A stretch of 64,000 nt of DNA, from the NCBI RefSeq assembly GCF_900290275.1, contig NZ_LT985323.1, forward strand, positions 155,641-219,640, given 5' to 3'. Below are positions 1-64,000 of this stretch, in pieces. The DNA is from Prevotella merdae (lineage in GTDB: Bacteria > Bacteroidota > Bacteroidia > Bacteroidales > Bacteroidaceae). The notes beneath the pieces were generated by a model. It saw only the letters and a program-made list of their open reading frames with translations. It was not told the DNA's origin and searched no databases. Within the stretch, counting starts at the first letter, position 1. Each line of letters opens with the position of its first letter. The translations under genes were made by a program, and so were the position numbers.

Positions 1-527
1 GTTTCGACCGCGGACATATATGCCCAAGTGCCGACCGTACATTTTCGAAGGAAGCCAACGACCAAACCTTCTATATGTCGAATATGCAGCCACAGTATCA
101 TGCCTTCAACGGCTTCGACAGCAAAAACAACAAGAATAAGGGATTATGGCTACGTATGGAGCAACAGCTTCAGACATGGGCCAGCAACCTTGGTCCTAAA
201 GACACCATCTTTGTATGCAAAGGCGGTACCATCGACGACGAGAAGAACATCATTAAACGTATTGACGGCAAGCTGATTGTGCCAAAATACTTCTTTACGG
301 CTATTCTAAGAAAGTACTACATCAACGGCAAGCACGAATATATTGCCTTAGGATACTGGTGCGACCAGACCAACTCCTACCGCACAAACGAAACCATAAA
401 GCAGCATTGCATGTCCATAGAAAAGCTTGAACAGCTTACGGGCATCGACTTCTTCTGCAACCTGCCTGACGATATTGAGGCTAATGTAGAGAAGAACTAT
501 AATGAAAGCAGCTGGAAATGGCTATAA
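1..527 (+). CDS. DNA/RNA non-specific endonuclease (NUC1 family), 5' end outside window
   Basis: The reading frame is open from base 3 and gives FDRGHICPSADRT just before the first in-frame ATG at 75, so the gene starts upstream of the window. DRGH is the catalytic motif of the beta-beta-alpha-Me (Serratia/NUC1) nucleases, in which the His is the general base and a downstream Asn binds Mg; the later MSNMQPQYHAFN stretch supplies the expected metal-ligand region. Such enzymes are usually exported or periplasmic and degrade DNA and RNA without sequence preference. The signal peptide, if any, is not visible. It converges on the fimbrial operon, with a hairpin between them. Confidence 0.9.
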   Translation, partial: FDRGHICPSADRTFSKEANDQTFYMSNMQPQYHAFNGFDSKNNKNKGLWLRMEQQLQTWASNLGPKDTIFVCKGGTIDDEKNIIKRIDGKLIVPKYFFTAILRKYYINGKHEYIALGYWCDQTNSYRTNETIKQHCMSIEKLEQLTGIDFFCNLPDDIEANVEKNYNESSWKWL

Positions 528-636
528 CAACAAATTTTGCGTATTGCCTCAAGTCGCATCATGGGAGTAAGGGGATTTTGTCTCTTGCGACTACACCATA
601 AGGATTCTTTACGAAAACGAGTCGTTTTAGAGAGGT

Positions 637-677
637 ATCCGCAACCCGAAATATCAAAAATATTACAGGTTGCGGAT
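637..677. terminator. Hairpin between convergent nuclease and fimbrillin genes
   Basis: Ten-base perfect inverted arms, ATCCGCAACC at 637-646 and GGTTGCGGAT at 668-677, are followed by TTTT on the plus strand. The position between two convergent genes suits a bidirectional terminator. Confidence 0.65.
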
Positions 678-695
678 TTTAGGTTTATCTAACCT

Positions 696-2804
696 TTATT
701 TCGTTCCTGGCATCTTGCGCATGGCACGATGCTTCAGATTGGCGGTTCTTGCTCTCAGCTTCGTTCCTACACCTTCGGTATACTGATAAGCGTTTTCGTT
801 GTCGTGGGCAACATCCGACGCCGTGGAAGTCCAATACTCGCCAGAGAGCGGATAGTCATTATCCTTCATCTTCGTATACTCATTCTTTGAAGGCAGATAC
901 CACACGAGGTTTTCTCGCTTAAGTACCGGACGATAAGCCGTAGTGCCACCTTCTGAACCAATTTTCTCCTTATTGAACTTATTCTTCAATATACACATTC
1001 GGGCGGCATATTCAGCAGGGTCGATGGGCAACTTCTTGTCGGGCTTTCCGCCCCAATCCTCCAGTTGCTTCATTAGTCCGGTCACATCGCTAATACCATT
1101 GAAATTATACAATTCCCAAGTGTTCTTATTTCCGTCGTCAGGATCGTCCGACACATCAAGGTTAGGCACTTTACTAAAGTCGATGGTAAGACTTTTCAAC
1201 TGAGCCCAATATGTGGTATAAGTAATATAATCCTGATATTTATCACCATAATACTTAATCTGAAGCTTCATAATCCATCTTCGTATTGGACCTAATATAC
1301 CATGACCACCAGCATCGCTCATGTCATAGGTGATTTTCATATCATTATCCCACAAGAATCCCCATGGCGACACCTTGTCCTCTAAACGCTCGCACCCCAA
1401 TCCTTCGGTATTCCAGCTTGGGAACAACTGTTCGAGAGTATATACCACAGGAGCCTGTTTGGGATAGTCTTTTGGCTTAAGCTCAAGATCCACCTTTCGG
1501 TTTGCCCTATCTATGTTCTCCTCAAGGAAGGCATACACCGTCACTTCGCCATCGCCTGTGCCCGAAATGCTTGACGTGCCTCGGTCTTCCTCCACCCAGT
1601 ATCCAAGCGAGGTCAAGTCGGTAAGCTCTTTGCAAAGCGTCACCTTTGGCGATTTTGATGTCAGCGTCCATCCCTTCTCCAGATACTTCGACCTTATCTT
1701 GATTGGACAAATCACATAGTGTGCGTCTTGCAGTCCGGGGTCTTCGGTAAATTCCAATTCGTAGTAAGGCGAAATCGAGAGTCGATAGGTCACGGTTTTG
1801 CCCATAGGCCATTCAGCTCCGTTGAGCGACGCGCTGATGGTTCGTTCTTTACCCGAATTCTTGTCTTTATACACCACTTCGAGTTTGCTGTCCTTGCCCA
1901 ATGTCTGTGGCAGCAGCATGAAAGCCGCCTCGCCATTGTATAGTATTGTGCCATTGGGCGTGGTTGTGGTGGTAGTATAGTTTGGAGCTATAGAGTAGTC
2001 GGTGGTTTCCCCGTCGAGCGTCCATTTCGAAGTAGCCATGTCGTAGGTTCCCGACTTGTGCACATTAGTGATTTTCACACTCTGGATAGAGCCATTGGTC
2101 ATCTCTGCTCCCGTCAATATCCTCACGGCTGTACACAGATGTTTGAATTGCAGGTTTACTGGAGCGCACGTCGAGCCCGTGCCTGGATTGGACATATAGC
2201 CTGTGTATGCAGCCATAATGTCGGGCTGCTTTAGAGCATCGTCGGGTACTGTATATTTTATCGTTGTTTTCTTCACGTCAGGTACAGGATAAACAGGCGT
2301 CTCCGTGAAAACGCCATCATCCGCAGGAGCCCATGCAAGGAAGTTCAGCTGTCGGTTGCCGGGCCAGTAGTAGATGTTTGCCGACTGCCACAAGGAGCCT
2401 TTCTTTGTGGCAACATCATCCATATAATATTGTGTGCCGAAGGTGCCGTCGGCGTTCTTTACTTGTGCCACCACCTTGAATTTGTCGTACATGTCCGTAA
2501 GCATACTGGCACGTGTGGCATGTTGCTTATTGTTGGCTTCTATTCCGTCGCTCACTATAGCACGCACACACAAAGTGTCGGTCGTCTCATCCGACCTGAG
2601 CACATAGCTGGTAGAAGTAACGTCCTCGCCATTGCCATTGGCACGTGTGGCATTGTCGTCATCGGAAATACCAAAGCGGATACAGTCAGTCTGGCTTTTG
2701 CCAAAAGAGTCTAATGTTCCATCGCTGCTGCATGAAAAGAGTGACAACGACAGGAGCGCAGCAGCCATGCCAGCTGTCTTGTGTAAGAGTTTTTTTCCTT
2801 TCAT
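696..2804 (-). CDS. Fimbrillin family lipoprotein, large (702 aa)
   Basis: The N-terminus is a lipoprotein signal with hydrophobic core and lipobox ending at Cys25 (LSLFSC). The body has features of Mfa-like fimbrillins, including a YYWPGNRQLNFLAWAP segment and a beta-rich NLQFKHLCTAVRI motif near the start of the second half of the N-domain. The last ~150 residues contain VWYLPSKNEYTKM and WTSTASD, as in C-terminal FISUMP-like domains, which suggests an adhesive or tip subunit rather than a shaft pilin. It is the last gene of the operon that starts at 6244. Role in the fimbria is inferred from family and position. Confidence 0.8.
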   Translation of the reverse strand: MKGKKLLHKTAGMAAALLSLSLFSCSSDGTLDSFGKSQTDCIRFGISDDDNATRANGNGEDVTSTSYVLRSDETTDTLCVRAIVSDGIEANNKQHATRASMLTDMYDKFKVVAQVKNADGTFGTQYYMDDVATKKGSLWQSANIYYWPGNRQLNFLAWAPADDGVFTETPVYPVPDVKKTTIKYTVPDDALKQPDIMAAYTGYMSNPGTGSTCAPVNLQFKHLCTAVRILTGAEMTNGSIQSVKITNVHKSGTYDMATSKWTLDGETTDYSIAPNYTTTTTTPNGTILYNGEAAFMLLPQTLGKDSKLEVVYKDKNSGKERTISASLNGAEWPMGKTVTYRLSISPYYELEFTEDPGLQDAHYVICPIKIRSKYLEKGWTLTSKSPKVTLCKELTDLTSLGYWVEEDRGTSSISGTGDGEVTVYAFLEENIDRANRKVDLELKPKDYPKQAPVVYTLEQLFPSWNTEGLGCERLEDKVSPWGFLWDNDMKITYDMSDAGGHGILGPIRRWIMKLQIKYYGDKYQDYITYTTYWAQLKSLTIDFSKVPNLDVSDDPDDGNKNTWELYNFNGISDVTGLMKQLEDWGGKPDKKLPIDPAEYAARMCILKNKFNKEKIGSEGGTTAYRPVLKRENLVWYLPSKNEYTKMKDNDYPLSGEYWTSTASDVAHDNENAYQYTEGVGTKLRARTANLKHRAMRKMPGTK

Positions 2805-2881
2805 TTTGATTTGGGTTTAAGGGGTTGTGAATTAAATGTGAGGGGGAAGATTATTCCCCCTCAGAAAAGAATTAGTTGTTA

Positions 2882-3844
2882 TTACATTGTTATACCTGTG
2901 TCTGTAAAGCTTCCCCAAGAATTTACAGAAACTTTAAACTCAATAGGACAAAGTTCTTCATCAGGATTGATGTTTTTCTTGTCGAGAGTAGCTGTCAGCT
3001 GATAGCTCTTGTTTGGTTGCAATGCCAAAGATACTGTTGCAGTATGATCATATACATCGGTTACGCCATGATGTACACGTGTCACCTTGAATGAGATTGT
3101 ATAATCTGTTGCAGTAGTTGTAGGAATCATGTACTTATGGTCAGAACGTCCTGTCTTGTCATCAACTTTTCCTGTCATATTTCCGAACTCAAGGTCCTGC
3201 GGATTTGATGTAGTCCAGACAACAGCATCTATTGAAGCAGCAAGTGCTGCTGTACCATTAGCATAAGCATTTGTAATCTTAACGTCAGAAACGTAAACAC
3301 CCGAACCATCATCCATGCCATTTGTAAACTGGAAACGAACACGAGAGAGAAGGTGATTGAACGTCAAATTCACAGCAGCAGGACATGAGCCACCATTATA
3401 CAAGCCAAAATCGTTTGTTGCATAAATAAGGTCTGTTTCACCTGTTTTATTGTCAAAGGTAAGTGAGCCCCACTCACCGTACTCTGTTGGAGCTGTAAAC
3501 GTATAAGCATTGTGCGGAGCAAGAGCCTGGAAACTATATTTATAATCCTTCTCCCAATAAACCAACGGAGTGCCATAAGACCATACGCCACCTGTTTTGG
3601 TCATGTCTCTTGCTACGAATGGTGCACCTTTCTTTGTTCCATCTTTGCTCTCAAATCTACCCCATATTTTAAATTTCATGAGGTTGTCTGCTGTAGCGTC
3701 ATTGGTAGTACGTGTACTATTGTTCACAAAAGTTTTAAACTCGATAGCATTCTTGTTGTTAGCCATCTCTACATTCTCGTCACTGCTACAAGAAGCGAGC
3801 ATCATACTAGCCGCAGCCATACCAATTAAAAATAGATTTTTCAT
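2882..3844 (-). CDS. Fimbrillin family lipoprotein (320 aa)
   Basis: The signal peptide ends at a lipobox Cys19 (MMLASC). The features SLTFDN, PAAVNLTFNHLLSRVRFQF and a C-terminal NPDEELCPIEFKVSVNSWG are typical of Bacteroidales Mfa/FimA-like fimbrillins, which are lipidated in the periplasm, exported and processed by gingipain-type proteases before polymerising by strand exchange. Size matches major or accessory pilin subunits. It lies 58 bases after the DUF5119 gene and 77 before the large fimbrillin, in one minus-strand operon. Confidence 0.85.
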   Translation of the reverse strand: MKNLFLIGMAAASMMLASCSSDENVEMANNKNAIEFKTFVNNSTRTTNDATADNLMKFKIWGRFESKDGTKKGAPFVARDMTKTGGVWSYGTPLVYWEKDYKYSFQALAPHNAYTFTAPTEYGEWGSLTFDNKTGETDLIYATNDFGLYNGGSCPAAVNLTFNHLLSRVRFQFTNGMDDGSGVYVSDVKITNAYANGTAALAASIDAVVWTTSNPQDLEFGNMTGKVDDKTGRSDHKYMIPTTTATDYTISFKVTRVHHGVTDVYDHTATVSLALQPNKSYQLTATLDKKNINPDEELCPIEFKVSVNSWGSFTDTGITM

Positions 3845-3902
3845 AATGATAGGTTTTAAATTGTTAATTATTATTTTTAAAGTAAAAGTTATTTTGTCTC
3901 TA

Positions 3903-4973
3903 TTATTTTAGAGGAATAACGACATCTTCAAACTCGCCCCATCCATCTACTCCGACATCAAATCCAGAGCTGCCTTGCTTTCCGTCCTCGTCCGAAATCT
4001 CTATGCCGCTCACCACAATCACTCCACCTTGCGGTTGGTTGTTGATTTGTTCGGTGACATCGAAGTTAAAGGTCTTGATAATGCCGTTTTTCAGTCGCAC
4101 CTCAAGATTCAAGGCATTGCTGTGCGGGGCACGTGTTGTGGAGTAGAATCCGTTGGGATAATCAGGCACGCCGAACGAGGTTATTATAGCCTGTGCTCCC
4201 CACGACTCCATAGTGCAGTCGTAGAGTAGCGTTGCCGTCTCCTTCGATGTGTAGCCACTATTCAGATAAACCGAGGCTGCCATGCCCGACAAGGCTCCGC
4301 GCGTCAGCTTGACATACTCCAATCCCTTACTAAACTCATAGCGCACAAGATACTTGAACACCAACGGGTGCATGGTCACCTCCATAAGCGGGGGCTCCGA
4401 GGTTCTCTCCGAGGTATAGCTCTTGTTGTAGTTGCCGTAGAGCATGTCGGGCATGTTCACGGTGTTCTCCTTCGCTCCGGTTTGGCTGTTGAACGGATTG
4501 CCCAAATAGGTTGATCGGGTGCGGGTGCGTGTAGTGGCCTTAGCAGAGGCATACGAATACATTTCGTCGAAAACGATATATTCGGTGTCGTTGTTGTAGA
4601 ACAACAGCTGATGCTCTCCAGAGCGCAGACCAACGGTTTCGCCCATAGCCGCCATGTTTATCATGTCGCTCTGTCCCTCCTTAGGGAAGTCGTGCATTCG
4701 CAATCCGGCAGGAATCAGCGGTCGCAGGTCGTCGTATTGCATACCGTAGGTTTCGAGCCATGTGGGAAAGTCAATCCAGTGGGTCGACCCATCCTTTCCT
4801 ACCTCCCATTCCTGCTGATAATTGGCACTCACATGCAACTGAAATCTTGACGCATGGGCGTTGTGGTCGAAGCACAGCTCCTTATGGTCGCATGAAGACA
4901 ACAAAGTCATGGTAGCAACGACGAGCGATGCAGCCCAGGCAGCTACTCTGCCTTTATTCATCACGTTAATCAT
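3903..4973 (-). CDS. DUF5119 domain lipoprotein, fimbrial anchor-like
   Basis: The protein has a lipobox at Cys28 followed by DHKELCFDH, the characteristic start of DUF5119 proteins found in Bacteroidetes fimbrial loci. By gene order these resemble FimB/Mfa2 anchor proteins that hold the fimbria to the outer membrane and set its length. The start codon overlaps the stop of the upstream DUF3575 gene as ATGA, so the two are probably translationally coupled. An alternative start is Met5. Anchor function is inferred from family context. Confidence 0.8.
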   Translation of the reverse strand: MINVMNKGRVAAWAASLVVATMTLLSSCDHKELCFDHNAHASRFQLHVSANYQQEWEVGKDGSTHWIDFPTWLETYGMQYDDLRPLIPAGLRMHDFPKEGQSDMINMAAMGETVGLRSGEHQLLFYNNDTEYIVFDEMYSYASAKATTRTRTRSTYLGNPFNSQTGAKENTVNMPDMLYGNYNKSYTSERTSEPPLMEVTMHPLVFKYLVRYEFSKGLEYVKLTRGALSGMAASVYLNSGYTSKETATLLYDCTMESWGAQAIITSFGVPDYPNGFYSTTRAPHSNALNLEVRLKNGIIKTFNFDVTEQINNQPQGGVIVVSGIEISDEDGKQGSSGFDVGVDGWGEFEDVVIPLK

Positions 4974-6244
4974 TTGTTGCCTCCTTTCTTCACATTATAA
5001 TTGTTATTGCCTAAGAGCCACACCAGCGTCACCTCAATCTTTGTAGGTCCCCACCAGTGTCGGTTGTTGGTGGCCTGCCACACGTAGTGTCCGTCAATTG
5101 GAATGTATTCGTAGTAGCGTCCGCCCATATATCCAGCCACAAGGCTGAAGTCGATGTTCAGTCGCTTGGCTATTGGCATTGAGTAGCCATATTCGGCACC
5201 AAAGGCATAGTTTAGTCGGTTCCACAGCGACCCTTCAGGTTCGCCTGCCATATATCCCTTGCCTCCAAACTCAATGTCGTAGGTCAGGATTTGGGCGTTG
5301 ATTCCGATGTGGTGGCCTTGCAAGGGTTTCTGCTCAGAAGCATGTCCAAACCACTTTCTTGCCGACAGTCCTCCGCCATACACTCTCCAGTAGCGATGCT
5401 TGTTGTTGTTGCTCCACCATGCGTACATCCAGTCGGCTGCTAAAGACAATCGTCTGCCAAGCGACACCTCGACACCGATATTCGGAATAGCAAGCGCGTC
5501 GTAGAGCATATTCGTCTTTAGGGCGAAATAGCAGCTGCTCTTCGCGGCTGGCATAGGCTGAGTTTCCTCGGATGATATTTCTTGGGGTATTGTGTCAACA
5601 GATTGAATGGGTGTTTTTACCTCTTGGAGTATTTCTGTTTGTTTAGTTTCTTTTTGCTTTTGCTTAATGTATACCATCAGTATGCTCGCATTGCGTATTG
5701 AGGGGAAGAACTCTCGCAGCATATAATTCCATGTGCGTCCGAAATTCATGTCCATCAGTCGTTTCTTGCGACTGTCAACAAGAGTACCTTTGGCGTTGTA
5801 GGTGTATTCCGGGGTCTGCCTTATCTGGTAGAGCACATCGTCTTTGTGTGGCATGTCCGATCGTTCGACATATATGGCGAGCTTCTGCCACACGTCTGTC
5901 TTGTCGCACTTGAACACTACGCTGTCTGGCAAGTCTACCCTTTGCCTAATGTAATGCTCAAGGCTTGCGCATCTGTCTGCCACAAGCTGCTTGTTCAGCA
6001 GAGACCTGCCTTCTGGCGAGGCCGAGCCGCAGAACGACACGCCCGTAATTTCCATATTGGGATTGCGCTGAACGTCGGTCAGCAAACCTACAATCTCGGC
6101 GAGATTGGAAGCGTTGTCACCGTAGTCAAGATCTATCTCGCTTGAGCTTACACGGAAACCAACACATATCTCCTTGCGATAGGTCTGACCTGACACACCT
6201 ATACAGCATAAGAATAATATTGCAAGATTAATCAGTAGTTTCAT
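4970..6244 (-). CDS. DUF3575 domain outer-membrane protein, first gene of fimbrial operon
   Basis: A signal peptide (about residues 1-19, ending VSGQ) is followed by an OmpA-like region (GVSFCGSASPEGRSLLNKQLVADR, split here only by description) around residues 60-90. A Gln/Glu/Thr-rich linker near residues 195-230 leads to a beta-barrel-like C-terminus with alternating aromatic strands (MLYDALAIPNIGVEVSLG), the DUF3575 signature. DUF3575 proteins sit at the head of many Bacteroidales fimbrial operons. The OmpA-like part could bind peptidoglycan and the barrel could insert in the outer membrane; this is inference. A G tract lies about 150 bases upstream. Confidence 0.8.
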   Translation of the reverse strand: MKLLINLAILFLCCIGVSGQTYRKEICVGFRVSSSEIDLDYGDNASNLAEIVGLLTDVQRNPNMEITGVSFCGSASPEGRSLLNKQLVADRCASLEHYIRQRVDLPDSVVFKCDKTDVWQKLAIYVERSDMPHKDDVLYQIRQTPEYTYNAKGTLVDSRKKRLMDMNFGRTWNYMLREFFPSIRNASILMVYIKQKQKETKQTEILQEVKTPIQSVDTIPQEISSEETQPMPAAKSSCYFALKTNMLYDALAIPNIGVEVSLGRRLSLAADWMYAWWSNNNKHRYWRVYGGGLSARKWFGHASEQKPLQGHHIGINAQILTYDIEFGGKGYMAGEPEGSLWNRLNYAFGAEYGYSMPIAKRLNIDFSLVAGYMGGRYYEYIPIDGHYVWQATNNRHWWGPTKIEVTLVWLLGNNNYNVKKGGNK

Positions 6245-6370
6245 AAGAGTTATATATTGTATTTTAGGTATTTAATCAGTTTAGTGTAGTCAGTCCTCTT
6301 GCCTCTTTCATTTAAGGGCATAATTATAGCCAATAAAAAAAGTCACAGATTTAGTTGTTTCTTTCTGTTT

Positions 6371-6412
6371 CAAATATACAACAAAATTTCTTCCCCCCCC
6401 CTTAAAAATTAA
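6371..6412 (-). promoter_or_regulatory. Candidate promoter of the fimbrial operon with nine-base G tract in its spacer
   Basis: On the minus strand TATATTTG (complement of 6372-6379) resembles the Bacteroidetes -7 box TAnnTTTG. About 22 bases upstream is TTTAAG, and between them sits a run of nine G (plus-strand C 6393-6401). The -33 match is weak, so the promoter assignment is tentative; the homopolymer itself is certain. Confidence 0.4.
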
Positions 6413-7233
6413 CATATTTTCAAACTCTTAACATTTAGAAACATTAAAAACAAGAAAAAACGGAATATTAAGCCAAAAACAAAAAATACACATTATTATA
6501 AAAGAAATTCAAGTTTCACAAGCGAAAGAAGTTATTGGAAGATAACTCGCTTCGCTCGTGAAGTTCTTGCAAGCAAGCGGCAAAGCCGAGCAAATGGACA
6601 AATGTTCTTGAAACATCGTTGTTTGCAAGGCTTTAACTGTCAAGGCAAATATCCTTATTCGTCTGTCTACTTGTTTACTGATAGCATGTAGAAGACATGC
6701 GAAACTTGAGTAATAAACTGCTTCATGGTACGAAAAAATGTTTTTGTAAAAAAAGTGACATAAGTGACATAAATCTCGTAATAAATTGAATAACAATAAA
6801 TTAGAGGATGGTAGATTCATGGCAGATAGAACCGATTTTCACAGTGCATTTTCAACGGTATTTTTCTGTATATATCTCCCACAGATTCCGCAGAAGCCAC
6901 AGAATTATTGGCGCATGACATCCTGGTCGTATAAGGATTTCACGGATGAAACGCTCGGGCTTCGTCGGCGAATAGCACGGATTTTGAGAAACGCCGACAA
7001 TCATATTTCTAAAGGGGTTGGGTTGAATCCAACCCCTTAGGCTGAATACGGGGTGTGTCGTGAAACGCGACATCCCTCAATCAATAATAATTCACCCTAT
7101 ACCTATTTTGCCGAAATTGTACGCTGAACGATTCGTTCACCGTCACAACGACAATCCCCCACTCTATATTCCTGTGGTATTTGAATTGGATTACGATGGT
7201 GTCGGTTAAACCGACACCATTTGAACATAGTCA
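6413..7233. other. Non-coding stretch with REP-like palindromes and first copy of a dispersed repeat
   Basis: No convincing gene is present. Three short palindromes occur: GTTGGGTTGAATCCAACCCC (7018-7037), TGTCGTGAAACGCGACA (7055-7071) and GGTGTCGGTTAAACCGACACC (7199-7219 region). About 7124-7226 is closely similar to 10937-11045. The latter two features suggest an intergenic repeat family rather than coding sequence. Confidence 0.6.
7124..7226. repeat. Dispersed ~105-115 bp repeat, copy 1
   Basis: It shares with 10937-11045 the blocks CTGAACGATTC, TTCACCGTCACA, TCCCCCACTCTA, ATTGGAT and a closing palindrome around TCGGTT(a/g)AACCGA. By eye identity is about 80 percent. The two copies have the same orientation and flank the three-gene secreted-protein cluster. 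Confidence 0.75.
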
Positions 7234-9207
7234 TTACTTCACAATAACCTTCACTGTACGACCGTCGCTCATCTTGATAATGTTAATACCCATTACTGGA
7301 GCTTTGATGCGCTGACCTGAAGCATTGTATCGAGCCACCTCTACAGCATCGTATTTCGCGTTGTCCACAACGCCTTGTATACCAGTAGTGTTGGAGACGA
7401 TGTTGTAACTCTTGCCAGCGTTTACTACCTGTCCGGTTTGCTGATCAATCACAATAGCGATGACAGCCACCTTTCTACCCGTAGCCTTGAGAGCATTCTT
7501 GAGAGCAGCCTTAGTGGGCATAGCCACATCATAAGAAGTTGTAGTTGTCTCATTGGCAGTCAGCGTGACGGGAGCAGCCAAGTTGGACGCATTGCTATAA
7601 GAGCTACCTATCAGCACGTCCATGAATTCCCAATTGAAGTATTTGGAACCCTTATCACCATCCTTTGCAAAGATTGCGAGATCCTCCTCACCCTGATCAA
7701 TCAGCTGCTGCTTTGTAAAGTTAGTATAATAATTGCTCTGACGCCAAGAAGATTTGTTAGCCGTCAAGTTATCGGCTGTGAGCACGTAAGCTATATCATA
7801 TTTGCCAGAAACGTATGAGTCGATATTGGCATTCACCGTCACGACAGTAGAATCGGCATTCCATACGCCATTAACATCCACACCAATCATCGGCACATCC
7901 TTCACGGCTGCAGCCATGTCATCAAGGATAGACTTGTTTGATCCATAATATGGGTCAATGGCCCTTCCATTGCGGTTTATCACACAGGAGGGAGCACTTG
8001 ACAAGCCAACATTTGCATAGTCAGACGCGAACATCGGGTCGCTGGCATTGAACTTGTGGATGGCGATACCTATGAAGTTGTCGGGATAGTGGGCAGCAGC
8101 CTTCTCCATACCGACAAGACCACGAGGACACCAACCGCAACCAGTACCCGTAAACTCCTCAACAACGACACCGCGATTGAACATTTTGGGAACCACCCTG
8201 AGCGTGCCCTTGGCAGTAGCATTCTGGCTTTGGTTGGCATTGCCATTAACCTTAGTCACCTTTACAGCGACCTCACGGTTCTTAACTTCGGAGCCACATG
8301 GTACAGAGACGGTGATTTCACCGTTTTTACCCACAGCCACGGCATTAGCCATTGCAATATGCTGCTCGTCCAAATCCATGCCATCAACCGTAACCACGCA
8401 GTCGAGGTCGCTGACAGCCTCCTTACTGTTGTTGTAGAAAGAAAGGGTGACGTCAGCGTTGGTGTTGACAACACCCATAGCTTCACTAAAGTCCTTCAGA
8501 GACACATCATAGTTAGCAAAATCGCCCTCAATGAGGAGCTGAACACTCAGATTACCATTTTGACCGCTGAATGGATACCAGCTGACACCATCACCACCCT
8601 GGGATGTAGGGATATTGCAATAAATCCAGAGCTTGTTGTCCAAATCATCGCCCTCTTTCACCGCCGAGATTGGATAGCAGTCAAGAGTATAATAATTACC
8701 AGCCCGCGTGTTGCCTTGCTTGAAATTATATCCTACCAAATATCCTTCACCGTCGGTAATATCAATCGGTTGAGAAAGCATTACCTCGTTCCATCCCACT
8801 TTTGCAGAAGCAACATCCTGACCGAAGAGTTCGTCCCCTATACTGACGTCGGCGAGAGGACCAGAGGCCTTATTGATAAACACTCGTGAGTTGGTCTGCG
8901 ATGCACAGAGACCAAAGCGCATGCCGACAATCTTCTTTCCCACATAGCCAGACATCAAATCCGACGACAGATAGGCACCAATCCTGTTATCGCCAGGAAA
9001 GTCTGGGACACCTATACCATTCTCATTCAAATCATCAGAAGAGTACAGACCCACCCAATGCTGGTTGGAAGCAATCTTGGCTACCTTCCTCGCTTCCGTG
9101 TGCTTGCCAACTGAAGGACCTATTGACACCACACGAGTGTTTATCTGTGCAGATGCACTCAGAACAAGAGCAACAGCTGCAAGAGACAATAATACCTTTT
9201 TCATCAT
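7234..9207 (-). CDS. Omp28-related secreted thioredoxin-like protein with T9SS-type tail (657 aa)
   Basis: A signal peptide (residues 1-20, ending SASA) precedes an N-terminal region with beta-rich character. The middle contains EEFTGTGCGWCPRG with a CxxC pair near residues 356-359, the thioredoxin-like core of Omp28-related proteins. The last ~45 residues (GINIIKMSDGRTVKVIVK at the very end) look like a type A sorting domain for type IX secretion, which would put the protein outside the cell or on its surface. Function of the family is unclear; a disulfide-related role is only suggested by the CxxC. It is third in a minus-strand cluster starting at 10607. Confidence 0.8.
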   Translation of the reverse strand: MMKKVLLSLAAVALVLSASAQINTRVVSIGPSVGKHTEARKVAKIASNQHWVGLYSSDDLNENGIGVPDFPGDNRIGAYLSSDLMSGYVGKKIVGMRFGLCASQTNSRVFINKASGPLADVSIGDELFGQDVASAKVGWNEVMLSQPIDITDGEGYLVGYNFKQGNTRAGNYYTLDCYPISAVKEGDDLDNKLWIYCNIPTSQGGDGVSWYPFSGQNGNLSVQLLIEGDFANYDVSLKDFSEAMGVVNTNADVTLSFYNNSKEAVSDLDCVVTVDGMDLDEQHIAMANAVAVGKNGEITVSVPCGSEVKNREVAVKVTKVNGNANQSQNATAKGTLRVVPKMFNRGVVVEEFTGTGCGWCPRGLVGMEKAAAHYPDNFIGIAIHKFNASDPMFASDYANVGLSSAPSCVINRNGRAIDPYYGSNKSILDDMAAAVKDVPMIGVDVNGVWNADSTVVTVNANIDSYVSGKYDIAYVLTADNLTANKSSWRQSNYYTNFTKQQLIDQGEEDLAIFAKDGDKGSKYFNWEFMDVLIGSSYSNASNLAAPVTLTANETTTTSYDVAMPTKAALKNALKATGRKVAVIAIVIDQQTGQVVNAGKSYNIVSNTTGIQGVVDNAKYDAVEVARYNASGQRIKAPVMGINIIKMSDGRTVKVIVK

Positions 9208-9293
9208 GTTTACTTGTTGTTGATGTTTTTAGCCATCGCCCCATGAAGGAGCTGATGACGATTGATTCTTATTATTTCAACATGCGTCCTGTA

Positions 9294-10130
9294 TTACGGA
9301 CATACAGCTCTAACCGAACGTCCACCGCCACGGTTGCCATTACCCCAATCCCAGTTGTCCTCATTGAAGCGGAGATAATATCCACAATACTCACTGTCAG
9401 AACTGAGTGTACCAGACCAATAGAAACCGAATTTACCTTCGTCATATAGATCTGATTTCGAGCGATAGCCTGGGGCAGGAAGGAATATCTGAGCGTCATT
9501 AGGACCTGTCACCAGAATTCCATCCACACCATTTTGCTGTGTCCACTCCTGATCACAGTTTTCATACAACTCTTTCAGTTGCTCAACAGTTGGCATTTGC
9601 CATGAGCCGCCCATGCGTACATGAGCCACATCAAACGAAGAGCCTGTAATGTCAGAGCCAATATTAATGAAACTGTATTTGTTGCTATTGTAGTGGGCGT
9701 ATGTATCCCAACTATATTCATCTTTCTCTATTGTCTCGCCCCAAGCATAATAACCGCCGTAGGCTTCGGGAAATGAAGCGCCTACATTGCAGCAAGCCCA
9801 TTTCGTGCCGCTTGGCAAACCGAGGTCTACGGCATGGGGATGATGCTCATCTGGACAACAATTCTTTAATGTGACGAAGTCTATATGGTCGATCGCATCT
9901 AATGGTGTTCTATACACACTGTCTTGAGTCCATATTTCTTGTACGACATATTCGTTCTTGACATTACTCTGAATGTCTTTTTGCGAATACACTACACTAT
10001 CCACTTTAGACTTCAAGAACATCGACTTTCCCTTGCCGTCATTTCTATACTGATAAATGGCTTCATTCTGTGCCATTACTCCACAACACATAGCGAAGAG
10101 GAGTGTAAAGGAGGTTACAAGTCTTTTCAT
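9294..10130 (-). CDS. Secreted FISUMP-domain protein (278 aa)
   Basis: A signal peptide (about residues 1-20, ending GVMAQ) is followed by a region seen in Bacteroidales secreted proteins and then, from about residue 98, the block AVDLGLPSGTKWACCNVGA and later GGSWQMPTVEQLKEL and FYWSGTLSSDSEYCGYYLRF. These are the hallmarks of the Fibrobacter succinogenes major paralogous (FISUMP) domain, a probable extracellular binding fold. Its ATG overlaps the stop of the upstream frame as ATGA. Function is not known; a surface or matrix role is inferred. Confidence 0.75.
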   Translation of the reverse strand: MKRLVTSFTLLFAMCCGVMAQNEAIYQYRNDGKGKSMFLKSKVDSVVYSQKDIQSNVKNEYVVQEIWTQDSVYRTPLDAIDHIDFVTLKNCCPDEHHPHAVDLGLPSGTKWACCNVGASFPEAYGGYYAWGETIEKDEYSWDTYAHYNSNKYSFINIGSDITGSSFDVAHVRMGGSWQMPTVEQLKELYENCDQEWTQQNGVDGILVTGPNDAQIFLPAPGYRSKSDLYDEGKFGFYWSGTLSSDSEYCGYYLRFNEDNWDWGNGNRGGGRSVRAVCP

Positions 10131-10607
10131 AGCTTACGGATTTTAAAAGTTACAGACGAGGTTTTTACAACATACACCGATCCGGACATTCCCGCAATGG
10201 GCAATGTCGAACAGCCTTGTGTGTCAGTTGTGGAAGAAGTGAGAAGCGTACCGTCAACAGTATAAACAAATACGCGAGTGCCAGGAACTGCATTGGCTAT
10301 CTTTAATTCGTCCCCTATTAATGAATAGAGGGTTCCCGAGCGCTCAATACCGTTGATATTCGTAGGATTCACATTCACATAAGTTAGCTTAAGAACATCT
10401 GCCGAAGGATAGCTAACTTCGTCCATGTGGGTGGTGATTACCAAGTCGTTGTTATTAAAAGTGACAAGAGGACGTTCACTCAATAAAATTGTCACCTCAT
10501 CACCAGATGCTTTATGAAGGCGTAATGCATTTACCCCCCGCATCGTCAGAAGCTCCCATTGCAAACATCGGCAATAAAGAAACAAATAAAAGAATGGTCT
10601 TTCGCAT
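10127..10607 (-). pseudogene. Secreted protein with C-terminal sorting-like tail, frameshifted at a G6 tract
   Basis: From ATG 10605-10607 the frame reads MRKTILLFVSLLPMFAMGAS, a good signal peptide, then enters a run of six G (plus-strand C 10534-10539) and soon reaches a stop. The next frame continues as VNALRLHKASGDEVTILL and ends at 10127 with a beta-rich tail (GSVYVVKTSSVTFKIRKL) like T9SS sorting domains. Five G instead of six would restore one protein of about 159 residues. The break may be a phase-variable tract, a true mutation or a base-calling error. The downstream FISUMP gene is coupled by an ATGA overlap. Confidence 0.7.
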
Positions 10608-10936
10608 AGATCTGTCTGTTAGATGTTAGTTAATAATAAAGTTAATAATTCACAAACGCGAAGGTAAGGCATTTCAAAAGATAACATTAAAAACAAAAGT
10701 TAAAAATATACAAGACTTAGATGTTTTTTTGCGAAGGGGTTGTTATTTCTTAAATTAACATGAATTCGATAAAATACAAAAACTTACACATATACACAAT
10801 GTAAGTGTATCCGCCTTAAAAATTACCCAAAAAATCGAAATCAAGCAATACCATTTTCATTTGTCAGACAAGGCACACCCAACAACATCATATTGCCAGA
10901 TTTGAAAAATCAATGTCACACCCAATCAGTTCAACC

Positions 10937-11045
10937 TCAATCTGAACGATTCATTCACCGTCACAGCCACTATCCCCCACTCTACATTCCCATGGCATTG
11001 TGGGATTGGATAACGATGGGGTCGGTTGAACCGACTCCATATAGT
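10937..11045. repeat. Dispersed ~105-115 bp repeat, copy 2
   Basis: This copy matches 7124-7226 and ends in the palindrome GGGTCGGTTGAACCGACTCC near 11018-11037. See the first copy for shared blocks. Confidence 0.75.
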
Positions 11046-11308
11046 TAATGAATAAGTAATGTTGCAAAGTGTGTTAATATGCACTTATTTTATGATTTCT
11101 GCAATGTATCCTATTATCGAATCTGCCATATCCAATGGTTTAGTATCATCAACGTTAAAAAAAGCAGTCTATGTGACAGCCGAAAGGCGGAATGTGACAG
11201 ACAACCCCCTACCATACCCTCCTACTATATGTAAAGACAATTCTGAACTGCTAGTTATTATCAAAGACTTTGATAATTAGAATTTCAACCTGTATTGTGA
11301 TTGTATTC

Positions 11309-11414
11309 ATATTATATTAAATGGCGATTTAATATAATATACTTGCCCATTTAATATAATATACTTGCCCATTTAATATATATTAAATCGCCATTTAATA
11401 TAATATACTTTGCA
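11309..11414. repeat. Perfect 28 bp inverted repeat enclosing tandem 22-mers
   Basis: The arms 11309-11336 and 11379-11406 are exact reverse complements over 28 bases with a 42-base gap. Inside, a 22-base unit rich in AT and ending CTTGCCC is repeated exactly at 11327-11348 and 11349-11370, with partial copies at 11371 and 11393-11414. It lies immediately downstream of the GSCFA gene, so it could form a strong hairpin in its transcript. Confidence 0.85.
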
Positions 11415-11425
11415 AGGCACATTTG

Positions 11426-12253
11426 CTACGGCATTTCAAATCCTTCGTACTTAGCCTTCAATGCATCAGCTTTCGCCATTGTCTTGCGCAAGAACTCCTT
11501 GTGTTCTTCGCTATCTGCATTGAACGGACGATGACCCAACGCGGCTTTAACCGGGCGCCATTCTTCAAGAAAGCTGCGTGTATGCTCACTGAAATATGTA
11601 TCGCCAAACCGTTGCCATATATATTCTACAGCCTGGTCGGACGGATGAAGCATGTCCTCACGATAGAATCGATAGTCGCGCAACTCGTCGTTCACTATCT
11701 CATAGGCAGGAAAATACTCCACCATATCATGCTCACGCACCACCTTGTCGGCAGCAAGCAGAAGCACGGCTTTTGACAGCTGACTGCCATGAAAGCCATA
11801 CTTGGCGTATCTTATCGGACTAACCGTAAGCACCACACGCACATCAGGATTGACACTACGCAGCCTGCCAATGGCACGACACAAGTATTCGGCACACTCG
11901 TCTACCGTAAGCTCACGCTCGGTAAACAGACGTTGAGGGCGCTTGCGGCAATTGTCCACTATCTCTCCTGTCTCGTTTAGTATATACACATGATTGGTGC
12001 CAAGCGTAAAGACAGCTGTACTTGGAGCCTCGGCATCTTCAGTCTCAAGCCTGTCGACATATCGGTCTACTGTATGCAGGATGCTTGCCGGATTGTACAT
12101 TACACCATCAGGATTGACCACGGCACGAAACATATCGGCCACGAAACGCTGACCAATATTGTCGGCAAAACAAGAACCTACAAACAACATACGCTCGCAA
12201 GGTTCGATGCTGAACCCTGCGAGCGGTATATTTACAGGTGTGCTAAATTGCAT
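11426..12253 (-). CDS. GSCFA domain protein (275 aa)
   Basis: The N-terminal region contains FVGSCFADNIGQRF near residues 24-37, the motif that names the GSCFA family, followed by NPDGVMYNPASI and a conserved LTVSPIRYA near the centre. The fold is related to SGNH hydrolases, so acyl or acetyl-ester hydrolysis is plausible, but no substrate is known. There is no signal peptide, so a cytoplasmic location is likely. It begins 14 bases after the stop of the YfhO-like gene and is probably cotranscribed with it. Confidence 0.85.
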   Translation of the reverse strand: MQFSTPVNIPLAGFSIEPCERMLFVGSCFADNIGQRFVADMFRAVVNPDGVMYNPASILHTVDRYVDRLETEDAEAPSTAVFTLGTNHVYILNETGEIVDNCRKRPQRLFTERELTVDECAEYLCRAIGRLRSVNPDVRVVLTVSPIRYAKYGFHGSQLSKAVLLLAADKVVREHDMVEYFPAYEIVNDELRDYRFYREDMLHPSDQAVEYIWQRFGDTYFSEHTRSFLEEWRPVKAALGHRPFNADSEEHKEFLRKTMAKADALKAKYEGFEMP

Positions 12254-12267
12254 AACAGATTATTTAT

Positions 12268-14844
12268 TTAAGTTAAGGAGTTAACTTCTTTACTCCTTAC
12301 CTTCTTTACCTCCAACAACACACCAGCAACAATGGCAAGCACAAGGAGCAGATAAGCCACATATGCGGCTGTCTCTGTATTCTTTACCGATTGCGGCTTG
12401 AATGTAAGTACCACTGTGTGCTGTCCCGGCTTAACGTTGATAGCACGCAAGATGTAGTTGACACGTCCTACGGGCACACTAACGCCATCTACTGTGGCTG
12501 TCCATCCAGGATAGTATACCTCGGAGAATACTACAATGCCACCCTTCTGCGACTGAACGGTGTATGTAAGTTCGTTGGCGTCGTACTTCTTCAGCGTTAC
12601 CAAAGATGTGTTGCCTTGCTTCTGGGCAGTTCCAAGAACATCGGCAAACTTCTTATCTGCAACTGCCTCATGGCGCAAGTTGATAGTTCCTACTGCATCA
12701 ATCTCCTGGTTGGCATTGTCAACATACTTGATGTTGTCTACAAACCAAGCATTGCCATAAGCATAAGGGTTCTGCAAAGGCACAGTCTGTCCGCCCTGAA
12801 GCGGAATGATAAAGTAGCGTGTGTTGAGCATATTGAGCACCGGATAGATAGAATCACCCGGCACACGTGTCATATCACCCTGAGCATCGGCTACTGCAGG
12901 CATAAGACGCTGCATCTCAGGTGAGATGTAGTAGTCGATAAGCTCCTGATAACGACGCAACTTGGCTGCATGATATCCACCGATAGACTTGTGATAATAA
13001 GATGTCTCGTTCTCGTTGAACGTGTTGGATGCCATGTTCAATACACGATAATCCTTGCCATGGTCTTGCAGAATCTGACGGTCGGTGGCTGTCTCTTGCT
13101 GAGGAGTGTCGCGCACACTGCGCTCTACAAACATATCATCGTAGAGATAGCGCTTGTTTACTTGCCACATATCGACAAGGCAAAGCACTATGATGGCTCC
13201 AACAGCATACTTGGTCTGCAACTTCTTCTTGAGAGCAAGCAGCAATATCACAGTACCCAAGACAATGATGAAGAACGAACGCCAGCAATCGGCGGTAAAG
13301 ATAGATATACGTATCTCACGCAGATTGGCGATAAGCGGACCAAGATACTCGCTTGGTATCTGCTTAAGCGCCTCCATCTCTGATAAAGAGATAAAGTCGG
13401 GGAAGAACACCGAAGGCATGATAGCGAACAGGAATGCGCATCCTGCCGAAAGTGCGAAGCTTATCCAAAGGTAGTCGCGGCGCTTGGTTGCCACAGCACC
13501 GAGCGGTGTAAAGAAGATGAAATTGATGACGCGCTCACGCACAGTAACCTTCTCGTCAAGCGATTTTGGATTCTGCAACAATTCCTTTAGGGCAAGCATA
13601 GCAAGCAAAGGTATCGTAAACTCGGCTATTACGAGTATGGAAGCCACGGTTCTGAACTTGGCATACATTGGCATATAGTCGAGGAAGAGGTCGGTAAACC
13701 ACATGAAGTTTCTACCCCACGACAGCAGTACAGACAATACAGTTGCTGCAAAGAGTGCCCACTTTATAGGTCCCTTAACGATGAACAATCCGAGTATAAA
13801 GAGCATAAATACGAATGCACCTACATATACCGGACCACTTGTACCCGGCTGATTGCCCCAATACTGTCCCATCTGCTGGTATACCTGATAGAATTGAGGG
13901 TCGGCTTTCTCCATAGCCTTCTCGTTGCTGGCGAGCGGAACAGAAGCTCCACCCTTAGCATTAGGTACGAGCAATGTCCATGTCTCGTCGATGCCATAAC
14001 TCCACTGTGTGATATAGTCGCGATCGAGTCCGCTGTTGGTCTGATTAGCTGAGTTCTTCTTGACAAGCTCGCTCTTTCCACGCATCGACTCTTGTGTGTA
14101 CTGCCATGTATGGTAAAGGTTGCTAAGATTGACAACAACTCCTAATACAGCAGCAACAAGACATACGCCGGTAGCCTTGGCAAACTGCGCAAGCTTCTTG
14201 TCGCGTACAGCCTGCCACAGATAAGCCAACACCATGAAGAAGATGATGAACATATAATAATACGTCATCTGCACATGGTTGGCCTGAATCTCAAGAGCTG
14301 TAAACAGAGCTGTTACAACAAATCCCCATACATACTTGCCCCTATAAGCAAGAACAACACCGGTTATCATCGGTGGCAAATAAGCAAGAGCCACAACCTT
14401 CCAGATGTGTCCAGCGGCAATAATGATGAAGAAATAACTGCTGAAAGCCCATATTATAGAGCCAAGAACGGCCAGTTCGCGACGGAAGTCGAAAGCACGC
14501 AGCAATATGTAGAAGCCCAACAAATAGGCAAATACATACCACACATTCTCGGGCAACCACAGATGATAAAACTTGCCCACCTCGTTTAACACCTGTTGAC
14601 TGTCGTACGAAGGTGCCATCTGATAAGTAGGCATACCGCTAAACAGAGAGTTTGTCCAACGTGTACGCTCTCCTGTACGTTGATAATACTCCGTAAGCTC
14701 TTGTCCGGCACCGCGTCCGGCAGAAGAGTCATGACGATAAAGGATGCGGCCCTCTGTGTCTGCCGGGAAGAAGTAGGCAAATGCTATTACCGCAAACAAC
14801 AACACTACCAAAATATCTGGCAGGAATCGTTTCAATGTCTTCAT
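12268..14844 (-). CDS. YfhO-like polytopic membrane protein (858 aa)
   Basis: Residues 1-30 form the first membrane span, and a dozen or so hydrophobic segments follow to about residue 590. The N-terminal extracytoplasmic loop has SLFSGMPTYQ, and the C-terminal quarter contains VFSEVYYPGWTATVDG, the typical YfhO tail with a beta-sandwich-like domain before the last span. YfhO proteins are GT-C-like membrane proteins linked to glycosylation of lipoteichoic acid or glycolipids in Firmicutes; the substrate in Bacteroidales is unknown. It is coupled to the GSCFA gene. Confidence 0.85.
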   Translation of the reverse strand: MKTLKRFLPDILVVLLFAVIAFAYFFPADTEGRILYRHDSSAGRGAGQELTEYYQRTGERTRWTNSLFSGMPTYQMAPSYDSQQVLNEVGKFYHLWLPENVWYVFAYLLGFYILLRAFDFRRELAVLGSIIWAFSSYFFIIIAAGHIWKVVALAYLPPMITGVVLAYRGKYVWGFVVTALFTALEIQANHVQMTYYYMFIIFFMVLAYLWQAVRDKKLAQFAKATGVCLVAAVLGVVVNLSNLYHTWQYTQESMRGKSELVKKNSANQTNSGLDRDYITQWSYGIDETWTLLVPNAKGGASVPLASNEKAMEKADPQFYQVYQQMGQYWGNQPGTSGPVYVGAFVFMLFILGLFIVKGPIKWALFAATVLSVLLSWGRNFMWFTDLFLDYMPMYAKFRTVASILVIAEFTIPLLAMLALKELLQNPKSLDEKVTVRERVINFIFFTPLGAVATKRRDYLWISFALSAGCAFLFAIMPSVFFPDFISLSEMEALKQIPSEYLGPLIANLREIRISIFTADCWRSFFIIVLGTVILLLALKKKLQTKYAVGAIIVLCLVDMWQVNKRYLYDDMFVERSVRDTPQQETATDRQILQDHGKDYRVLNMASNTFNENETSYYHKSIGGYHAAKLRRYQELIDYYISPEMQRLMPAVADAQGDMTRVPGDSIYPVLNMLNTRYFIIPLQGGQTVPLQNPYAYGNAWFVDNIKYVDNANQEIDAVGTINLRHEAVADKKFADVLGTAQKQGNTSLVTLKKYDANELTYTVQSQKGGIVVFSEVYYPGWTATVDGVSVPVGRVNYILRAINVKPGQHTVVLTFKPQSVKNTETAAYVAYLLLVLAIVAGVLLEVKKVRSKEVNSLT

Positions 14845-14951
14845 TATTATGATATATATAAACGTTTATATTTTCCGTTTGCAAAGTTACGCAAAGTATT
14901 GCATAAACGCTACGCTTTTCGTGGAGAAAAACGGGGTGTTTATTGAATAAA

Positions 14952-14984
14952 TTTGTACGTTCGCACCACAACACCTATCTTTGC
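14952..14984 (+). promoter_or_regulatory. Strong Bacteroidetes-type promoter of a short transcript
   Basis: TTTG at 14952-14955 and TATCTTTGC at 14976-14984 are separated by 20 bases, a full match to the -33/-7 consensus. The expected start is near 14991, and a terminator follows at 15221-15251. Confidence 0.8.
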
Positions 14985-15113
14985 AAACGTAAAATGAACA
15001 ATCAATATAATAAATAAACAGTCAAGATAGTTAGAGAGTTATATAAAAAGAGTTCATAAAACATCATTAAGTACACATACATACATCAGGTTACGTTTCA
15101 TACACATTAAGCA

Positions 15114-15167
15114 ATGTTATTAAGAACAATTATCAAGAGTTTCTACAGAGGTAGAATTCGTAAATGA
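15114..15167 (+). CDS. Possible 17-residue basic peptide
   Basis: The frame ATG...TGA encodes MLLRTIIKSFYRGRIRK, with seven Lys/Arg in 17 residues. It lies centrally in the short transcript at 14990-15251. No clear ribosome-binding site is seen, which is common in Bacteroidetes. Such a short frame may be chance; conservation would decide. Confidence 0.3.
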   Translation: MLLRTIIKSFYRGRIRK

Positions 15168-15220
15168 ATGAATTTTGTTGTTGATTAATAATTGTTTTCG
15201 TGAGAAAGCAAATTATAACG

Positions 15221-15251
15221 GCGGGATCTCATAAAGGTCCCGCTTTTTTTT
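15221..15251 (+). terminator. Intrinsic terminator
   Basis: The hairpin GCGGGATCT...AGGTCCCGC is followed directly by eight T. A TAACTTTGC box for the next gene (15253-15261) follows at once. Confidence 0.9.
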
Positions 15252-15402
15252 GTAACTTTGCCAAACGTAATAAAGCTTACATTTAGGCAAGCCAAAACTT
15301 CAAGGCTTAAACAATGCCTTATCAAGGCAAGCCAACGAATTATCAGAGCCTAAGACAAAGCTTTATAAGATTAAATCAAAGCAAATAACAATAATATATA
15401 TA

Positions 15403-16086
15403 ATGAAGATAGGAATAATTGTGGCTATGGACAAGGAGTTTGCACAGCTCACTACCCTTGCCACCGACATGAAAGAAGAAATGCATGGCCAACGCAAGTT
15501 CGTTACAGGACGTATTGCACACAACGAGGTTGTGATGCAGCAATGTGGCATTGGTAAAGTAAACTCGGCTGTTGGTGCAGCCGAGATGATAGCTATCTAT
15601 CATCCCGACCTTGTTGTATCTACTGGTGTAGCAGGTGGTGTTGACACATCGCTTGAGGTAACCAACGTTGTTGTAAGCTCGGAGTGTTGCTATCATGATG
15701 TATATTGCGGCGACGAGTGCAAACCAGGTCAGGTGCTCGGTATGCCCGAAAGATTTGGCTGTCCAAAGGATTTGGTAGAAAAAGCCACATCACTTGATTG
15801 TGAAACACATGTACGCAGCGGACTGATTGTTACTGGTGACTGGTTTGTAAACTCACGAGAGAAGATGCAGTCGATTGTAGACCAATTCCCTGACGCTACT
15901 GCCGTAGATATGGAGAGCTGCTCTATTGCACAGACATGCCATATCTACAACACACCGTTCATCTCGTTCCGCATTATCAGCGACATACCACTTAAGGACC
16001 ATAAGGCACAGATGTACTTCGACTTCTGGGAGCGTATGGCTGAAGGTTCGTTTGAGGTTACACGTGCGTTCCTTGAGAAAATCTAA
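15403..16086 (+). CDS. mtnN: 5'-methylthioadenosine/S-adenosylhomocysteine nucleosidase
   Basis: The protein matches the MTA/SAH nucleosidase family over its full normal length (227 aa). It starts MKIGIIVAMDKEF with the catalytic Glu12, has the GIGKVNSA phosphorylase-like loop, STGVAGG, AVDMESCS with the ribose-binding Glu, and SFRIISD with the catalytic Asp near residue 197. It cleaves adenine from MTA and SAH in the cytoplasm, giving S-ribosylhomocysteine from SAH. The next gene, 22 bases on, is luxS, which uses that product, so the two form an activated-methyl-cycle operon. Confidence 0.95.
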   Translation: MKIGIIVAMDKEFAQLTTLATDMKEEMHGQRKFVTGRIAHNEVVMQQCGIGKVNSAVGAAEMIAIYHPDLVVSTGVAGGVDTSLEVTNVVVSSECCYHDVYCGDECKPGQVLGMPERFGCPKDLVEKATSLDCETHVRSGLIVTGDWFVNSREKMQSIVDQFPDATAVDMESCSIAQTCHIYNTPFISFRIISDIPLKDHKAQMYFDFWERMAEGSFEVTRAFLEKI

Positions 16087-16108
16087 CTGTTAAAACAACA
16101 ATAATATT

Positions 16109-16594
16109 ATGGACAAGATACCAAGTTTTACAATAAACCACAACCTCTTGTTGCGTGGCATATATGTTTCGCGCAAGGACACTATCGGTGGCGACACCGT
16201 CACCACATTTGATATACGTATGAAGGAGCCTAATCGCGAGCCGGCTTTGCATCCAGGTGCTCTTCATACAATTGAGCATCTTGCTGCAACATATCTGCGC
16301 AACGACCCTGAATGGAAGGACAGTATTGTGTATTGGGGTCCGATGGGATGTCTTACGGGCAACTATCTTTTGATGAAAGGTGACTTGCAACCTAAGGATA
16401 TAGTAGACCTTATGCGCCGTACATTCCGCTTTGTAGCCGATTTTGAAGGCGATATACCAGGAGCAGCACCTAAGGATTGTGGCAACTGGTTGCTGCACGA
16501 CTTGCCAATGGCTCGTTGGGAGGCACGCAAATATTGCGACGAGGTGCTCGACTGCATTAAGGAAGAGAATATGGTATATCCTACAAACGACTAA
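16109..16594 (+). CDS. luxS: S-ribosylhomocysteine lyase (autoinducer-2 synthase)
   Basis: LuxS converts S-ribosylhomocysteine to homocysteine and DPD, the precursor of AI-2. The metal site HTIEH is at residues 53-57, the third ligand region at APKDCGNW (Cys124), and the catalytic Cys lies in GPMGCLTGNY (Cys81). Length (161 aa) is normal. It directly follows mtnN. Only 19 bases after its stop the group II intron begins on the other strand, so its transcript must run into the intron's antisense before meeting the old terminator at 18536-18582. Confidence 0.95.
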   Translation: MDKIPSFTINHNLLLRGIYVSRKDTIGGDTVTTFDIRMKEPNREPALHPGALHTIEHLAATYLRNDPEWKDSIVYWGPMGCLTGNYLLMKGDLQPKDIVDLMRRTFRFVADFEGDIPGAAPKDCGNWLLHDLPMARWEARKYCDEVLDCIKEENMVYPTND

Positions 16595-16612
16595 AATACA
16601 CCTATTATATAA

Positions 16613-18534
16613 ATCGAGTAGGAGGAAAACGAAGCAGTTTTCTTCCTACTTTCGTTTTCCGACCTCTCACACCACCGTACGTGCGGTTCCGCATACGGCG
16701 GTTCCTATTTTGGATACCATTCGAGATACGCCTCCATTAAAGTAGCATACCCTGCGGAGCGTAGTTTATTGTTATCTATCGCCCTTTTTAGAACAGGGCT
16801 GTCAGCTAGTCGCCAATAGCCCTTGCGAGTGTTACCCCATTCGTATGCTTGGTATTTATTGATACCGCATCTAATGAGGTTTGCCACTTTTGTCTTGACT
16901 TTCTTCCAAGCTTTCCATATACACATGCGTATTCTACGTCTTAACCATTCGTCTGTTACAAGCAAGAGACGCTTCATATTGGCAAAGTGATAATAGCCGA
17001 CCCAACCTCGTATGTATTCTTTCAGCTTCTGCTTTCTCTTGGCATATCCCCATCCATTGCTGCGGTTTGTCAGTTCTTTCAACCTTGACTTCATCTTGGC
17101 TTTGGACTTTGGGTGCACCGTGAGTTGGCATTCGCCTTTCATCACATAAAAGGAGTAGCCGAGGTATTTCACTCCGCGCACATACGACACTACGGTCTTT
17201 TCCTTGTTGACTTTGAGATATAGAGTATTCTCTATAAATCGGGTTATAGACTCCTTCACTCGCATTGCAGCCCTTTTGGACTTGCAGAATATCATCGAGT
17301 CATCGGCATAGCGCACAAAGGGGAGTTCTCTGCGTTCAAGTTCCTTGTCCAATTCGTTGAGCATTATGTTACTCAACAATGGACTTAGCGGACCGCCTTG
17401 GGGAGTTCCTTCCTCGCTCGCTTCAAACAAACCTTTGTTCATTACACCACTTCGGAGATATTTGTGTATAAGACTGACCACTCTGCCGTCTTTTATCGTA
17501 CGGCTGAGGATTTCTATGAGTTTGCTATGGCTCACCGTGTCGAAGAAGCGTTCAAGGTCAAGGTCGACTACATATATGTAGCCTTCGTTGACTATCCTTC
17601 GCGCTCCTCGTAGTGCGTCATGGCATCCTCTTCTCGGACGGAAGCCGTAGCTCGTCTTGGAGAATTGGTTCTCATAGATGGGAGTCAATACTTGGTTGAT
17701 GGCTTGTTGCACCAGACGGTCTACTACTGTAGGTATTCCCAACAGGCGCATCTTGCCATTGTCCTTGGGTATTTCTACCCTTTTTACTGGGTTCGGACGG
17801 TAAGAACCGTCCATCAAGGAACGGGTGAGTTCATCCTTATTGGTCAGGAGCCATGGGAACAATTGCTCGCACGACATCTTGTCGATACCACCACAGCCCT
17901 TGTTTCTCATAACTGCTTTGTATGCTCGATTGAGATTTGTGGGACTAAGAATTTGCTCGAAAAGGTGTTCCTTGTCGAATGGTACTTCCACGATGTTGTC
18001 TTCACACATCCACATGAAGGTCTGCACTCCCCCATACCATTCGGTTTCCGACCTATTTCTTTGGGGGCAGCCATTAACTTGGGATAATGTTTTCTGCATT
18101 CTTTCCTTCATAAGGTATGTTTCAATTACTATCGTTTAATTGTTAGGTTCAGCCCTTCGTGTAACGTTATCGATTGTTGCACTACTATGACGTCTGCTGA
18201 CTTCTCACGGCAAGCTTTACTCCACTTCTTTCGTAAAAACAACTATTTGAAGCGTCCGTGAGACCTCCTCGGATAAGGGCGTTGTCTTTCCATCTTATAC
18301 CTACTTCATTTACACCGACCGTTCCGAATAGCTATTGGGCTTTGGTTTGAATAGCAACCTCACCCACGGTCACATGCCTTATATGAAGTTTCTGTCCGTT
18401 AGGTCAGATGTTTGTCTTGGGCTTCCTTCAGATTTCATCTCGCGATGAACACCCTTGCCTTTGACTATGCAATTCCCGCTATTAGGGCTTGCTCGGGACT
18501 TTCACCCGTTAGACAATGCTCATGCCGAGCGTAC
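16613..18534 (-). mobile_element. Group II intron, probably class C
   Basis: The 5' end on the minus strand reads GTACGCTCGGC (from 18534), followed by GGGTGAAAGTCCCGAGC, an intron domain I signature. After the reverse transcriptase gene, AACCGCCGTATGCGG and CCGCACGTACGGTGGT form domain V, then a domain VI hairpin (GTAGGAAGAAAAC / GTTTTCCTCCTAC), ending near CTCGAT at 16613. The 5' end lies two bases beyond a perfect 16 bp terminator stem, as is usual for class C introns. Length is about 1.92 kb. End points are assigned by eye and may be off by a few bases. Confidence 0.85.
16705..18111 (-). CDS. ltrA: Group II intron reverse transcriptase/maturase (468 aa)
   Basis: The protein carries the RT blocks in order, including YGFRPRRGCHDAL, the GTPQGGPLSPLLSN block and the catalytic YADD near residues 267-270, then a maturase (X) domain with WVGYYHFANM. 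It lacks the C-terminal HNH endonuclease domain, as expected for class C intron proteins. It splices its own intron RNA and drives retrohoming. The frame is intact, so the intron is potentially active. Confidence 0.95.
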   Translation of the reverse strand: MKERMQKTLSQVNGCPQRNRSETEWYGGVQTFMWMCEDNIVEVPFDKEHLFEQILSPTNLNRAYKAVMRNKGCGGIDKMSCEQLFPWLLTNKDELTRSLMDGSYRPNPVKRVEIPKDNGKMRLLGIPTVVDRLVQQAINQVLTPIYENQFSKTSYGFRPRRGCHDALRGARRIVNEGYIYVVDLDLERFFDTVSHSKLIEILSRTIKDGRVVSLIHKYLRSGVMNKGLFEASEEGTPQGGPLSPLLSNIMLNELDKELERRELPFVRYADDSMIFCKSKRAAMRVKESITRFIENTLYLKVNKEKTVVSYVRGVKYLGYSFYVMKGECQLTVHPKSKAKMKSRLKELTNRSNGWGYAKRKQKLKEYIRGWVGYYHFANMKRLLLVTDEWLRRRIRMCIWKAWKKVKTKVANLIRCGINKYQAYEWGNTRKGYWRLADSPVLKRAIDNNKLRSAGYATLMEAYLEWYPK

Positions 18535-18535
18535 T

Positions 18536-18582
18536 ATAGCAAAAAGGCGTGCTGGCAATAAGCCAACACGCCTTTTTGCTAT
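18536..18582 (-). terminator. Terminator of cdsA; landing site of the group II intron
   Basis: Perfect 16-base arms lie at 18536-18551 and 18567-18582 (ATAGCAAAAAGGCGTG and its complement), with A/T runs on both sides, so it can act in both directions. It lies 24 bases after cdsA. It was presumably shared by the convergent luxS gene before the intron came between them. Confidence 0.9.
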
Positions 18583-18605
18583 TTTATACAGCGCTGTAAA
18601 TATAT

Positions 18606-19484
18606 TTACACAAACAATGTGAGTGTATACAGATATATTACGGCAGCAGGAAATGCCATAAGCGAAGAATCGAAACGGTCGAGCATTCCTCCATGTCCAG
18701 GCAGAATGTTGCCCGAATCCTTTATGCCGATAGTACGCTTAAGGAGAGACTCAACAAGATCGCCCCATGTTCCGAAGAGCACAACAACCAATCCTAAGCC
18801 CATCCATTGTGGTACGGTAAGTATTAGCTCGGTAGCTGTCTCGTGCATATCCGAATTCTGATACATGCCAACAAGGGCTGCAACCAAGAGTACAAGAAGT
18901 CCGCCACCGATGCTTCCTTCCCAACTCTTGCCTGGCGACACACGTGGAAATAGTTTATGCTTTCCAAAGAGCGAGCCGCTAAGATAAGCACCCGTATCAT
19001 TGGTCCAAAGAAACACAAAGATACTTAACGGTGCCAAGTAGTTGTATACAACTCCATTGCCTACACCACGGAATGCCAACACATTGACCATAGCAAACGG
19101 CAACGCGATGTACATCTGCGACAACATGGTGTAAGCCCAGTTGTTTATGGGGTTAGGCGCCTTGGTATAGAGCTCGGCAATGAACATGTACACCACAGTA
19201 AGCAGATAGGGTATGAACACTGCCGAAGGTACAATGCCTGCACAGAAACCTGCCATGCCAAGGAAGAAGTATACGGCTGCCACTGTAGCAAGAAAGCGGT
19301 TTACGCATACATTCTCTATCCCGTTGACAATGCCGGTATACTCCCATACGGTGAGTCCGGTTACGAGTGCAAACAACAGTATCATTGCCTCTGGACGCAT
19401 AAAGCACACTACTATGGCTGTCACGAATATGACGCCAGTAATCGAGCGTGTTATGAGATTCTTCATTTTATCACTCATCGTCAT
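18606..19484 (-). CDS. cdsA: Phosphatidate cytidylyltransferase
   Basis: CdsA makes CDP-diacylglycerol from phosphatidic acid and CTP in the inner membrane, feeding all phospholipid synthesis. The protein has about eight hydrophobic segments and a C-terminal signature block with SPGKSWEGSIGG and, near residues 255-275, DSGNILPGHGGMLDRFDS. Length is normal (292 aa). Its start lies inside the last 14 bases of ftsH, so translation is likely coupled. Confidence 0.93.
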   Translation of the reverse strand: MTMSDKMKNLITRSITGVIFVTAIVVCFMRPEAMILLFALVTGLTVWEYTGIVNGIENVCVNRFLATVAAVYFFLGMAGFCAGIVPSAVFIPYLLTVVYMFIAELYTKAPNPINNWAYTMLSQMYIALPFAMVNVLAFRGVGNGVVYNYLAPLSIFVFLWTNDTGAYLSGSLFGKHKLFPRVSPGKSWEGSIGGGLLVLLVAALVGMYQNSDMHETATELILTVPQWMGLGLVVVLFGTWGDLVESLLKRTIGIKDSGNILPGHGGMLDRFDSSLMAFPAAVIYLYTLTLFV

Positions 19485-21501
19485 TAGTATTTAAGTTAGC
19501 CTTTTTAGCAGCTTCATGCTCGGCTTGCGCCTCTTTTACCTCATCAGGCATGTCCTCAAGCTTGGGAGTGTTATCCTCCATTATCTCTTCAGAACGACTA
19601 ACCCAAGGACGCTTTCCAAAGATTTGCTCCACATCCTCAGCAAATATCACCTCACGAGTCATCAGCAATTCGGCAAGCTTGTTGTGGCCCTCGCTGTGCT
19701 CCTTCAATATCTGCTTGGCGCGTGCATACTCATCGTTTATCATCTTGAGCACCTCATCGTCCATAATCTTGGCTGTTGTCTCCGAGTAAGGACGCTGGAA
19801 CTGATACTCCTGATTGTTATAGTAGCAGATGTTTGGCAAGCGTTCGCTCATACCGGCATATGCAATCATACCATAAGCCGACTTAGTGGCACGCTCAAGG
19901 TCGTTCATAGCACCCGTAGATATATGTCCGGTGAACAGCTCTTCGGCAGCACGTCCGCCAAGCAAGGCACACATCTCGTCGAGCATCTGCTCCTTAGTTG
20001 TAATCTGACGTTCCTCAGGCAAATACCAAGCTGCACCAAGGGCACGTCCACGCGGCACAATGCTAACCTTGACAAGAGGATTGGCATGCTCGCAGAACCA
20101 TGATACAGTGGCATGACCTGCCTCATGCAATGCAATGGTGCGTTTCTCATCATTGGTCATAACCTTGGTCTTCTTCTCCAATCCGCCAATGATACGGTCT
20201 ACAGCGTTGAGGAAGTCTTGCTTGCCTACAGTCTTATTGTTATGACGTGCCGCGATAAGAGCAGCCTCATTACATACATTTGCAATATCTGCACCCGAGA
20301 AGCCAGGAGTCTGACGCGAGAGGAAATCGATATCAACCGTGTCATCTATCTTTACCTTACGCAGGTGCACCTGGAATATCTCCTTACGCTCAGTAAGGTC
20401 AGGCAAGTCTACGCTAATCTGACGGTCGAAACGTCCGGCACGCAGCAACGCCTTGTCAAGCATGTCGGCACGGTTGGTAGCTGCAAGTATTATGACACCG
20501 CTGTTTGTGCCAAATCCATCCATCTCTGTAAGCAACGCGTTGAGCGTATTCTCGCGTTCGTCATTGCCTCCCATTGCAGGGTTCTTGCTGCGGGCACGTC
20601 CTACAGCATCAATCTCGTCGATAAAGATAATGCATGGAGCCTTCTCCTTAGCTTGACGGAATAGGTCGCGCACACGGCTTGCACCTACACCAACAAACAT
20701 CTCAACGAAGTCGGAACCGCTCATCGAGAAGAATGGCACACCAGCCTCGCCAGCTACAGCTTTAGCAAGCAAGGTCTTACCTGTACCCGGAGGACCTACA
20801 AGTAATGCACCCTTAGGAATCTTTCCACCTAAGTCGGTATACTTTTGAGGCTCCTTAAGGAAGTCAACTATCTCTTGCACCTCTTGCTTGGCACCAGCCT
20901 GTCCAGCCACATCCTTAAATGTTATGCCAAGGTCATTACCCTTCTCGTACATCTGTGCTTTCGACTTGCCGACGCTAAATACGCCGCCACCGCCGCCGCC
21001 ACCGCCCATACGGCGCATCATAAACACCCAGAGTATGACGAAGAAGATTATAGGTCCGAAGGTATAGAATATGGTTGTCAGACCCGAGCTTGTGTCCTTC
21101 TCGTAGCTATAGTCCATTATCTTGTTCTGCTGCTGTGCGGTTGCAAGATAATTGTCGAGAGCCTCGGCCGAACCATAAGTCACGCTTACAAATGGATTTT
21201 GTCCCAGTTGCTGAGCCGACTTACCAAAGACATCGCGCATCTTCTCGGGCTTGATATACATACGCAACGTACCCTTGTCCTTATTGACAACCACGCTGCG
21301 GGCATAACCCTTCTGCACGTACATCTTGAACTTAGTGTATGTGGCATTCTGCGTGGCCGACGGACCACCCAAAAGCATGTCGCCACCATCCGAAAAGATC
21401 AGCACAGCCAGCAACACGATGACGATGGTATAAATCCAGTTCATATTGAACTTTGGCATCTTGGGCTGGTTGTCGCCTAACTGATTTCTATTGTTGTCCA
21501 T
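19471..21501 (-). CDS. ftsH: ATP-dependent zinc metalloprotease FtsH
   Basis: FtsH is a membrane-anchored AAA+ protease that degrades misfolded and regulatory membrane and cytosolic proteins. It has an N-terminal span (residues 22-37), a periplasmic domain, a second span (about 144-162), a Gly-rich linker, Walker A GPPGTGKT at 236-243, Walker [10 protein letters not shown], the second region of homology with arginine fingers, and the zinc motif HEAGH near residue 456. Length (676 aa) is normal. It begins 11 bases after rsfS and overlaps cdsA. Confidence 0.97.
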
Positions 21502-21512
21502 TGTTTAAATTA

Positions 21513-21872
21513 CTAATCGATGTTTGGAATCTCTGTAATGACAGCATCCTGCCACAGATTCTCCAGATTATAAAAGTCGCGTGCCTCTGGAATAAACACG
21601 TGCACCAATACGTCTACATAGTCCATTGCTACCCAGTAAGCCTGTGGCAAACCCTGAACATGTACTGGCTTCTCGCCTGCCTCAACACGTGCAATCTCGC
21701 TAACAGAGTCGGCAATAGCCTCAACTTGCGAAGGCGAATTGCCCTGGCATATAACGAAGTAGTTTGCTATCGAACCATCCAAACCACGAAGATCGGCTAT
21801 GGTTATGTTCTGCCCTTTTTTCTCTTGAATACCCTTTACGATAGCGTCAACCAATTTGTCTTTAGTTTCCAT
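21513..21872 (-). CDS. rsfS: Ribosomal silencing factor RsfS
   Basis: The 119-residue protein has the family core, with DLRGLDGSIANYFVICQG and the C-terminal WVAMDYVDVLVHVF segment followed by FYNLENLW. RsfS binds ribosomal protein L14 (uL14) and blocks joining of the subunits under nutrient limitation. It is first in the rsfS-ftsH-cdsA operon, a gene order common in Bacteroidales. Confidence 0.95.
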   Translation of the reverse strand: METKDKLVDAIVKGIQEKKGQNITIADLRGLDGSIANYFVICQGNSPSQVEAIADSVSEIARVEAGEKPVHVQGLPQAYWVAMDYVDVLVHVFIPEARDFYNLENLWQDAVITEIPNID

Positions 21873-22142
21873 TCAAATTCTTCTGATTTCTGATTTTAAA
21901 TTTATTAAATACCGCTTTTTATATACACGGCCTGCACTTGCAGCGCACACCGACATATATATTATATAATGTGTAAACGCCTCGCCACAAAGCTTGTTAA
22001 AAGCCCTTGCCCAACTGGCGCTTAGACTCTACAAAGTTACGGCTAAATATCCGAATAACGACTAAAATAGGTGGAAATCGCCAGTTTATTGCATTTTTTT
22101 AATGAAAAACGCATACATTTACAAAAAAATCGGTGAAAACAC

Positions 22143-22173
22143 TTGGCGATTAAAAAAATATTCGTACCTTTGC
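22143..22173 (+). promoter_or_regulatory. Promoter of the tRNA-Gln pair
   Basis: TTGG at 22143-22146 and TACCTTTGC at 22165-22173 lie 19 bases apart, matching the Bacteroidetes consensus. The 270 bases between this and rsfS show nothing else that I can name. Confidence 0.75.
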
Positions 22174-22210
22174 AGACGCAATGAGGCAACAAGTTGCGAC
22201 ACATTAAAAT

Positions 22211-22281
22211 TGGGATATGGTGTAATGGTAACACTACAGATTCTGGTCCTGTCATTCTTGGTTCGAGTCCGAGTATCCCAA
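22211..22281 (+). tRNA. tRNA-Gln (anticodon CTG), copy 1
   Basis: A 71-base cloverleaf: acceptor TGGGATA/TATCCCA, D-stem GTGT/ACAC, T-arm CTTGG TTCGAGT CCGAG. Counting places U33 before CTG, giving Gln. The anticodon stem has an A-C mismatch at its loop-closing position. An identical gene follows 65 bases later. Confidence 0.9.
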
Positions 22282-22346
22282 CCATAAACAACCTATCTAA
22301 TGAGGGTACATGTTGAAATGTGTCAAAACTAACTCATTAGCAAAAT

Positions 22347-22417
22347 TGGGATATGGTGTAATGGTAACACTACAGATTCTGGTCCTGTCATTCTTGGTTC
22401 GAGTCCGAGTATCCCAA
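22347..22417 (+). tRNA. tRNA-Gln (anticodon CTG), copy 2
   Basis: The sequence is identical to the gene at 22211-22281 and is preceded by the same AAAAT. The pair is probably transcribed together and ends at the terminator just downstream. Confidence 0.9.
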
Positions 22418-22424
22418 CAAATGA

Positions 22425-22460
22425 GAGGTGAACATCATTGATGTTTGCCTCTTTTTTTTT
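22425..22460 (+). terminator. Terminator of the tRNA-Gln pair
   Basis: A GAGG...CCTC stem with inner AACATCA/TGATGTT pairing is followed by about nine T. It overlaps the apparent upstream extension of the next gene, which argues for the later ATG at 22468. Confidence 0.85.
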
Positions 22461-22467
22461 GAAATCT

Positions 22468-24045
22468 ATGACGATACAGTTCAACATAAGCCACGATGCC
22501 CCTTACGGCGAAGAGGTACTGCTCAATGTGCTTGTCAATGATGACGAAGGAAACACACGGGCGGTAGCACTTGATATGCGCACCTCTGATGGTCAACATT
22601 GGACATACAAGTTGAACAACATTGACAGGCAGAACCAAAGCCGCATAGATTATTTTTTCTCAACAACATTCGCTGGACACGAACGCATGCGCGAATGGAC
22701 TGGCATTACACACCGACTTGACCTCAACATTACACGTTGCGAGAATCTTAACATTCACAACGTGTGGCACAACACGCCCGAAAACGTACTGTTCTACTCG
22801 TATGCGTATACCGAATGCAAGGAACCACGCCCTATATCCACACCGTCGCGATGCCTATATACAAAGACATTGCGCCTTATAGTAAGAGCGCCCAAGCTGC
22901 GTTCTGGCGAACGTCTGTTTATTACAGGCAAAGGCAAGGCTTTCGGCGAATGGAATATAGAGAACGCCATTGCCATGACCGAACATAACACCGGAGAATG
23001 GCAGGCTGACATCAATGCCATACATATTGGACACGAGGCTGAGTTTCGCTTCTTTGCCGTTGACAAGGATGGAACTATGACCAACGAGAACGGTGCCAAC
23101 CGCATCATTGACATGCCACATATGCAAATGGGCGATATGATAGTGTTCGAACTACCCGAAGCAGATGTAGACATTCCTTGCCCAGAGCCGAACATAATAT
23201 ATGCATCAATAGCCAACTTGCGCTGCGCTGACAGTTTCGGCGTGGGCGACTTTGGCGATTTGGCATCCTTTGTTAGCAATGTTGCACGCAAGGCATCGGC
23301 AAGTGTAGTGCGCATAACTCCTACAAATGATACACAGTCGACCAATACAGCAGCCGATGCCAGCCCGCACTCTATCATAAGCGTATATGCCTTGCATCCA
23401 CTTCTGTGCGACATAAGACAGTTGCCTACGATTGAAGATGCATGCGAACAGCAACACATGGAGGCATTGCGCCATCAGCTCAATGCCCTGCCCTACAACG
23501 ACTATCTTGCCACATTGGAGGCAAAACTCGACTACATACATATTGCATTCGTACAGGAAGGCGACCACATTATGCACTCGGCTGCTTTCAAGCAATGGTT
23601 TGCGGCTAACGAATATTGGCTTGTACCCTATGCACAATACAGTTATCTGCGTGAGGCTTACAACCAACCAAACTTCCGTATATGGCCTAACCACAACGAA
23701 TGGACCGAGGCAGAGCGTGGACAATTGCAAAACCCGCGCACAAAGGCATACAAGAAATTGGCTTTCTACTACTATGTTCAGTACATTCTGCACACCCAAT
23801 TATGTAGAGTACACACCATAGCACGCGACAATGGCATTGTGCTCATGGGCGACCTAACTGCCATAATAAATCCTAACGGTTGCGATGTATGGCAAGAGCA
23901 AAGCAATGTTGGCACAGACCATTGGTGGACACGCCGCCTAAAAGCCGCCAAGCAATACTATGATGCATGCTTCGTAACTACCGATATAGCCAAGCGACAG
24001 CGCGTGGCAGACGCAACAAGAATGTGGATGAGCACAAACAACTAA
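22468..24045 (+). CDS. Degenerate 4-alpha-glucanotransferase-like protein (MalQ/GH77 relative, 525 aa)
   Basis: Residues 1-250 look like the tandem starch-binding (CBM20-like) domains of Bacteroidales MalQ (FITGKGKAFGEWN). A GH77-like start follows (SFGVGDFGDLASFV, then VRITPTNDT) and later segments match MalQ (YWLVPYAQYSYLREAY, YYYVQYILHTQL). Full enzymes are near 900 residues and carry FRIDH with the nucleophile Asp; here that position reads DACFVTTD, a stretch after GCDVWQE is missing, and the protein ends soon after. It is probably inactive as a transferase and could bind glucan or be decaying. Start chosen at ATG 22468 because the upstream extension lies in a terminator. Confidence 0.7.
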   Translation: MTIQFNISHDAPYGEEVLLNVLVNDDEGNTRAVALDMRTSDGQHWTYKLNNIDRQNQSRIDYFFSTTFAGHERMREWTGITHRLDLNITRCENLNIHNVWHNTPENVLFYSYAYTECKEPRPISTPSRCLYTKTLRLIVRAPKLRSGERLFITGKGKAFGEWNIENAIAMTEHNTGEWQADINAIHIGHEAEFRFFAVDKDGTMTNENGANRIIDMPHMQMGDMIVFELPEADVDIPCPEPNIIYASIANLRCADSFGVGDFGDLASFVSNVARKASASVVRITPTNDTQSTNTAADASPHSIISVYALHPLLCDIRQLPTIEDACEQQHMEALRHQLNALPYNDYLATLEAKLDYIHIAFVQEGDHIMHSAAFKQWFAANEYWLVPYAQYSYLREAYNQPNFRIWPNHNEWTEAERGQLQNPRTKAYKKLAFYYYVQYILHTQLCRVHTIARDNGIVLMGDLTAIINPNGCDVWQEQSNVGTDHWWTRRLKAAKQYYDACFVTTDIAKRQRVADATRMWMSTNN

Positions 24046-24243
24046 CATGATTATTTTCCACTAACATTCACGTTGCATCTCCTTGGCACATCACATTCCT
24101 ATTACCATGGACATGACAACAGCAGAGACAGTAAATCATAGTATTTAGGTATTGTGTATAAGTTGAAACCAAACTAACTTTGCAACCGGTAAAACCAAAG
24201 GCTTTAACCATACACATATATATAAATAAAAACAATTAAAATT

Positions 24244-24741
24244 ATGAAAAAGACAGTTATCATCTATGGCACAAGCACTGGTACTTGTGAAGATCTTGCT
24301 GGCAGAATTGGAGCAAAGTTGGGCGTGGACAACATTATCAATGTTACCGATATGGACGATAGTGTGATTGCCGACAACGATAACCTTATCCTTGGTACAT
24401 CTACTTGGGGAGCCGGCGAAATGCAGGACGACTGGTATGATGGCATTAAGGTTATCAAAAATGCCGACCTTAGCGGCAAGACTGTAGCGCTTTTCGGCTG
24501 TGGCGACTCTGAATCTTATCCTGACACATTTGTGGGCGGAATGGCCGAGATATACAATGCCGTGAAGAAGGCTGGCGCTAATGTTATTGGAGCTGTCGCA
24601 ACTGACGGCTATACGTTTGACGAGTCAGAATCGGTTGTTGACGACAAGTTTGTTGGACTGGCCTTGGATGAAGTGAACGAGGACGGCAAGACCGACGAGC
24701 GCATAGATGCCTGGGTGGCTGAAATAAAGCCAAACCTTTAG
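24244..24741 (+). CDS. fldA: Flavodoxin
   Basis: Flavodoxin is a small cytoplasmic FMN protein that carries electrons in place of ferredoxin, often under iron limitation. The 165-residue chain has the phosphate loop YGTSTGTCED near residues 8-17, the STWGAGEMQDDW loop around the isoalloxazine ring, and ALFGCGDSESYPDTFVGG. A TAACTTTGC box lies about 60 bases upstream (near 24175). It is followed by a DUF2023 gene, a partnership seen in other Bacteroidetes. Confidence 0.95.
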   Translation: MKKTVIIYGTSTGTCEDLAGRIGAKLGVDNIINVTDMDDSVIADNDNLILGTSTWGAGEMQDDWYDGIKVIKNADLSGKTVALFGCGDSESYPDTFVGGMAEIYNAVKKAGANVIGAVATDGYTFDESESVVDDKFVGLALDEVNEDGKTDERIDAWVAEIKPNL

Positions 24742-24786
24742 TATACACACAAGTTCTTATTAAATAATAAAAACAAGTTATCAATC

Positions 24787-25149
24787 ATGCAGCAATCCAC
24801 AGCATTACCTGTAGACATGAAGGTTCTGATGAACCACATCTACGAATACAAGAAGGGAGTGCGCCGTATGGTACTCTTCACTTTCAACAAGAAATACGAG
24901 GACTTTGCTATCCGCAGACTGGAAAGCCAAAACATCAAATATGTTATACAGCCTGTTGGCAACGACCGACTTAATTTGTATTTCGGCAGAGAAGAGTGCC
25001 TTAACGCTATACGCATGATTGTAACACGTCCGCTTAACCTGCTCACTCCCGAGGAAGACTTTATGCTTGGAGCTATGCTTGGTTATGACATTTGCGCACA
25101 ATGCGAGAGATACTGCGAGCGCAAGGATAAATGTATTAATGCCAATTGA
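24787..25149 (+). CDS. DUF2023 family protein (120 aa)
   Basis: The short basic protein contains HIYEYKKGVRRMVLFTF and ends with CAQCERYCERKDKC, a cluster of four Cys that could bind metal. DUF2023 genes commonly follow flavodoxin genes, as here (45 bases apart). A role in flavodoxin function or iron response is suggested only by this linkage. No transmembrane segment or signal peptide is seen. Confidence 0.8.
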   Translation: MQQSTALPVDMKVLMNHIYEYKKGVRRMVLFTFNKKYEDFAIRRLESQNIKYVIQPVGNDRLNLYFGREECLNAIRMIVTRPLNLLTPEEDFMLGAMLGYDICAQCERYCERKDKCINAN

Positions 25150-25521
25150 ACAAACCGCTATTCGCACATAAGTTCAAAATTGCATTCTATCGGCTAAAGT
25201 TCTTTACGGACAACATGAAGCAAAGACAGCTTGTTTATGTTATTTAGACAAGATAACTGTAGAGAATTGGTTTATTTTTAAGAATGGAAAACAAAAGAGT
25301 GGGTGTTGGCTGTCTATACTACAATATTAGTTTGGCTGGAATTGCAGCCAAACACTCGCGGCTTGCACCCTCTCTTTACCAATAAACATTAATCACCGAC
25401 AATAGATATCGGTTTTCACTTTTCTTCAATTCTTTTTTTTCAATAATCCTACCTTAATCCAATGATAATACAAAGATAAACACTAACTTTGCGGAACCTA
25501 AACAAAGCAACAATCTAAAAG
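25150..25521. other. Intergenic region with probable fucosidase promoter
   Basis: No gene is seen. TAACTTTGC at 25484-25492 is a good -7 box about 30 bases before the GH95 start; no convincing -33 box was identified. Confidence 0.5.
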
Positions 25522-27984
25522 ATGATGAAGAAGAGTATTTCGGCATTTTTGCTACTTGCTGCCATATCCCAGACAGCCAATGCCCAAAACGCACAACAGA
25601 TGCGCTACTGGTTCGACCGCCCTACAAGTGTGCGCGGTGCCGCAGTGTGGTATAACGGACATCCCGAGAAATGGAATGACGCCAACAAGCCTATTACTGC
25701 TGGCGACGCTGTACGCAATCCTGACCCCGAATGGGAATCGCAATCGCTGCCTATAGGCAATGGTTATATAGGTGCCAATATTATGGGATCGGTGGAGGCA
25801 GAGCGTCTTACTATCAACGAAAAGTCGCTATGGCGCGGCGGACCTAATACCAAAAAGGGTGCCAGCTACTACTGGAACGTAAACAAGCAATCGGCACATG
25901 TGCTGAAGGATATACGAAAGGCGTTTGCCGAGAACGACTGGAAAAAGGCTGCCGAACTAACATGCAAGAACTTCAACAGCGAGGTGCCTTACGGCTCGGC
26001 TGACGAGACTCCATCACGATTTGGAAGCTTTACAACAGCAGGAGAACTGTATGTGGAGACCGGACTTAACGGTATAGGCATGACAGGATATAGACGCGAA
26101 CTGTCGTTAGACTCGGCTTTGGCACACGTGGAGTTTGCCAAGGACGGCGTGACATACCGACGTGACTACTTTGCAAGCTTCCCTGCAAACGTCATTGCTG
26201 TGCGCTTTGGTGCCTCAAAGACTGGCAAGCAGAACCTCGTGATATCATATGCACCCAACCCTGTATCCGAAGGAAAAATGACAGCCAACGGCAATAACGA
26301 ACTGCTGTGGAAAGCCATACTCGACAACAACAACATGCAATATGCCGTAAGAATTAAAGCCATAAACAAGGGTGGAAGCATAAGCAACGACGGGGGACGA
26401 TTGATTGTAAAGAACGCAGACGAGGTATTGATACTGCTGACTGCCGATACAGACTATAAGGAAAACTTTGATCCCGACTTTAACGACCCAAAAACATACG
26501 TGGGTGAAGACCCTGTGGCAAACACAGGCAAATGGATGGAACTGGCCTCTACAAAAGGATACAACCAATTGCTTGACGAACATTATGCCGACTACACACA
26601 GTTGTTCAGCCGTGTTAGTCTGCAACTGAACGACGCGTCTGCCACTAAGAACGATCGCCCCATAAACCAACGACTTGCCGACTATAGACGTGGCAAGCAA
26701 GACCCATATCTGGAACAACTGTACTATCAGTTTGGTAGATACCTGCTTATAGCATCGTCGAGACCTGGCAACTTGCCGGCAAACCTACAAGGAATATGGC
26801 ATAACAACGTTGACGGACCGTGGCGCGTGGACTATCACAACAATATCAATCTGCAGATGAACTACTGGCCAGCCTGCCAAACAAACCTAATGGAGTGCGA
26901 GCAGCCACTGTTCAACTTCATACGCGGACTGATAAAGCCGGGCGAAGTTACAGCAAAGGCTTACTTCGGTACACGAGGATGGACAACATCGGTATCTGGC
27001 AATCCATTCGGATTCACCTCACCTCTTGACAGCGAAGACATGTCATGGAACTTCTCGCCATTTGCCGGACCATGGCTCGCAACACATCTGTGGAACCACT
27101 ACGACTACACACGCGACCGTAAATGGCTTGCCAACGAAGCCTACGACATTATAAAAGGAGCAGCCGACTTTGCCGCTGACTATCTATGGCATCGCCCTGA
27201 CGGAGTGTATACAGCCGCACCATCCACATCGCCAGAGCACGGTCCGATAGACGAGGGAGCCACATTCGCACATGCCGTAATACGCGAGATTTTGCTCGAT
27301 GCCATTGATGCCAACAAGACATTAGGTCGTAATGCTAAGGAACGCAGCTCATGGGAAGACGCCCTGAAACATATAGCACCTTATAAGACAGGACGTTATG
27401 GACAGCTTATGGAATGGTCGAAAGACATTGACGATCCTAAGGACGAGCACCGACATGTAAACCATCTGTTTGGTCTGCATCCAGGACATACCATCTCGCC
27501 AGTAACGACACCCGACCTTGCAAAGGCAGCACGCATAGTGCTTGAACATCGTGGTGATGGGGCTACTGGATGGTCTATGGGATGGAAACTTAACCAATGG
27601 GCTCGCCTGCACGACGGCAATCATGCATACATGCTATACGGCAACCTATTGAAGAATGGTACATTGGACAACCTTTGGGACACACATGCCCCATTCCAGA
27701 TAGACGGAAACTTTGGCGGCACAGCAGGCGTTACAGAGATGCTTATGCAGAGTCATATGGGCTTTGTACATCTATTGCCTGCACTGCCAGACGCATGGAA
27801 CAGTGGCTCGGTTAAGGGATTGCGCGCACGTGGCAACTTTGTTGTGGACATATTCTGGAAGGATGGAAAGCTGGAATATGCAGAAATTCACTCGGGTTCG
27901 GGTGGCGAATGCAAGGTGCGCTATGTCGAACAAACCAAGGTATTGAAGACCCAGAAAGGCAAAACGTATAAGGTTGAGTTTTAG
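25522..27984 (+). CDS. GH95 alpha-L-fucosidase, exported (820 aa)
   Basis: The family hydrolyses terminal alpha-1,2-linked L-fucose (some members act on galactose) with inversion. A signal peptide (residues 1-21, TANAQ) precedes the N-domain with GNGYIGANIMG and LTINEKSLWRGG. The (alpha/alpha)6 barrel has NINLQMNYWPA near 440 (the catalytic-water Asn pair), SPEHG with the acid Glu near 572, and DGNFGGTAGV near 727. All expected active-site residues are visible. It has no susC/susD partner nearby, so it is an orphan enzyme, perhaps for mucin or dietary fucosides. Confidence 0.93.
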   Translation: MMKKSISAFLLLAAISQTANAQNAQQMRYWFDRPTSVRGAAVWYNGHPEKWNDANKPITAGDAVRNPDPEWESQSLPIGNGYIGANIMGSVEAERLTINEKSLWRGGPNTKKGASYYWNVNKQSAHVLKDIRKAFAENDWKKAAELTCKNFNSEVPYGSADETPSRFGSFTTAGELYVETGLNGIGMTGYRRELSLDSALAHVEFAKDGVTYRRDYFASFPANVIAVRFGASKTGKQNLVISYAPNPVSEGKMTANGNNELLWKAILDNNNMQYAVRIKAINKGGSISNDGGRLIVKNADEVLILLTADTDYKENFDPDFNDPKTYVGEDPVANTGKWMELASTKGYNQLLDEHYADYTQLFSRVSLQLNDASATKNDRPINQRLADYRRGKQDPYLEQLYYQFGRYLLIASSRPGNLPANLQGIWHNNVDGPWRVDYHNNINLQMNYWPACQTNLMECEQPLFNFIRGLIKPGEVTAKAYFGTRGWTTSVSGNPFGFTSPLDSEDMSWNFSPFAGPWLATHLWNHYDYTRDRKWLANEAYDIIKGAADFAADYLWHRPDGVYTAAPSTSPEHGPIDEGATFAHAVIREILLDAIDANKTLGRNAKERSSWEDALKHIAPYKTGRYGQLMEWSKDIDDPKDEHRHVNHLFGLHPGHTISPVTTPDLAKAARIVLEHRGDGATGWSMGWKLNQWARLHDGNHAYMLYGNLLKNGTLDNLWDTHAPFQIDGNFGGTAGVTEMLMQSHMGFVHLLPALPDAWNSGSVKGLRARGNFVVDIFWKDGKLEYAEIHSGSGGECKVRYVEQTKVLKTQKGKTYKVEF

Positions 27985-27999
27985 TAAAAAAATAAATAC

Positions 28000-28986
28000 A
28001 TGAAAAAAACAACAAAGAAGTGGATAGCGACAGTATCTGCCGTAATACTGGCAATACTGATTGCCGTAATAACATATGGCTCGTTCTACCTTGTAGACTA
28101 TGCCTTGACAAGCAAACCACAATCGCATAAAAAGAACTGGGGAAAGGCTTTCGCATGGTATCCAGAACTGCGTCCGTGGCTTGACAGTATACGTGCCGAG
28201 CGCGCATGGAGCGATACCTTTGCCATTATGCCCGACGGCACACGTGCACATGCCGTGCTTATACGCTCTACAAAGGCAAATGGCCGAACGGCAGTGGTGG
28301 TGCATGGCTACACCAACAACTCTATAGACATGCTACACATTGCACGTATATATAATAAGGAGATGCACTACAACATCGTGCTGCCCGACCTTCACGGACA
28401 TGGACTTACGGGTGGCAACGACATACAAATGGGATGGAAAGACCGCATCGATGTGCTAAAATGGATAGAAATGGCGCCCAAGACATTCGGCATAAGCGCC
28501 GACTCGATGCGTATAGTTGTACACGGCATATCAATGGGAGCCGCTACAACAATGTGCGTAAGCGGTGAGAAAACACCAAAATATGTACGTTGCTTTGTGG
28601 AGGATTGCGGATACACAAGTGCCTGGGATGAGTTTAAGCACGAGTTGCACGGACGCTACTCGTTACCGGCATTCCCATTGCTATACACAGCATCTTGGCT
28701 TACAAAGGCAAAATATGGTTGGTCGTTCAAGGAGGCATCACCTCTAAAGCAAGTGGCAAAATGCACAAAACCTATGCTCTTTATACACGGCGACAAGGAC
28801 ACCTTTGTGCCTACATGGATGGTTTATCCATTATACGAGGCCAAGCCACATCCCAAGAAGTTGTGGATAGCACCAGGCAGTGGCCACGCCTTTGCCTATC
28901 GCGACCACCGCAAGGAATATATTAAAAAGGTGGAGGAATTTGTAAACCAATACAACACTCCCCGTTATTGTCGTACAAGCGAGTAG
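28000..28986 (+). CDS. Alpha/beta hydrolase with N-terminal membrane anchor (328 aa)
   Basis: One hydrophobic segment spans about residues 9-32, and the rest is a single hydrolase domain. VVHGYTNN forms the oxyanion-hole region, GISMGAA carries the nucleophile Ser, HGDKDTFVP the Asp and GSGHAFAY the His, so the triad is complete. The family has broad esterase or peptidase activity and the substrate is unknown. It starts 15 bases after the fucosidase, which suggests cotranscription. Its 3' end overlaps the convergent lpxB by 22 bases. Confidence 0.88.
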   Translation: MKKTTKKWIATVSAVILAILIAVITYGSFYLVDYALTSKPQSHKKNWGKAFAWYPELRPWLDSIRAERAWSDTFAIMPDGTRAHAVLIRSTKANGRTAVVVHGYTNNSIDMLHIARIYNKEMHYNIVLPDLHGHGLTGGNDIQMGWKDRIDVLKWIEMAPKTFGISADSMRIVVHGISMGAATTMCVSGEKTPKYVRCFVEDCGYTSAWDEFKHELHGRYSLPAFPLLYTASWLTKAKYGWSFKEASPLKQVAKCTKPMLFIHGDKDTFVPTWMVYPLYEAKPHPKKLWIAPGSGHAFAYRDHRKEYIKKVEEFVNQYNTPRYCRTSE

Positions 28987-30101
28987 ATAATGTGTGCCGC
29001 ACTCTTTGAAGGACTGTCGGCACCTATCTTCTGCCAAATGCGATCATAACCTTCGAGCATCCTATCGCGGGCAGAACAGCCTGGCAGGATAGCCGATAAT
29101 TCGTGGGCGATATTGGCAACAGAGAAGGTGTCGGCTACAAGCTCGCGCACCACCTCGCTATCGTCTATAAGATTAACCAACGATATGTACTTAACTTTAA
29201 GCACATGACGGCGTAGAAAAGCTATAAGCTTAGGCAGTGGAGTTTCGTAGCATACCACCTGAGGAACACGAAATAAAGCTGTCTCAAGAGTAGCGGTACC
29301 ACTCGTGACAACAGCTGCTACAGCATGCGAAAGCAACGAATATGTATCGTTGTCTACTATTGCGACATCCCTACCAGATATAAACTCCTTATAGTATTCG
29401 CTAAGAATTCCTGGCGCACCAGCAAGCACAAGCTGATAATCAGGAAAGCTGCTTGCCGCCTGAATCATTGCCGGCAGATTATCCTTTATCTCTTGACGTC
29501 GGCTGCCAGCCAAAAGGGCTATTATTGGCTTATTAGCCAAACCGTGACGACGGCAGAAATCAACTGTAGTCTCGTGGTATGAGTCTTGGAACTGGCGCAC
29601 CTCCTCGGCAGTAGGATTGCCCACATAGTGTATGGGATAATGATGCTTCTGCTCAAAGAAAGGCACCTCAAACGGCAAGATAGAGAACATCTCGTCGACA
29701 TCGCGCTTTATATTCTTTATACGCCACTCCTTCCAGGCCCAAATCTTAGGCGATATGTAGTAATATACTGGTATGTTGGTCTTGGCATGAACATACTTGG
29801 CAATATCGAGATTAAAGCCAGGATAGTCGACAAGAATAAGAGCATCAGGCTGCCACTCTACGATGTCGCGCTTGCACATGGCCATATTCTTGAAGATAGT
29901 GTGCAAATGCAAGAGCACAGGAATAAAACCCATATAGGCAAGTTCGCGGTAATGTCGCACACGCTTGCCTCCTACAGCCGACATAAGGTTGCCACCAAAG
30001 AAGCGAAACTCGGGGTTGTCGTCAACCTGTTTAAGCGCCGCCATAAGATGCGAAGCGTGCAAGTCGCCCGATGCTTCGCCAACTATCAGGTAATACTTCA
30101 T
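28965..30101 (-). CDS. lpxB: Lipid-A-disaccharide synthase
   Basis: LpxB (GT19) joins lipid X and UDP-diacylglucosamine at the inner membrane to form the lipid A disaccharide. The family start YLIVGEASGDLHASHLM, the segment ISPKIWAWKEWRI, ALLAGSRRQEI and the C-terminal VTSGTATLETALF are present, and length (378 aa) is normal. The start overlaps the surE stop as ATGA. The last 22 bases overlap the convergent hydrolase gene. Confidence 0.96.
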   Translation of the reverse strand: MKYYLIVGEASGDLHASHLMAALKQVDDNPEFRFFGGNLMSAVGGKRVRHYRELAYMGFIPVLLHLHTIFKNMAMCKRDIVEWQPDALILVDYPGFNLDIAKYVHAKTNIPVYYYISPKIWAWKEWRIKNIKRDVDEMFSILPFEVPFFEQKHHYPIHYVGNPTAEEVRQFQDSYHETTVDFCRRHGLANKPIIALLAGSRRQEIKDNLPAMIQAASSFPDYQLVLAGAPGILSEYYKEFISGRDVAIVDNDTYSLLSHAVAAVVTSGTATLETALFRVPQVVCYETPLPKLIAFLRRHVLKVKYISLVNLIDDSEVVRELVADTFSVANIAHELSAILPGCSARDRMLEGYDRIWQKIGADSPSKSAAHIIYSLVRQ

Positions 30102-30862
30102 AATTTCCAGTTTTTCAGAGTGTCATAATCCGTTACATCTATGCGTGTAGGCGTTATAGCTACATAGCCGTGGGTAAGAGCCCAGTTGTCGGTATCGGTG
30201 GCATCTGGCTCGTCGTTGCGGTAAGAGCCAGTCATCCAAAAATAGTCGTAACCATGCGGATGGCGCATCTTGACACATTCGTTATACCATGTTCCAAATG
30301 CCATGCGGCACACACGTACACCATTAAAGGTGTCGAGCTTAGGGAAGTTGACGTTCAGGCACACTCCCTTAGGCAGTCCTTCGGCCAATACCTTCTGCAC
30401 AATCTGACGCACATAAGGGCGCAAAGGCTCAAAGTTGGCATCGTCAGCAAAATCGCACAACGAGAAACCTATAGACGGTATGTACTTCATACAACCCTCC
30501 AACGTAACACCCATCGTACCGCTATAGTGTACATTGACAGATGCATTGTCGCCGTGATTAATACCGCCAACTATAAGGTCGGGCATACGATTGGCAAGCA
30601 ATTCGTGCAAGGCAAGCTTTACACAGTCGACCGGTGTGCCGTTGCACGACCACATCTCATAGCCGTCGCCTTCCTTGCGACGCAGCTTAAGACGCAAGGG
30701 AACAGTGGCAGAGAAAGCTGTAGCAAAACCCGAACGAGCCGACTCGGGAGCGCAAACCACAATGTCGGCAAGGTCGCGAAGCATGTCGATAAGCTGGTTG
30801 ATACCCTTGGCATGATAGCCGTCGTCGTTCGAAATTAGTATTAATGGTCTTTTAATATTCAT
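30098..30862 (-). CDS. surE: 5'/3'-nucleotidase SurE
   Basis: SurE dephosphorylates nucleoside monophosphates in stationary phase. The metal-binding start ISNDDGYHAKG (residues 8-18), the CAPESARSGFATA block, NGTPVDCV and GINHGDNAS are all present, and length (254 aa) is normal. It is coupled to lpxB and divergent from parA, with 90-100 bases between. Confidence 0.96.
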   Translation of the reverse strand: MNIKRPLILISNDDGYHAKGINQLIDMLRDLADIVVCAPESARSGFATAFSATVPLRLKLRRKEGDGYEMWSCNGTPVDCVKLALHELLANRMPDLIVGGINHGDNASVNVHYSGTMGVTLEGCMKYIPSIGFSLCDFADDANFEPLRPYVRQIVQKVLAEGLPKGVCLNVNFPKLDTFNGVRVCRMAFGTWYNECVKMRHPHGYDYFWMTGSYRNDEPDATDTDNWALTHGYVAITPTRIDVTDYDTLKNWKL

Positions 30863-30934
30863 AAATTTGTCTTTATTTTCATTTGCAAATGTACGAAAAA
30901 AGGTTTAAACGGGCAGTATCTCGCATAAAATATG

Positions 30935-30943
30935 TAACTTTGC
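30935..30943 (+). promoter_or_regulatory. -7 box of the parA-parB operon
   Basis: TAACTTTGC is 18 bases before ATG 30962. This supports that ATG over the in-frame TTG at 30953, which would lie at the transcript start. Confidence 0.65.
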
Positions 30944-30961
30944 CGAATAATTTTGACGCAA

Positions 30962-31729
30962 ATGGGAAAGATAATAGCATTGGCCAACCAAAAAGGTGGA
31001 GTTGGCAAGACAACAACAACGATTAATCTCGCAGCATCTCTCGCTACTTTTGAGAAGACGGTGCTCGTAGTAGATGCCGACCCGCAGGCTAATGCCTCAA
31101 GCGGACTCGGAGTAGATATACAAGAAATCGACTGCTCACTCTACGAATGTATTATCGACCAAGCCGACGTGCGCGATGCCGTCTACACCACAGACATAAA
31201 CGGGCTTGACATCATTCCAAGCCATATCGACCTCGTGGGAGCAGAGATTGAAATGCTCAACCTTAAGAACCGCGAGCGTATCATCAAGAACATGCTCGAC
31301 AAGATACGCGACGACTACGACTACATCCTTATCGACTGCAGCCCGTCGCTTGGACTTATCACAGTCAACGCTCTTACAGCTGCCGACTCGGTGATAATAC
31401 CAGTACAATGCGAGTACTTTGCCTTGGAGGGCATAACAAAACTGCTCAACACCATTAAGATAATCAAGAGCAAGCTGAACCCAAGTCTGGAAATAGAAGG
31501 ATTCTTGCTCACTATGTACGACAGCCGCCTGCGCCTTGCCAACCAAATATACGACGAGGTGAAGAGACACTTCCAAGAACTGGTGTTCAAGACAGTTATA
31601 CAACGTAACGTAAAATTGAGCGAAAGTCCAAGCCACGGACTGCCAGTTATACTGTACGACGCAGACTCGGCTGGCTCGAAGAACCACTTGGCTCTGGCCA
31701 AGGAAATAATCAATAAGAACGACAAATAA
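30962..31729 (+). CDS. parA: Chromosome-partitioning ATPase ParA (Soj)
   Basis: ParA binds DNA as an ATP dimer and moves ParB-parS complexes apart. The deviant Walker A KGGVGKT is at residues 11-17, Walker A' is VVDADPQANAS and Walker B ILIDCSPSLG. Length (255 aa) is normal for chromosomal Soj. Start is set by the promoter position. The stop codon directly abuts parB. Confidence 0.96.
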   Translation: MGKIIALANQKGGVGKTTTTINLAASLATFEKTVLVVDADPQANASSGLGVDIQEIDCSLYECIIDQADVRDAVYTTDINGLDIIPSHIDLVGAEIEMLNLKNRERIIKNMLDKIRDDYDYILIDCSPSLGLITVNALTAADSVIIPVQCEYFALEGITKLLNTIKIIKSKLNPSLEIEGFLLTMYDSRLRLANQIYDEVKRHFQELVFKTVIQRNVKLSESPSHGLPVILYDADSAGSKNHLALAKEIINKNDK

Positions 31730-32653
31730 ATGGCAGTACACAAGAAATACAACAGAAGCGTGCTCGGACGTGGACTCGACGACATAGAAGGAGGCAAAGG
31801 GCTCGACGCGCTTATCGACACTGGAAGCGTGCGCACGCAAGGCTCGTCGACCATAAGCGAGATTCCACTCGATCAAATCGAGGCTAATCCTAACCAACCA
31901 CGCCGAGACTTTGACGAGGAGGCTTTGCAAGAGTTGGCTACAAGCATTGAGCAGATTGGCATCATTCAGCCTATAACGCTCAGACAGACTGCCGAAAACC
32001 ATTACCAGATTATTGCAGGCGAGCGACGTTGGCGTGCCTCACAGATAGCCGGGCTGTATGCAATCCCTGCATATATACGCACCATTAACGACGAGAGCAT
32101 CATGGAGATGGCTCTTATCGAAAACATACAACGCGAGGACCTCAATGCCATAGAGATTGCTCTTGCATACGAACATCTGCTTGACGCTGAGGGAATGACA
32201 CAGGAAAAAGTGTCTGAACGCGTGGGCAAGAGCCGCACAGCCATAACCAACTATCTACGACTGCTGCGTCTGCCGGCACAAGTGCAGATAGCATTGCAGA
32301 AGAAGGAGATAGATATGGGACATGCACGCGCTCTATTAGCTGTAGACTCGCCATCGTTGCAGATTAAACTGTTCAACGAAGTTGTAAAGTACGGCTACTC
32401 TGTACGCAAAGTAGAGGAAATGGCAAAGATGCTTAAAAACGGCGAAGACGTTGAGAGCGGGCGCAAGAAGATTGTGGCTAAAGCCAAACTGCCAGAAGAA
32501 TTCAACGTACTGCGCAATAGCCTGTCGGACTTCTTGCAGACCAAGGTACAGATGACATGCTCGCCTAAAGGCAAGGGCAAGATAACCATCCCCTTCGACA
32601 ACGAAGGCGAACTGGAACGCATTATGAGCGTTTTCGATAAAATGAGACAATAG
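31730..32653 (+). CDS. parB: Chromosome-partitioning protein ParB (Spo0J)
   Basis: ParB is a CTP-dependent clamp that loads at parS and spreads. It has PNQPRRDFDEEALQELA and the CTP-binding GERRWRASQIAG, then ENIQREDLNAIE, the helix-turn-helix (VSERVGKSRTAITNYLRLLRL, about residues 160-180) and a C-terminal dimer domain. No gap separates it from parA. Confidence 0.96.
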   Translation: MAVHKKYNRSVLGRGLDDIEGGKGLDALIDTGSVRTQGSSTISEIPLDQIEANPNQPRRDFDEEALQELATSIEQIGIIQPITLRQTAENHYQIIAGERRWRASQIAGLYAIPAYIRTINDESIMEMALIENIQREDLNAIEIALAYEHLLDAEGMTQEKVSERVGKSRTAITNYLRLLRLPAQVQIALQKKEIDMGHARALLAVDSPSLQIKLFNEVVKYGYSVRKVEEMAKMLKNGEDVESGRKKIVAKAKLPEEFNVLRNSLSDFLQTKVQMTCSPKGKGKITIPFDNEGELERIMSVFDKMRQ

Positions 32654-32671
32654 ATTTTCGGTTGATAATAA

Positions 32672-33376
32672 ATGATTACAGTGAAGAATATTTTGCTGAA
32701 CATACTGCCTACATTGATTGTTGCAACTATCATGATGCTTATGCCCTCCTCTGCGGCAGCGCAACAGAGGGCCGACTCGATAGCAGCAATATCAAATATG
32801 CAGGACACACTGAAGCTTACCACAATGGCTGCCGACTCAATAAAGTTGACTAAAAAGCGCGACTGGAGTACATGGCGACCTAATGCCAAGCGTGCCATGT
32901 GGCTGGCTATCGTACTGCCCGGTGCCGGACAGATATACAACCGCAAATACTGGAAACTGCCTATTGTATACGGTGGTTTCGTAGGATGCGCATACGCTAT
33001 GCGCTGGAACAACCAGATGTACCGCGACTACTCGCAGGCATATATGGACCTTATGGACGACGACCCAAATACGCAGAGCTATAACCAATTTCTGCATCTT
33101 GGAGCTAAGATAGATGAGTCGAACATACAACGATACCAAACCTTGTTTAAAAACCGCAAGGACCGATTCCGCCGCTGGCGCGACCTTAGCTTCTTTTGCA
33201 TCGTAGGTGTATACGCTCTAAGTATTATAGACGCATATGTGGATGCGTCGCTATCCGAATTTGACATATCAAAGGACCTCAGCCTTAGGGTTGAACCTAC
33301 TATTATAAATAATGAGCGGGAGCGCAACCCGATAAAGGCCAACAACCTGGGCATGAGCTTCAGCCTGAATTTCTAA
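32672..33376 (+). CDS. DUF5683 membrane protein (234 aa)
   Basis: After a signal-like hydrophobic N-terminus (residues 7-30) the protein has the DUF5683 core: RPNAKRAMWLAIVLPGAGQ, YNRKYWKLPIVYGGFVG and a later hydrophobic segment FFCIVGVYALSIIDAYVDA. Two membrane segments are likely. In Bacteroidales this gene often sits between parB and a lytic transglycosylase, as here, suggesting an envelope role, but the function is unknown. Confidence 0.85.
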   Translation: MITVKNILLNILPTLIVATIMMLMPSSAAAQQRADSIAAISNMQDTLKLTTMAADSIKLTKKRDWSTWRPNAKRAMWLAIVLPGAGQIYNRKYWKLPIVYGGFVGCAYAMRWNNQMYRDYSQAYMDLMDDDPNTQSYNQFLHLGAKIDESNIQRYQTLFKNRKDRFRRWRDLSFFCIVGVYALSIIDAYVDASLSEFDISKDLSLRVEPTIINNERERNPIKANNLGMSFSLNF

Positions 33377-33404
33377 GGAAGAAAGTATAAACTTTAAAAG
33401 ATTG

Positions 33405-34754
33405 ATGAAACAGACATTTGTATTGATAGCCGCAGCAATTATTGGCTTCTCTACCCCAGTCCTCGCGCAGAGCGACGACAACGAGACCGAAATTACCGTA
33501 ACTAATGCCGAAGGCAAGAAGGAGATTATCGACCTGCCAGAAGCAATGACTAACGAGTACGACTCGCTGCTGTCGGTTTACAACAACCGTACATATCTTA
33601 ATATTAACACCGACTGCAATATGCCCGACGTAAACCCGGTGTACAGCAAGGAGGTATATAAGGAAAGACTGGCACGCATACCATCGGTTATAGAATTGCC
33701 ATACAACGATGTGGTGCAGAAGTTTATCGACCGATACAGCGGACGCTTGCGCCGATCGGTTAGCATTATGCTTGGCGCACAAAACTTCTATATGCCTACA
33801 TTCGAAGAGGCTCTCGAATCGTACGGATTGCCACTTGAGCTGAAGTATCTGCCCGTTATAGAGTCGGCCCTCAACCCAAATGCCGTATCGCACGTAGGTG
33901 CTACAGGTCTATGGCAGTTTATGCTTGCTACAGGCAAGCAATACGGACTTGAGATAAACTCACTTGTAGACGAACGTCGCGACCCTGTACGTGCCTCGTA
34001 TGCAGCAGCACATTATCTGCGCGACCTGTATAAGATATTCGGCGACTGGAATCTCGTTATCGCAGCATACAACTGCGGACCAGAGAATATCAACAAGGCA
34101 ATACACCGCTCAAACGGTGCTACAGACTATTGGCAGATATATCCATACCTGCCAAAGGAAACAAGAGGATATGTTCCGGCGTTTATCGCCGCAAACTATA
34201 TAATGAACTACTACTGCGACCACAACATCTGTCCTATGCAGGCCAACCTACCAAGCAAGATCGACACTGTGGTTGTTAGCCGCGACGTTCACTTCGAACA
34301 AGTGGCACAGGTGTTAGGCATGGAGATCGACCAAATCAAACAACTAAACCCGCAGTATAGACGCAATATTGTCAATGGCTCTACACGACCAATGGCGCTG
34401 CGACTTCCAGCCACACTTGTTGGCAAGTTTATCGACAACGAAGACTCTATATACGCTTATCGACCAGACGTGCTGCTGGCAAAGCGCACAGAGGTTGAGG
34501 TAAACGATGATGTTCCCTCGTACTCACGACGCAGCTCAAGCTCGTCAAGAAGCAAGAGTACGTCAAGCCGCAAATCACGCTCTAAGGGCAAGAAGGGAAA
34601 GAAGAACAAAGGAGGACGCAACGTAACAATTCGTCAGGGCGACACTCTTTCAGACATTGCCAAACGCAACGGCACTACCGTAAGCAAGCTTAAGAAACTA
34701 AACAAAATTAGCGGTAGCAGCATACGCGCAGGCAAGAAGTTACGCATAAAATAG
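33405..34754 (+). CDS. mltD: LysM-containing lytic transglycosylase (MltD-like)
   Basis: The enzyme cleaves the glycan strands of peptidoglycan between MurNAc and GlcNAc, forming 1,6-anhydro ends. A signal peptide (residues 1-21, PVLAQ) precedes the SLT domain with the catalytic Glu in LPVIESALNP near residue 151, then GATGLWQFM and AAYNCGPENI. A Ser/Arg/Lys-rich linker leads to one clear LysM at about 405-449 (TIRQGDTLSDIAKRNGT); a weaker LysM-like stretch is seen near 290-335. Start taken at ATG 33405 rather than the preceding TTG. Confidence 0.93.
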   Translation: MKQTFVLIAAAIIGFSTPVLAQSDDNETEITVTNAEGKKEIIDLPEAMTNEYDSLLSVYNNRTYLNINTDCNMPDVNPVYSKEVYKERLARIPSVIELPYNDVVQKFIDRYSGRLRRSVSIMLGAQNFYMPTFEEALESYGLPLELKYLPVIESALNPNAVSHVGATGLWQFMLATGKQYGLEINSLVDERRDPVRASYAAAHYLRDLYKIFGDWNLVIAAYNCGPENINKAIHRSNGATDYWQIYPYLPKETRGYVPAFIAANYIMNYYCDHNICPMQANLPSKIDTVVVSRDVHFEQVAQVLGMEIDQIKQLNPQYRRNIVNGSTRPMALRLPATLVGKFIDNEDSIYAYRPDVLLAKRTEVEVNDDVPSYSRRSSSSSRSKSTSSRKSRSKGKKGKKNKGGRNVTIRQGDTLSDIAKRNGTTVSKLKKLNKISGSSIRAGKKLRIK

Positions 34755-34792
34755 CTACTTACCCAAATACCTATACATAGGAGACTTGTACT

Positions 34793-37057
34793 ATGGATGA
34801 CCAGAAACTGAAAGACCAGCAAAGGGAGGCTGCCGATGACAAGCTCATCGAAGGAGCCTTCAAGCAAGTGCTTGATATCTATCTCGCCTCAAGACACCGC
34901 AGAAAGGTGGATATCATTACTAAAGCCTTTAACTTCGCTCGACAGGCGCACAAAGGTGTGCGCCGACTTTCGGGCGAACCGTATATTATGCACCCTATTG
35001 CCGTAGCTCGCATTGCAGCTGAGGAAATGGGATTGGGATCTACGAGCATATGTGCAGCACTGCTGCACGATGTAGTGGAAGATACCGACTATACGGTAGA
35101 GGATATAGAGAATATATTTGGGCCGAAAATAGCACAAATTGTTGATGGACTAACCAAAATATCAGGTGGTATATTCGGCGACCAAGCCTCGGCACAGGCA
35201 GAGAACTTCAAGAAGCTACTATTGATGATGAGCGACGACATTCGCGTCATCCTTATCAAGATATGCGACCGCTTACACAATATGCGTACGCTTGAGTCGC
35301 AACCAGCCAATAAACAATACAAAATTGCTGGCGAGACATTATATATATATGCTCCGCTTGCAAACCGTCTTGGTCTGAATAAGATTAAGACCGAACTTGA
35401 AGACCTTTCTTTCAGATACGAGCATCCTGAAGAGTATCAGTACATAAAAAACCGATTGGCCGACACACAAGCGCAACGCGACCAAATCTTTGCATCATTC
35501 ACAAAACCTATACGCGAGGCTCTCGACCGTATGGGCATACAGTATGAGATAAAGGCTCGTGTCAAGAGCCCCTACTCTATTTGGAACAAGATGCAGAACA
35601 AGCACGTAACATTCGACGAGATTTACGACATTCTCGCTGTACGCATCATCTACACTCCTAAGCTTCGCTCGGATGAAATTAACGAGTGCTTCCGCATATA
35701 CGTGGCTATCAACCAGATATACAAATCGCACCCCGACCGTCTGCGCGATTGGGTAAACCATCCTAAGGCTAATGGCTATCAGGCTTTGCATGTTACGCTG
35801 ATGTCTAACCAGGGCAAGTGGATTGAGGTACAGATTCGTTCCGACCACATGGACGAGGTAGCCGAACAGGGTTTTGCAGCCCACTGGAAATACAAGGATG
35901 GCGAAGTGGCTGAACTTAACGATGATACCGAACTCAACAATTGGTTGTCTACAATCAAGGAGATTCTTGACGATCCACAGCCTGACGCTATGGACTTCCT
36001 TGATACCGTAAAACTAAACCTCTTTGCAAGCGAGATATTTGTATTTACACCAAAGGGCGAAATCAAGACTATGCCTGCCGGATGTACAGCTCTCGACTTT
36101 GCCTTCCAGATTCATACATTCCTCGGCAGCCATTGTATTGGCGCAAAGGTAAACCACAAACTTGTACCGCTAAGTCATCGACTGCAGAGTGGCGACCAGG
36201 TAGAGATACTATCTTCCAAGTCACAACACGTGCAGCAGTCATGGATAAACTTTGTGTCTACTGCTAAAGCTAAGGGCAAGATTCTGGCAATACTGCGCCG
36301 CGATAATCGCGAGACACAGAAGAAGGGCGAACAAATACTCGACGACTGGTTGCGCAAGAATGGTCTTGAAATGACCACACCTGTGCTGACTAAGTTATGC
36401 GAATTTCATGAATATCAGAAGACTGACGATCTATTCCTTGCTATCGGCAAGCGCACCGTACTTCTTGGTGACAAGGACCTTGAGGAGTTGCATGAGAAGA
36501 AATCGAACAATGGTGGTGGCTGGCGCAAGTTTGTACCTTTCTTAGGCAAGAAAGATGATAATGAGGATAAGAAGAAGAAATTCTTCACCGTTGGCGAAGG
36601 CTTCAACAAGAAGAAACCTGTATTTATCAACGAGGAAAATATAAGCCAGTTTGTATTCCCCACATGCTGTCACCCTATTCCAGGCGACGACATCTTGGGA
36701 TTCATAGACAACAAGAACCGCATTGAGATACATCGACGCGACTGCGAGGTTGCCGCCAAACTAAAAGCCACTTATGGCAAGCGTATCCTGGACGCAAAGT
36801 GGGATATGCACAAGGTAATGTTCTTCGATGCCACAATAGAGATACGAGGCATCGACCGCAAGCGTATGCTGCATGATGTGGCAGAGGTAATCTCGGACAA
36901 ACTTGATGTAAATATACACAAGATGACAATTGAGAGCAACGAGGGTATATTCGACGGACAGATTGAGATAAGAGTGCACGACCGCAGCGAAGTAAAGGTT
37001 ATAATTGACGAACTGCGCAAGATTGAAGATATAAAAGAGGTGTTGCAGATATTGTAA
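34793..37057 (+). CDS. relA/spoT: Bifunctional (p)ppGpp synthetase/hydrolase, RelA/SpoT family
   Basis: This enzyme makes and degrades the stringent-response alarmone. The order is HD hydrolase (HDVVEDTDYTVEDI from about residue 92), synthetase (YSIWNKMQNK, GYQALHVTL), TGS (VFTPKGEIKTMPAGCTALD near 423), a central Cys-containing region with CCHPIPGDDILG, and a C-terminal ACT domain. Length (754 aa) is normal for long Rel proteins. A bidirectional hairpin follows. Confidence 0.96.
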   Translation: MDDQKLKDQQREAADDKLIEGAFKQVLDIYLASRHRRKVDIITKAFNFARQAHKGVRRLSGEPYIMHPIAVARIAAEEMGLGSTSICAALLHDVVEDTDYTVEDIENIFGPKIAQIVDGLTKISGGIFGDQASAQAENFKKLLLMMSDDIRVILIKICDRLHNMRTLESQPANKQYKIAGETLYIYAPLANRLGLNKIKTELEDLSFRYEHPEEYQYIKNRLADTQAQRDQIFASFTKPIREALDRMGIQYEIKARVKSPYSIWNKMQNKHVTFDEIYDILAVRIIYTPKLRSDEINECFRIYVAINQIYKSHPDRLRDWVNHPKANGYQALHVTLMSNQGKWIEVQIRSDHMDEVAEQGFAAHWKYKDGEVAELNDDTELNNWLSTIKEILDDPQPDAMDFLDTVKLNLFASEIFVFTPKGEIKTMPAGCTALDFAFQIHTFLGSHCIGAKVNHKLVPLSHRLQSGDQVEILSSKSQHVQQSWINFVSTAKAKGKILAILRRDNRETQKKGEQILDDWLRKNGLEMTTPVLTKLCEFHEYQKTDDLFLAIGKRTVLLGDKDLEELHEKKSNNGGGWRKFVPFLGKKDDNEDKKKKFFTVGEGFNKKKPVFINEENISQFVFPTCCHPIPGDDILGFIDNKNRIEIHRRDCEVAAKLKATYGKRILDAKWDMHKVMFFDATIEIRGIDRKRMLHDVAEVISDKLDVNIHKMTIESNEGIFDGQIEIRVHDRSEVKVIIDELRKIEDIKEVLQIL

Positions 37058-37082
37058 GACACGCTCTTGATAATAAAAAGAT

Positions 37083-37131
37083 GCCCAGTAAGGGAAGAAC
37101 GTTAATAAAAAACGTTTTTCACTTACTGGGC
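37083..37131. terminator. Bidirectional terminator between convergent genes
   Basis: GCCCAGTAAG (37083-37092) and CTTACTGGGC (37122-37131) are perfect arms, with inner AACGTT repeats. It separates relA/spoT from the minus-strand gene ending at 37146. Confidence 0.8.
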
Positions 37132-37145
37132 GTCTTGCTATTAGA

Positions 37146-38480
37146 TTACTCTTCCAATGCTGCAACAAATTCGCGGTGGAATGTTCCATGGAAGTGTTGT
37201 ATTTCCTTACGTGTTTCCTCATCTAGTTCCCATACATTCTCCTCGCCTGCGCGATGGGCCAATAGATGACGTACACAACGAGCTATCTTGCGCTTGTTGT
37301 TGCGAGCCTGAAGCTGGTCGCCTTGTATGGTACGTTGTGATATATACGAGAAGGCAGCAAGTCGCTTCATAAATGTCTCGTAACGATTGAAGAGCAGAGC
37401 CTGACGCATCATCTTCTCAGGATCGGCATCCAACCCTTCCATATCCATAAGCCCCTCAAGATTCTCGTGGCTCCAATCGTCATCACACAGCCAATACCAT
37501 TGAAAGGCATAACGCTGCTCCATATGCATAAGACGTTGGGCAAGCAAGTCCTCATCAACCTCCTTATCTTCTGTATAACGCTCAAAAGCAAAACGTGCCA
37601 ATGCTACACCGTTAATCTCCACATCGCTTGCTCCATCTACATCCTCACCCGTAAGCTGTATGCGCCAACGCGACGACTTGTTCTTAACCAATATAGAATG
37701 GGCACCCATAAGCAACTGGTCGAGTGTTCCTTCTGTCTCAATCTCGTCAACAAGAGCAAGACGCTCACGCATATCGCGAACAGAAAGGCGATTGTCCTCA
37801 GTAAGCACACACATATAATTGAGCTTATTATCGTCAAGCGAAATCTGAAATCGGTCGTTAGAAGGATTGCCAACAAAACAATAATTGTAGTTGGATACGT
37901 CCTCATGCTTAATCTCGATATCGCCACTTACACGATTACCTTTATCATCAGTAAGCGAAAAACCTACATAAGGCATTACTAATCTCAGTGTGAAAGCATT
38001 GCCCTTGCGTGGAGTTAGATACATAGCAATACCATCCTCACCGAAGTCGTCCTTTTTTACAACCCAACCCTCATCTGTTTTAGTGGCACGGTCGATACTT
38101 ATAGAACCATATCTCCATGTAAAGTCGAACACTATCTCATTATCATCCTCGCGTACCACATTTATAAACTGCTCGGTAGGTACACCAAGGTATACAGCCT
38201 CAACAGGTTCTACCTCCTCATCCCCATCACCAAGTACGCAGATATCAAGACGTCCCATCATTGGAGAATCTTCCCAATCATCAGGATCGGCACCTTCGGC
38301 ACGAAAGACCACAAACGTAAGCTTGTGCTGCTCGCGAACACCACCCTTGCGACAAAGATAATAAGAAGTTTCCTCTGGTATATAAATAGGTGTACTGATG
38401 TAAGGGCTCATACAGCGAGCCGAATATTCTACCTCGGTCCAGGCAGAGGCATTAGAAGCTGTTGTATTATTAGAAGACAT
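37146..38480 (-). CDS. Uncharacterised protein (444 aa)
   Basis: I do not recognise a family. The chain is acidic in its N-terminal half, with many Asp/Glu (SNDRFQISLDDNKLNYMCVL) and predicted beta structure, then becomes helical and Lys/Arg-rich near residues 395-420 (NNKRKIARCVRHLLAHR). No signal peptide or membrane span is evident, so it is probably cytoplasmic. Start chosen at MSSNNTT (38480); a frame extension gives seven more residues. It stands alone, between two terminated genes, and its codon use looks like that of its chromosomal neighbours. Confidence 0.75.
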   Translation of the reverse strand: MSSNNTTASNASAWTEVEYSARCMSPYISTPIYIPEETSYYLCRKGGVREQHKLTFVVFRAEGADPDDWEDSPMMGRLDICVLGDGDEEVEPVEAVYLGVPTEQFINVVREDDNEIVFDFTWRYGSISIDRATKTDEGWVVKKDDFGEDGIAMYLTPRKGNAFTLRLVMPYVGFSLTDDKGNRVSGDIEIKHEDVSNYNYCFVGNPSNDRFQISLDDNKLNYMCVLTEDNRLSVRDMRERLALVDEIETEGTLDQLLMGAHSILVKNKSSRWRIQLTGEDVDGASDVEINGVALARFAFERYTEDKEVDEDLLAQRLMHMEQRYAFQWYWLCDDDWSHENLEGLMDMEGLDADPEKMMRQALLFNRYETFMKRLAAFSYISQRTIQGDQLQARNNKRKIARCVRHLLAHRAGEENVWELDEETRKEIQHFHGTFHREFVAALEE

Positions 38481-38592
38481 ATATCTTTTTAAAATTAACA
38501 ATGTTATCCTATGTAAAAGCTACTGCAAAATTACTGTATTTTTACGAGATATACAAATGATTAAATAAAGTTGTCAAAAAAACGATAAAACA

Positions 38593-38625
38593 TTTGCATA
38601 TTCAAAAAATTAGTCGTACCTTTGC
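38593..38625 (+). promoter_or_regulatory. Promoter of tRNA-Lys
   Basis: TTTG at 38593-38596 and TACCTTTGC at 38617-38625 are spaced by 20 bases, a full consensus match. Confidence 0.8.
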
Positions 38626-38655
38626 ACTCGCTTTAAAACATAAGGCAAACACGGA

Positions 38656-38728
38656 GATCCGCTAGCTCAGCTGGTAGAGCACAACACTTTTAATGTTGGG
38701 GTCATGGGTTCGAGCCCCATGCGGATCA
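38656..38728 (+). tRNA. tRNA-Lys (anticodon TTT)
   Basis: A 73-base cloverleaf with acceptor GATCCGC/GCGGATC, anticodon stem CAACA/TGTTG around loop CTTTTAA, and T-loop TTCGAGC. It marks the end of the housekeeping region; accessory DNA follows. Confidence 0.95.
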
Positions 38729-38760
38729 CAAAACATACAATCAAACAAATCCATTAAAAG

Positions 38761-38789
38761 GGGCTTTACTTCGGTAAAGTCCTTTTTTT
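38761..38789 (+). terminator. Terminator of tRNA-Lys
   Basis: GGGCTTTAC, a TTCG tetraloop and GTAAAGTCC form a 9 bp stem followed by seven T. Confidence 0.9.
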
Positions 38790-38862
38790 GTTTGTTTTTT
38801 ATCCCACAATATTTTATGAAACCAGTACATAAACAGTTTATCAATTTGTTTTATTAACTATG

Positions 38863-38895
38863 TCGCAGATTTGTCGCACCCTAAAACCAAAAAAC
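38863..38895. repeat. Island-flanking direct repeat, left copy, part 1 (split by IS)
   Basis: GTCGCAGATTTGTCGCAC and the following AAAACCAAAAAAC match 48092-48121 in order and spacing. The rest of this copy resumes at 40320 after the IS. See the right copy. Confidence 0.65.
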
Positions 38896-38957
38896 GGCTC
38901 AGTGGAAAAGTACTGTGGATGTTTTTTTTGTTTCATAGTATTTTGTATCTTTGCATT

Positions 38958-39347
38958 ATGAACATGCTTGAACAATTAGCCCGTATAGTTCTTCCCAAAG
39001 AAATACTGGACAATTTCGATATCGTCAAGATAGAAACAGATGAGTCTGATATTGACTCAATGAGTATGACCATCTATCTAGACGAGCGTATGAATGCTTA
39101 TCTCCAAAAATCTGAGGACTACGAATCCAAAGGTTTTATGGATGCTGTACGCATAACTGATTTTCCGATTCGTGACCATAAAGTGATTCTTGTACTTCGT
39201 CGTCGTAGATGGAGAAACAAGGAAACAGGAGAGACATTTGTCGACCGTATTAGTGTTACCGAATCAGGAACCCGCTACTCGAAAGAGTTTGCGGCTTTTT
39301 TAAAAGAGACGTATGGACATATCCCCGACGACCTGCCGTACGCTTGA
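38958..39347 (+). CDS. ISAon1-type transposase N-terminal region protein (129 aa)
   Basis: The frame starts at MNMLEQLARIVLPKEIL and has the feature RDHKVILVLRRRRWRNKETG, as in the separate N-terminal proteins of ISAon1-family elements, which probably bind DNA. It overlaps the transposase frame by 35 bases in a +1 register; independent initiation at 39313 is the simplest reading, though recoding cannot be excluded. The track-length frame extends further upstream but across the IS end, so the later ATG is preferred. Confidence 0.75.
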   Translation: MNMLEQLARIVLPKEILDNFDIVKIETDESDIDSMSMTIYLDERMNAYLQKSEDYESKGFMDAVRITDFPIRDHKVILVLRRRRWRNKETGETFVDRISVTESGTRYSKEFAAFLKETYGHIPDDLPYA

Positions 39348-40305
39348 GCAATACTACCATGTAAACTCCAATACGTTGGATAAACAATACAAGGATGTCT
39401 TGAGTGACTATCGTACCTGGTCAGAACTAGAACATGCCGATGAATGGCTTGTCTTTCCTGACAACGTAGGTCGTAATTTGGCAATAGACGAGACCTCTAT
39501 GTCTAACGGTGAATTGCGCACAATCGTCACCAACAGGGACAGACACGGAAAAGATCAATGTCTGGTTGCAATTGTCAAGGGTGTTAAGTCAGAGGACGTT
39601 ATCAATGCCTTGAAGCATATACCGGAAGCACTTCTGAATATCGTTGAGGAGGTTACATTAGATTTGTCAGACTCCATGAGAAAGATTGTTCGCACATGCT
39701 TTCCAAAAGCAATGAGAGTAATTGATAGATTTCACATACAGAAGCTTGCTTGCGATGCTGTGCAAGAAATGCGCATTAAGCATCGTTGGGATGCTATACA
39801 AGAGGCCAATGACGACATGGAGAATGCAAAACTTGAAGGACGCGAATACGTGCCTTTTCGATATGAGAACGGAGATACGAGAAAGGAATTGCTAGCAAGG
39901 AGTAGGTATCTTCTTTTCAAATCAGGAGAGAAATGGACGCTGTCACAAAGCAAGAGAGCAGAGATCCTATTTAGAGAATATCCAGATTTGAAGACAGCTT
40001 ATGGACTCTCGCATTCTTTGAGAATGATTTTCTCAAAAAATACTGTTAAGGATGCCGCAAGACTTTCTATGGCTAAATGGTACAACAAAGTGGAAGAAGC
40101 TGGCTTCCGTTCTTTCAATGTTATTGCTGCAACATTCTATGAACATTACGATGATATTCTTAACTTTTATAAAAATAGATCATCTAATGCTGCAGCTGAA
40201 TCCTTTAATGCGAAAATCAAAGCCTTCAGAGCATCACTAAGGGGTATCGTTGATGAAAAGTTCTTTCTGTATCGACTTGCAAAGATTTATGCTTATCCCC
40301 ACTAA
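39313..40305 (+). CDS. ISAon1-family (ISL3-like) DDE transposase (330 aa)
   Basis: The sequence has the family DDE layout: NLAIDETSMSNGELRTIV with the first Asp, RVIDRFHIQKLACDAVQE with the second, and NAAAESFNAKIKAFR with the Glu near the C-terminus. It cuts and joins the IS ends. The frame ends 14 bases before the IS terminus. Confidence 0.88.
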   Translation: MDISPTTCRTLEQYYHVNSNTLDKQYKDVLSDYRTWSELEHADEWLVFPDNVGRNLAIDETSMSNGELRTIVTNRDRHGKDQCLVAIVKGVKSEDVINALKHIPEALLNIVEEVTLDLSDSMRKIVRTCFPKAMRVIDRFHIQKLACDAVQEMRIKHRWDAIQEANDDMENAKLEGREYVPFRYENGDTRKELLARSRYLLFKSGEKWTLSQSKRAEILFREYPDLKTAYGLSHSLRMIFSKNTVKDAARLSMAKWYNKVEEAGFRSFNVIAATFYEHYDDILNFYKNRSSNAAAESFNAKIKAFRASLRGIVDEKFFLYRLAKIYAYPH

Positions 40306-40319
40306 ATTTCCACTGACCC

Positions 40320-40368
40320 CAAAAAACGACATAACCAGTTGTATTACAACTTGCTATGTCGTTATTCG
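40320..40368. repeat. Island-flanking direct repeat, left copy, part 2 (hairpin)
   Basis: AAAAAACGACATAACCAGTT and ACAACTTGCTATGTCGTTATT match 48115-48163 closely. The outer arms AACGACATA/TATGTCGTT form a long hairpin with T6 on the minus strand, so it may also work as a terminator. Confidence 0.7.
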
Positions 40369-40661
40369 TTGATTATGAACGGCTTATGTTACACAATTTG
40401 ACTATTTTAAGATTTGTAAATCGTTTTGTCTTTTTCAATAGACAATAAAAATGCTACTTTTGGTTTCACAACCATTAGTAGCATTTTTTATGGCAACAAC
40501 TCAACAATTCGAAAGGATATTTACAAAGTAAAAAACTTTCTCTATCATATTTGAGTAAATTATATGTGACAAAAAAACAACAGGCGTTATGAGCGCAAAC
40601 GTGACAAGATTACAATAAGCTTGACGCACGCTCCCAGTACCATTTTCAGTACCACCCAACT
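40369..40661. other. Intergenic region with a strong hairpin
   Basis: A perfect 12 bp stem AAAAATGCTACT/AGTAGCATTTTT lies at 40447-40488 and could terminate transcription in either direction. Nothing else is recognisable; short frames such as the one at 40491 (MATTQQFERIFTK) may be remnants. Confidence 0.5.
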
Positions 40662-40757
40662 GGTACTGGAGTTTCATATAGGTGGTACTGGAGTTTCACT
40701 TATGTGGTACTGGAGTGTTACTTATGTGGTACTGGAGTGTTACTTATGTGGTACTGG
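40662..40757. repeat. 22 bp tandem repeat overlapping the 3' end of the DUF262 gene
   Basis: Units start with GGTACTGGAG and end with TTATGT at 40662, 40684, 40706 and 40728, each 22 bases, plus a partial unit at 40750. Units 3 and 4 are identical and units 1 and 2 differ by a few bases. The stop codon of the DUF262 gene at 40740-40742 is within unit 4. A GGTACTGG/CCAGTACC inverted element lies just before unit 1. Confidence 0.9.
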
Positions 40758-43025
40758 CAAAGAACTTGTATGATTGCCTTTTAATTTCACATACCTTTCA
40801 ATACAATCTTCAATCATTCTTATATAATATGAAGAGTCATGGTCTGATTGATCGTCAATTGCGATATTAAATCCTTCGCCATACTTTTTGTAGTATAGAT
40901 CGAATAACTTATTCCAATTATTATCATACATATCTATGTTTCCCGATGTTTGCCAAGCAAAATGGTATTCTTTACCTTTGTATTTATACGCAAAACACAT
41001 AGGTACTGCAAAATAGTAATTTTTGCCTTTTATTGTCCTATATCGTTTTTCTTCTGGTGCATCGAATGTTACTTTAGATTCGCCAATAAATGCATCTAAG
41101 ATATCTTCACGATTGTTGCGCGTCAATTTCAGCGTTAAATATAGATACCTGTTTAACCATAACGATGGAGAGTTGGCCTTCCATTCAAGTTTATATCCAG
41201 AATTCTCGTTTATAAGATTCTTCCAGATGTTATTATCTATTAATAACTGTATGATATCGTCATGACTATCTGCAATCTCATTCGGTGATAAAAGCAGACC
41301 ATTCACGTATTCTGAAAGATTAATGTCAGTTAGAACTTGTTTCCAACTCTCTTTATCTGTATCAAATACCGGTTTCCGTATGAGATTTATCCAATTTTCG
41401 CAATGAGAAATAAGCACTTGGTTAGCTTTTACCTTCTTTTCCTCTGAAAGTCCATCTTTGGTAAAGAGGTCTATGCAATTACAGAGTTTGGTCGCAAACT
41501 TCTCCCAAGGTTTTTCTCCATTACTATTTCTGTAAAGGAAACGGATGGAACCATGAAAGAACGCACATTCTTCAGCTTTCTCTATTGCATCGTTCCAATT
41601 ACTCCATTTACCAAGTGTTTCCTCATTCCAATCACTTGGTATGGATTGATCATTACATTGCATTTGGATAGCCTTTTCAGCTTCCTCTTCTGCTTGCTCT
41701 GGAGGATTTGAACCGATTATTTCCTTGATTTGGCGAGAGTACAATGTTTTGTCCTCTAAGTCTATGATTTTTTTGACAAGTTCAACCCTGTTGTCTTGTA
41801 CATTTTCGAGGATGTTCCACATTAAACGCAAAGCCTTTAAGAAATCTTTAGTTTCTATATTGTCAAATTTCTTAAAATATTCATAACAACAAAGTGTAAA
41901 ATCGAGATCATTTTTATTTTTGGGATGAAAGAATGTCTCAAATAAAGTTCTGTCTCCAAAGTAAGGCACTATTTTTTGGTAGCGGTCCAGAACAGTTTTT
42001 ATCATCTTTACACATGTGGCTGCAACAGTTGAAGCGATGGATTCTTTATTAGTGATACCTGAAAAATCAGAATAGGGAACAAATGGAAGTTCAATCTGAC
42101 TCCAGGTATTGTGGGTGTATGCTGCAAGTTCCTTGATGCCATTACCGCAATCCACGCCAGTTTTTTTCGCTTCGTAGGCCATGATTCGTGCATACAAAGC
42201 GAAGAAAGCATTATCCGGCAATTCGTGTTGTTCGTCTGAACAAGTGAAAAAACGATTGGAAAGCTCTTCCATCTCTTTAACCCACCACTCTTTTTTATCT
42301 TCGCATAAGTCTTCAGAGAATTTGCCTTTGAAGTTCTCCCATTGTGTCAATTGCAATCCACGGGCATTCATCTTCATGTAGATATCATCACCAAAGGCAT
42401 CTATCTTCAGATTAAATCTGATTTTTGAGGCAATGGCCTCCAAAATATCCTCTGCTGTGATGGAGTCTTGGTGTTTATTCCATTCTTCATGAATAGTGGA
42501 AAGCATTCTTATCATAGAAGCTACAGTTTCATCCTCTTTCCAATAGTCCACAAACCAATCCTGACAAAGAATATCAGGATTCGGGTCTTGGGTAATGTCC
42601 CATCTCGAGTCTTCACAAGTCAATGCCTGGCAGAATCGTTTAGCATTGATTCTGTCTTCATAGGTAAAACGAGAAAGTAAGCGCAGTAGTTCCTTACGAT
42701 TTGAGGGTTCTGCCTTTTCCACTGCGTACCTTGCAATCAGCCATAAGGTGGTCAGGCGTTGCTGACCATCTACGGGTACAAAAGAATCTTCTCCATTAGT
42801 GTTGATGGGGCCATAGATGAAATGCAGATTGAATTCATTCTGCTTTTTTTCTATTGCAGTGAAGATTTCTTTTATAAACTGTTTACGTACGCTTTCGGCC
42901 TTGGGATTATTGGCTCCCTGGACATAGTGGCGTTGAATGCCAGGAATAACCACACGATACCTGGACAATAGTGCAAACAAATTGTCTGGTACTTCTATAT
43001 AGTGCTTTAAAATATTATTTTTCAT
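40740..43025 (-). CDS. DUF262 (GmrS-like) protein, long form (761 aa)
   Basis: DUF262 is a ParB/Srx-like NTP-using domain found in GmrS of type IV restriction systems and in many defence proteins. Here VVIPGIQRHYVQG (residues 25-37) and FVPVDGQQRLTTLWL (82-96) are the two key motifs. The remaining ~650 residues include DDIYMKMNARGLQLTQWENFKG, as in DUF262 helical parts, and no DUF1524 HIExH-type end is visible. The start overlaps the preceding gene's stop as ATGA, so the two are coupled and probably act together. Restriction of modified phage DNA is the leading guess. Confidence 0.82.
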   Translation of the reverse strand: MKNNILKHYIEVPDNLFALLSRYRVVIPGIQRHYVQGANNPKAESVRKQFIKEIFTAIEKKQNEFNLHFIYGPINTNGEDSFVPVDGQQRLTTLWLIARYAVEKAEPSNRKELLRLLSRFTYEDRINAKRFCQALTCEDSRWDITQDPNPDILCQDWFVDYWKEDETVASMIRMLSTIHEEWNKHQDSITAEDILEAIASKIRFNLKIDAFGDDIYMKMNARGLQLTQWENFKGKFSEDLCEDKKEWWVKEMEELSNRFFTCSDEQHELPDNAFFALYARIMAYEAKKTGVDCGNGIKELAAYTHNTWSQIELPFVPYSDFSGITNKESIASTVAATCVKMIKTVLDRYQKIVPYFGDRTLFETFFHPKNKNDLDFTLCCYEYFKKFDNIETKDFLKALRLMWNILENVQDNRVELVKKIIDLEDKTLYSRQIKEIIGSNPPEQAEEEAEKAIQMQCNDQSIPSDWNEETLGKWSNWNDAIEKAEECAFFHGSIRFLYRNSNGEKPWEKFATKLCNCIDLFTKDGLSEEKKVKANQVLISHCENWINLIRKPVFDTDKESWKQVLTDINLSEYVNGLLLSPNEIADSHDDIIQLLIDNNIWKNLINENSGYKLEWKANSPSLWLNRYLYLTLKLTRNNREDILDAFIGESKVTFDAPEEKRYRTIKGKNYYFAVPMCFAYKYKGKEYHFAWQTSGNIDMYDNNWNKLFDLYYKKYGEGFNIAIDDQSDHDSSYYIRMIEDCIERYVKLKGNHTSSLPVPHK

Positions 43026-44575
43026 ATTTTTACAGGATTCTTTAATTTGTCAATAAAACTATCGATGTCCTTGCTCATAGAATTTCGATAAGCTTTTTTA
43101 TCTTCTTCTGACCAATATGGATCTGTCATCTTTAATCCAGGGAGTGATTTCATAAACACGGCTTCTGTGACAGGAGGTGCCCAATACTCAGTCCAACTAT
43201 TACGTGCCCATTCAGAAACAGCTTCCCGTTTTCCTTCAAACAACTTGTTATTTAACGAGGAGTTTGCATCTTTTGGCAACAATGCAAGATTCCCGATAGA
43301 ATTATCTTCTGTTGTCGGGTATCTACTGCCTAGTTTTTTAGCTAGCCAATCATCTCCTTTTCCTTTTCCGCATTCTTTTTGATACTCGTCAAACACACTT
43401 TTAGAATAGTCATTGCCTAACCACTCTTCTAGTTCTTTTTCATCCAAAACTTTTTGGTTTCTGGCAAATATATGCTCAATCGACCAAGCTTCTACTTGTC
43501 AATGCATTTCAAAGCTATAGCGATAGGCCCATCTTTTCCAACAGAAAGCGACATTGCTGAGCAACAGATAATTAAATAAATCTTCTCCCCAGTTGGAGTA
43601 ATCGTTCTTGTCTTCTTTTGGCTTGTATTCTGCCATTTTTTCTATAGCGTCCAATATCTCCTTTCTTGTTTTGGGCTTGATATCCTTATTATTTCTTTGA
43701 TGAACAATAGCTCCAAAAGCATGATACATGAGAGGGTCGTTGTACCATTCTAATAAACGATAAAATACTGAATATATCATTTCCCAAATCGTGATACGCG
43801 ACTTGGTCTTCAGTTCGTCAAGAATTCTTGTAAGAAAAGGAAAAACCTCTTCCTCTTGTTCTGTCTTCGTTGGAATTAATCCTGCATAGCGCAACAGAAC
43901 AGTCATTCCATCATCTTCTTTCCAGGTGTTACGTGGCGTTATGAATGAAAAAAAACTATTGTTATTAAGCATGCGTTCAATATCGTCCCATTCGTCAGCA
44001 CGCGCTTTCGTTACATTCGATGTCTCGTCATTTCCTAAAGTCAGCATGACGCATTTTACCAATTCTGAATCTTTTGCTGGAATTTTACCGCTATTAAGAT
44101 CGTTGAATGTGGACAATTCTTTAGCCTTTTCAACTTCATAGTAGAGAAATTTGCAACACTCTTTAATCTTTTTGCAGAATTCGGTTCTTCTTTCGGGTCC
44201 AATCTTAACCAATTTTTCCTCAATAACGTCTTTGGCCATATTCATGAAATACTTATCGAGAGCCTGGTTCGCCTCACGGGCATAGTCAATTGGTAATTCG
44301 CCACTTTCCTCACCGAGTATCAGCTTTAACGTGGTAAGTCGCTGTTGTCCATCCACTACATTTACTCTATTATTCTCTGTATCTTTAGCAACAGCTAATG
44401 CCTGGAGAAAATAGAAAGGAGTGGATTCGGTGGGACTAAAAGAGTCAATATCATCTATCAGCTGACTGACTTGTCGGCTTTTCCACCTATACCCTCGCTG
44501 ATAGCTGGGAATATAGAAGTTGATATTGTCGTTTTCAAAATCAACTATTGATTTAAGTGAAACATTCTTGCTCAT
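43022..44575 (-). pseudogene. DUF262-DUF1524 (GmrSD-like) gene split by an in-frame TGA
   Basis: The upstream part (43499-44575, 358 aa) has YIPSYQRGYRW (21-31) and VNVVDGQQRLTTL (71-83). It stops at TGA 43499-43501. The same reading frame then continues without any shift as QVEAWSIEHIFARNQ and later NSIGNLALLPKDANSSLNN, the DUF1524 HNH-like nuclease motifs, to a stop at 43022. Together they make one GmrSD-like protein of about 517 residues. The TGA is a nonsense change, a sequencing error, or a read-through site; restart at TTG 43447 would omit the IEH motif. It is coupled to the downstream DUF262 gene. Confidence 0.8.
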
Positions 44576-44663
44576 AAGTTTTCTTTTTTACATTTTCTTT
44601 ATCATTCTAGCAACCTCTTTAGCTTAGTAAATAGGTTCAAACAATGTAGGTCTAATAAAGACA

Positions 44664-45845
44664 TTAGAGTATTAAACGCATTCTTTCTACTGCCTTGTCA
44701 AGTATGCTCTTTGTCTCATTGATAAAAGCGTCTGTATCCTTGAGTCGGCTTGCAATGTTAAGACATCCTATCCATGTTACCTTTCCTTGGTTATTAATCA
44801 TTGGCTTGAAAGACTTGTCGATGTCCATTAACGCAGATGATATCGCATCAAAAAACTCGTCTTTAGGATGATTGTTTTTAAGAGAACGGACCCCAATTTG
44901 CTTTTCAGACTGGTTGGAAATAGTAATAAGCAAAACAGGATTGCCTTGCTGGTCAGCTATGGATAATCTTTCTATATTCTCTTTCTTTTCATAGACTTCT
45001 AAACCTATATTAAATTTGCAGTAATTGCAAAGACTGGCATAAATATACTCCCAACGAAGGGTGATTTCATGCTTTATCTCATCTCTGTCATTTCTTTTCT
45101 TTGTGAATGATTCAAGAATGTCTTTTGATTTGGCATAAAATTCTCTGTAATCAATAGGCTCATTATCCAACTTAAAAGCACGCCCTAAAGATTTGCACAC
45201 CAATTCCATCTGCTCAATCGACCAAGATGAAGAAGTATGTTCAATGCCATAAGTAGGGATACTGTCTATTTCCCCGTAATCAAGTTTGACAACATCACCA
45301 AGTAAAGGATTTTTGCTATCCAACAGCAACTTCATACAATTCTTTCCACCCAAGCAAATAATGTGTTTTGGGCGAATAATGTCTATCAACATTTTTGTAT
45401 ATTCAATTGATGCCTTCTGTGCCTCTTTGACTTTTAATCCATTAAGACCTGTTTCCTTATGCGTAGAAAAGAAAGTGGCATTAGTGAGTACAAAACGACT
45501 TTCATCTTTCATTAAATCACCAAAATAGCCATAATCAAGAATGGAACGGAGCCTTCTTACGATGCGCCATTCAAAGATGTTGAGATGAGGGGCACCCTCT
45601 TTCTTGAAATCACAATTTCCATGCAGCAAATATTCGGGTTTGGTAAATCGGTCTTTCTGATAATGTCCTCCATACCCAGGATTGATGCCAATGACCATTA
45701 GCTCAACGGGCTTGTCGTCTGTAAGTTGGGTAAGGTCTGACTGAGTGTAAAAATCCAAATCAAGGACTCTTGCCTCTTTTGAATAAAATTCATAGGCTTC
45801 TTCAGCCCATAGTCTCAGTTTTTCTTGAATATTCATGTTCTCCAT
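44664..45845 (-). CDS. Uracil-DNA glycosylase-fold protein with extra C-terminal region (393 aa)
   Basis: The N-terminal ~235 residues have the UDG-superfamily pattern: VIGINPGYGG with GINPG at 53-57, as in MUG/TDG where the Asn is catalytic, a core strand PKHIICLGG at 159-167, and IEHTSSSW at 201-208 in the place of motif II. Residues about 240-393 match nothing that I recognise. Such enzymes remove a base from DNA; some related proteins act in phage defence on modified bases. It lies between a WYL regulator (50 bases upstream) and the GmrSD-like gene (88 bases downstream), which supports a shared task. Substrate is unknown. Confidence 0.7.
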   Translation of the reverse strand: MENMNIQEKLRLWAEEAYEFYSKEARVLDLDFYTQSDLTQLTDDKPVELMVIGINPGYGGHYQKDRFTKPEYLLHGNCDFKKEGAPHLNIFEWRIVRRLRSILDYGYFGDLMKDESRFVLTNATFFSTHKETGLNGLKVKEAQKASIEYTKMLIDIIRPKHIICLGGKNCMKLLLDSKNPLLGDVVKLDYGEIDSIPTYGIEHTSSSWSIEQMELVCKSLGRAFKLDNEPIDYREFYAKSKDILESFTKKRNDRDEIKHEITLRWEYIYASLCNYCKFNIGLEVYEKKENIERLSIADQQGNPVLLITISNQSEKQIGVRSLKNNHPKDEFFDAISSALMDIDKSFKPMINNQGKVTWIGCLNIASRLKDTDAFINETKSILDKAVERMRLIL

Positions 45846-45895
45846 TGATTACAGTTGGATTTATTAATATACAACAATTTTATTCTATGCCATAT

Positions 45896-46810
45896 CTATT
45901 CACCATCCTTATACTTGTTCCACATTCTCTTTACTTTTCCTGCAATCTCCTTACGTAGCCATAGCGGCTCGAGTACTTCAAGGTCTTCACCATTCCATAA
46001 CAGTTCCTGTTGGAAGTCGAATGTCGGGCGCACATGCAGTTCAAAGATGCTGTATTCATCTGTTTGCTCAGTCTCTTGTTGCGACTCATGCAGAGGAAGG
46101 TCGCGCAGGTAGTTAGCCTGACTGGTACTGACCTTGATTTTTACCTTCTCAATGTCGGTGCCATCGCCAGGAATTACACCTATACAACCATTGAAGTATT
46201 CCTGTGGATTGAACTCTTCAGGATATTCAAACGTGTGGCTCGAAAGGCGGAAGTCATGTATGCGGTCGAGACAAAAGACGAGGTCATAGCCTGCAGGCCA
46301 ATTACGCCCAACCAAATACCAGCGTTGGCGGTATAGCTTTACGCATAGCGGCATCACATAATGGTCGCGCGTGTCACCTTTCCAGTAGTTGAAATAGTTG
46401 ATATGAATGAAGCGGTTCTTCTTCATCGCATCTATTATCAGCTCCAAATATTCCCTGCCACTGGGCACGTCTTCAAGGATAATCCTGTTCTTGACAGATT
46501 TGCTTTCAAGGAGAAAATTACTCACCGATAGCGTACTGAGCAACCAATTTTCAATACTTCCACTCTTCATATCCTCCACGTTGGCGATATAATACCTATA
46601 TGGAGCGGTCTTTTCGCAGTCTATCGACAATCCGAAGGTGTCGAAGATATTCCACTTCCACTTATGGAAAGTGCGCTTCAACATCTCCTCACCACCGCTC
46701 AAATCTACATTATCCATCCAGCGGCGGTTCAATTCCTCGAATGAAATCTTATGTGCCTTATAGATGGTTTCCACAATCCATACGAGCTTATTGGTTTGAT
46801 TCAGTGCCAT
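45896..46810 (-). CDS. WYL domain transcriptional regulator (304 aa)
   Basis: The N-terminal ~100 residues form a winged-helix-like part (SFEELNRRWMDN, MLKRTFHKWKWNIFDTFGL), followed by the WYL domain near residues 130-200 (RFIHINYFNYWKG, VKLYRQRWYLVGRN) and a C-terminal extension near 225-300. WYL proteins bind nucleic-acid ligands and often repress defence operons (for example BrxR and CapW types). Position directly ahead of the glycosylase and DUF262 genes suggests control of that set. Confidence 0.85.
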   Translation of the reverse strand: MALNQTNKLVWIVETIYKAHKISFEELNRRWMDNVDLSGGEEMLKRTFHKWKWNIFDTFGLSIDCEKTAPYRYYIANVEDMKSGSIENWLLSTLSVSNFLLESKSVKNRIILEDVPSGREYLELIIDAMKKNRFIHINYFNYWKGDTRDHYVMPLCVKLYRQRWYLVGRNWPAGYDLVFCLDRIHDFRLSSHTFEYPEEFNPQEYFNGCIGVIPGDGTDIEKVKIKVSTSQANYLRDLPLHESQQETEQTDEYSIFELHVRPTFDFQQELLWNGEDLEVLEPLWLRKEIAGKVKRMWNKYKDGE

Positions 46811-46920
46811 ATTTGTCGTTTATATACGATAACGTTTCGGCTGCTAAGATATTGCTATGGTGTGTCTTTTTTTCATACCATCATAATCAATCTCGCTCTA
46901 CAAGGTTGCAATTTGCAACC

Positions 46921-47250
46921 TTATAGGTGGGAGAAGCAGCTGCATAAAAGTTGGACCAACAATTTTTCGTCTAACTTTTCATCTGTTCCAGTCTCCCATG
47001 TATATTCTGCTTTGTGAAACTTATTTGCAAAGAACGAGACCAACTGACATAACTCACTCTTTTTCAACGGATATACTGATGCAGTAATAAACTGTAGCAC
47101 AACCTTGTCATATTGTTTGCAATCAATCATTGCATAATCTTCAAACTCTCTGATTATACTTTCCACTCGCAACTCACCGTCATTAGGAAAAGAAATAATT
47201 CTTCTTTTTAAGACAGCACGTGCCTGTTGATTTTTGACATTATCTTTCAT
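46921..47250 (-). CDS. Uncharacterised small protein (109 aa)
   Basis: No family is recognised. The chain looks mostly helical, with basic N-terminus (RAVLKRRIISFP) and a Cys near the end (LLCSCFSHL). There is no signal peptide or membrane span. Its ATG lies two bases after the stop of the 238-codon gene upstream, so the two are almost certainly cotranscribed. About 110 bases separate it from the WYL gene. Confidence 0.6.
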   Translation of the reverse strand: MKDNVKNQQARAVLKRRIISFPNDGELRVESIIREFEDYAMIDCKQYDKVVLQFITASVYPLKKSELCQLVSFFANKFHKAEYTWETGTDEKLDEKLLVQLLCSCFSHL

Positions 47251-47252
47251 TT

Positions 47253-47927
47253 CTACAAAGGTACTGATGTGAATAAAGTTAATGTTTTCGGCGTGGCTAT
47301 CGTGATTGTAAGATATAATAGGCTCTTATCCGGAAAGGTTTCCATATAGTCACCTACAGGAAGCATCATCTTTTCAGGAAGCGTTATCTTTTTCATCTCA
47401 TCAGTATAGTCATTGGCTATGGTAATAGCCAAAATATACCTGCCATTTTCTTTTATATATATTGACTTTAGATGCGCAAGAGCTTCTGTTATGTCTTTTT
47501 TATACACATACGAGTGGGTAGATATTACGTTCCTTCCTCTTATAAGTATTGAGAAATCAGACAAATCAAAGCATAATAGACCATGCTTCTCTATACATAT
47601 ATTATATAGTTGCAGAAACTTTTTCAATTCTAAGTATGGATTGCTATCTGCCTGAAAAGACAATATAGAGAAAATGTCAGATTCTTCTTTGATACTGAGT
47701 TCTGGATTCATTTTTATTACGACATTTCTTCTTGTACATGCATGTGTTTCTAAGATTTCATTAACGCTATCGGCTCCTTTGTCAGTAGACACCAACACGA
47801 CATTAACATGTACATTTGGGCTGTTCTTTATTGAATATATACCTTCTGAACGAAGCTCGTTGATTACTTGTTGGCTAACATAATCTGCCGCAATCAGCCG
47901 TAATGATTCAAGTGCGATTTTTTCCAT
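47253..47927 (-). CDS. Uncharacterised protein (224 aa)
   Basis: No family is recognised with confidence. The chain alternates short strands and helices (VHVNVVLVSTDKGADSVNEI, LLCFDLSDFSILIRG, YILAITIANDY), with a pattern vaguely like an FtsZ C-terminal domain, which is only a guess. Start is set at MEKIALESLR (47927); the frame is open for 14 more codons. It pairs with the 109-residue gene. An inverted repeat (TAAAATGGAG/CTCCATTTTA, 47973-48013) lies just upstream and may regulate it. Confidence 0.55.
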   Translation of the reverse strand: MEKIALESLRLIAADYVSQQVINELRSEGIYSIKNSPNVHVNVVLVSTDKGADSVNEILETHACTRRNVVIKMNPELSIKEESDIFSILSFQADSNPYLELKKFLQLYNICIEKHGLLCFDLSDFSILIRGRNVISTHSYVYKKDITEALAHLKSIYIKENGRYILAITIANDYTDEMKKITLPEKMMLPVGDYMETFPDKSLLYLTITIATPKTLTLFTSVPL

Positions 47928-47972
47928 TTTATTAATGCTTATATCTTTATAATCATAAATACAGTGCAAAAA

Positions 47973-48013
47973 TAAAATGGAGCTATGCCAACTGTGGGCA
48001 CAACTCCATTTTA
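47973..48013. promoter_or_regulatory. Inverted repeat upstream of the unknown gene pair
   Basis: TAAAATGGAG (47973-47982) and CTCCATTTTA (48004-48013) are perfect arms. On the minus strand the hairpin is followed by TTTTT, so it may be a terminator or attenuator. Confidence 0.5.
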
Positions 48014-48091
48014 TAATGAAATAATATTAAGTTACACTATAGCTTTTTATAGTCTTTTGCAATACAATTTACAAAAGTACAAAATCTTTGT

Positions 48092-48163
48092 CGTAGATTT
48101 GTCGCAGTATAAAATGAAAAAACGACATAACTCGTTGCTTTACAACTTGCTATGTCGTTATTA
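48092..48163. repeat. Island-flanking direct repeat, right copy
   Basis: The order GTCGTAGATTTGTCGCA, AAAACGACATAACTCGTTG and ACAACTTGCTATGTCGTTATT repeats that of 38863-38895 joined to 40320-40368, about 80 percent alike by eye and in the same orientation. The hairpin part (48117-48163) with T6 on the minus strand also serves as terminator for the tRNA-Met gene. Confidence 0.7.
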
Positions 48164-48164
48164 G

Positions 48165-48237
48165 TTGCGGAGGCAGGACTCGAACATGCGACCTCCAGGT
48201 TATGAGCCTGGCGAGCTACCAACTGCTCCACTCCGCG
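48165..48237 (-). tRNA. tRNA-Met (anticodon CAT), initiator-like
   Basis: The 73-base cloverleaf has acceptor CGCGGAG/CTCCGCA with a C1-A72 mismatch, the mark of bacterial initiator tRNA. Anticodon arm is CCAGG CTCATAA CCTGG, so the usual third G-C pair near the loop is A-U here. Its 3' end GTTGCGGAGGCAGGA (plus strand) is repeated at 48263-48277. Confidence 0.88.
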
Positions 48238-48262
48238 ATATTAACCATAAAATTTAATCTTT

Positions 48263-48277
48263 GTTGCGGAGGCAGGA
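48263..48277. other. Probable attachment-site half (copy of tRNA-Met 3' end)
   Basis: GTTGCGGAGGCAGGA is identical to 48164-48178, the 3' end of the initiator tRNA gene, in the same orientation. No tRNA body follows; phage-like genes begin at once. This is what remains when an element integrates in the 3' end of a second, tandem tRNA-Met copy. Confidence 0.7.
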
Positions 48278-48351
48278 TGGGCGATTCCTTATATTCCCGG
48301 GTTTCAGACAGAAATCTTAATAACATTGATCACTTTTGGGGTTCAATATTC

Positions 48352-48789
48352 TTATTTATGGTCCTTTTCACGTCCTATTTGCAGAACGTAGTCTAAGCGT
48401 TGACCAAGCTCTTTATTAGTATTTTTTAAGTCTTCAATCCTCTGGTCTTTCTCGCAGATTACCATTTTCAGGGCCTTTATTTCAGCTCTGAGTGTAGTAA
48501 CATCGGTGTTGACATAGTTACTGTTAACAACATTATTATTTCCTTGTATGTTCGGAGTGTCCGAGCTGTTGTCCGACTTGATAAGGAGGTCATCTAAAGA
48601 ACAACCGAAGATCTCTGCCATTTTAATTAGTGTAGATACCTTTAGGTCTGGTCGACAATCGAAATATGATATACTGTTGTGAGACTTTGGGCCCCATAGT
48701 CTTCGGCTTAACTCTGAGAACGTCATTCCGCTTTTGGAAAGTAATTCCTTAACTCTTTGGCTCGTTACCATGCTATTTTCGTACTTCAT
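48352..48789 (-). CDS. XRE-family phage-type repressor (145 aa)
   Basis: Residues about 8-60 form a helix-turn-helix (VKELLSKSGMTFSELSRRL, VSTLIKMAEIFGCSLDDLL), and the C-terminal half, after an Asn-rich linker, is a coiled coil (LRAEIKALKMVICEKDQRIE) that could dimerise. It is transcribed away from the early genes and faces two palindromic sites, so it is the likely lysogeny repressor. Start at MKYENS; MVTSQR six residues later is also possible. Confidence 0.85.
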   Translation of the reverse strand: MKYENSMVTSQRVKELLSKSGMTFSELSRRLWGPKSHNSISYFDCRPDLKVSTLIKMAEIFGCSLDDLLIKSDNSSDTPNIQGNNNVVNSNYVNTDVTTLRAEIKALKMVICEKDQRIEDLKNTNKELGQRLDYVLQIGREKDHK

Positions 48790-48807
48790 TTTTAATTAGT
48801 GTTAAAA

Positions 48808-48847
48808 TCCTTACGAATTAGGAAGATTCTATCCTGACACATAAGGA
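48808..48847. promoter_or_regulatory. Two operator-like sites, TCCT-N8-AGGA
   Basis: TCCT TACGAATT AGGA (48808-48823) and TCCT GACACATA AGGA (48832-48847) have the same outer bases and gap, 24 bases apart, in the divergent gap between the repressor and the early genes. The second extends to TATCCT/AGGATA. Confidence 0.65.
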
Positions 48848-48865
48848 TAATTAGCAAATAGTTTA

Positions 48866-48874
48866 TATCTTTGC
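48866..48874 (+). promoter_or_regulatory. -7 box of the early operon
   Basis: TATCTTTGC lies 26 bases before ATG 48900 and just downstream of the operator pair; the -33 region would fall in the second operator. Confidence 0.65.
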
Positions 48875-48899
48875 GTCAAAATTAGTGACTAAATCCGAC

Positions 48900-49130
48900 A
48901 TGAACAAGAAAATTGAACATAAAATCGATTCATTGAACCTGCAGGATTACTATGGTAACCTGTCAAAGAAGAATAAGGGACTTTTCCTGAAATATCTGGT
49001 TGTTGCTTACGATATGAACTATAGTACAATTCGTCGCAAGCTGACAGGTGTCGATGGGTTTTTCCTTAGTACGGTCGAGCGTATTGCTTGCAATGAAGCT
49101 ATTAAAAACGAAGAAATATGGAAAAATTAA
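48900..49130 (+). CDS. Small early protein (76 aa), possible DNA-binding
   Basis: The chain is basic and helical, with YDMNYSTIRRKLTG resembling a helix-turn-helix recognition region (about residues 36-50). Start is placed at ATG 48900 because GTG 48885 is too close to the expected transcript start. It overlaps the next gene by 13 bases. By position it may act as a Cro-like or early regulator. Confidence 0.6.
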   Translation: MNKKIEHKIDSLNLQDYYGNLSKKNKGLFLKYLVVAYDMNYSTIRRKLTGVDGFFLSTVERIACNEAIKNEEIWKN

Positions 49131-49651
49131 AGACATTAGAATTTTACGTCACCCCCGATGGCTCCGTATACTACAAGGAACCAGGCAAGGAGTCAAGACG
49201 GTTGACCAAGTTCAACACCGACATTATCGATTTTGTTAACAATCGAGTGAAAAAGTATTGGCCAGAGTGCTACTCAACATTATCCTTGTTGTACAAGCGC
49301 GTCGCCTTCCGTATCGCAGACCGTTTCATACGCTGCAACTTCGGCGAGCATGACTATCTCTCTCAAGACCTCGACAATGGTGTCATGCACTTCGAGGAGG
49401 TCCGCTGTCCTCTGCGAGGCATCTGTGAGCATGAGGGCGTTATATGCAAGCCAAAGTCAATGATCAAGCTCTCTAAGTGTGAGCGTGAGATTGCTGACCT
49501 CTACCTTGAGGGGCTTACCTTTACCAAGATTGCCGAGCGGCTTGGAAAGAACGCACAGACTGTCAAGGTGCAGCTGCGACGAATCAAGGAGAAGTGTGGC
49601 GTTAAGCATTGCCGCGATATTATCAGAGTACTAAGGTTAAAAAATTATTAA
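49118..49651 (+). CDS. LuxR-type helix-turn-helix protein (177 aa)
   Basis: The C-terminal part, about residues 115-170, has KLSKCEREIADLYLEGLTF and IAERLGKNAQTVKVQLRRIK, a GerE/LuxR or sigma-region-4 type helix-turn-helix. The N-terminal part has several Cys near the middle (CPLRGICEHEGVIC), possibly a metal site. It follows the small early gene with an overlap. A role as activator of phage-like genes is inferred from position. Confidence 0.75.
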   Translation: MEKLKTLEFYVTPDGSVYYKEPGKESRRLTKFNTDIIDFVNNRVKKYWPECYSTLSLLYKRVAFRIADRFIRCNFGEHDYLSQDLDNGVMHFEEVRCPLRGICEHEGVICKPKSMIKLSKCEREIADLYLEGLTFTKIAERLGKNAQTVKVQLRRIKEKCGVKHCRDIIRVLRLKNY

Positions 49652-49652
49652 T

Positions 49653-49715
49653 ATGAAATCTCAAATGGATTCCTGGATAGAGGGTGTAACTTTCATGGCG
49701 CAGTTGAAGTTATGA
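49653..49715 (+). CDS. Possible 20-residue peptide
   Basis: ATG...TGA encodes MKSQMDSWIEGVTFMAQLKL. Its stop overlaps the start of the next small frame as ATGA, the usual sign of coupling. Evidence is only this arrangement. Confidence 0.3.
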   Translation: MKSQMDSWIEGVTFMAQLKL

Positions 49716-49831
49716 AATGCGACTCGTGCCCTCACATGCGCCACTGTCTTAACGGCCGATGGTGCAGTTTACTTCTAAAATATGTAGAATATCTTAAAAA
49801 TATAGAATGCGATTATGATAACAATAGATAG
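49712..49831 (+). CDS. Cys-rich small protein (39 aa), possible zinc binder
   Basis: The frame encodes MKCDSCPHMRHCLNGRWCSL and ends at TAG 49829-49831. Cys at positions 3, 6, 12 and 18 with nearby His resembles a small zinc ribbon or knuckle. It overlaps the peptide before it as ATGA and the next gene (start 49815) by 17 bases, so it belongs to a tightly packed phage operon. Confidence 0.6.
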   Translation: MKCDSCPHMRHCLNGRWCSLLLKYVEYLKNIECDYDNNR

Positions 49832-50378
49832 TTATACAAAATTTACCGAGTCTCTCAAAGAGACCGGAGTCTTGTCAAAGGACTTCCATATTATACAATA
49901 CTCTGAAGGCTGCTGCCTTGGTGTAGATGGCAAGAGCAAAGAGTTTGAGGATGAAGCCTTGGAGAATGCTGATTATATCCTGTGGGATAAGTTCGGCATT
50001 GCCTACCGTACGCTTAATAGCGAGCGCCCTGGTGTGGTCATTGGCGAGGATGGTGTATCTATACAGCAGGTTCCTCAGTTGGTTCCTTATCCTCCTTTTA
50101 ATCACCCTCAAGCAATTTATGATCTAAATGAGGTTGTATTCAGCTATGTTGATGCTGTGTTCGATATGTGCCGTAAGGATAACCGTACGGTATTCTTCAT
50201 GTGCTCATCTGCAAAGGATGCTTATCCAATAAAAACTTGGGCGGAAGGTAAATGTAGTGTTTTTAGCATGGCTTTAGCTAAAAGTATGAGGAAAAATGAT
50301 AAATTTAGAGCTGCTGTAAAGGAGGCTATGCGATTAGTCGACGAGGAAGAATCTGAAAAACTCTCCACGGAATCGTGA
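49815..50378 (+). CDS. Uncharacterised phage-like protein (187 aa)
   Basis: No family is recognised. The sequence is mixed alpha/beta without signal peptide or membrane span, with GVVIGEDGVSIQQVPQLVPYP in the middle and a charged helical end. Its start lies within the preceding Cys-rich gene. A hairpin and a promoter box separate it from the replication gene. Confidence 0.65.
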   Translation: MITIDSYTKFTESLKETGVLSKDFHIIQYSEGCCLGVDGKSKEFEDEALENADYILWDKFGIAYRTLNSERPGVVIGEDGVSIQQVPQLVPYPPFNHPQAIYDLNEVVFSYVDAVFDMCRKDNRTVFFMCSSAKDAYPIKTWAEGKCSVFSMALAKSMRKNDKFRAAVKEAMRLVDEEESEKLSTES

Positions 50379-50399
50379 CAACGTGACTCTGCAACTCCA

Positions 50400-50449
50400 T
50401 GCCACGCTCCGCGTGTTTTCCCCATGAGCGTGGCACGCTTTAACTTTGC
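50400..50449 (+). promoter_or_regulatory. Hairpin followed by promoter box ahead of the replication gene
   Basis: TGCCACGCT/AGCGTGGCA (50400-50435) forms a strong stem, and TAACTTTGC (50441-50449) is a -7 box 28 bases before the next start. The stem could end the early transcript; it lacks a long T run. Confidence 0.55.
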
Positions 50450-50476
50450 ACCCTGAAGAACAAAACAATAAGCGAA

Positions 50477-53398
50477 ATGATAACAGTAGAAAAAATATTA
50501 AGCGAAACAAATGGTGGCTTGAACATCATCCTCGACCTCTTTCCGCAAGCTAAGGATTGTGTAGGCCAGAAGAACAAGCACTTTGCCATTCGCAACGAAC
50601 GCACGCCGTCGGCTTGCCTACGGCAATACGACTCGAAAAAATATGGTCGGATATGGCAGGTTACAGACTTCGGTGGTGATGGACGAGGCGAGAACGCCGT
50701 CGACTTATATATGCGTGAGAAGGGCTTCGACCGCTCACGCTTCAACGAGGCCATACTACAGATGGCTGCGGAATATGGTGTACGCGATGAACTTAATCGG
50801 TCTCTCAATAAACCGGATATTCGACAGCGTGATGCTCTGGCTGATGAAAAGGATGGTACACGCAGATGGGAGCTTAAAGACAAGTTTACGGAACGGGAAC
50901 TTAAGGTACTCGGCCCGCGTGTCACTCAAGCTGATGTCGAAGCTCTGCATTGGTACTCGGTCAAATGGATAAGCAACGTCAAGGATCGTAAGACTACCAT
51001 AAAATACTCTACCGATAACTACCCGATTTTCATGCGTGAGTGTGTCATTGAGGAAGCCACTCCTACACAGCCAGAGAAGAAGTTCTACAAGGTGTACGAG
51101 CCTTTCAACTGCGACAAGGGATTTCGTTTTTCCTACACTCCTGCAGGTGCCAAACCCCGGTCGTATATAAATGGGCTGTCGGAACTTATTAAAGCATACA
51201 AGAAGTACAACGATGAAGAAGAGAAGCTTTGGAATGCCGAGCATGGCGACGATAAACCATACAAGATAAAGAAACTCCCTGAGGCTGTCATCTGCTCTGG
51301 CGAGCGTGACTCTCTGTGCTGTCGCTCGATGGGCTATCCTCCTTTATGGTTCAACTCCGAGACCTACCAGCTCTCCGTAGATGAGTACAAGGAGATAATG
51401 AAATATGTCGAGGTGCTGTATAATATTCCAGACATCGATGAGACTGGTCGTCGCAAGGGCCGTGAGTTGGCCTTGCGCTTCATCGACATCCATACCGCTT
51501 GGCTTCCAGACAAGCTGCAGACCTTCAAGGATAACCGCGGTAAGCCTCGCAAGGACTTGCGCGATTGGCTCGAGATACATAGCGAGCGCAAGGACTTCCG
51601 CAACCTGCTCAAGATAGCCATGCCGGCTAAGTTTTGGGTGCAATACTTCGCCAAGGATGGCAAACCTAAGACTGAGATTGATACAGCGTGTCTCTACAAT
51701 TTCCTCCAGCTCAACGGCTTCTATGCCTTGCACGACGAGAACTCGGCCAATACACAGTTCGTCCGTGTCGAGGGCAATATTGTCAAGCGTGTTAATGTCA
51801 AGGATATTCGTGAGTTTATCCGTCGATGGGTGGTTGATAGGTTCGAGGATCGCAACATCCTCAACCTGGTGCTTAATACCACCAAACTCTCTCCTGCAGC
51901 TCTTGAGTCGCTTCAGGAGGTTGACCTTAACTTTATCAACTTCACGCCCAACTCGCAATACTTCTTCTTTCCTAACAAGACGGTTGAGGTGTGCAAGCCT
52001 GTAGGCGAGTCGAATGGTATCAAGGAATATGACCCTGGTGCCGACGACTTGCATAACTACGTGTGGGAGGAGGATGTCATTCCGCATCGGTTCAAGGCGT
52101 TGGATGATATGTTTGAGATTACACAGTCAGAGGACGAGGATGGCCAGATTACTCTCGATATAAAGATTAAAAATGTCAAGAGCCATTTTTTCGGTTATCT
52201 TATCAACACGTCACGTCTGTATTGGCGTGCTGAGACTGAGACCAGGTTCAAGGACGACCGCAAGTCTGCAGAGGAGTATGTCAAGGCTCATCCCTTCCGC
52301 ATCGATGGTGATGGCCTTACTGCCTATGAGATCCAGGAACAGAAGCGTAACCTCATTAACAAGATATTCACCTTCGGCTACATGCTGCATCGCTATAAGG
52401 ACTCAGTCCGGGCTTGGGCCCCGTTGGCCATGGACAATAAGATAGGCGACGAGGACGAATGCAATGGCCGCTCCGGCAAATCATTCTTCTTCAAGGTGCT
52501 GTCCTTCTTGATGAAAACAGTCAAACTGTCTGGCCGTAACCCGAAACTGATGGACAACCCTCATGTGTTCGACCAGGTGAGCCAGTTTACAGACATGCTG
52601 CTTGTCGATGATTGCGACCGCTATCTCAATCTCGGTCTCTTCTACGACAATATCACCTCCGACATGAATGTGAACCCAAAGAACAACCGTTCCTTCACCA
52701 TCAGCTTCGATGAGTCGCCAAAGATGGCGTTCACCACCAACTATGTGCCCCAGGACTTCGACCCGTCATCCGAGGCTCGATCATTGTACATGGTGTTCTC
52801 CGATTGGTATCACCAGAAGACTGAGGATAATGACTATCATGAGACTCGCTCCATCCGCGACGACTTCGGCAAGACTCTCTATGCCTACGACTACAGCGAG
52901 GAGGAGTGGAACTGTGACCTCAACTTTTGGATTCAATGCTGCCGCTACTATCTCTCTGTCAAGGATTCTGGCATCAAACCGCAGCCTCCTATGTCCAACA
53001 TGGAGCGTCGCCGTCTGAAGGCGGCTATGGGTGTCAACTTCGAGGATTGGGCCAATGGCTATTTCTCGACCGAAGGTGACAACCTCGACAAGTTCATCGC
53101 GCGTGACGATGTCTTCACCGATTATCAGAGGTTCGCCAATGTCAAGCATATCACCATGCAAGCCTTCACCAAGAAGCTCAAGGCCTTCGGTAAGCTTTGC
53201 CCTTGGATTGACTGTATCAACCCTCCGGAGTATTGTAATTCAAGCGGACGCATCCAGAAAGCTGTTCAGATCACTCCTGAGCTGCGTAAGACCAAGGATA
53301 TGCTCTATGTGCGCTCCATGTCTACAGATGCAGCAGCTGAGCCTCCCAAGGAGCAACAGCTGCAGTTCGATGGCGAGGAAGACAATCGGCCGTTCTAA
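50477..53398 (+). CDS. Phage primase-helicase (973 aa)
   Basis: The N-terminal ~100 residues resemble a CHC2-type primase start (FAIRNERTPSACLRQYD, WQVTDFGGDG) without the zinc Cys set. A Toprim-like part lies near 268-330 (AVICSGERDSL, with DIDETGRRKG). A superfamily-3-like helicase follows, with Walker A NGRSGKS near 660 and Walker B MLLVDDCDR near 708, then MAFTTNYVP. This is the layout of self-sufficient replication proteins of phages, satellites and plasmids. The iteron region directly downstream may be its origin. Confidence 0.85.
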   Translation: MITVEKILSETNGGLNIILDLFPQAKDCVGQKNKHFAIRNERTPSACLRQYDSKKYGRIWQVTDFGGDGRGENAVDLYMREKGFDRSRFNEAILQMAAEYGVRDELNRSLNKPDIRQRDALADEKDGTRRWELKDKFTERELKVLGPRVTQADVEALHWYSVKWISNVKDRKTTIKYSTDNYPIFMRECVIEEATPTQPEKKFYKVYEPFNCDKGFRFSYTPAGAKPRSYINGLSELIKAYKKYNDEEEKLWNAEHGDDKPYKIKKLPEAVICSGERDSLCCRSMGYPPLWFNSETYQLSVDEYKEIMKYVEVLYNIPDIDETGRRKGRELALRFIDIHTAWLPDKLQTFKDNRGKPRKDLRDWLEIHSERKDFRNLLKIAMPAKFWVQYFAKDGKPKTEIDTACLYNFLQLNGFYALHDENSANTQFVRVEGNIVKRVNVKDIREFIRRWVVDRFEDRNILNLVLNTTKLSPAALESLQEVDLNFINFTPNSQYFFFPNKTVEVCKPVGESNGIKEYDPGADDLHNYVWEEDVIPHRFKALDDMFEITQSEDEDGQITLDIKIKNVKSHFFGYLINTSRLYWRAETETRFKDDRKSAEEYVKAHPFRIDGDGLTAYEIQEQKRNLINKIFTFGYMLHRYKDSVRAWAPLAMDNKIGDEDECNGRSGKSFFFKVLSFLMKTVKLSGRNPKLMDNPHVFDQVSQFTDMLLVDDCDRYLNLGLFYDNITSDMNVNPKNNRSFTISFDESPKMAFTTNYVPQDFDPSSEARSLYMVFSDWYHQKTEDNDYHETRSIRDDFGKTLYAYDYSEEEWNCDLNFWIQCCRYYLSVKDSGIKPQPPMSNMERRRLKAAMGVNFEDWANGYFSTEGDNLDKFIARDDVFTDYQRFANVKHITMQAFTKKLKAFGKLCPWIDCINPPEYCNSSGRIQKAVQITPELRKTKDMLYVRSMSTDAAAEPPKEQQLQFDGEEDNRPF

Positions 53399-53439
53399 TC
53401 TTTTTTCTATCATAATTTCGCTTTAATCTTCAATGGGTG

Positions 53440-53480
53440 GCGGACTGCCAGGTATTTATTGCCTGTGCGGTCCGCTTTTT
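53440..53480 (+). terminator. Terminator after the primase-helicase
   Basis: GCGGAC (53440-53445) pairs with GTCCGC (53470-53475), with further inner pairing, followed by five T. Confidence 0.75.
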
Positions 53481-53667
53481 CGTTGTCCCATATTCCAACA
53501 ACCTGTAGCAGAGTGTTCCAAATTTCCACAGGCATTTCTCTGAGACTCCCGCCGGGGCCTTCTTCTGTTCCCCGACACCCCTCTCTTATTTTGTCTTAAA
53601 ACTTTGTGATTTTGTATAAGATGTTCCAAAAAAGTCTAAAAACATAGTAAATAAAGGGGTTTCGGCT

Positions 53668-53863
53668 TGTCACAAACTGTCACAAACTTACATCACAAAG
53701 TTGTCACAAACTTACAAAGTTTGCAACGACATTTCAACAGTCTTGGTGTGTCACAAACTTCGGTCTCTGTCACAAACTTGTGATAAGCCCCGACTTAATT
53801 TTGCAACATTTGATATTCAGATAGTTACAGCGTTGTCACAAACTTTCACTCTGTCACAAACTT
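53668..53863. repeat. Seven TGTCACAAAC iterons, candidate replication origin
   Basis: The decamer TGTCACAAAC starts at 53668, 53678, 53702, 53749, 53768, 53834 and 53852, all in the same direction; five are followed by TT. A degenerate copy (ATCACAAAG) lies at 53692. The DNA around is AT-rich and no gene is present from 53399 to 54028. Position next to a replication protein suggests an origin. Confidence 0.8.
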
Positions 53864-54028
53864 TTCGTACAAAAACATAACAGACTCAGCGAAAACTCAG
53901 AAATACAAAAAGAAAATCCTAATAAACACGGGAAACCACCCTTAAACATAAGGATATTTGTTCTATTTTTCCTAATTTTGTAGGGAAATATCCACAACTA
54001 ATAAATAATAACTAATAATATAGCAGTC

Positions 54029-54505
54029 GTGTCAAACTTCGTCGTATATCTCAAGCTCAAGCCCTTCATCGTTCAATGGCTGACATTCCACTACGGCACT
54101 CCAGTCCGCTTCCCGGACCAGAGTGCCGAGAATGCTTGCATCCGTCGCTTCCTCACCCGTCAGCCTACGTCCATGCCGGCTGTGTGTCAGCCTGGAGAGA
54201 TTGCTATCTGTATACCCGACAGCAAGCAGAAGCCGGTTGTCACCTACAACCACCTCGGCTCTCATGCGCGTGCTGCCGTGGCTGACTGCATCGAGGACAC
54301 GTTCCGGCTCCAGCTTTGGCATGACCTCAACGGTTATGAGACCCTGCATTGTCCTCTCCTGAAGGCTGTCCGGGCATGGTGTCAGAACAATGGCATCAGC
54401 ATAGATTATGAGGATACTGTCAAGATGCGTTTTCAGCGGATGCGCAACGCATATCTCAAGTCGGGCATCGACCTGCGGCGCTCATCGCGTGACCACAGCA
54501 AGTAA
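54029..54505 (+). CDS. Uncharacterised phage-like protein (158 aa)
   Basis: The frame starts with GTG and ends at 54505. No family is recognised; the protein is basic near its C-terminus (MRFQRMRNAYLKSGIDLRRS) and has LKPFIVQWLTFHYGTPVRFP at its start. The C-terminal half looks helical and may bind nucleic acid. It is first in the block that follows the iteron region. Confidence 0.65.
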   Translation: MSNFVVYLKLKPFIVQWLTFHYGTPVRFPDQSAENACIRRFLTRQPTSMPAVCQPGEIAICIPDSKQKPVVTYNHLGSHARAAVADCIEDTFRLQLWHDLNGYETLHCPLLKAVRAWCQNNGISIDYEDTVKMRFQRMRNAYLKSGIDLRRSSRDHSK

Positions 54506-54558
54506 ATTATGTTAATTTTTCTATAATTCGTACCGACAAGAACACCGTTTTTGTTCAG

Positions 54559-55011
54559 ATGCGTTCAATACCGTTCACTCCTATGAAATCAATCAAAATT
54601 GTCAAGTCTGTCGAGTATGCTTACACTACCGACATCAAGTCCCTTGAGCGGCGAGGCTCGCGCAAGGTCTACATCCCGTCGTCTGTCGTCTGGACTCCCA
54701 TCTGCGTGCGCAATCATCCTTCGCTCGTCTCGTCGAGCAAGACTGAGGACAATAATACTATAGTAACAACCACTCTCAAGCTGCTCACGCCCGAAACACT
54801 CAAGATTATCCGCCAACGGCACATGGTATTCCGCGTCACCCTTACCGATGACAGGCAATATCTTGTTGGCATCAATGGTCGTCCCTACACCCAGATTGTT
54901 GTGACTGAGAATTGCCCAGAGTCTATAACCGACAATCAGCTCACAGAGATTAATGTGTCCTTCAAGTCCGACCACCTTCCACCTTATATTATTCAGAATG
55001 TATATGGTTGA
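54559..55011 (+). CDS. Uncharacterised phage-like protein (150 aa)
   Basis: No family is recognised. The sequence is rich in beta-forming residues (IKIVKSVEYAYTTDI, HMVFRVTLTDDRQYLVGING), which would suit a small structural or tail-fitting protein. Start could be MKSIKIV (residue 9) instead. It sits ahead of the head protease gene by about 100 bases. Confidence 0.6.
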   Translation: MRSIPFTPMKSIKIVKSVEYAYTTDIKSLERRGSRKVYIPSSVVWTPICVRNHPSLVSSSKTEDNNTIVTTTLKLLTPETLKIIRQRHMVFRVTLTDDRQYLVGINGRPYTQIVVTENCPESITDNQLTEINVSFKSDHLPPYIIQNVYG

Positions 55012-55107
55012 TGACCGTCTCCGTGCTCATTTTGGGGCTTAGTCTCACTTGCCTCAGTATTTTCATCCGCTCTATCTTAGCTCTATCTTTGCCGAAAATT
55101 CATAGCT

Positions 55108-56235
55108 ATGGAATATAATTTCGTAATATCTGGCACTATCGGCGATTGGTGGAGTGGTTGCTCGGCCGATTATGTACGCTATGTGCTCAACAATAACAAG
55201 GGCAAGGAGGTTCATGTCGGATTCTGTTCGCTCGGTGGCTTCGTCAAAGATGGCCTTGAAATGCACCAGGCTTTCAAGGATCATGGTAACGTCCATGCCC
55301 ACGCCTTCGGAATGAACGCCTCAATCGCTACTATTGCTATGCTCGGATGCAAATCCATCGACATTGTCAAAGGCAGCTTCTTCTTGATACATAATGTTTC
55401 TACTCTCATCTATAAATATGAGCAAAGCAACAAGGAGCAGATTGATGCGTTCGTCCGCAAGCTTCAGGCGCAGCGCGACTCCCTCAAGAACTTCGACGAG
55501 GTGCTTGCCTCGCTCTATGCCGACAAGACGGGCAAGACCGTCGATGAATGCCTCGCTCAGATGAAGCGGGGCAACTGGCTTACTGCTCAGCAAGCTCTCG
55601 ATTTCGGCCTTGTCGACTCCATCCGCGAGGATGAGCAGGCTGAGAAGGCTGCTGCCGAGTTCTCTGCCCAGTTCGTCAACAACTACGATATCTCTAACCA
55701 ATTCAAGGATGCAGGCATACCGCCGTTATCTCTACCGCAAACCTCGGATGATGTCGCCTCTAAGGTGGCATCTGTGGTTGATGGTGATGGCAATCCAACT
55801 CAGAGCTTCCTTCAAAAGACGTGTGAAGGTCTCAAGTCCCTCTTCCGTAACCAACACGCACCAAAATTCTCTCAAAGTAATAAGATGATTAAGATTTTCG
55901 CTTCTGTCATGGCATTGCTCAACGTCGCTGAAGGTTTCGCCACCAACGACGAGGGCAATGTCACTCTTACTCAGGAGCAGATGAAGCTTATCAATGATGA
56001 GCTTCACTCGCTCAAGAAGCAGGTGGAGGACAACTCCAAGGCTGTCAACGAGGCAGGTACTGCCCTCAAACGTGTCAAGGATCAGCTCACCCAGGCTCAG
56101 AACGATGTCAAGCAACGTGATGAGCAGATTGCAGCCCTCAAGGGTTCAGCTGGCGACTCTACCGATGATAAGCCTGATTCTGCTGAGCAGTCGTTTACAG
56201 CTCAGGATGTGTTTAACCTTGTTAAAAATGTGTAA
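55108..56235 (+). CDS. ClpP-like head maturation protease with scaffold-like C-terminus (375 aa)
   Basis: Residues 1-180 have the ClpP/S49-like fold: the catalytic Ser lies in FGMNASIATIAML near residue 73, and His in FFLIHNVS near 95. Residues about 250-375, after a linker, form a coiled coil (MKLINDELHSLKKQVEDNSK) typical of scaffolding proteins. Such fused protease-scaffold proteins shape the procapsid and then digest the scaffold. The major capsid candidate follows after 5 bases. Confidence 0.83.
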   Translation: MEYNFVISGTIGDWWSGCSADYVRYVLNNNKGKEVHVGFCSLGGFVKDGLEMHQAFKDHGNVHAHAFGMNASIATIAMLGCKSIDIVKGSFFLIHNVSTLIYKYEQSNKEQIDAFVRKLQAQRDSLKNFDEVLASLYADKTGKTVDECLAQMKRGNWLTAQQALDFGLVDSIREDEQAEKAAAEFSAQFVNNYDISNQFKDAGIPPLSLPQTSDDVASKVASVVDGDGNPTQSFLQKTCEGLKSLFRNQHAPKFSQSNKMIKIFASVMALLNVAEGFATNDEGNVTLTQEQMKLINDELHSLKKQVEDNSKAVNEAGTALKRVKDQLTQAQNDVKQRDEQIAALKGSAGDSTDDKPDSAEQSFTAQDVFNLVKNV

Positions 56236-56240
56236 TTGTT

Positions 56241-57251
56241 ATGGCTTCGATTAAAATAGGTAATGTCACTTATGGTGCCGAGGAGCTGTCCAAGACCTTC
56301 CAGACCTACCGCAAGGAATTCGTCATCATGCCTTTCCTCGCGATGGAGCAGCTTGCGAAGCACATGAATGTCCGCACCGGCATTCGCTACCGTGAGACTG
56401 TCAGCCAGATGTCGACCGATGCTGAGATTAGCAACTATTCTAAGACTAAGCATCAGGATGCCGATGTGAAGATCGACCCTCGCGTCTTCGAAACTTTCTT
56501 CGGCAACATCGTGCAGGGCATCGACCCTAACGCTATCTATCAGTCCATCTGGGGTAGCAACGTCACCAAGGGCGACGGTCTCAAGAATGTTCCGATTGTT
56601 GTGCAGGTGTGCGGTTATCTCGTCAAGAAGATTGGCGAGAAGATGTTTATGAATTCGTTCACGGCAAAGCACGACTCTACAGACACTACAAGCACCTCAA
56701 AGTGGTTCAACGGTTTCCAGACCATCCTCGAGAATGATGTCGCTGGTACTAATTATACTAACAAGGTGCTCATATCTGCTGACATTGGCAACCTTGTCGA
56801 GGGTGCTGAGTCCATCACAGCCGACAACGCCGAGGACCTTATTAAAGATTTCTACTGGAATCAGGTGGGCAATCCTGCAGCTGCTGCCAAGCTTCGCTCG
56901 CAGCAGCTCAAGCTCTTTATGAGCGACCAGGCTTATCACTTCTATACTGAGTCATATCAGACCAACCACGGTTCGTTGCCCTACAACCAGGCTTACGACA
57001 AGAAGTCGCTCGATGGCGCAAGCAATGTCGAGTTCGTTCCGCTACCTTGCGTGCCTGACGACTTCCTGCTTCTCACGCCCAAGAACAACGCTTATCTCCT
57101 CTTCAACCAGAAGACGGATGATGATAAGTTCCTTGTCGAGAAGTCGCTTAGCAACCACTACGACGTTGACTTCATCATGAACTACTTCTTTGGCACTCAG
57201 TTTGAGTCAGTTTCTCCTGAGGTTCTCCGCTATTGGAAGAAGAAGGCTTAA
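56241..57251 (+). CDS. Probable major capsid protein (336 aa)
   Basis: I do not see a named motif, but position directly after the protease-scaffold gene, size and composition (beta-rich with few Cys) fit an HK97-fold capsid protein. Regions of note are QTYRKEFVIMPFLAMEQLA near the start and VPDDFLLLTPKNNAYLLFN near residues 272-290. A hairpin follows at about 57269-57302. Confidence 0.65.
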   Translation: MASIKIGNVTYGAEELSKTFQTYRKEFVIMPFLAMEQLAKHMNVRTGIRYRETVSQMSTDAEISNYSKTKHQDADVKIDPRVFETFFGNIVQGIDPNAIYQSIWGSNVTKGDGLKNVPIVVQVCGYLVKKIGEKMFMNSFTAKHDSTDTTSTSKWFNGFQTILENDVAGTNYTNKVLISADIGNLVEGAESITADNAEDLIKDFYWNQVGNPAAAAKLRSQQLKLFMSDQAYHFYTESYQTNHGSLPYNQAYDKKSLDGASNVEFVPLPCVPDDFLLLTPKNNAYLLFNQKTDDDKFLVEKSLSNHYDVDFIMNYFFGTQFESVSPEVLRYWKKKA

Positions 57252-57329
57252 GCAGGGTTATGTATAGTGATTAGGGGTTCCTCACCACTCGTGGGGTTCC
57301 CCAATTAATAATTTAATAATTTTACAAAA

Positions 57330-57929
57330 ATGACAAAGTGTACTGGCGCTGAGTCTATCTACTCAGACATTAATTTCTGCCCAGGGCAGAAGTCTCTGCC
57401 GGGTGTGCGTGGCTGGATTTACGGCATTTCCAAGCGCGACATTGTCAAATGGCCGACTATCGGGGCTGAAGCTCCTAAGGATCTTGAGTCTGTAGCTAAA
57501 TATACGGGCGATTTCGTCCTCGCTTCCGATAAAAAGTGGCATAAGATTGCTCTTATCCCCAACGAGTCGGAGCTTAAGGTGGAGTCGCAGGGTTCTTACG
57601 GTTCCAAGACCTTTAAGAATACTGGTACAGCCGTGGCTCCTGGTACTGAGGAGAAGATTACTGGCTACATAGCACAGGCCAACAACGATGAGATGGTCTA
57701 CCTCTTCATCCAGCGCAACGGCAAGGCTCGTATGCTCGGTTCCGAGGCTTTTACGCCCGAACTCACTCTCTCGCAGGATCTTGGCAAGGCTCCAACCGAT
57801 GCCAACTCTACCTCTATACAGATTGCTGCCGATGACGAGTATCCTGCTCCGTTCTATCCGGGCAAGATTGAGACTGCCGACGGCGATTTCTCTGGTGAGA
57901 CTGGCCTACTTCTTAATGTTGCTGCATAG
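57330..57929 (+). CDS. Phage structural protein, possibly tail tube or head decoration (199 aa)
   Basis: The protein is beta-rich with many Gly, Thr and Ala (SYGSKTFKNTGTAVAPGTEE) and follows the capsid gene in its own transcript context, with hairpins before and after. Tail-tube proteins often occupy such a place, but a decoration protein is just as possible. No motif decides. Confidence 0.5.
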   Translation: MTKCTGAESIYSDINFCPGQKSLPGVRGWIYGISKRDIVKWPTIGAEAPKDLESVAKYTGDFVLASDKKWHKIALIPNESELKVESQGSYGSKTFKNTGTAVAPGTEEKITGYIAQANNDEMVYLFIQRNGKARMLGSEAFTPELTLSQDLGKAPTDANSTSIQIAADDEYPAPFYPGKIETADGDFSGETGLLLNVAA

Positions 57930-57978
57930 GCTTTTCTTTATAATCATAATAGGTTTAATTTTATTAACGTGTTAGGGG

Positions 57979-58010
57979 CGGTCAGCATAGCAATTGTGCT
58001 GGCCGTTTTT
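57979..58010 (+). terminator. Terminator inside the structural gene block
   Basis: CGGTCAGCA and TGTGCTGGCCG pair across a short loop and are followed by five T. It also shows that the next gene starts at ATG 58036, not at an upstream in-frame codon. Confidence 0.75.
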
Positions 58011-58035
58011 ACTTAACAATCAATTTCTTTACTCT

Positions 58036-58908
58036 ATGTACGATGATAAGTTAACTCAAGATATGCAGTCATGGCTTGCTGACGAGTCTCACGATAGCGC
58101 GTCCATCATTCATGGTGCCGAACTTGTGCTTAAGCTCAACCGCAATGTGTCTATGTATCAGACTATTATCCGCCGTCCGCTTAAGTTCGAGTCCAAGGTA
58201 CGCTATGAGCTTAACAAGTTCCTGCCCATGCGACTCGAGCGCATGACTCTGCAGGATGTCAAGGCTCTCGATGCCGAGGTCACACCTGAGGTTAAGGAGG
58301 CCATCGACGAGGAGCAGCAGTTCATGACCGACAATAAAGATGAGGAGGCTGCTGAGGACTCGGAGGACTCTGATGCTCCTGCTGATATGTCTTTCCTCCC
58401 TCGCGCGTCGGGCATCCGTCCCGACCACGACAAGCTGCCAGCAGATGTGCGCAGCATCTGGCAGCAGAACAAGGAACGTTGGAACAACATCAAGCGTCTC
58501 TACATGACCCTGCTGCCTCTCACACAGCCTTGCGACCGCTACGAGTATCTGCAGCAGCTCAAGGAGACATGGTATACCTACAAGCGTGAGCTCGAGCGCT
58601 ACGACAACTATATTGCTCCTTCAGGCTCGGAGGTTGCCGCTGATGGCGCGGCTCCCTCGCCAGTTGACATTGCCAAGGACATTTCCAACGCTCGCTCTTA
58701 CATTACTAAGTATATCGACCGCCTTGTGGAGCTTCGTCGCTCCTCTCTCTCTGCTGATGATAACACAAAGGCTCTCGCCGATTACAACAATTTGCTCGCC
58801 AAGGTGCAGCAGCGCGTTACCGTGCTCGTCGAAAATGCTGCCCCTATCGGCGATGATATCTTAGCTAAACTCAATGAGACAGGTCTGTCCCTTCCGTCCG
58901 CTGAGTGA
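58036..58908 (+). CDS. Uncharacterised phage-like protein (290 aa)
   Basis: No family is recognised. The chain is helical, with an acidic centre (EEAAEDSEDSDAPADMS) and two long helical regions (NKERWNNIKRLYMTLLPLTQ; NARSYITKYIDRLVELRRS). It might be a head-tail connector or packaging accessory, but this rests only on position. Its end overlaps the next gene by 35 bases. Confidence 0.6.
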   Translation: MYDDKLTQDMQSWLADESHDSASIIHGAELVLKLNRNVSMYQTIIRRPLKFESKVRYELNKFLPMRLERMTLQDVKALDAEVTPEVKEAIDEEQQFMTDNKDEEAAEDSEDSDAPADMSFLPRASGIRPDHDKLPADVRSIWQQNKERWNNIKRLYMTLLPLTQPCDRYEYLQQLKETWYTYKRELERYDNYIAPSGSEVAADGAAPSPVDIAKDISNARSYITKYIDRLVELRRSSLSADDNTKALADYNNLLAKVQQRVTVLVENAAPIGDDILAKLNETGLSLPSAE

Positions 58909-59434
58909 TGCTACTGCTCAGTATCATCTCGGTACTGGATTACACACGCTCGGTTTGCTCAGTTGGATTCTGAAGCAGACCGGGCGTGCCGACGTATATG
59001 TGTCAACTTTCTCAACTTCCGACGCTTTCCTCTCTGGCTTCTTGCGTCTGCGCCGTCGCAACCTGATTGCACATGCTACTCTGGTGGCCGACCTCAAGGC
59101 TGCTCGTAAGACTGTGCAGCTCTATCGGCTTATGCAGAGTTGTTTCGACCATGTGCATCTTGCGCAGAACCACTCCAAGATTGTCCTCGTCAATACAGCC
59201 GACTATACCGTGTCGGTCATCAGCTCGCAGAATCAGACCTATGGTGACCGTGCTGAGTGTACCATGCTCACCACCGACCCTCAAGCCTATTACTCGCTTC
59301 TTGCCGGTCTCAGAGGCATCGTCGATAAATCTTTGGAACTTAATGGACTATTCAACCGACTTGCTCTCCGAGATAGAGGCTCATGCCAAGGAGATGATGA
59401 CTCCACCGGAGATATCCGCCCTTTTGGGTATTGA
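58874..59434 (+). CDS. Phospholipase D-like (single HKD) protein (186 aa)
   Basis: Residues near 100-122 read NHSKIVLVNTADYTVSVISS and continue QNQT, the HxK(x)nS/N pattern of PLD-superfamily proteins, which also include nucleases. Only one such motif is present, as in dimeric bacterial endonucleases. Upstream there is YVSTFSTSDAFLSG, matching the first strand of the fold. A nuclease in packaging or host takeover is plausible. It overlaps both neighbours. Confidence 0.6.
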   Translation: MRQVCPFRPLSDATAQYHLGTGLHTLGLLSWILKQTGRADVYVSTFSTSDAFLSGFLRLRRRNLIAHATLVADLKAARKTVQLYRLMQSCFDHVHLAQNHSKIVLVNTADYTVSVISSQNQTYGDRAECTMLTTDPQAYYSLLAGLRGIVDKSLELNGLFNRLALRDRGSCQGDDDSTGDIRPFGY

Positions 59435-59621
59435 TGAGCGTCAGCTGTCCGACGATATTAATACTGTCGGCCATCCTGCCCGTACTGCCTACCTCAAAGG
59501 TGTGTCTGCTACTGCTCTTGAGCTTCGACGCACTCTCCACGACACGGCCCTCGCCGGCTCTCCGTATGCTGTCCAGGAGTGCCAGCGTCTTCTCTCCGTC
59601 GCACAGTCGGCTGTCAGTTAG
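59343..59621 (+). CDS. Putative terminase small subunit, HTH type (92 aa)
   Basis: The frame from ATG 59343 encodes a small helical protein with MTPPEISALLGIDERQLSDD, a helix-turn-helix as in small terminase or Terminase_5-like proteins, followed by a helical C-terminus. The frame is open further upstream but that part is antiphase to the PLD-like gene and is not believed. It lies two genes before the large terminase. Confidence 0.55.
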   Translation: MDYSTDLLSEIEAHAKEMMTPPEISALLGIDERQLSDDINTVGHPARTAYLKGVSATALELRRTLHDTALAGSPYAVQECQRLLSVAQSAVS

Positions 59622-59658
59622 CAATTCAACATTCAAAACTCAAAATTCAACATTCACC

Positions 59659-60255
59659 ATGCCTCTTCCCGTCAACCTCGATGAATACTCGCGCTACGTC
59701 ACTCTCGACGACTCTGAGCTTCGCGACCTGCGTGTCTCCGATTCTGTCCTCAATAGGCTGCATCGCATTCGTGGGCTATATGCGTATTGGCTGCAGTTCC
59801 CCTCGAAGAGCGACAACGACCTTGTGCAGTACGACATGAATATGTTCAAGGCTTCGCGCTCTCTTGCCTACGAGGATCTGCATCTCACCAAGGTCTTGCT
59901 CGGCAACATGCAGCAGACCACCAAGGAGTTTATGAGGTGGAAGATCAACAAGTCTGTCGAGCAGGACATTGCTGCAGCTCGTAAGGCTGGTGAGTGGCGG
60001 GCTGTGGCTGCTCTCTCAAAGGTGCTTGTGGCTAACAATCGCACAGACAAGGATGATGAACCTGACCTTGAGTTCGACAAGATTGTGCCGCAGAACTTTG
60101 AGCCGACTGACGATCCTACAGTTCTTGGCATAGAGCGCATCCCCGACCTCCGTGGCAAGATTCGCGCTCTCTACAAGCGCTACTCAAATACTATGGTGCA
60201 GGACGCTGACTTTGAGGAGATTAAGGATGAACCTAAACCCGATGAAGATGATTGA
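59659..60255 (+). CDS. Uncharacterised packaging-region protein (198 aa)
   Basis: Start is at MPLPVNLDEYSRYV (ATG 59659); the longer open frame runs back over the previous gene. The chain is helical, with many charged residues and an acidic end (DEPKPDEDD). It ends 28 bases into the terminase gene. It may assist DNA packaging, for example as a second small-terminase-like protein, but no motif proves it. Confidence 0.55.
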   Translation: MPLPVNLDEYSRYVTLDDSELRDLRVSDSVLNRLHRIRGLYAYWLQFPSKSDNDLVQYDMNMFKASRSLAYEDLHLTKVLLGNMQQTTKEFMRWKINKSVEQDIAAARKAGEWRAVAALSKVLVANNRTDKDDEPDLEFDKIVPQNFEPTDDPTVLGIERIPDLRGKIRALYKRYSNTMVQDADFEEIKDEPKPDEDD

Positions 60256-61879
60256 TAACACAGAACAACCCAACCGACAATACTTCAACGATGCTCAATA
60301 CTACTCTCTGGCCATGAACACTCGCGACGAGGTGATTGTGGCAGGGCGTGGTATCGGCAAGGGTGCCATTCAGGCACGGCGCTTGCAGTCGTGTTTTCAA
60401 GGTATGCCCGGTTCTATGGGCGGTTTTGTGGCTCCTTCAGTCAAGCGTTGTCTCACCAATATCCTTCCCTCAATGCTCATTCATCTTGAGCGTTGGGGGT
60501 TCAAACGCGACCTGCATTATGTTGTTGGTCGCCGACCATGGAAGAAATTGCATTGGAAGTCGCCCATCTTCACCCCTGCCAACTGGGAGAACACTATCAG
60601 CTTCTACAACGGCTCTGTCTGCAACATCATCTCGCAGGACCGCTCGGGCACGTCCAACTCTATGTCGCTCGACTACCTCATAATCGACGAGGCAAAGTTC
60701 ATCGACTTCGAGCAGCTCAAGGATGAGACGTTCCAAGCCAATCGTGGCAATGAGATGTACTTCCGCCACTTTCCTCTCCACCATGGCATGACTATCACGT
60801 CGGATATGCCGGTCACCAAGCGAGGCTCATGGTTCCTCTCCTACAAGGACAAGCAGGATCCTGAGCTTGTCAAGGTCATCGAGGGCATCATCTACCAGAT
60901 CTGGAAGCTGCGTGCAAAGATGGCAAAGCGCCCTGAGCTGCATGAGGCTATAAGCAAGCGTCTTGAGGAGCTTAACCGACAGCTTAATTTTTTCCGCTCA
61001 CATTGTCTCCTCTACAAGGAGTACTCATCTATCGAAAACTTGGCACTTCTTGGCGAGGAGTTCATCCGTCGCGCCAAGCGTGACCTTCCTCCGCTCACCT
61101 TCGCCACATCTATCATGTGCCAGCGCATAGGCATTGCTGCGGACGGCTTTTATGGTGGTCTGCGTGAGGATGTCAACCTCTATACGGCTCCCAACGAGTC
61201 TGTGCTTAACCTCCACAATCTCGCCAAGGCCGAGGGTGGAGTCATCCCGAACGACTGCCGAATGGATGCCGACCGCGACGATCGTGCTCCTCTGCTCATA
61301 GCATTCGACTCCAACAACCTCATCAACTGGCTTGTGGTGGGGCAGGTGCAAGGCTCCAAGCTCCGCATCCTCAAGTCGTTCTTCGTAAAGTATGAGCGCA
61401 AGATTCCCGAGCTGCTCGAGGACTTTAATGCTTACTATCATTTCCATCGGCGTCATCAGGTGATATTCTATTACGACTCCACCATGGTTGGTACGAACTG
61501 GGGCTTGCACTACAACGACCCGCACAAGGAGGTCATCAAGTCCCTGCGCTCCATGGGATGGGCTGTGCGCGACGTGTACCTGGGCAACCCGATGAACCAC
61601 ATCGAGAAGAATGCTCTTATCAACAATATGTTCCGCGGACGTGCCCGCCTTCAGGTGTTCATCAACCGCGACAACAATCCCGACCTCTTCATCTCTATCA
61701 CTTCGGCTGGCGTCTACAATGGCAAGAAGGACAAGCGAGGTGAGAAGCTTGCCGAGACTGAGGAGGACAAGCTGGAGGCGCGTACCGATGGCTCCGACGC
61801 TTTCGACGTGATCTGCATAGGTGCCGAGACCAAGCCCGTGTTCCAAGGCTCTGGTGGCACAGTCAACACATACGGTTAG
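60227..61879 (+). CDS. Phage terminase large subunit (550 aa)
   Basis: The motor that packages DNA into the procapsid. The ATPase has a Walker A-like VIVAGRGIGKG near residue 38 and Walker B DYLIIDEAKF near 150. The nuclease part carries LIAFDSNN near 365 and IFYYDSTMVG, the expected Asp residues of an RNase H fold. Start at ATG 60227 (MNLNPMKMID); ATG 60242 is also possible. No portal gene follows; instead a terminator and DNA of another type begin. Confidence 0.85.
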   Translation: MNLNPMKMIDNTEQPNRQYFNDAQYYSLAMNTRDEVIVAGRGIGKGAIQARRLQSCFQGMPGSMGGFVAPSVKRCLTNILPSMLIHLERWGFKRDLHYVVGRRPWKKLHWKSPIFTPANWENTISFYNGSVCNIISQDRSGTSNSMSLDYLIIDEAKFIDFEQLKDETFQANRGNEMYFRHFPLHHGMTITSDMPVTKRGSWFLSYKDKQDPELVKVIEGIIYQIWKLRAKMAKRPELHEAISKRLEELNRQLNFFRSHCLLYKEYSSIENLALLGEEFIRRAKRDLPPLTFATSIMCQRIGIAADGFYGGLREDVNLYTAPNESVLNLHNLAKAEGGVIPNDCRMDADRDDRAPLLIAFDSNNLINWLVVGQVQGSKLRILKSFFVKYERKIPELLEDFNAYYHFHRRHQVIFYYDSTMVGTNWGLHYNDPHKEVIKSLRSMGWAVRDVYLGNPMNHIEKNALINNMFRGRARLQVFINRDNNPDLFISITSAGVYNGKKDKRGEKLAETEEDKLEARTDGSDAFDVICIGAETKPVFQGSGGTVNTYG

Positions 61880-61931
61880 CTTTATGTCTTTAGCTTTTTT
61901 CGTTGTTTCATTTTTAGTTTAGTTTTGGGTC

Positions 61932-61965
61932 GGCCACTTGCGCGTGATGCGTAGGTGGCTTTTTT
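61932..61965 (+). terminator. Terminator after terminase
   Basis: GGCCAC and GTGGC(t) arms with a GCGC-centred loop are followed by six T. The phage-like module ends here. Confidence 0.7.
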
Positions 61966-62691
61966 GTTTGGCAATTGCCAAGCTGTTTTTCCTCACACAA
62001 GGTCGCCCGACCGCAAGCCGAAATCACATACTTGGGGACATCGTTCTGCATATTCCGCTTTGTCGGGGGGAGGCAATTGCCGTCTCGGCGTAGGGCGGTG
62101 TAGTGCTGCAAAGACGTAAGTCTTGCACCCTGCAAAATTTAGCCACATAACTCATTGAAAATAAGGCGGCTAAATTTTGCAGGTATGGAATAGGTACGCG
62201 AAAACGCGACATTTTTTGATATGGAAACTTCTTTTCATTGCGGAAAAGAAGCAAAAGCGCTGCCGATAGCGAGCTATCGGGGGGTATTCTCCGGGGGAGA
62301 ATGGATTTTTTTACATCTTCCGCTTATCCGCTTGAGAGCCTTTTTTTAAAAGCGCATCGCATCGAAATCCGTTTTTCCTCCGCGAATTTACGACGAACGG
62401 CTGTCAGCCAAGAACCGCAAGCTAAAGTACCAGAAATTTCACGGCAGCCTTCCGAGTTTTTCCTTCCTACATCTACCTTCTAAAAACTCGGTTTTCCGTG
62501 AAATTTCAGTCTCTTTTTCTTGTCTTTTAGCCTTGCTTTCGTCGTCTTTTTGCGGCGTAAAAAGCGAAATTCGACCCGACGTGAATTAAAAAAAAACTCT
62601 CAAACGGGCTACAGATGGGAGGTGTAAAAAGCTCCTTTCTCGCCTCGGAGAATTAAGAACCCCATTAAGAAATATTTAAAATTTGACTATT
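61966..62691. other. Non-coding region resembling a conjugative-element intergenic segment
   Basis: No gene was found. It holds two palindromes with core GGCAATTGCC (61968-61981 as a 14-mer and 62072-62081), and perfect 16-base arms CCTGCAAAATTTAGCC (62129-62144) and its complement (62168-62183). Such palindromes occur near mobilisation or regulatory regions of Bacteroidetes conjugative elements; an origin of transfer is possible but not shown. Confidence 0.5.
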
Positions 62692-63222
62692 ATGAGAACA
62701 GCAGCGTATTTCTCCTACATTCCGAAGCGCATCCGTACCGCTGACGAAATTGTTAACCGTGTGCGTAATTTCATCTATGCTTTCAAGGACGGCAAGCGCA
62801 AGGCTACAGATTATGCCATCAGTCTTGTGGCTAACACCCTTAACAAGTGGTATGGCGCAAGTTGCGAGGACTATGTCTTGTGTTGTGTGCCGTCTGCAAA
62901 CAACTACAAGTATATAGTAAGGTTCAAGCGGTTTGCCGAGCAAGTGAGCAAGCTGACAGGCGTGCAGAACGGCACGGCTCACGTGAATATCTTTGGGCAG
63001 CGTGAAGCCAAGCACACCAACGCACGACACATCGTAAGCGAGTCGTATGGTTATATCGTGTCAGCCGACCCCGATTTCTTTCAAGGCAAGACCGTCATTC
63101 TGTTTGATGACCTTATAACCACAGGCGAGACCGCCAACAGCTTTGCCAAGGAGCTTGAAGCCGTAGGCGCAACCGTTATAGGTGCAATGTTTCTTGCACG
63201 AACCCGAACAACTAACAACTAA
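62692..63222 (+). CDS. Phosphoribosyltransferase-like protein (176 aa)
   Basis: The PRPP-binding motif VILFDDLITTGETANSF is near residues 138-154, and the rest has the length and pattern of ComF/type I phosphoribosyltransferases. Proteins of this type are common in Bacteroidetes conjugative elements next to radC-like genes; their substrate is unknown. Start set at ATG 62692 (MRTAAYF), not the TTG before it. The RadC gene follows 13 bases on. Confidence 0.8.
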   Translation: MRTAAYFSYIPKRIRTADEIVNRVRNFIYAFKDGKRKATDYAISLVANTLNKWYGASCEDYVLCCVPSANNYKYIVRFKRFAEQVSKLTGVQNGTAHVNIFGQREAKHTNARHIVSESYGYIVSADPDFFQGKTVILFDDLITTGETANSFAKELEAVGATVIGAMFLARTRTTNN

Positions 63223-63235
63223 AAACTTATACATT

Positions 63236-63916
63236 ATGAATGATTTCTCAATTATGGTACGTGAGGAGCGTCCCGACTACAAGGCAGTTAACAACGGTTT
63301 TCAATCTCTTGACATTGTGGAACTTCTATCGCTCATTATCGGGCAGGGCAACGACCCAACCGCATCAACACGACAGGCAAGGCAGCTCATTAATGTGTGT
63401 GGCGGTAGCCTTAGAGCCATGACAAGCCGAAGAACCGAGGATTTTGAAGTCGTGCAAGGTATCGGCAGCAAGAAGGCTATTGCGCTCAAGGCAGCTTTGG
63501 AGCTTGCCAAGCGCATCGAGCATGAAGCGCAAGCCGAGCGCACGGACTTTTGCAGCGCCGATAGCGTGTGGCGTTATTTCCGCCCCATTTTGGGCACAGC
63601 CGACCACGAGGAAGCCCACGTTCTTCTGATGAACAACCGCTTTAAGCTCATCAAAGCCGTAAGGATTTCAAGCGGTGGACTTTCGGAGACAGCCGTAGAC
63701 GTTAGGGTGATACTTCGCGAAGCTCTTCTCTGCAACGCCACCACGCTCACCCTTATACACAACCATCCGAGCGGAACGACACGACCAAGCCGAGACGACG
63801 ACAACGTTACGCTAAAACTTAAAAAGGCTTGTGAGACAATGCGAATATATATGGTAGACCACGTTATCGTTACAGATGCAAAATACTACAGCTATGCGGA
63901 GGAAGGCAAGATATAA
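63236..63916 (+). CDS. radC: RadC family JAB/JAMM protein (226 aa)
   Basis: A helix-hairpin-helix region (EVVQGIGSKKAIALKAA, about residues 68-84) is followed by the JAMM metal site HNHPSG near 182-187 with a downstream Asp, as in RadC-like proteins. The HNHPSG...D pattern suggests a zinc-dependent hydrolase fold; function in mobile elements is unknown. The stop is at 63914-63916. The last 46 coding bases belong to the terminal palindrome. Confidence 0.88.
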   Translation: MNDFSIMVREERPDYKAVNNGFQSLDIVELLSLIIGQGNDPTASTRQARQLINVCGGSLRAMTSRRTEDFEVVQGIGSKKAIALKAALELAKRIEHEAQAERTDFCSADSVWRYFRPILGTADHEEAHVLLMNNRFKLIKAVRISSGGLSETAVDVRVILREALLCNATTLTLIHNHPSGTTRPSRDDDNVTLKLKKACETMRIYMVDHVIVTDAKYYSYAEEGKI

Positions 63917-64000
63917 AGCATTTCCCGACCTTTAAACAAAGGTCGGGAAATGCTTTATATCTTGCCTTCCTCCGCATAGCTGTAGTATTTTGCATCTGTA
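63871..64000. repeat. Perfect 63 bp inverted repeat at the window end
   Basis: Bases 63871-63933 are the exact reverse complement of 63938-64000, with a four-base loop AAAC. The centre is a natural-looking terminator stem (CCCGACCTTT/AAAGGTCGGG), but the arms run on into the radC-like coding sequence right to the last base. Confidence 0.95.

Follow-up and report, generated by a model that had tools for sequence, protein, structure and literature searches.

The locus considered here lies within a window, i.e., the whole stretch of 64,000 nucleotides of Prevotella merdae DNA that was analysed. Between positions 40740 and 46810 of that window are found, on the minus strand and in order of transcription, a WYL-WCX regulator (304 aa), a 393-aa protein, a DUF262 protein (358 aa), a 141-aa GmrSD_C open reading frame (ORF), and another DUF262 protein (761 aa). 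These genes, from WYL through to the last DUF262 gene, would be expressed from a single transcript. G+C over this stretch is 0.35 to 0.41 versus 0.40 to 0.53 elsewhere in the window (2-kb windows). Directly downstream is an ISL3-type transposase (38871-40305), split over two ORFs which overlap. The second of these (330 aa) matches DDE_Tnp_ISL3 at 3e-49, while the first (158 aa) matches an ISL3 zinc ribbon only weakly (0.053). At 16705-18111 there is a 468-aa protein, reverse-transcriptase/maturase-like as read by eye, which probably represents a group II intron. At 19471-21501 is an FtsH-like protein, so named by eye, with identities of 76% to its counterpart in Segatella albensis and 72% to that in Prevotella pectinovora (genomes of loci L002 and L001, below), in keeping with a host probably belonging to the Prevotella group.

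The first gene of the putative operon (45896-46810) encodes both a WYL domain (Pfam, 6.3e-10) and a WCX domain (2.6e-13), with relatives at E <= 1e-20 seen in 202 of 399 Bacteroidaceae genomes. The motif TAnnTTTG, a Bacteroidetes-type -7 box, precedes 34 of 40 WYL genes versus 127 of 478 control genes. The box found upstream of the window's WYL gene (46811-46930) differs slightly from that of a second locus, L051, where a 94% identical WYL copy heads the same DUF262 pair. As candidates for an inverted repeat common to WYL upstream regions, three patterns occurred before 4, 4, and 8 of the 40 genes versus 9, 6, and 12 of the 478 controls; these patterns were picked post hoc and are not relied upon. 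Also upstream, and on the minus strand, are ORFs of 109 aa (46921-47250) and 238 aa (47253-47969; ‘p238’), neither of which could be confidently assigned to a family by Pfam or PADLOC, and it is uncertain whether p238 belongs to the system.

The 393-aa protein consists, in predicted structure models, of two domains. The N-terminal domain (residues 1-231; 45153-45845, minus strand) displays the alpha/beta fold by which the UDG superfamily is recognized, while the C-terminal domain (residues 232-393; 44664-45152, minus strand) is predicted to possess a double-wing-like fold. An earlier note on this DNA had read the protein as a MUG/TDG-like glycosylase bearing a new C-terminal region. Against Pfam PF03167 the protein scores 19.1 bits, below the gathering score of 24.3 bits, and a PDB sequence search found no UDG. 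Retained are the UDG active-site motifs, i.e., an Asn following the first strand (GINPG; N55), a base-recognition Asn (TNATFFST; N122), and the His of the third motif (H203), which presumably are equivalent to the motifs of SMUG1/MUG/family-4 enzymes. All three residues are invariant across an alignment of 29 rows. The active-site check proposed in the earlier note, in which a glycosylase-fold protein without the needed geometry would count against its reading, did not refute that reading.

The C-terminal domain might be viewed from two perspectives. In structural comparison, MotA structures outrank secretion chaperones. Within a viral library, Foldseek found nothing at E <= 0.001; the top match was to a protein of Bacillus phage G (1.7e-3), with ALC matched at 0.057. 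Comparison with MotCF (PF09158) gave hhalign probabilities of 0.2%, or 1.9% with a wider seed, and Pfam gave no match. Any resemblance to the C-terminal domain of phage T4 MotA and to the MmcQ/YjbR double-wing proteins (PMC6755090, PMC7641849) would be one of fold, sequence similarity to the window domain not having been detected. MotCF is fused to a transcription activation domain, whereas the window domain is fused to a glycosylase fold. No mention of WYL, MotA, glycosylase, or wing was found in Machnicka 2015 (PMC4619093). From the other perspective, the UDG-fold protein would be a sensor which signals upon binding of a modified base or nucleotide, with its C-terminal domain serving in protein binding, as secretion chaperones are similarly arranged. 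The invariance of the active site along with the higher ranking of MotA make this sensor decidedly unlikely.

Domains of the window's C-terminal type occur in other loci as well. In locus L098 one is joined to a DUF1643 domain (Pfam, 2.9e-5) and adjoins a WYL gene, the WYL match there being 1.5e-4 genome-wide, or an iE of 1.2e-7 among fetched ORFs. Proteins of loci L110 and L111 match at 8.5e-5 and 6.6e-4, respectively (whole genomes, with the query including L098 and L070). A literature search on DUF1643 had no paper on that family among the matches listed. A by-eye suspicion that the C-termini of PD-(D/E)XK proteins are homologous to the glycosylase C-terminal domain was unsupported (hhalign <= 0.8%).

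The two DUF262 proteins are described here as DUF262-A and DUF262-B, both of which possess the motif DGQQR. DUF262-A (43499-44575, minus strand; GmrSD_N, 1.8e-28) is terminated after 358 aa by an in-frame TGA at 43499-43501. The same frame then continues to 43022 (43022-43498, minus strand) and there encodes GmrSD_C, i.e., DUF1524/HNH (2.7e-6). DUF262-B (40740-43025, minus strand; GmrSD_N, 1.5e-16), in which Pfam finds no DUF1524, begins with a 4-bp overlap of the preceding frame's end. The best PADLOC models for DUF262-A are HEC-06 (1.1e-19), Orf5, and SspE (best 25 of 36).

Among the best 120 of 4,240 homologues of DUF262-A, 59 that are 88-97% identical are 503-523 aa long and three others at >= 88% are only 248-341 aa, with four of the long ones, upon inspection, all uninterrupted through the site of the stop. 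As these homologues read through, the stop, judging from sequence, is not a family feature but instead a mutation in this copy or an assembly error, and for the same reason programmed read-through at the TGA is rejected. Also considered was a restart giving rise to a split GmrS/GmrD pair. The listed GmrSD_C ORF (43022-43447; 141 aa) employs a TTG start, and the nuclease motif has its EH pair just past the TGA, prior to the next ATG, GTG, or TTG. As the EH pair thus lies ahead of that TTG, such a split is unlikely. The nuclease arm of the window copy probably is disabled, while the frames of both glycosylase and regulator are open. The gene set described in the earlier note is present so far as WYL, glycosylase-fold, and GmrSD-type proteins are concerned, but with one of its DUF262 genes interrupted.

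In L051, the closest locus to have been found, the glycosylase is missing by way of a clean indel. The order there is p238 (84%), WYL, DUF262-A (92%), and DUF262-B (83%). By blastn, window positions 44658-45905 (1,248 bp), here described as the glycosylase ‘cartridge’, are replaced in L051 by 48 bp. Similarly, window positions 46879-47252, which include the 109-aa ORF, are replaced by 2 bp, a second clean indel.

A scan of genome contigs identified eight related loci. Loci were fetched as picked by WYL (34, the closest of the list), as picked by glycosylase (6), and otherwise (5 more), with ORFs labelled by blastp against a 27-protein panel. The glycosylase profile matched in 9 of 399 Bacteroidaceae genomes and in 7 of 393 Bacteroidales genomes, one of the latter solely via the C-terminal domain. 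A plasmid search found nothing matching the 393-aa protein or the L008 glycosylase, and scans of viral contigs gave no confirmed match. A phage search supplied one unannotated faecal contig (L020), the genes of which are 96-100% repeats of those of L003 (the WYL gene being without direct comparison); though filed as phage, this contig probably is bacterial DNA. The ‘Erysipelotrichaceae’ contig of L003 itself has genes near those of Bacteroidaceae loci and, given its recurrence in L020, these records possibly are mislabelled. Possibly mislabelled too is the ‘Ruminococcus’ contig of L006, which has the gene order of Bacteroides contig L005 and a 93% identical glycosylase.

What accompanies the glycosylase varies. 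L001 (Prevotella pectinovora, the same genome as that of L051) and L002 (Segatella albensis) display the order WYL, PD-(D/E)XK (PDDEXK_4, 2.2e-11), glycosylase, and a second protein which by eye has an IENK-type nuclease motif and which has no Pfam match. An L001 ORF of 160 aa (13275-13757) weakly matches FtsZ_C (8.9e-5, below cut-off). L007 and L008 instead have WYL, glycosylase, and a RecA/KaiC-like ATPase. Within the stretches fetched, none of these four loci has DUF262. The sole other locus seen with a run of WYL, glycosylase, and DUF262 is L055, in the order WYL, glycosylase, DnaQ, and DUF262 (GmrSD_N, 5.5e-28); its glycosylase is distant, with a best panel match of 32%, to that of L003. 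An additional locus, as yet unseen, likely possesses both glycosylase and DUF262-A, as for both P0004 (88% glycosylase) and P0121 (80% DUF262-A) the longest contig measures 123,186 bases. Conversely, six loci (L003, L058, L059, L060, L066, L067) have WYL and two DUF262-type proteins with no glycosylase in the run, five of them with a DnaQ-like gene; in L003 a glycosylase is located 3.2 kb away on the opposite strand.

The earlier note had suggested that glycosylase and DUF262 proteins together make a two-step attack on hypermodified DNA, base removal being followed by cleavage. As one obligate machine, the glycosylase would generate abasic sites at which the DUF262 nucleases then cut. Adjacency and shared direction in the window, the run of L055, and the suggested third joint case all would be expected of such a machine. 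L051, by contrast, retains WYL along with the DUF262 pair but has no glycosylase, in four loci a glycosylase is present with no DUF262 within the stretches fetched, and in the window it is the HNH half that has been severed while the glycosylase frame is intact. An obligate two-step chain thus is highly improbable, and the claim of co-occurrence holds only in part, i.e., for L055 and likely one locus more. Instead, with the cartridge cleanly gained or lost and paired with different nucleases, the two arms are better read as acting in parallel.

Two-domain glycosylases were seen in nine loci: the window, L001, L002, L003, L007, L008, L055, L071, and L097, with L020 repeating L003 and with L111 cut. 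In six of the nine, WYL is present in a same-direction run, even where glycosylase identity falls to about 30%. These six represent about four lineages, as L001 and L002 are near-identical and L007 and L008 are related. The WYL gene of L003 is divergent from the glycosylase, and no WYL is found in the 16-17 kb of L071 or L097. Among twelve loci with shorter relatives (L004, L005, L006, L070, L072-L076, L099-L101, covered over 5.6-20.7 kb), WYL is in the run only in L070, with a stop within its frame, while in L100 a WYL-like frame (23%) is found on the opposite strand. Approached from WYL, among the 34 loci so picked (L089 excepted), at least four encode a glycosylase fold after the regulator (L055, L070, L082, L085). 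The call for L070 is based on a protein which Pfam does not match, together with a shorter relative that ends the run, and the calls for L082 and L085 are based on UDG matches that are weak and below cut-off (4.8e-4 and 3.6e-3, respectively). Pfam families of 93 proteins encoded behind WYL (out of 101 listed, with those of the window and of the glycosylase-picked loci among them) were RNase_T (15), GmrSD_N (13), PDDEXK_4 (8), Tubulin (5), and GmrSD_C (3). In L080, a tubulin/FtsZ-type GTPase domain (5961-6908; 6.3e-12) is encoded behind the WYL gene and one that is PD-(D/E)XK-like.

In a related lineage, glycosylases and DUF262 proteins have a domain in common. Between the last 120 residues of the L008 glycosylase and the N-terminus of an L087 protein, DUF262-DUF7834 in its domains, identity is 50-53% (blastp, 1.7e-37). 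A profile built from L007, L008, and L087 then matched the N-termini of DUF262 proteins in the WYL loci L067 (iE of 2.8e-7) and L066 (3.7e-6), E-values here being for fetched ORFs only. A five-sequence profile (L007, L008, L087, L066, L067) matched in 6 of 393 Bacteroidales genomes, i.e., the L008 glycosylase, four DUF262-DUF7834 proteins (L104-L107), and L103, which is ended by its contig before any DUF262. Since the L008 C-terminus matches the N-termini of these various DUF262 proteins, one domain, as judged by sequence, is common to both protein types in the lineage of L007, L008, and L087. In L107 a WYL gene is directly upstream, and in L066, L067, and L087 the next gene encodes a second DUF262-type protein, that of L087 with GmrSD_C. 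L087 is mostly co-directional over 3425-14939 (one 220-aa ORF is opposite), with WYL, DnaQ-like, and PD-(D/E)XK-like genes followed by the domain-fused DUF262 and a DUF262-DUF1524 protein. As the window-type C-terminal domain is not alignable by sequence with this domain (hhalign, 0.3%), sharing with DUF262 proteins is not yet extendable to the window.

These associations bear upon whether the window's genes are simply chance neighbours within a defence island, with WYL belonging to the DUF262 pair and with the glycosylase, having some job of its own such as repair, having landed between them. In favour are the clean indel of L051, which demonstrates that the glycosylase is gained or lost independently, as well as low G+C and an adjoining ISL3-type transposase. 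Recurrent pairing of WYL with two-domain glycosylases across about four lineages nevertheless argues against chance, as does the sharing of a domain with DUF262 proteins of similar WYL loci, leaving this explanation unlikely.

Excision of modified bases as a means of phage immunity was reported in 2024 for Brig1 (PMC11078745). Brig1 and its relative Brig3 are UDG-type enzymes which can stop T-even phages, leaving abasic sites (PMC11078745, PMC13160076), and the 393-aa protein is like them in being of the UDG superfamily; for it, defence and modified-base excision are only probable. Brig3, for which a structure has been solved, is described as single-domain (PMC13160076), whereas the 393-aa protein has its second, double-wing-like domain as well as a WYL regulator and partners that are DUF262 or, in relatives, PD-(D/E)XK proteins. 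By motif register only, E55 of Brig3 corresponds to a glycine in the 393-aa protein. The Brig1 text mentions neither WYL nor DUF262 (PMC11078745), and that on Brig3 names GmrSD just for comparison (PMC13160076). As reported there, ADP-ribosylglycohydrolases neighbour Brig1, a Nocardioides homologue, and Brig3 in its clone, where that gene was dispensable against T4(5hmC) (PMC11078745, PMC13160076). By Pfam such a gene is found in L103 (956-1768; 3.3e-39), adjoining the cut domain-sharing frame, and in L110 (2605-3303; 1.5e-33), adjoining the C-domain protein, but not in the window.

Type IV restriction by GmrSD or BrxU involves DUF262 with DGQQR along with DUF1524, the latter encoded in the window behind the in-frame TGA, and BrxU too is near a WYL gene (BrxR), there within a BREX island (PMC8565348, PMC12707154). 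The window differs in having two successive DUF262 proteins, one without a DUF1524 match, an inserted glycosylase, and an interrupted DUF262-A. No BREX models were among PADLOC matches to eight proteins (operon plus upstream to 48789; best 25 of 36 for DUF262-A). Among the matches listed from open-licence papers, no title joins WYL, DUF262, and glycosylase as one system, and in a DefensePredictor figure legend (PMC13092281) UDG is one of the abbreviations for systems that are predicted and unvalidated.

The reading preferred here, to which a probability of about one half is given, is that of a modular, WYL-regulated operon directed against phages with modified bases, consisting of a two-domain glycosylase and a type IV pair acting in parallel. 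The UDG-fold domain would flip out and excise the modified base, leaving abasic sites as do Brig1 and Brig3, while the C-terminal domain would keep the enzyme on hypermodified DNA. DUF262-A, including its DUF1524/HNH half, would be paired with DUF262-B in NTP-dependent type IV restriction. Glycosylase and nuclease would then attack a single target class with no obligate chain between them, and the WYL protein would set the expression of whichever cartridge follows. In the window copy the nuclease arm probably is off, owing to the stop codon. Given a retained active-site signature and GmrSD-type proteins, the suggestion of a WYL-headed candidate defence operon, plausibly against modified DNA, thus endures. 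More generally, the evidence is consistent with a family of varied cassettes headed by WYL, the parts of which plausibly all are aimed at modified DNA and of which the glycosylase would be one cartridge.

A broader reading, possible though doubtful, is of a Bacteroidales family of reader-guided base excision and restriction, in which MotA-like double-wing domains are exchangeable targeting modules of UDG- and DUF1643-type glycosylases as well as of DUF262 nucleases, with related WYL regulators heading them all. If true, then hosts would be aiming base-removers and cutters using a phage-like reader, i.e., a fold which T4 employs on its own hypermodified DNA. The locus itself suggests glycosylases into which a second domain has been built, swapped like cartridges with GmrSD and PD-(D/E)XK nucleases behind WYL. 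It thereby makes testable how hosts may aim such enzymes at modified DNA, as well as which modified bases occur in the phages of these bacteria.
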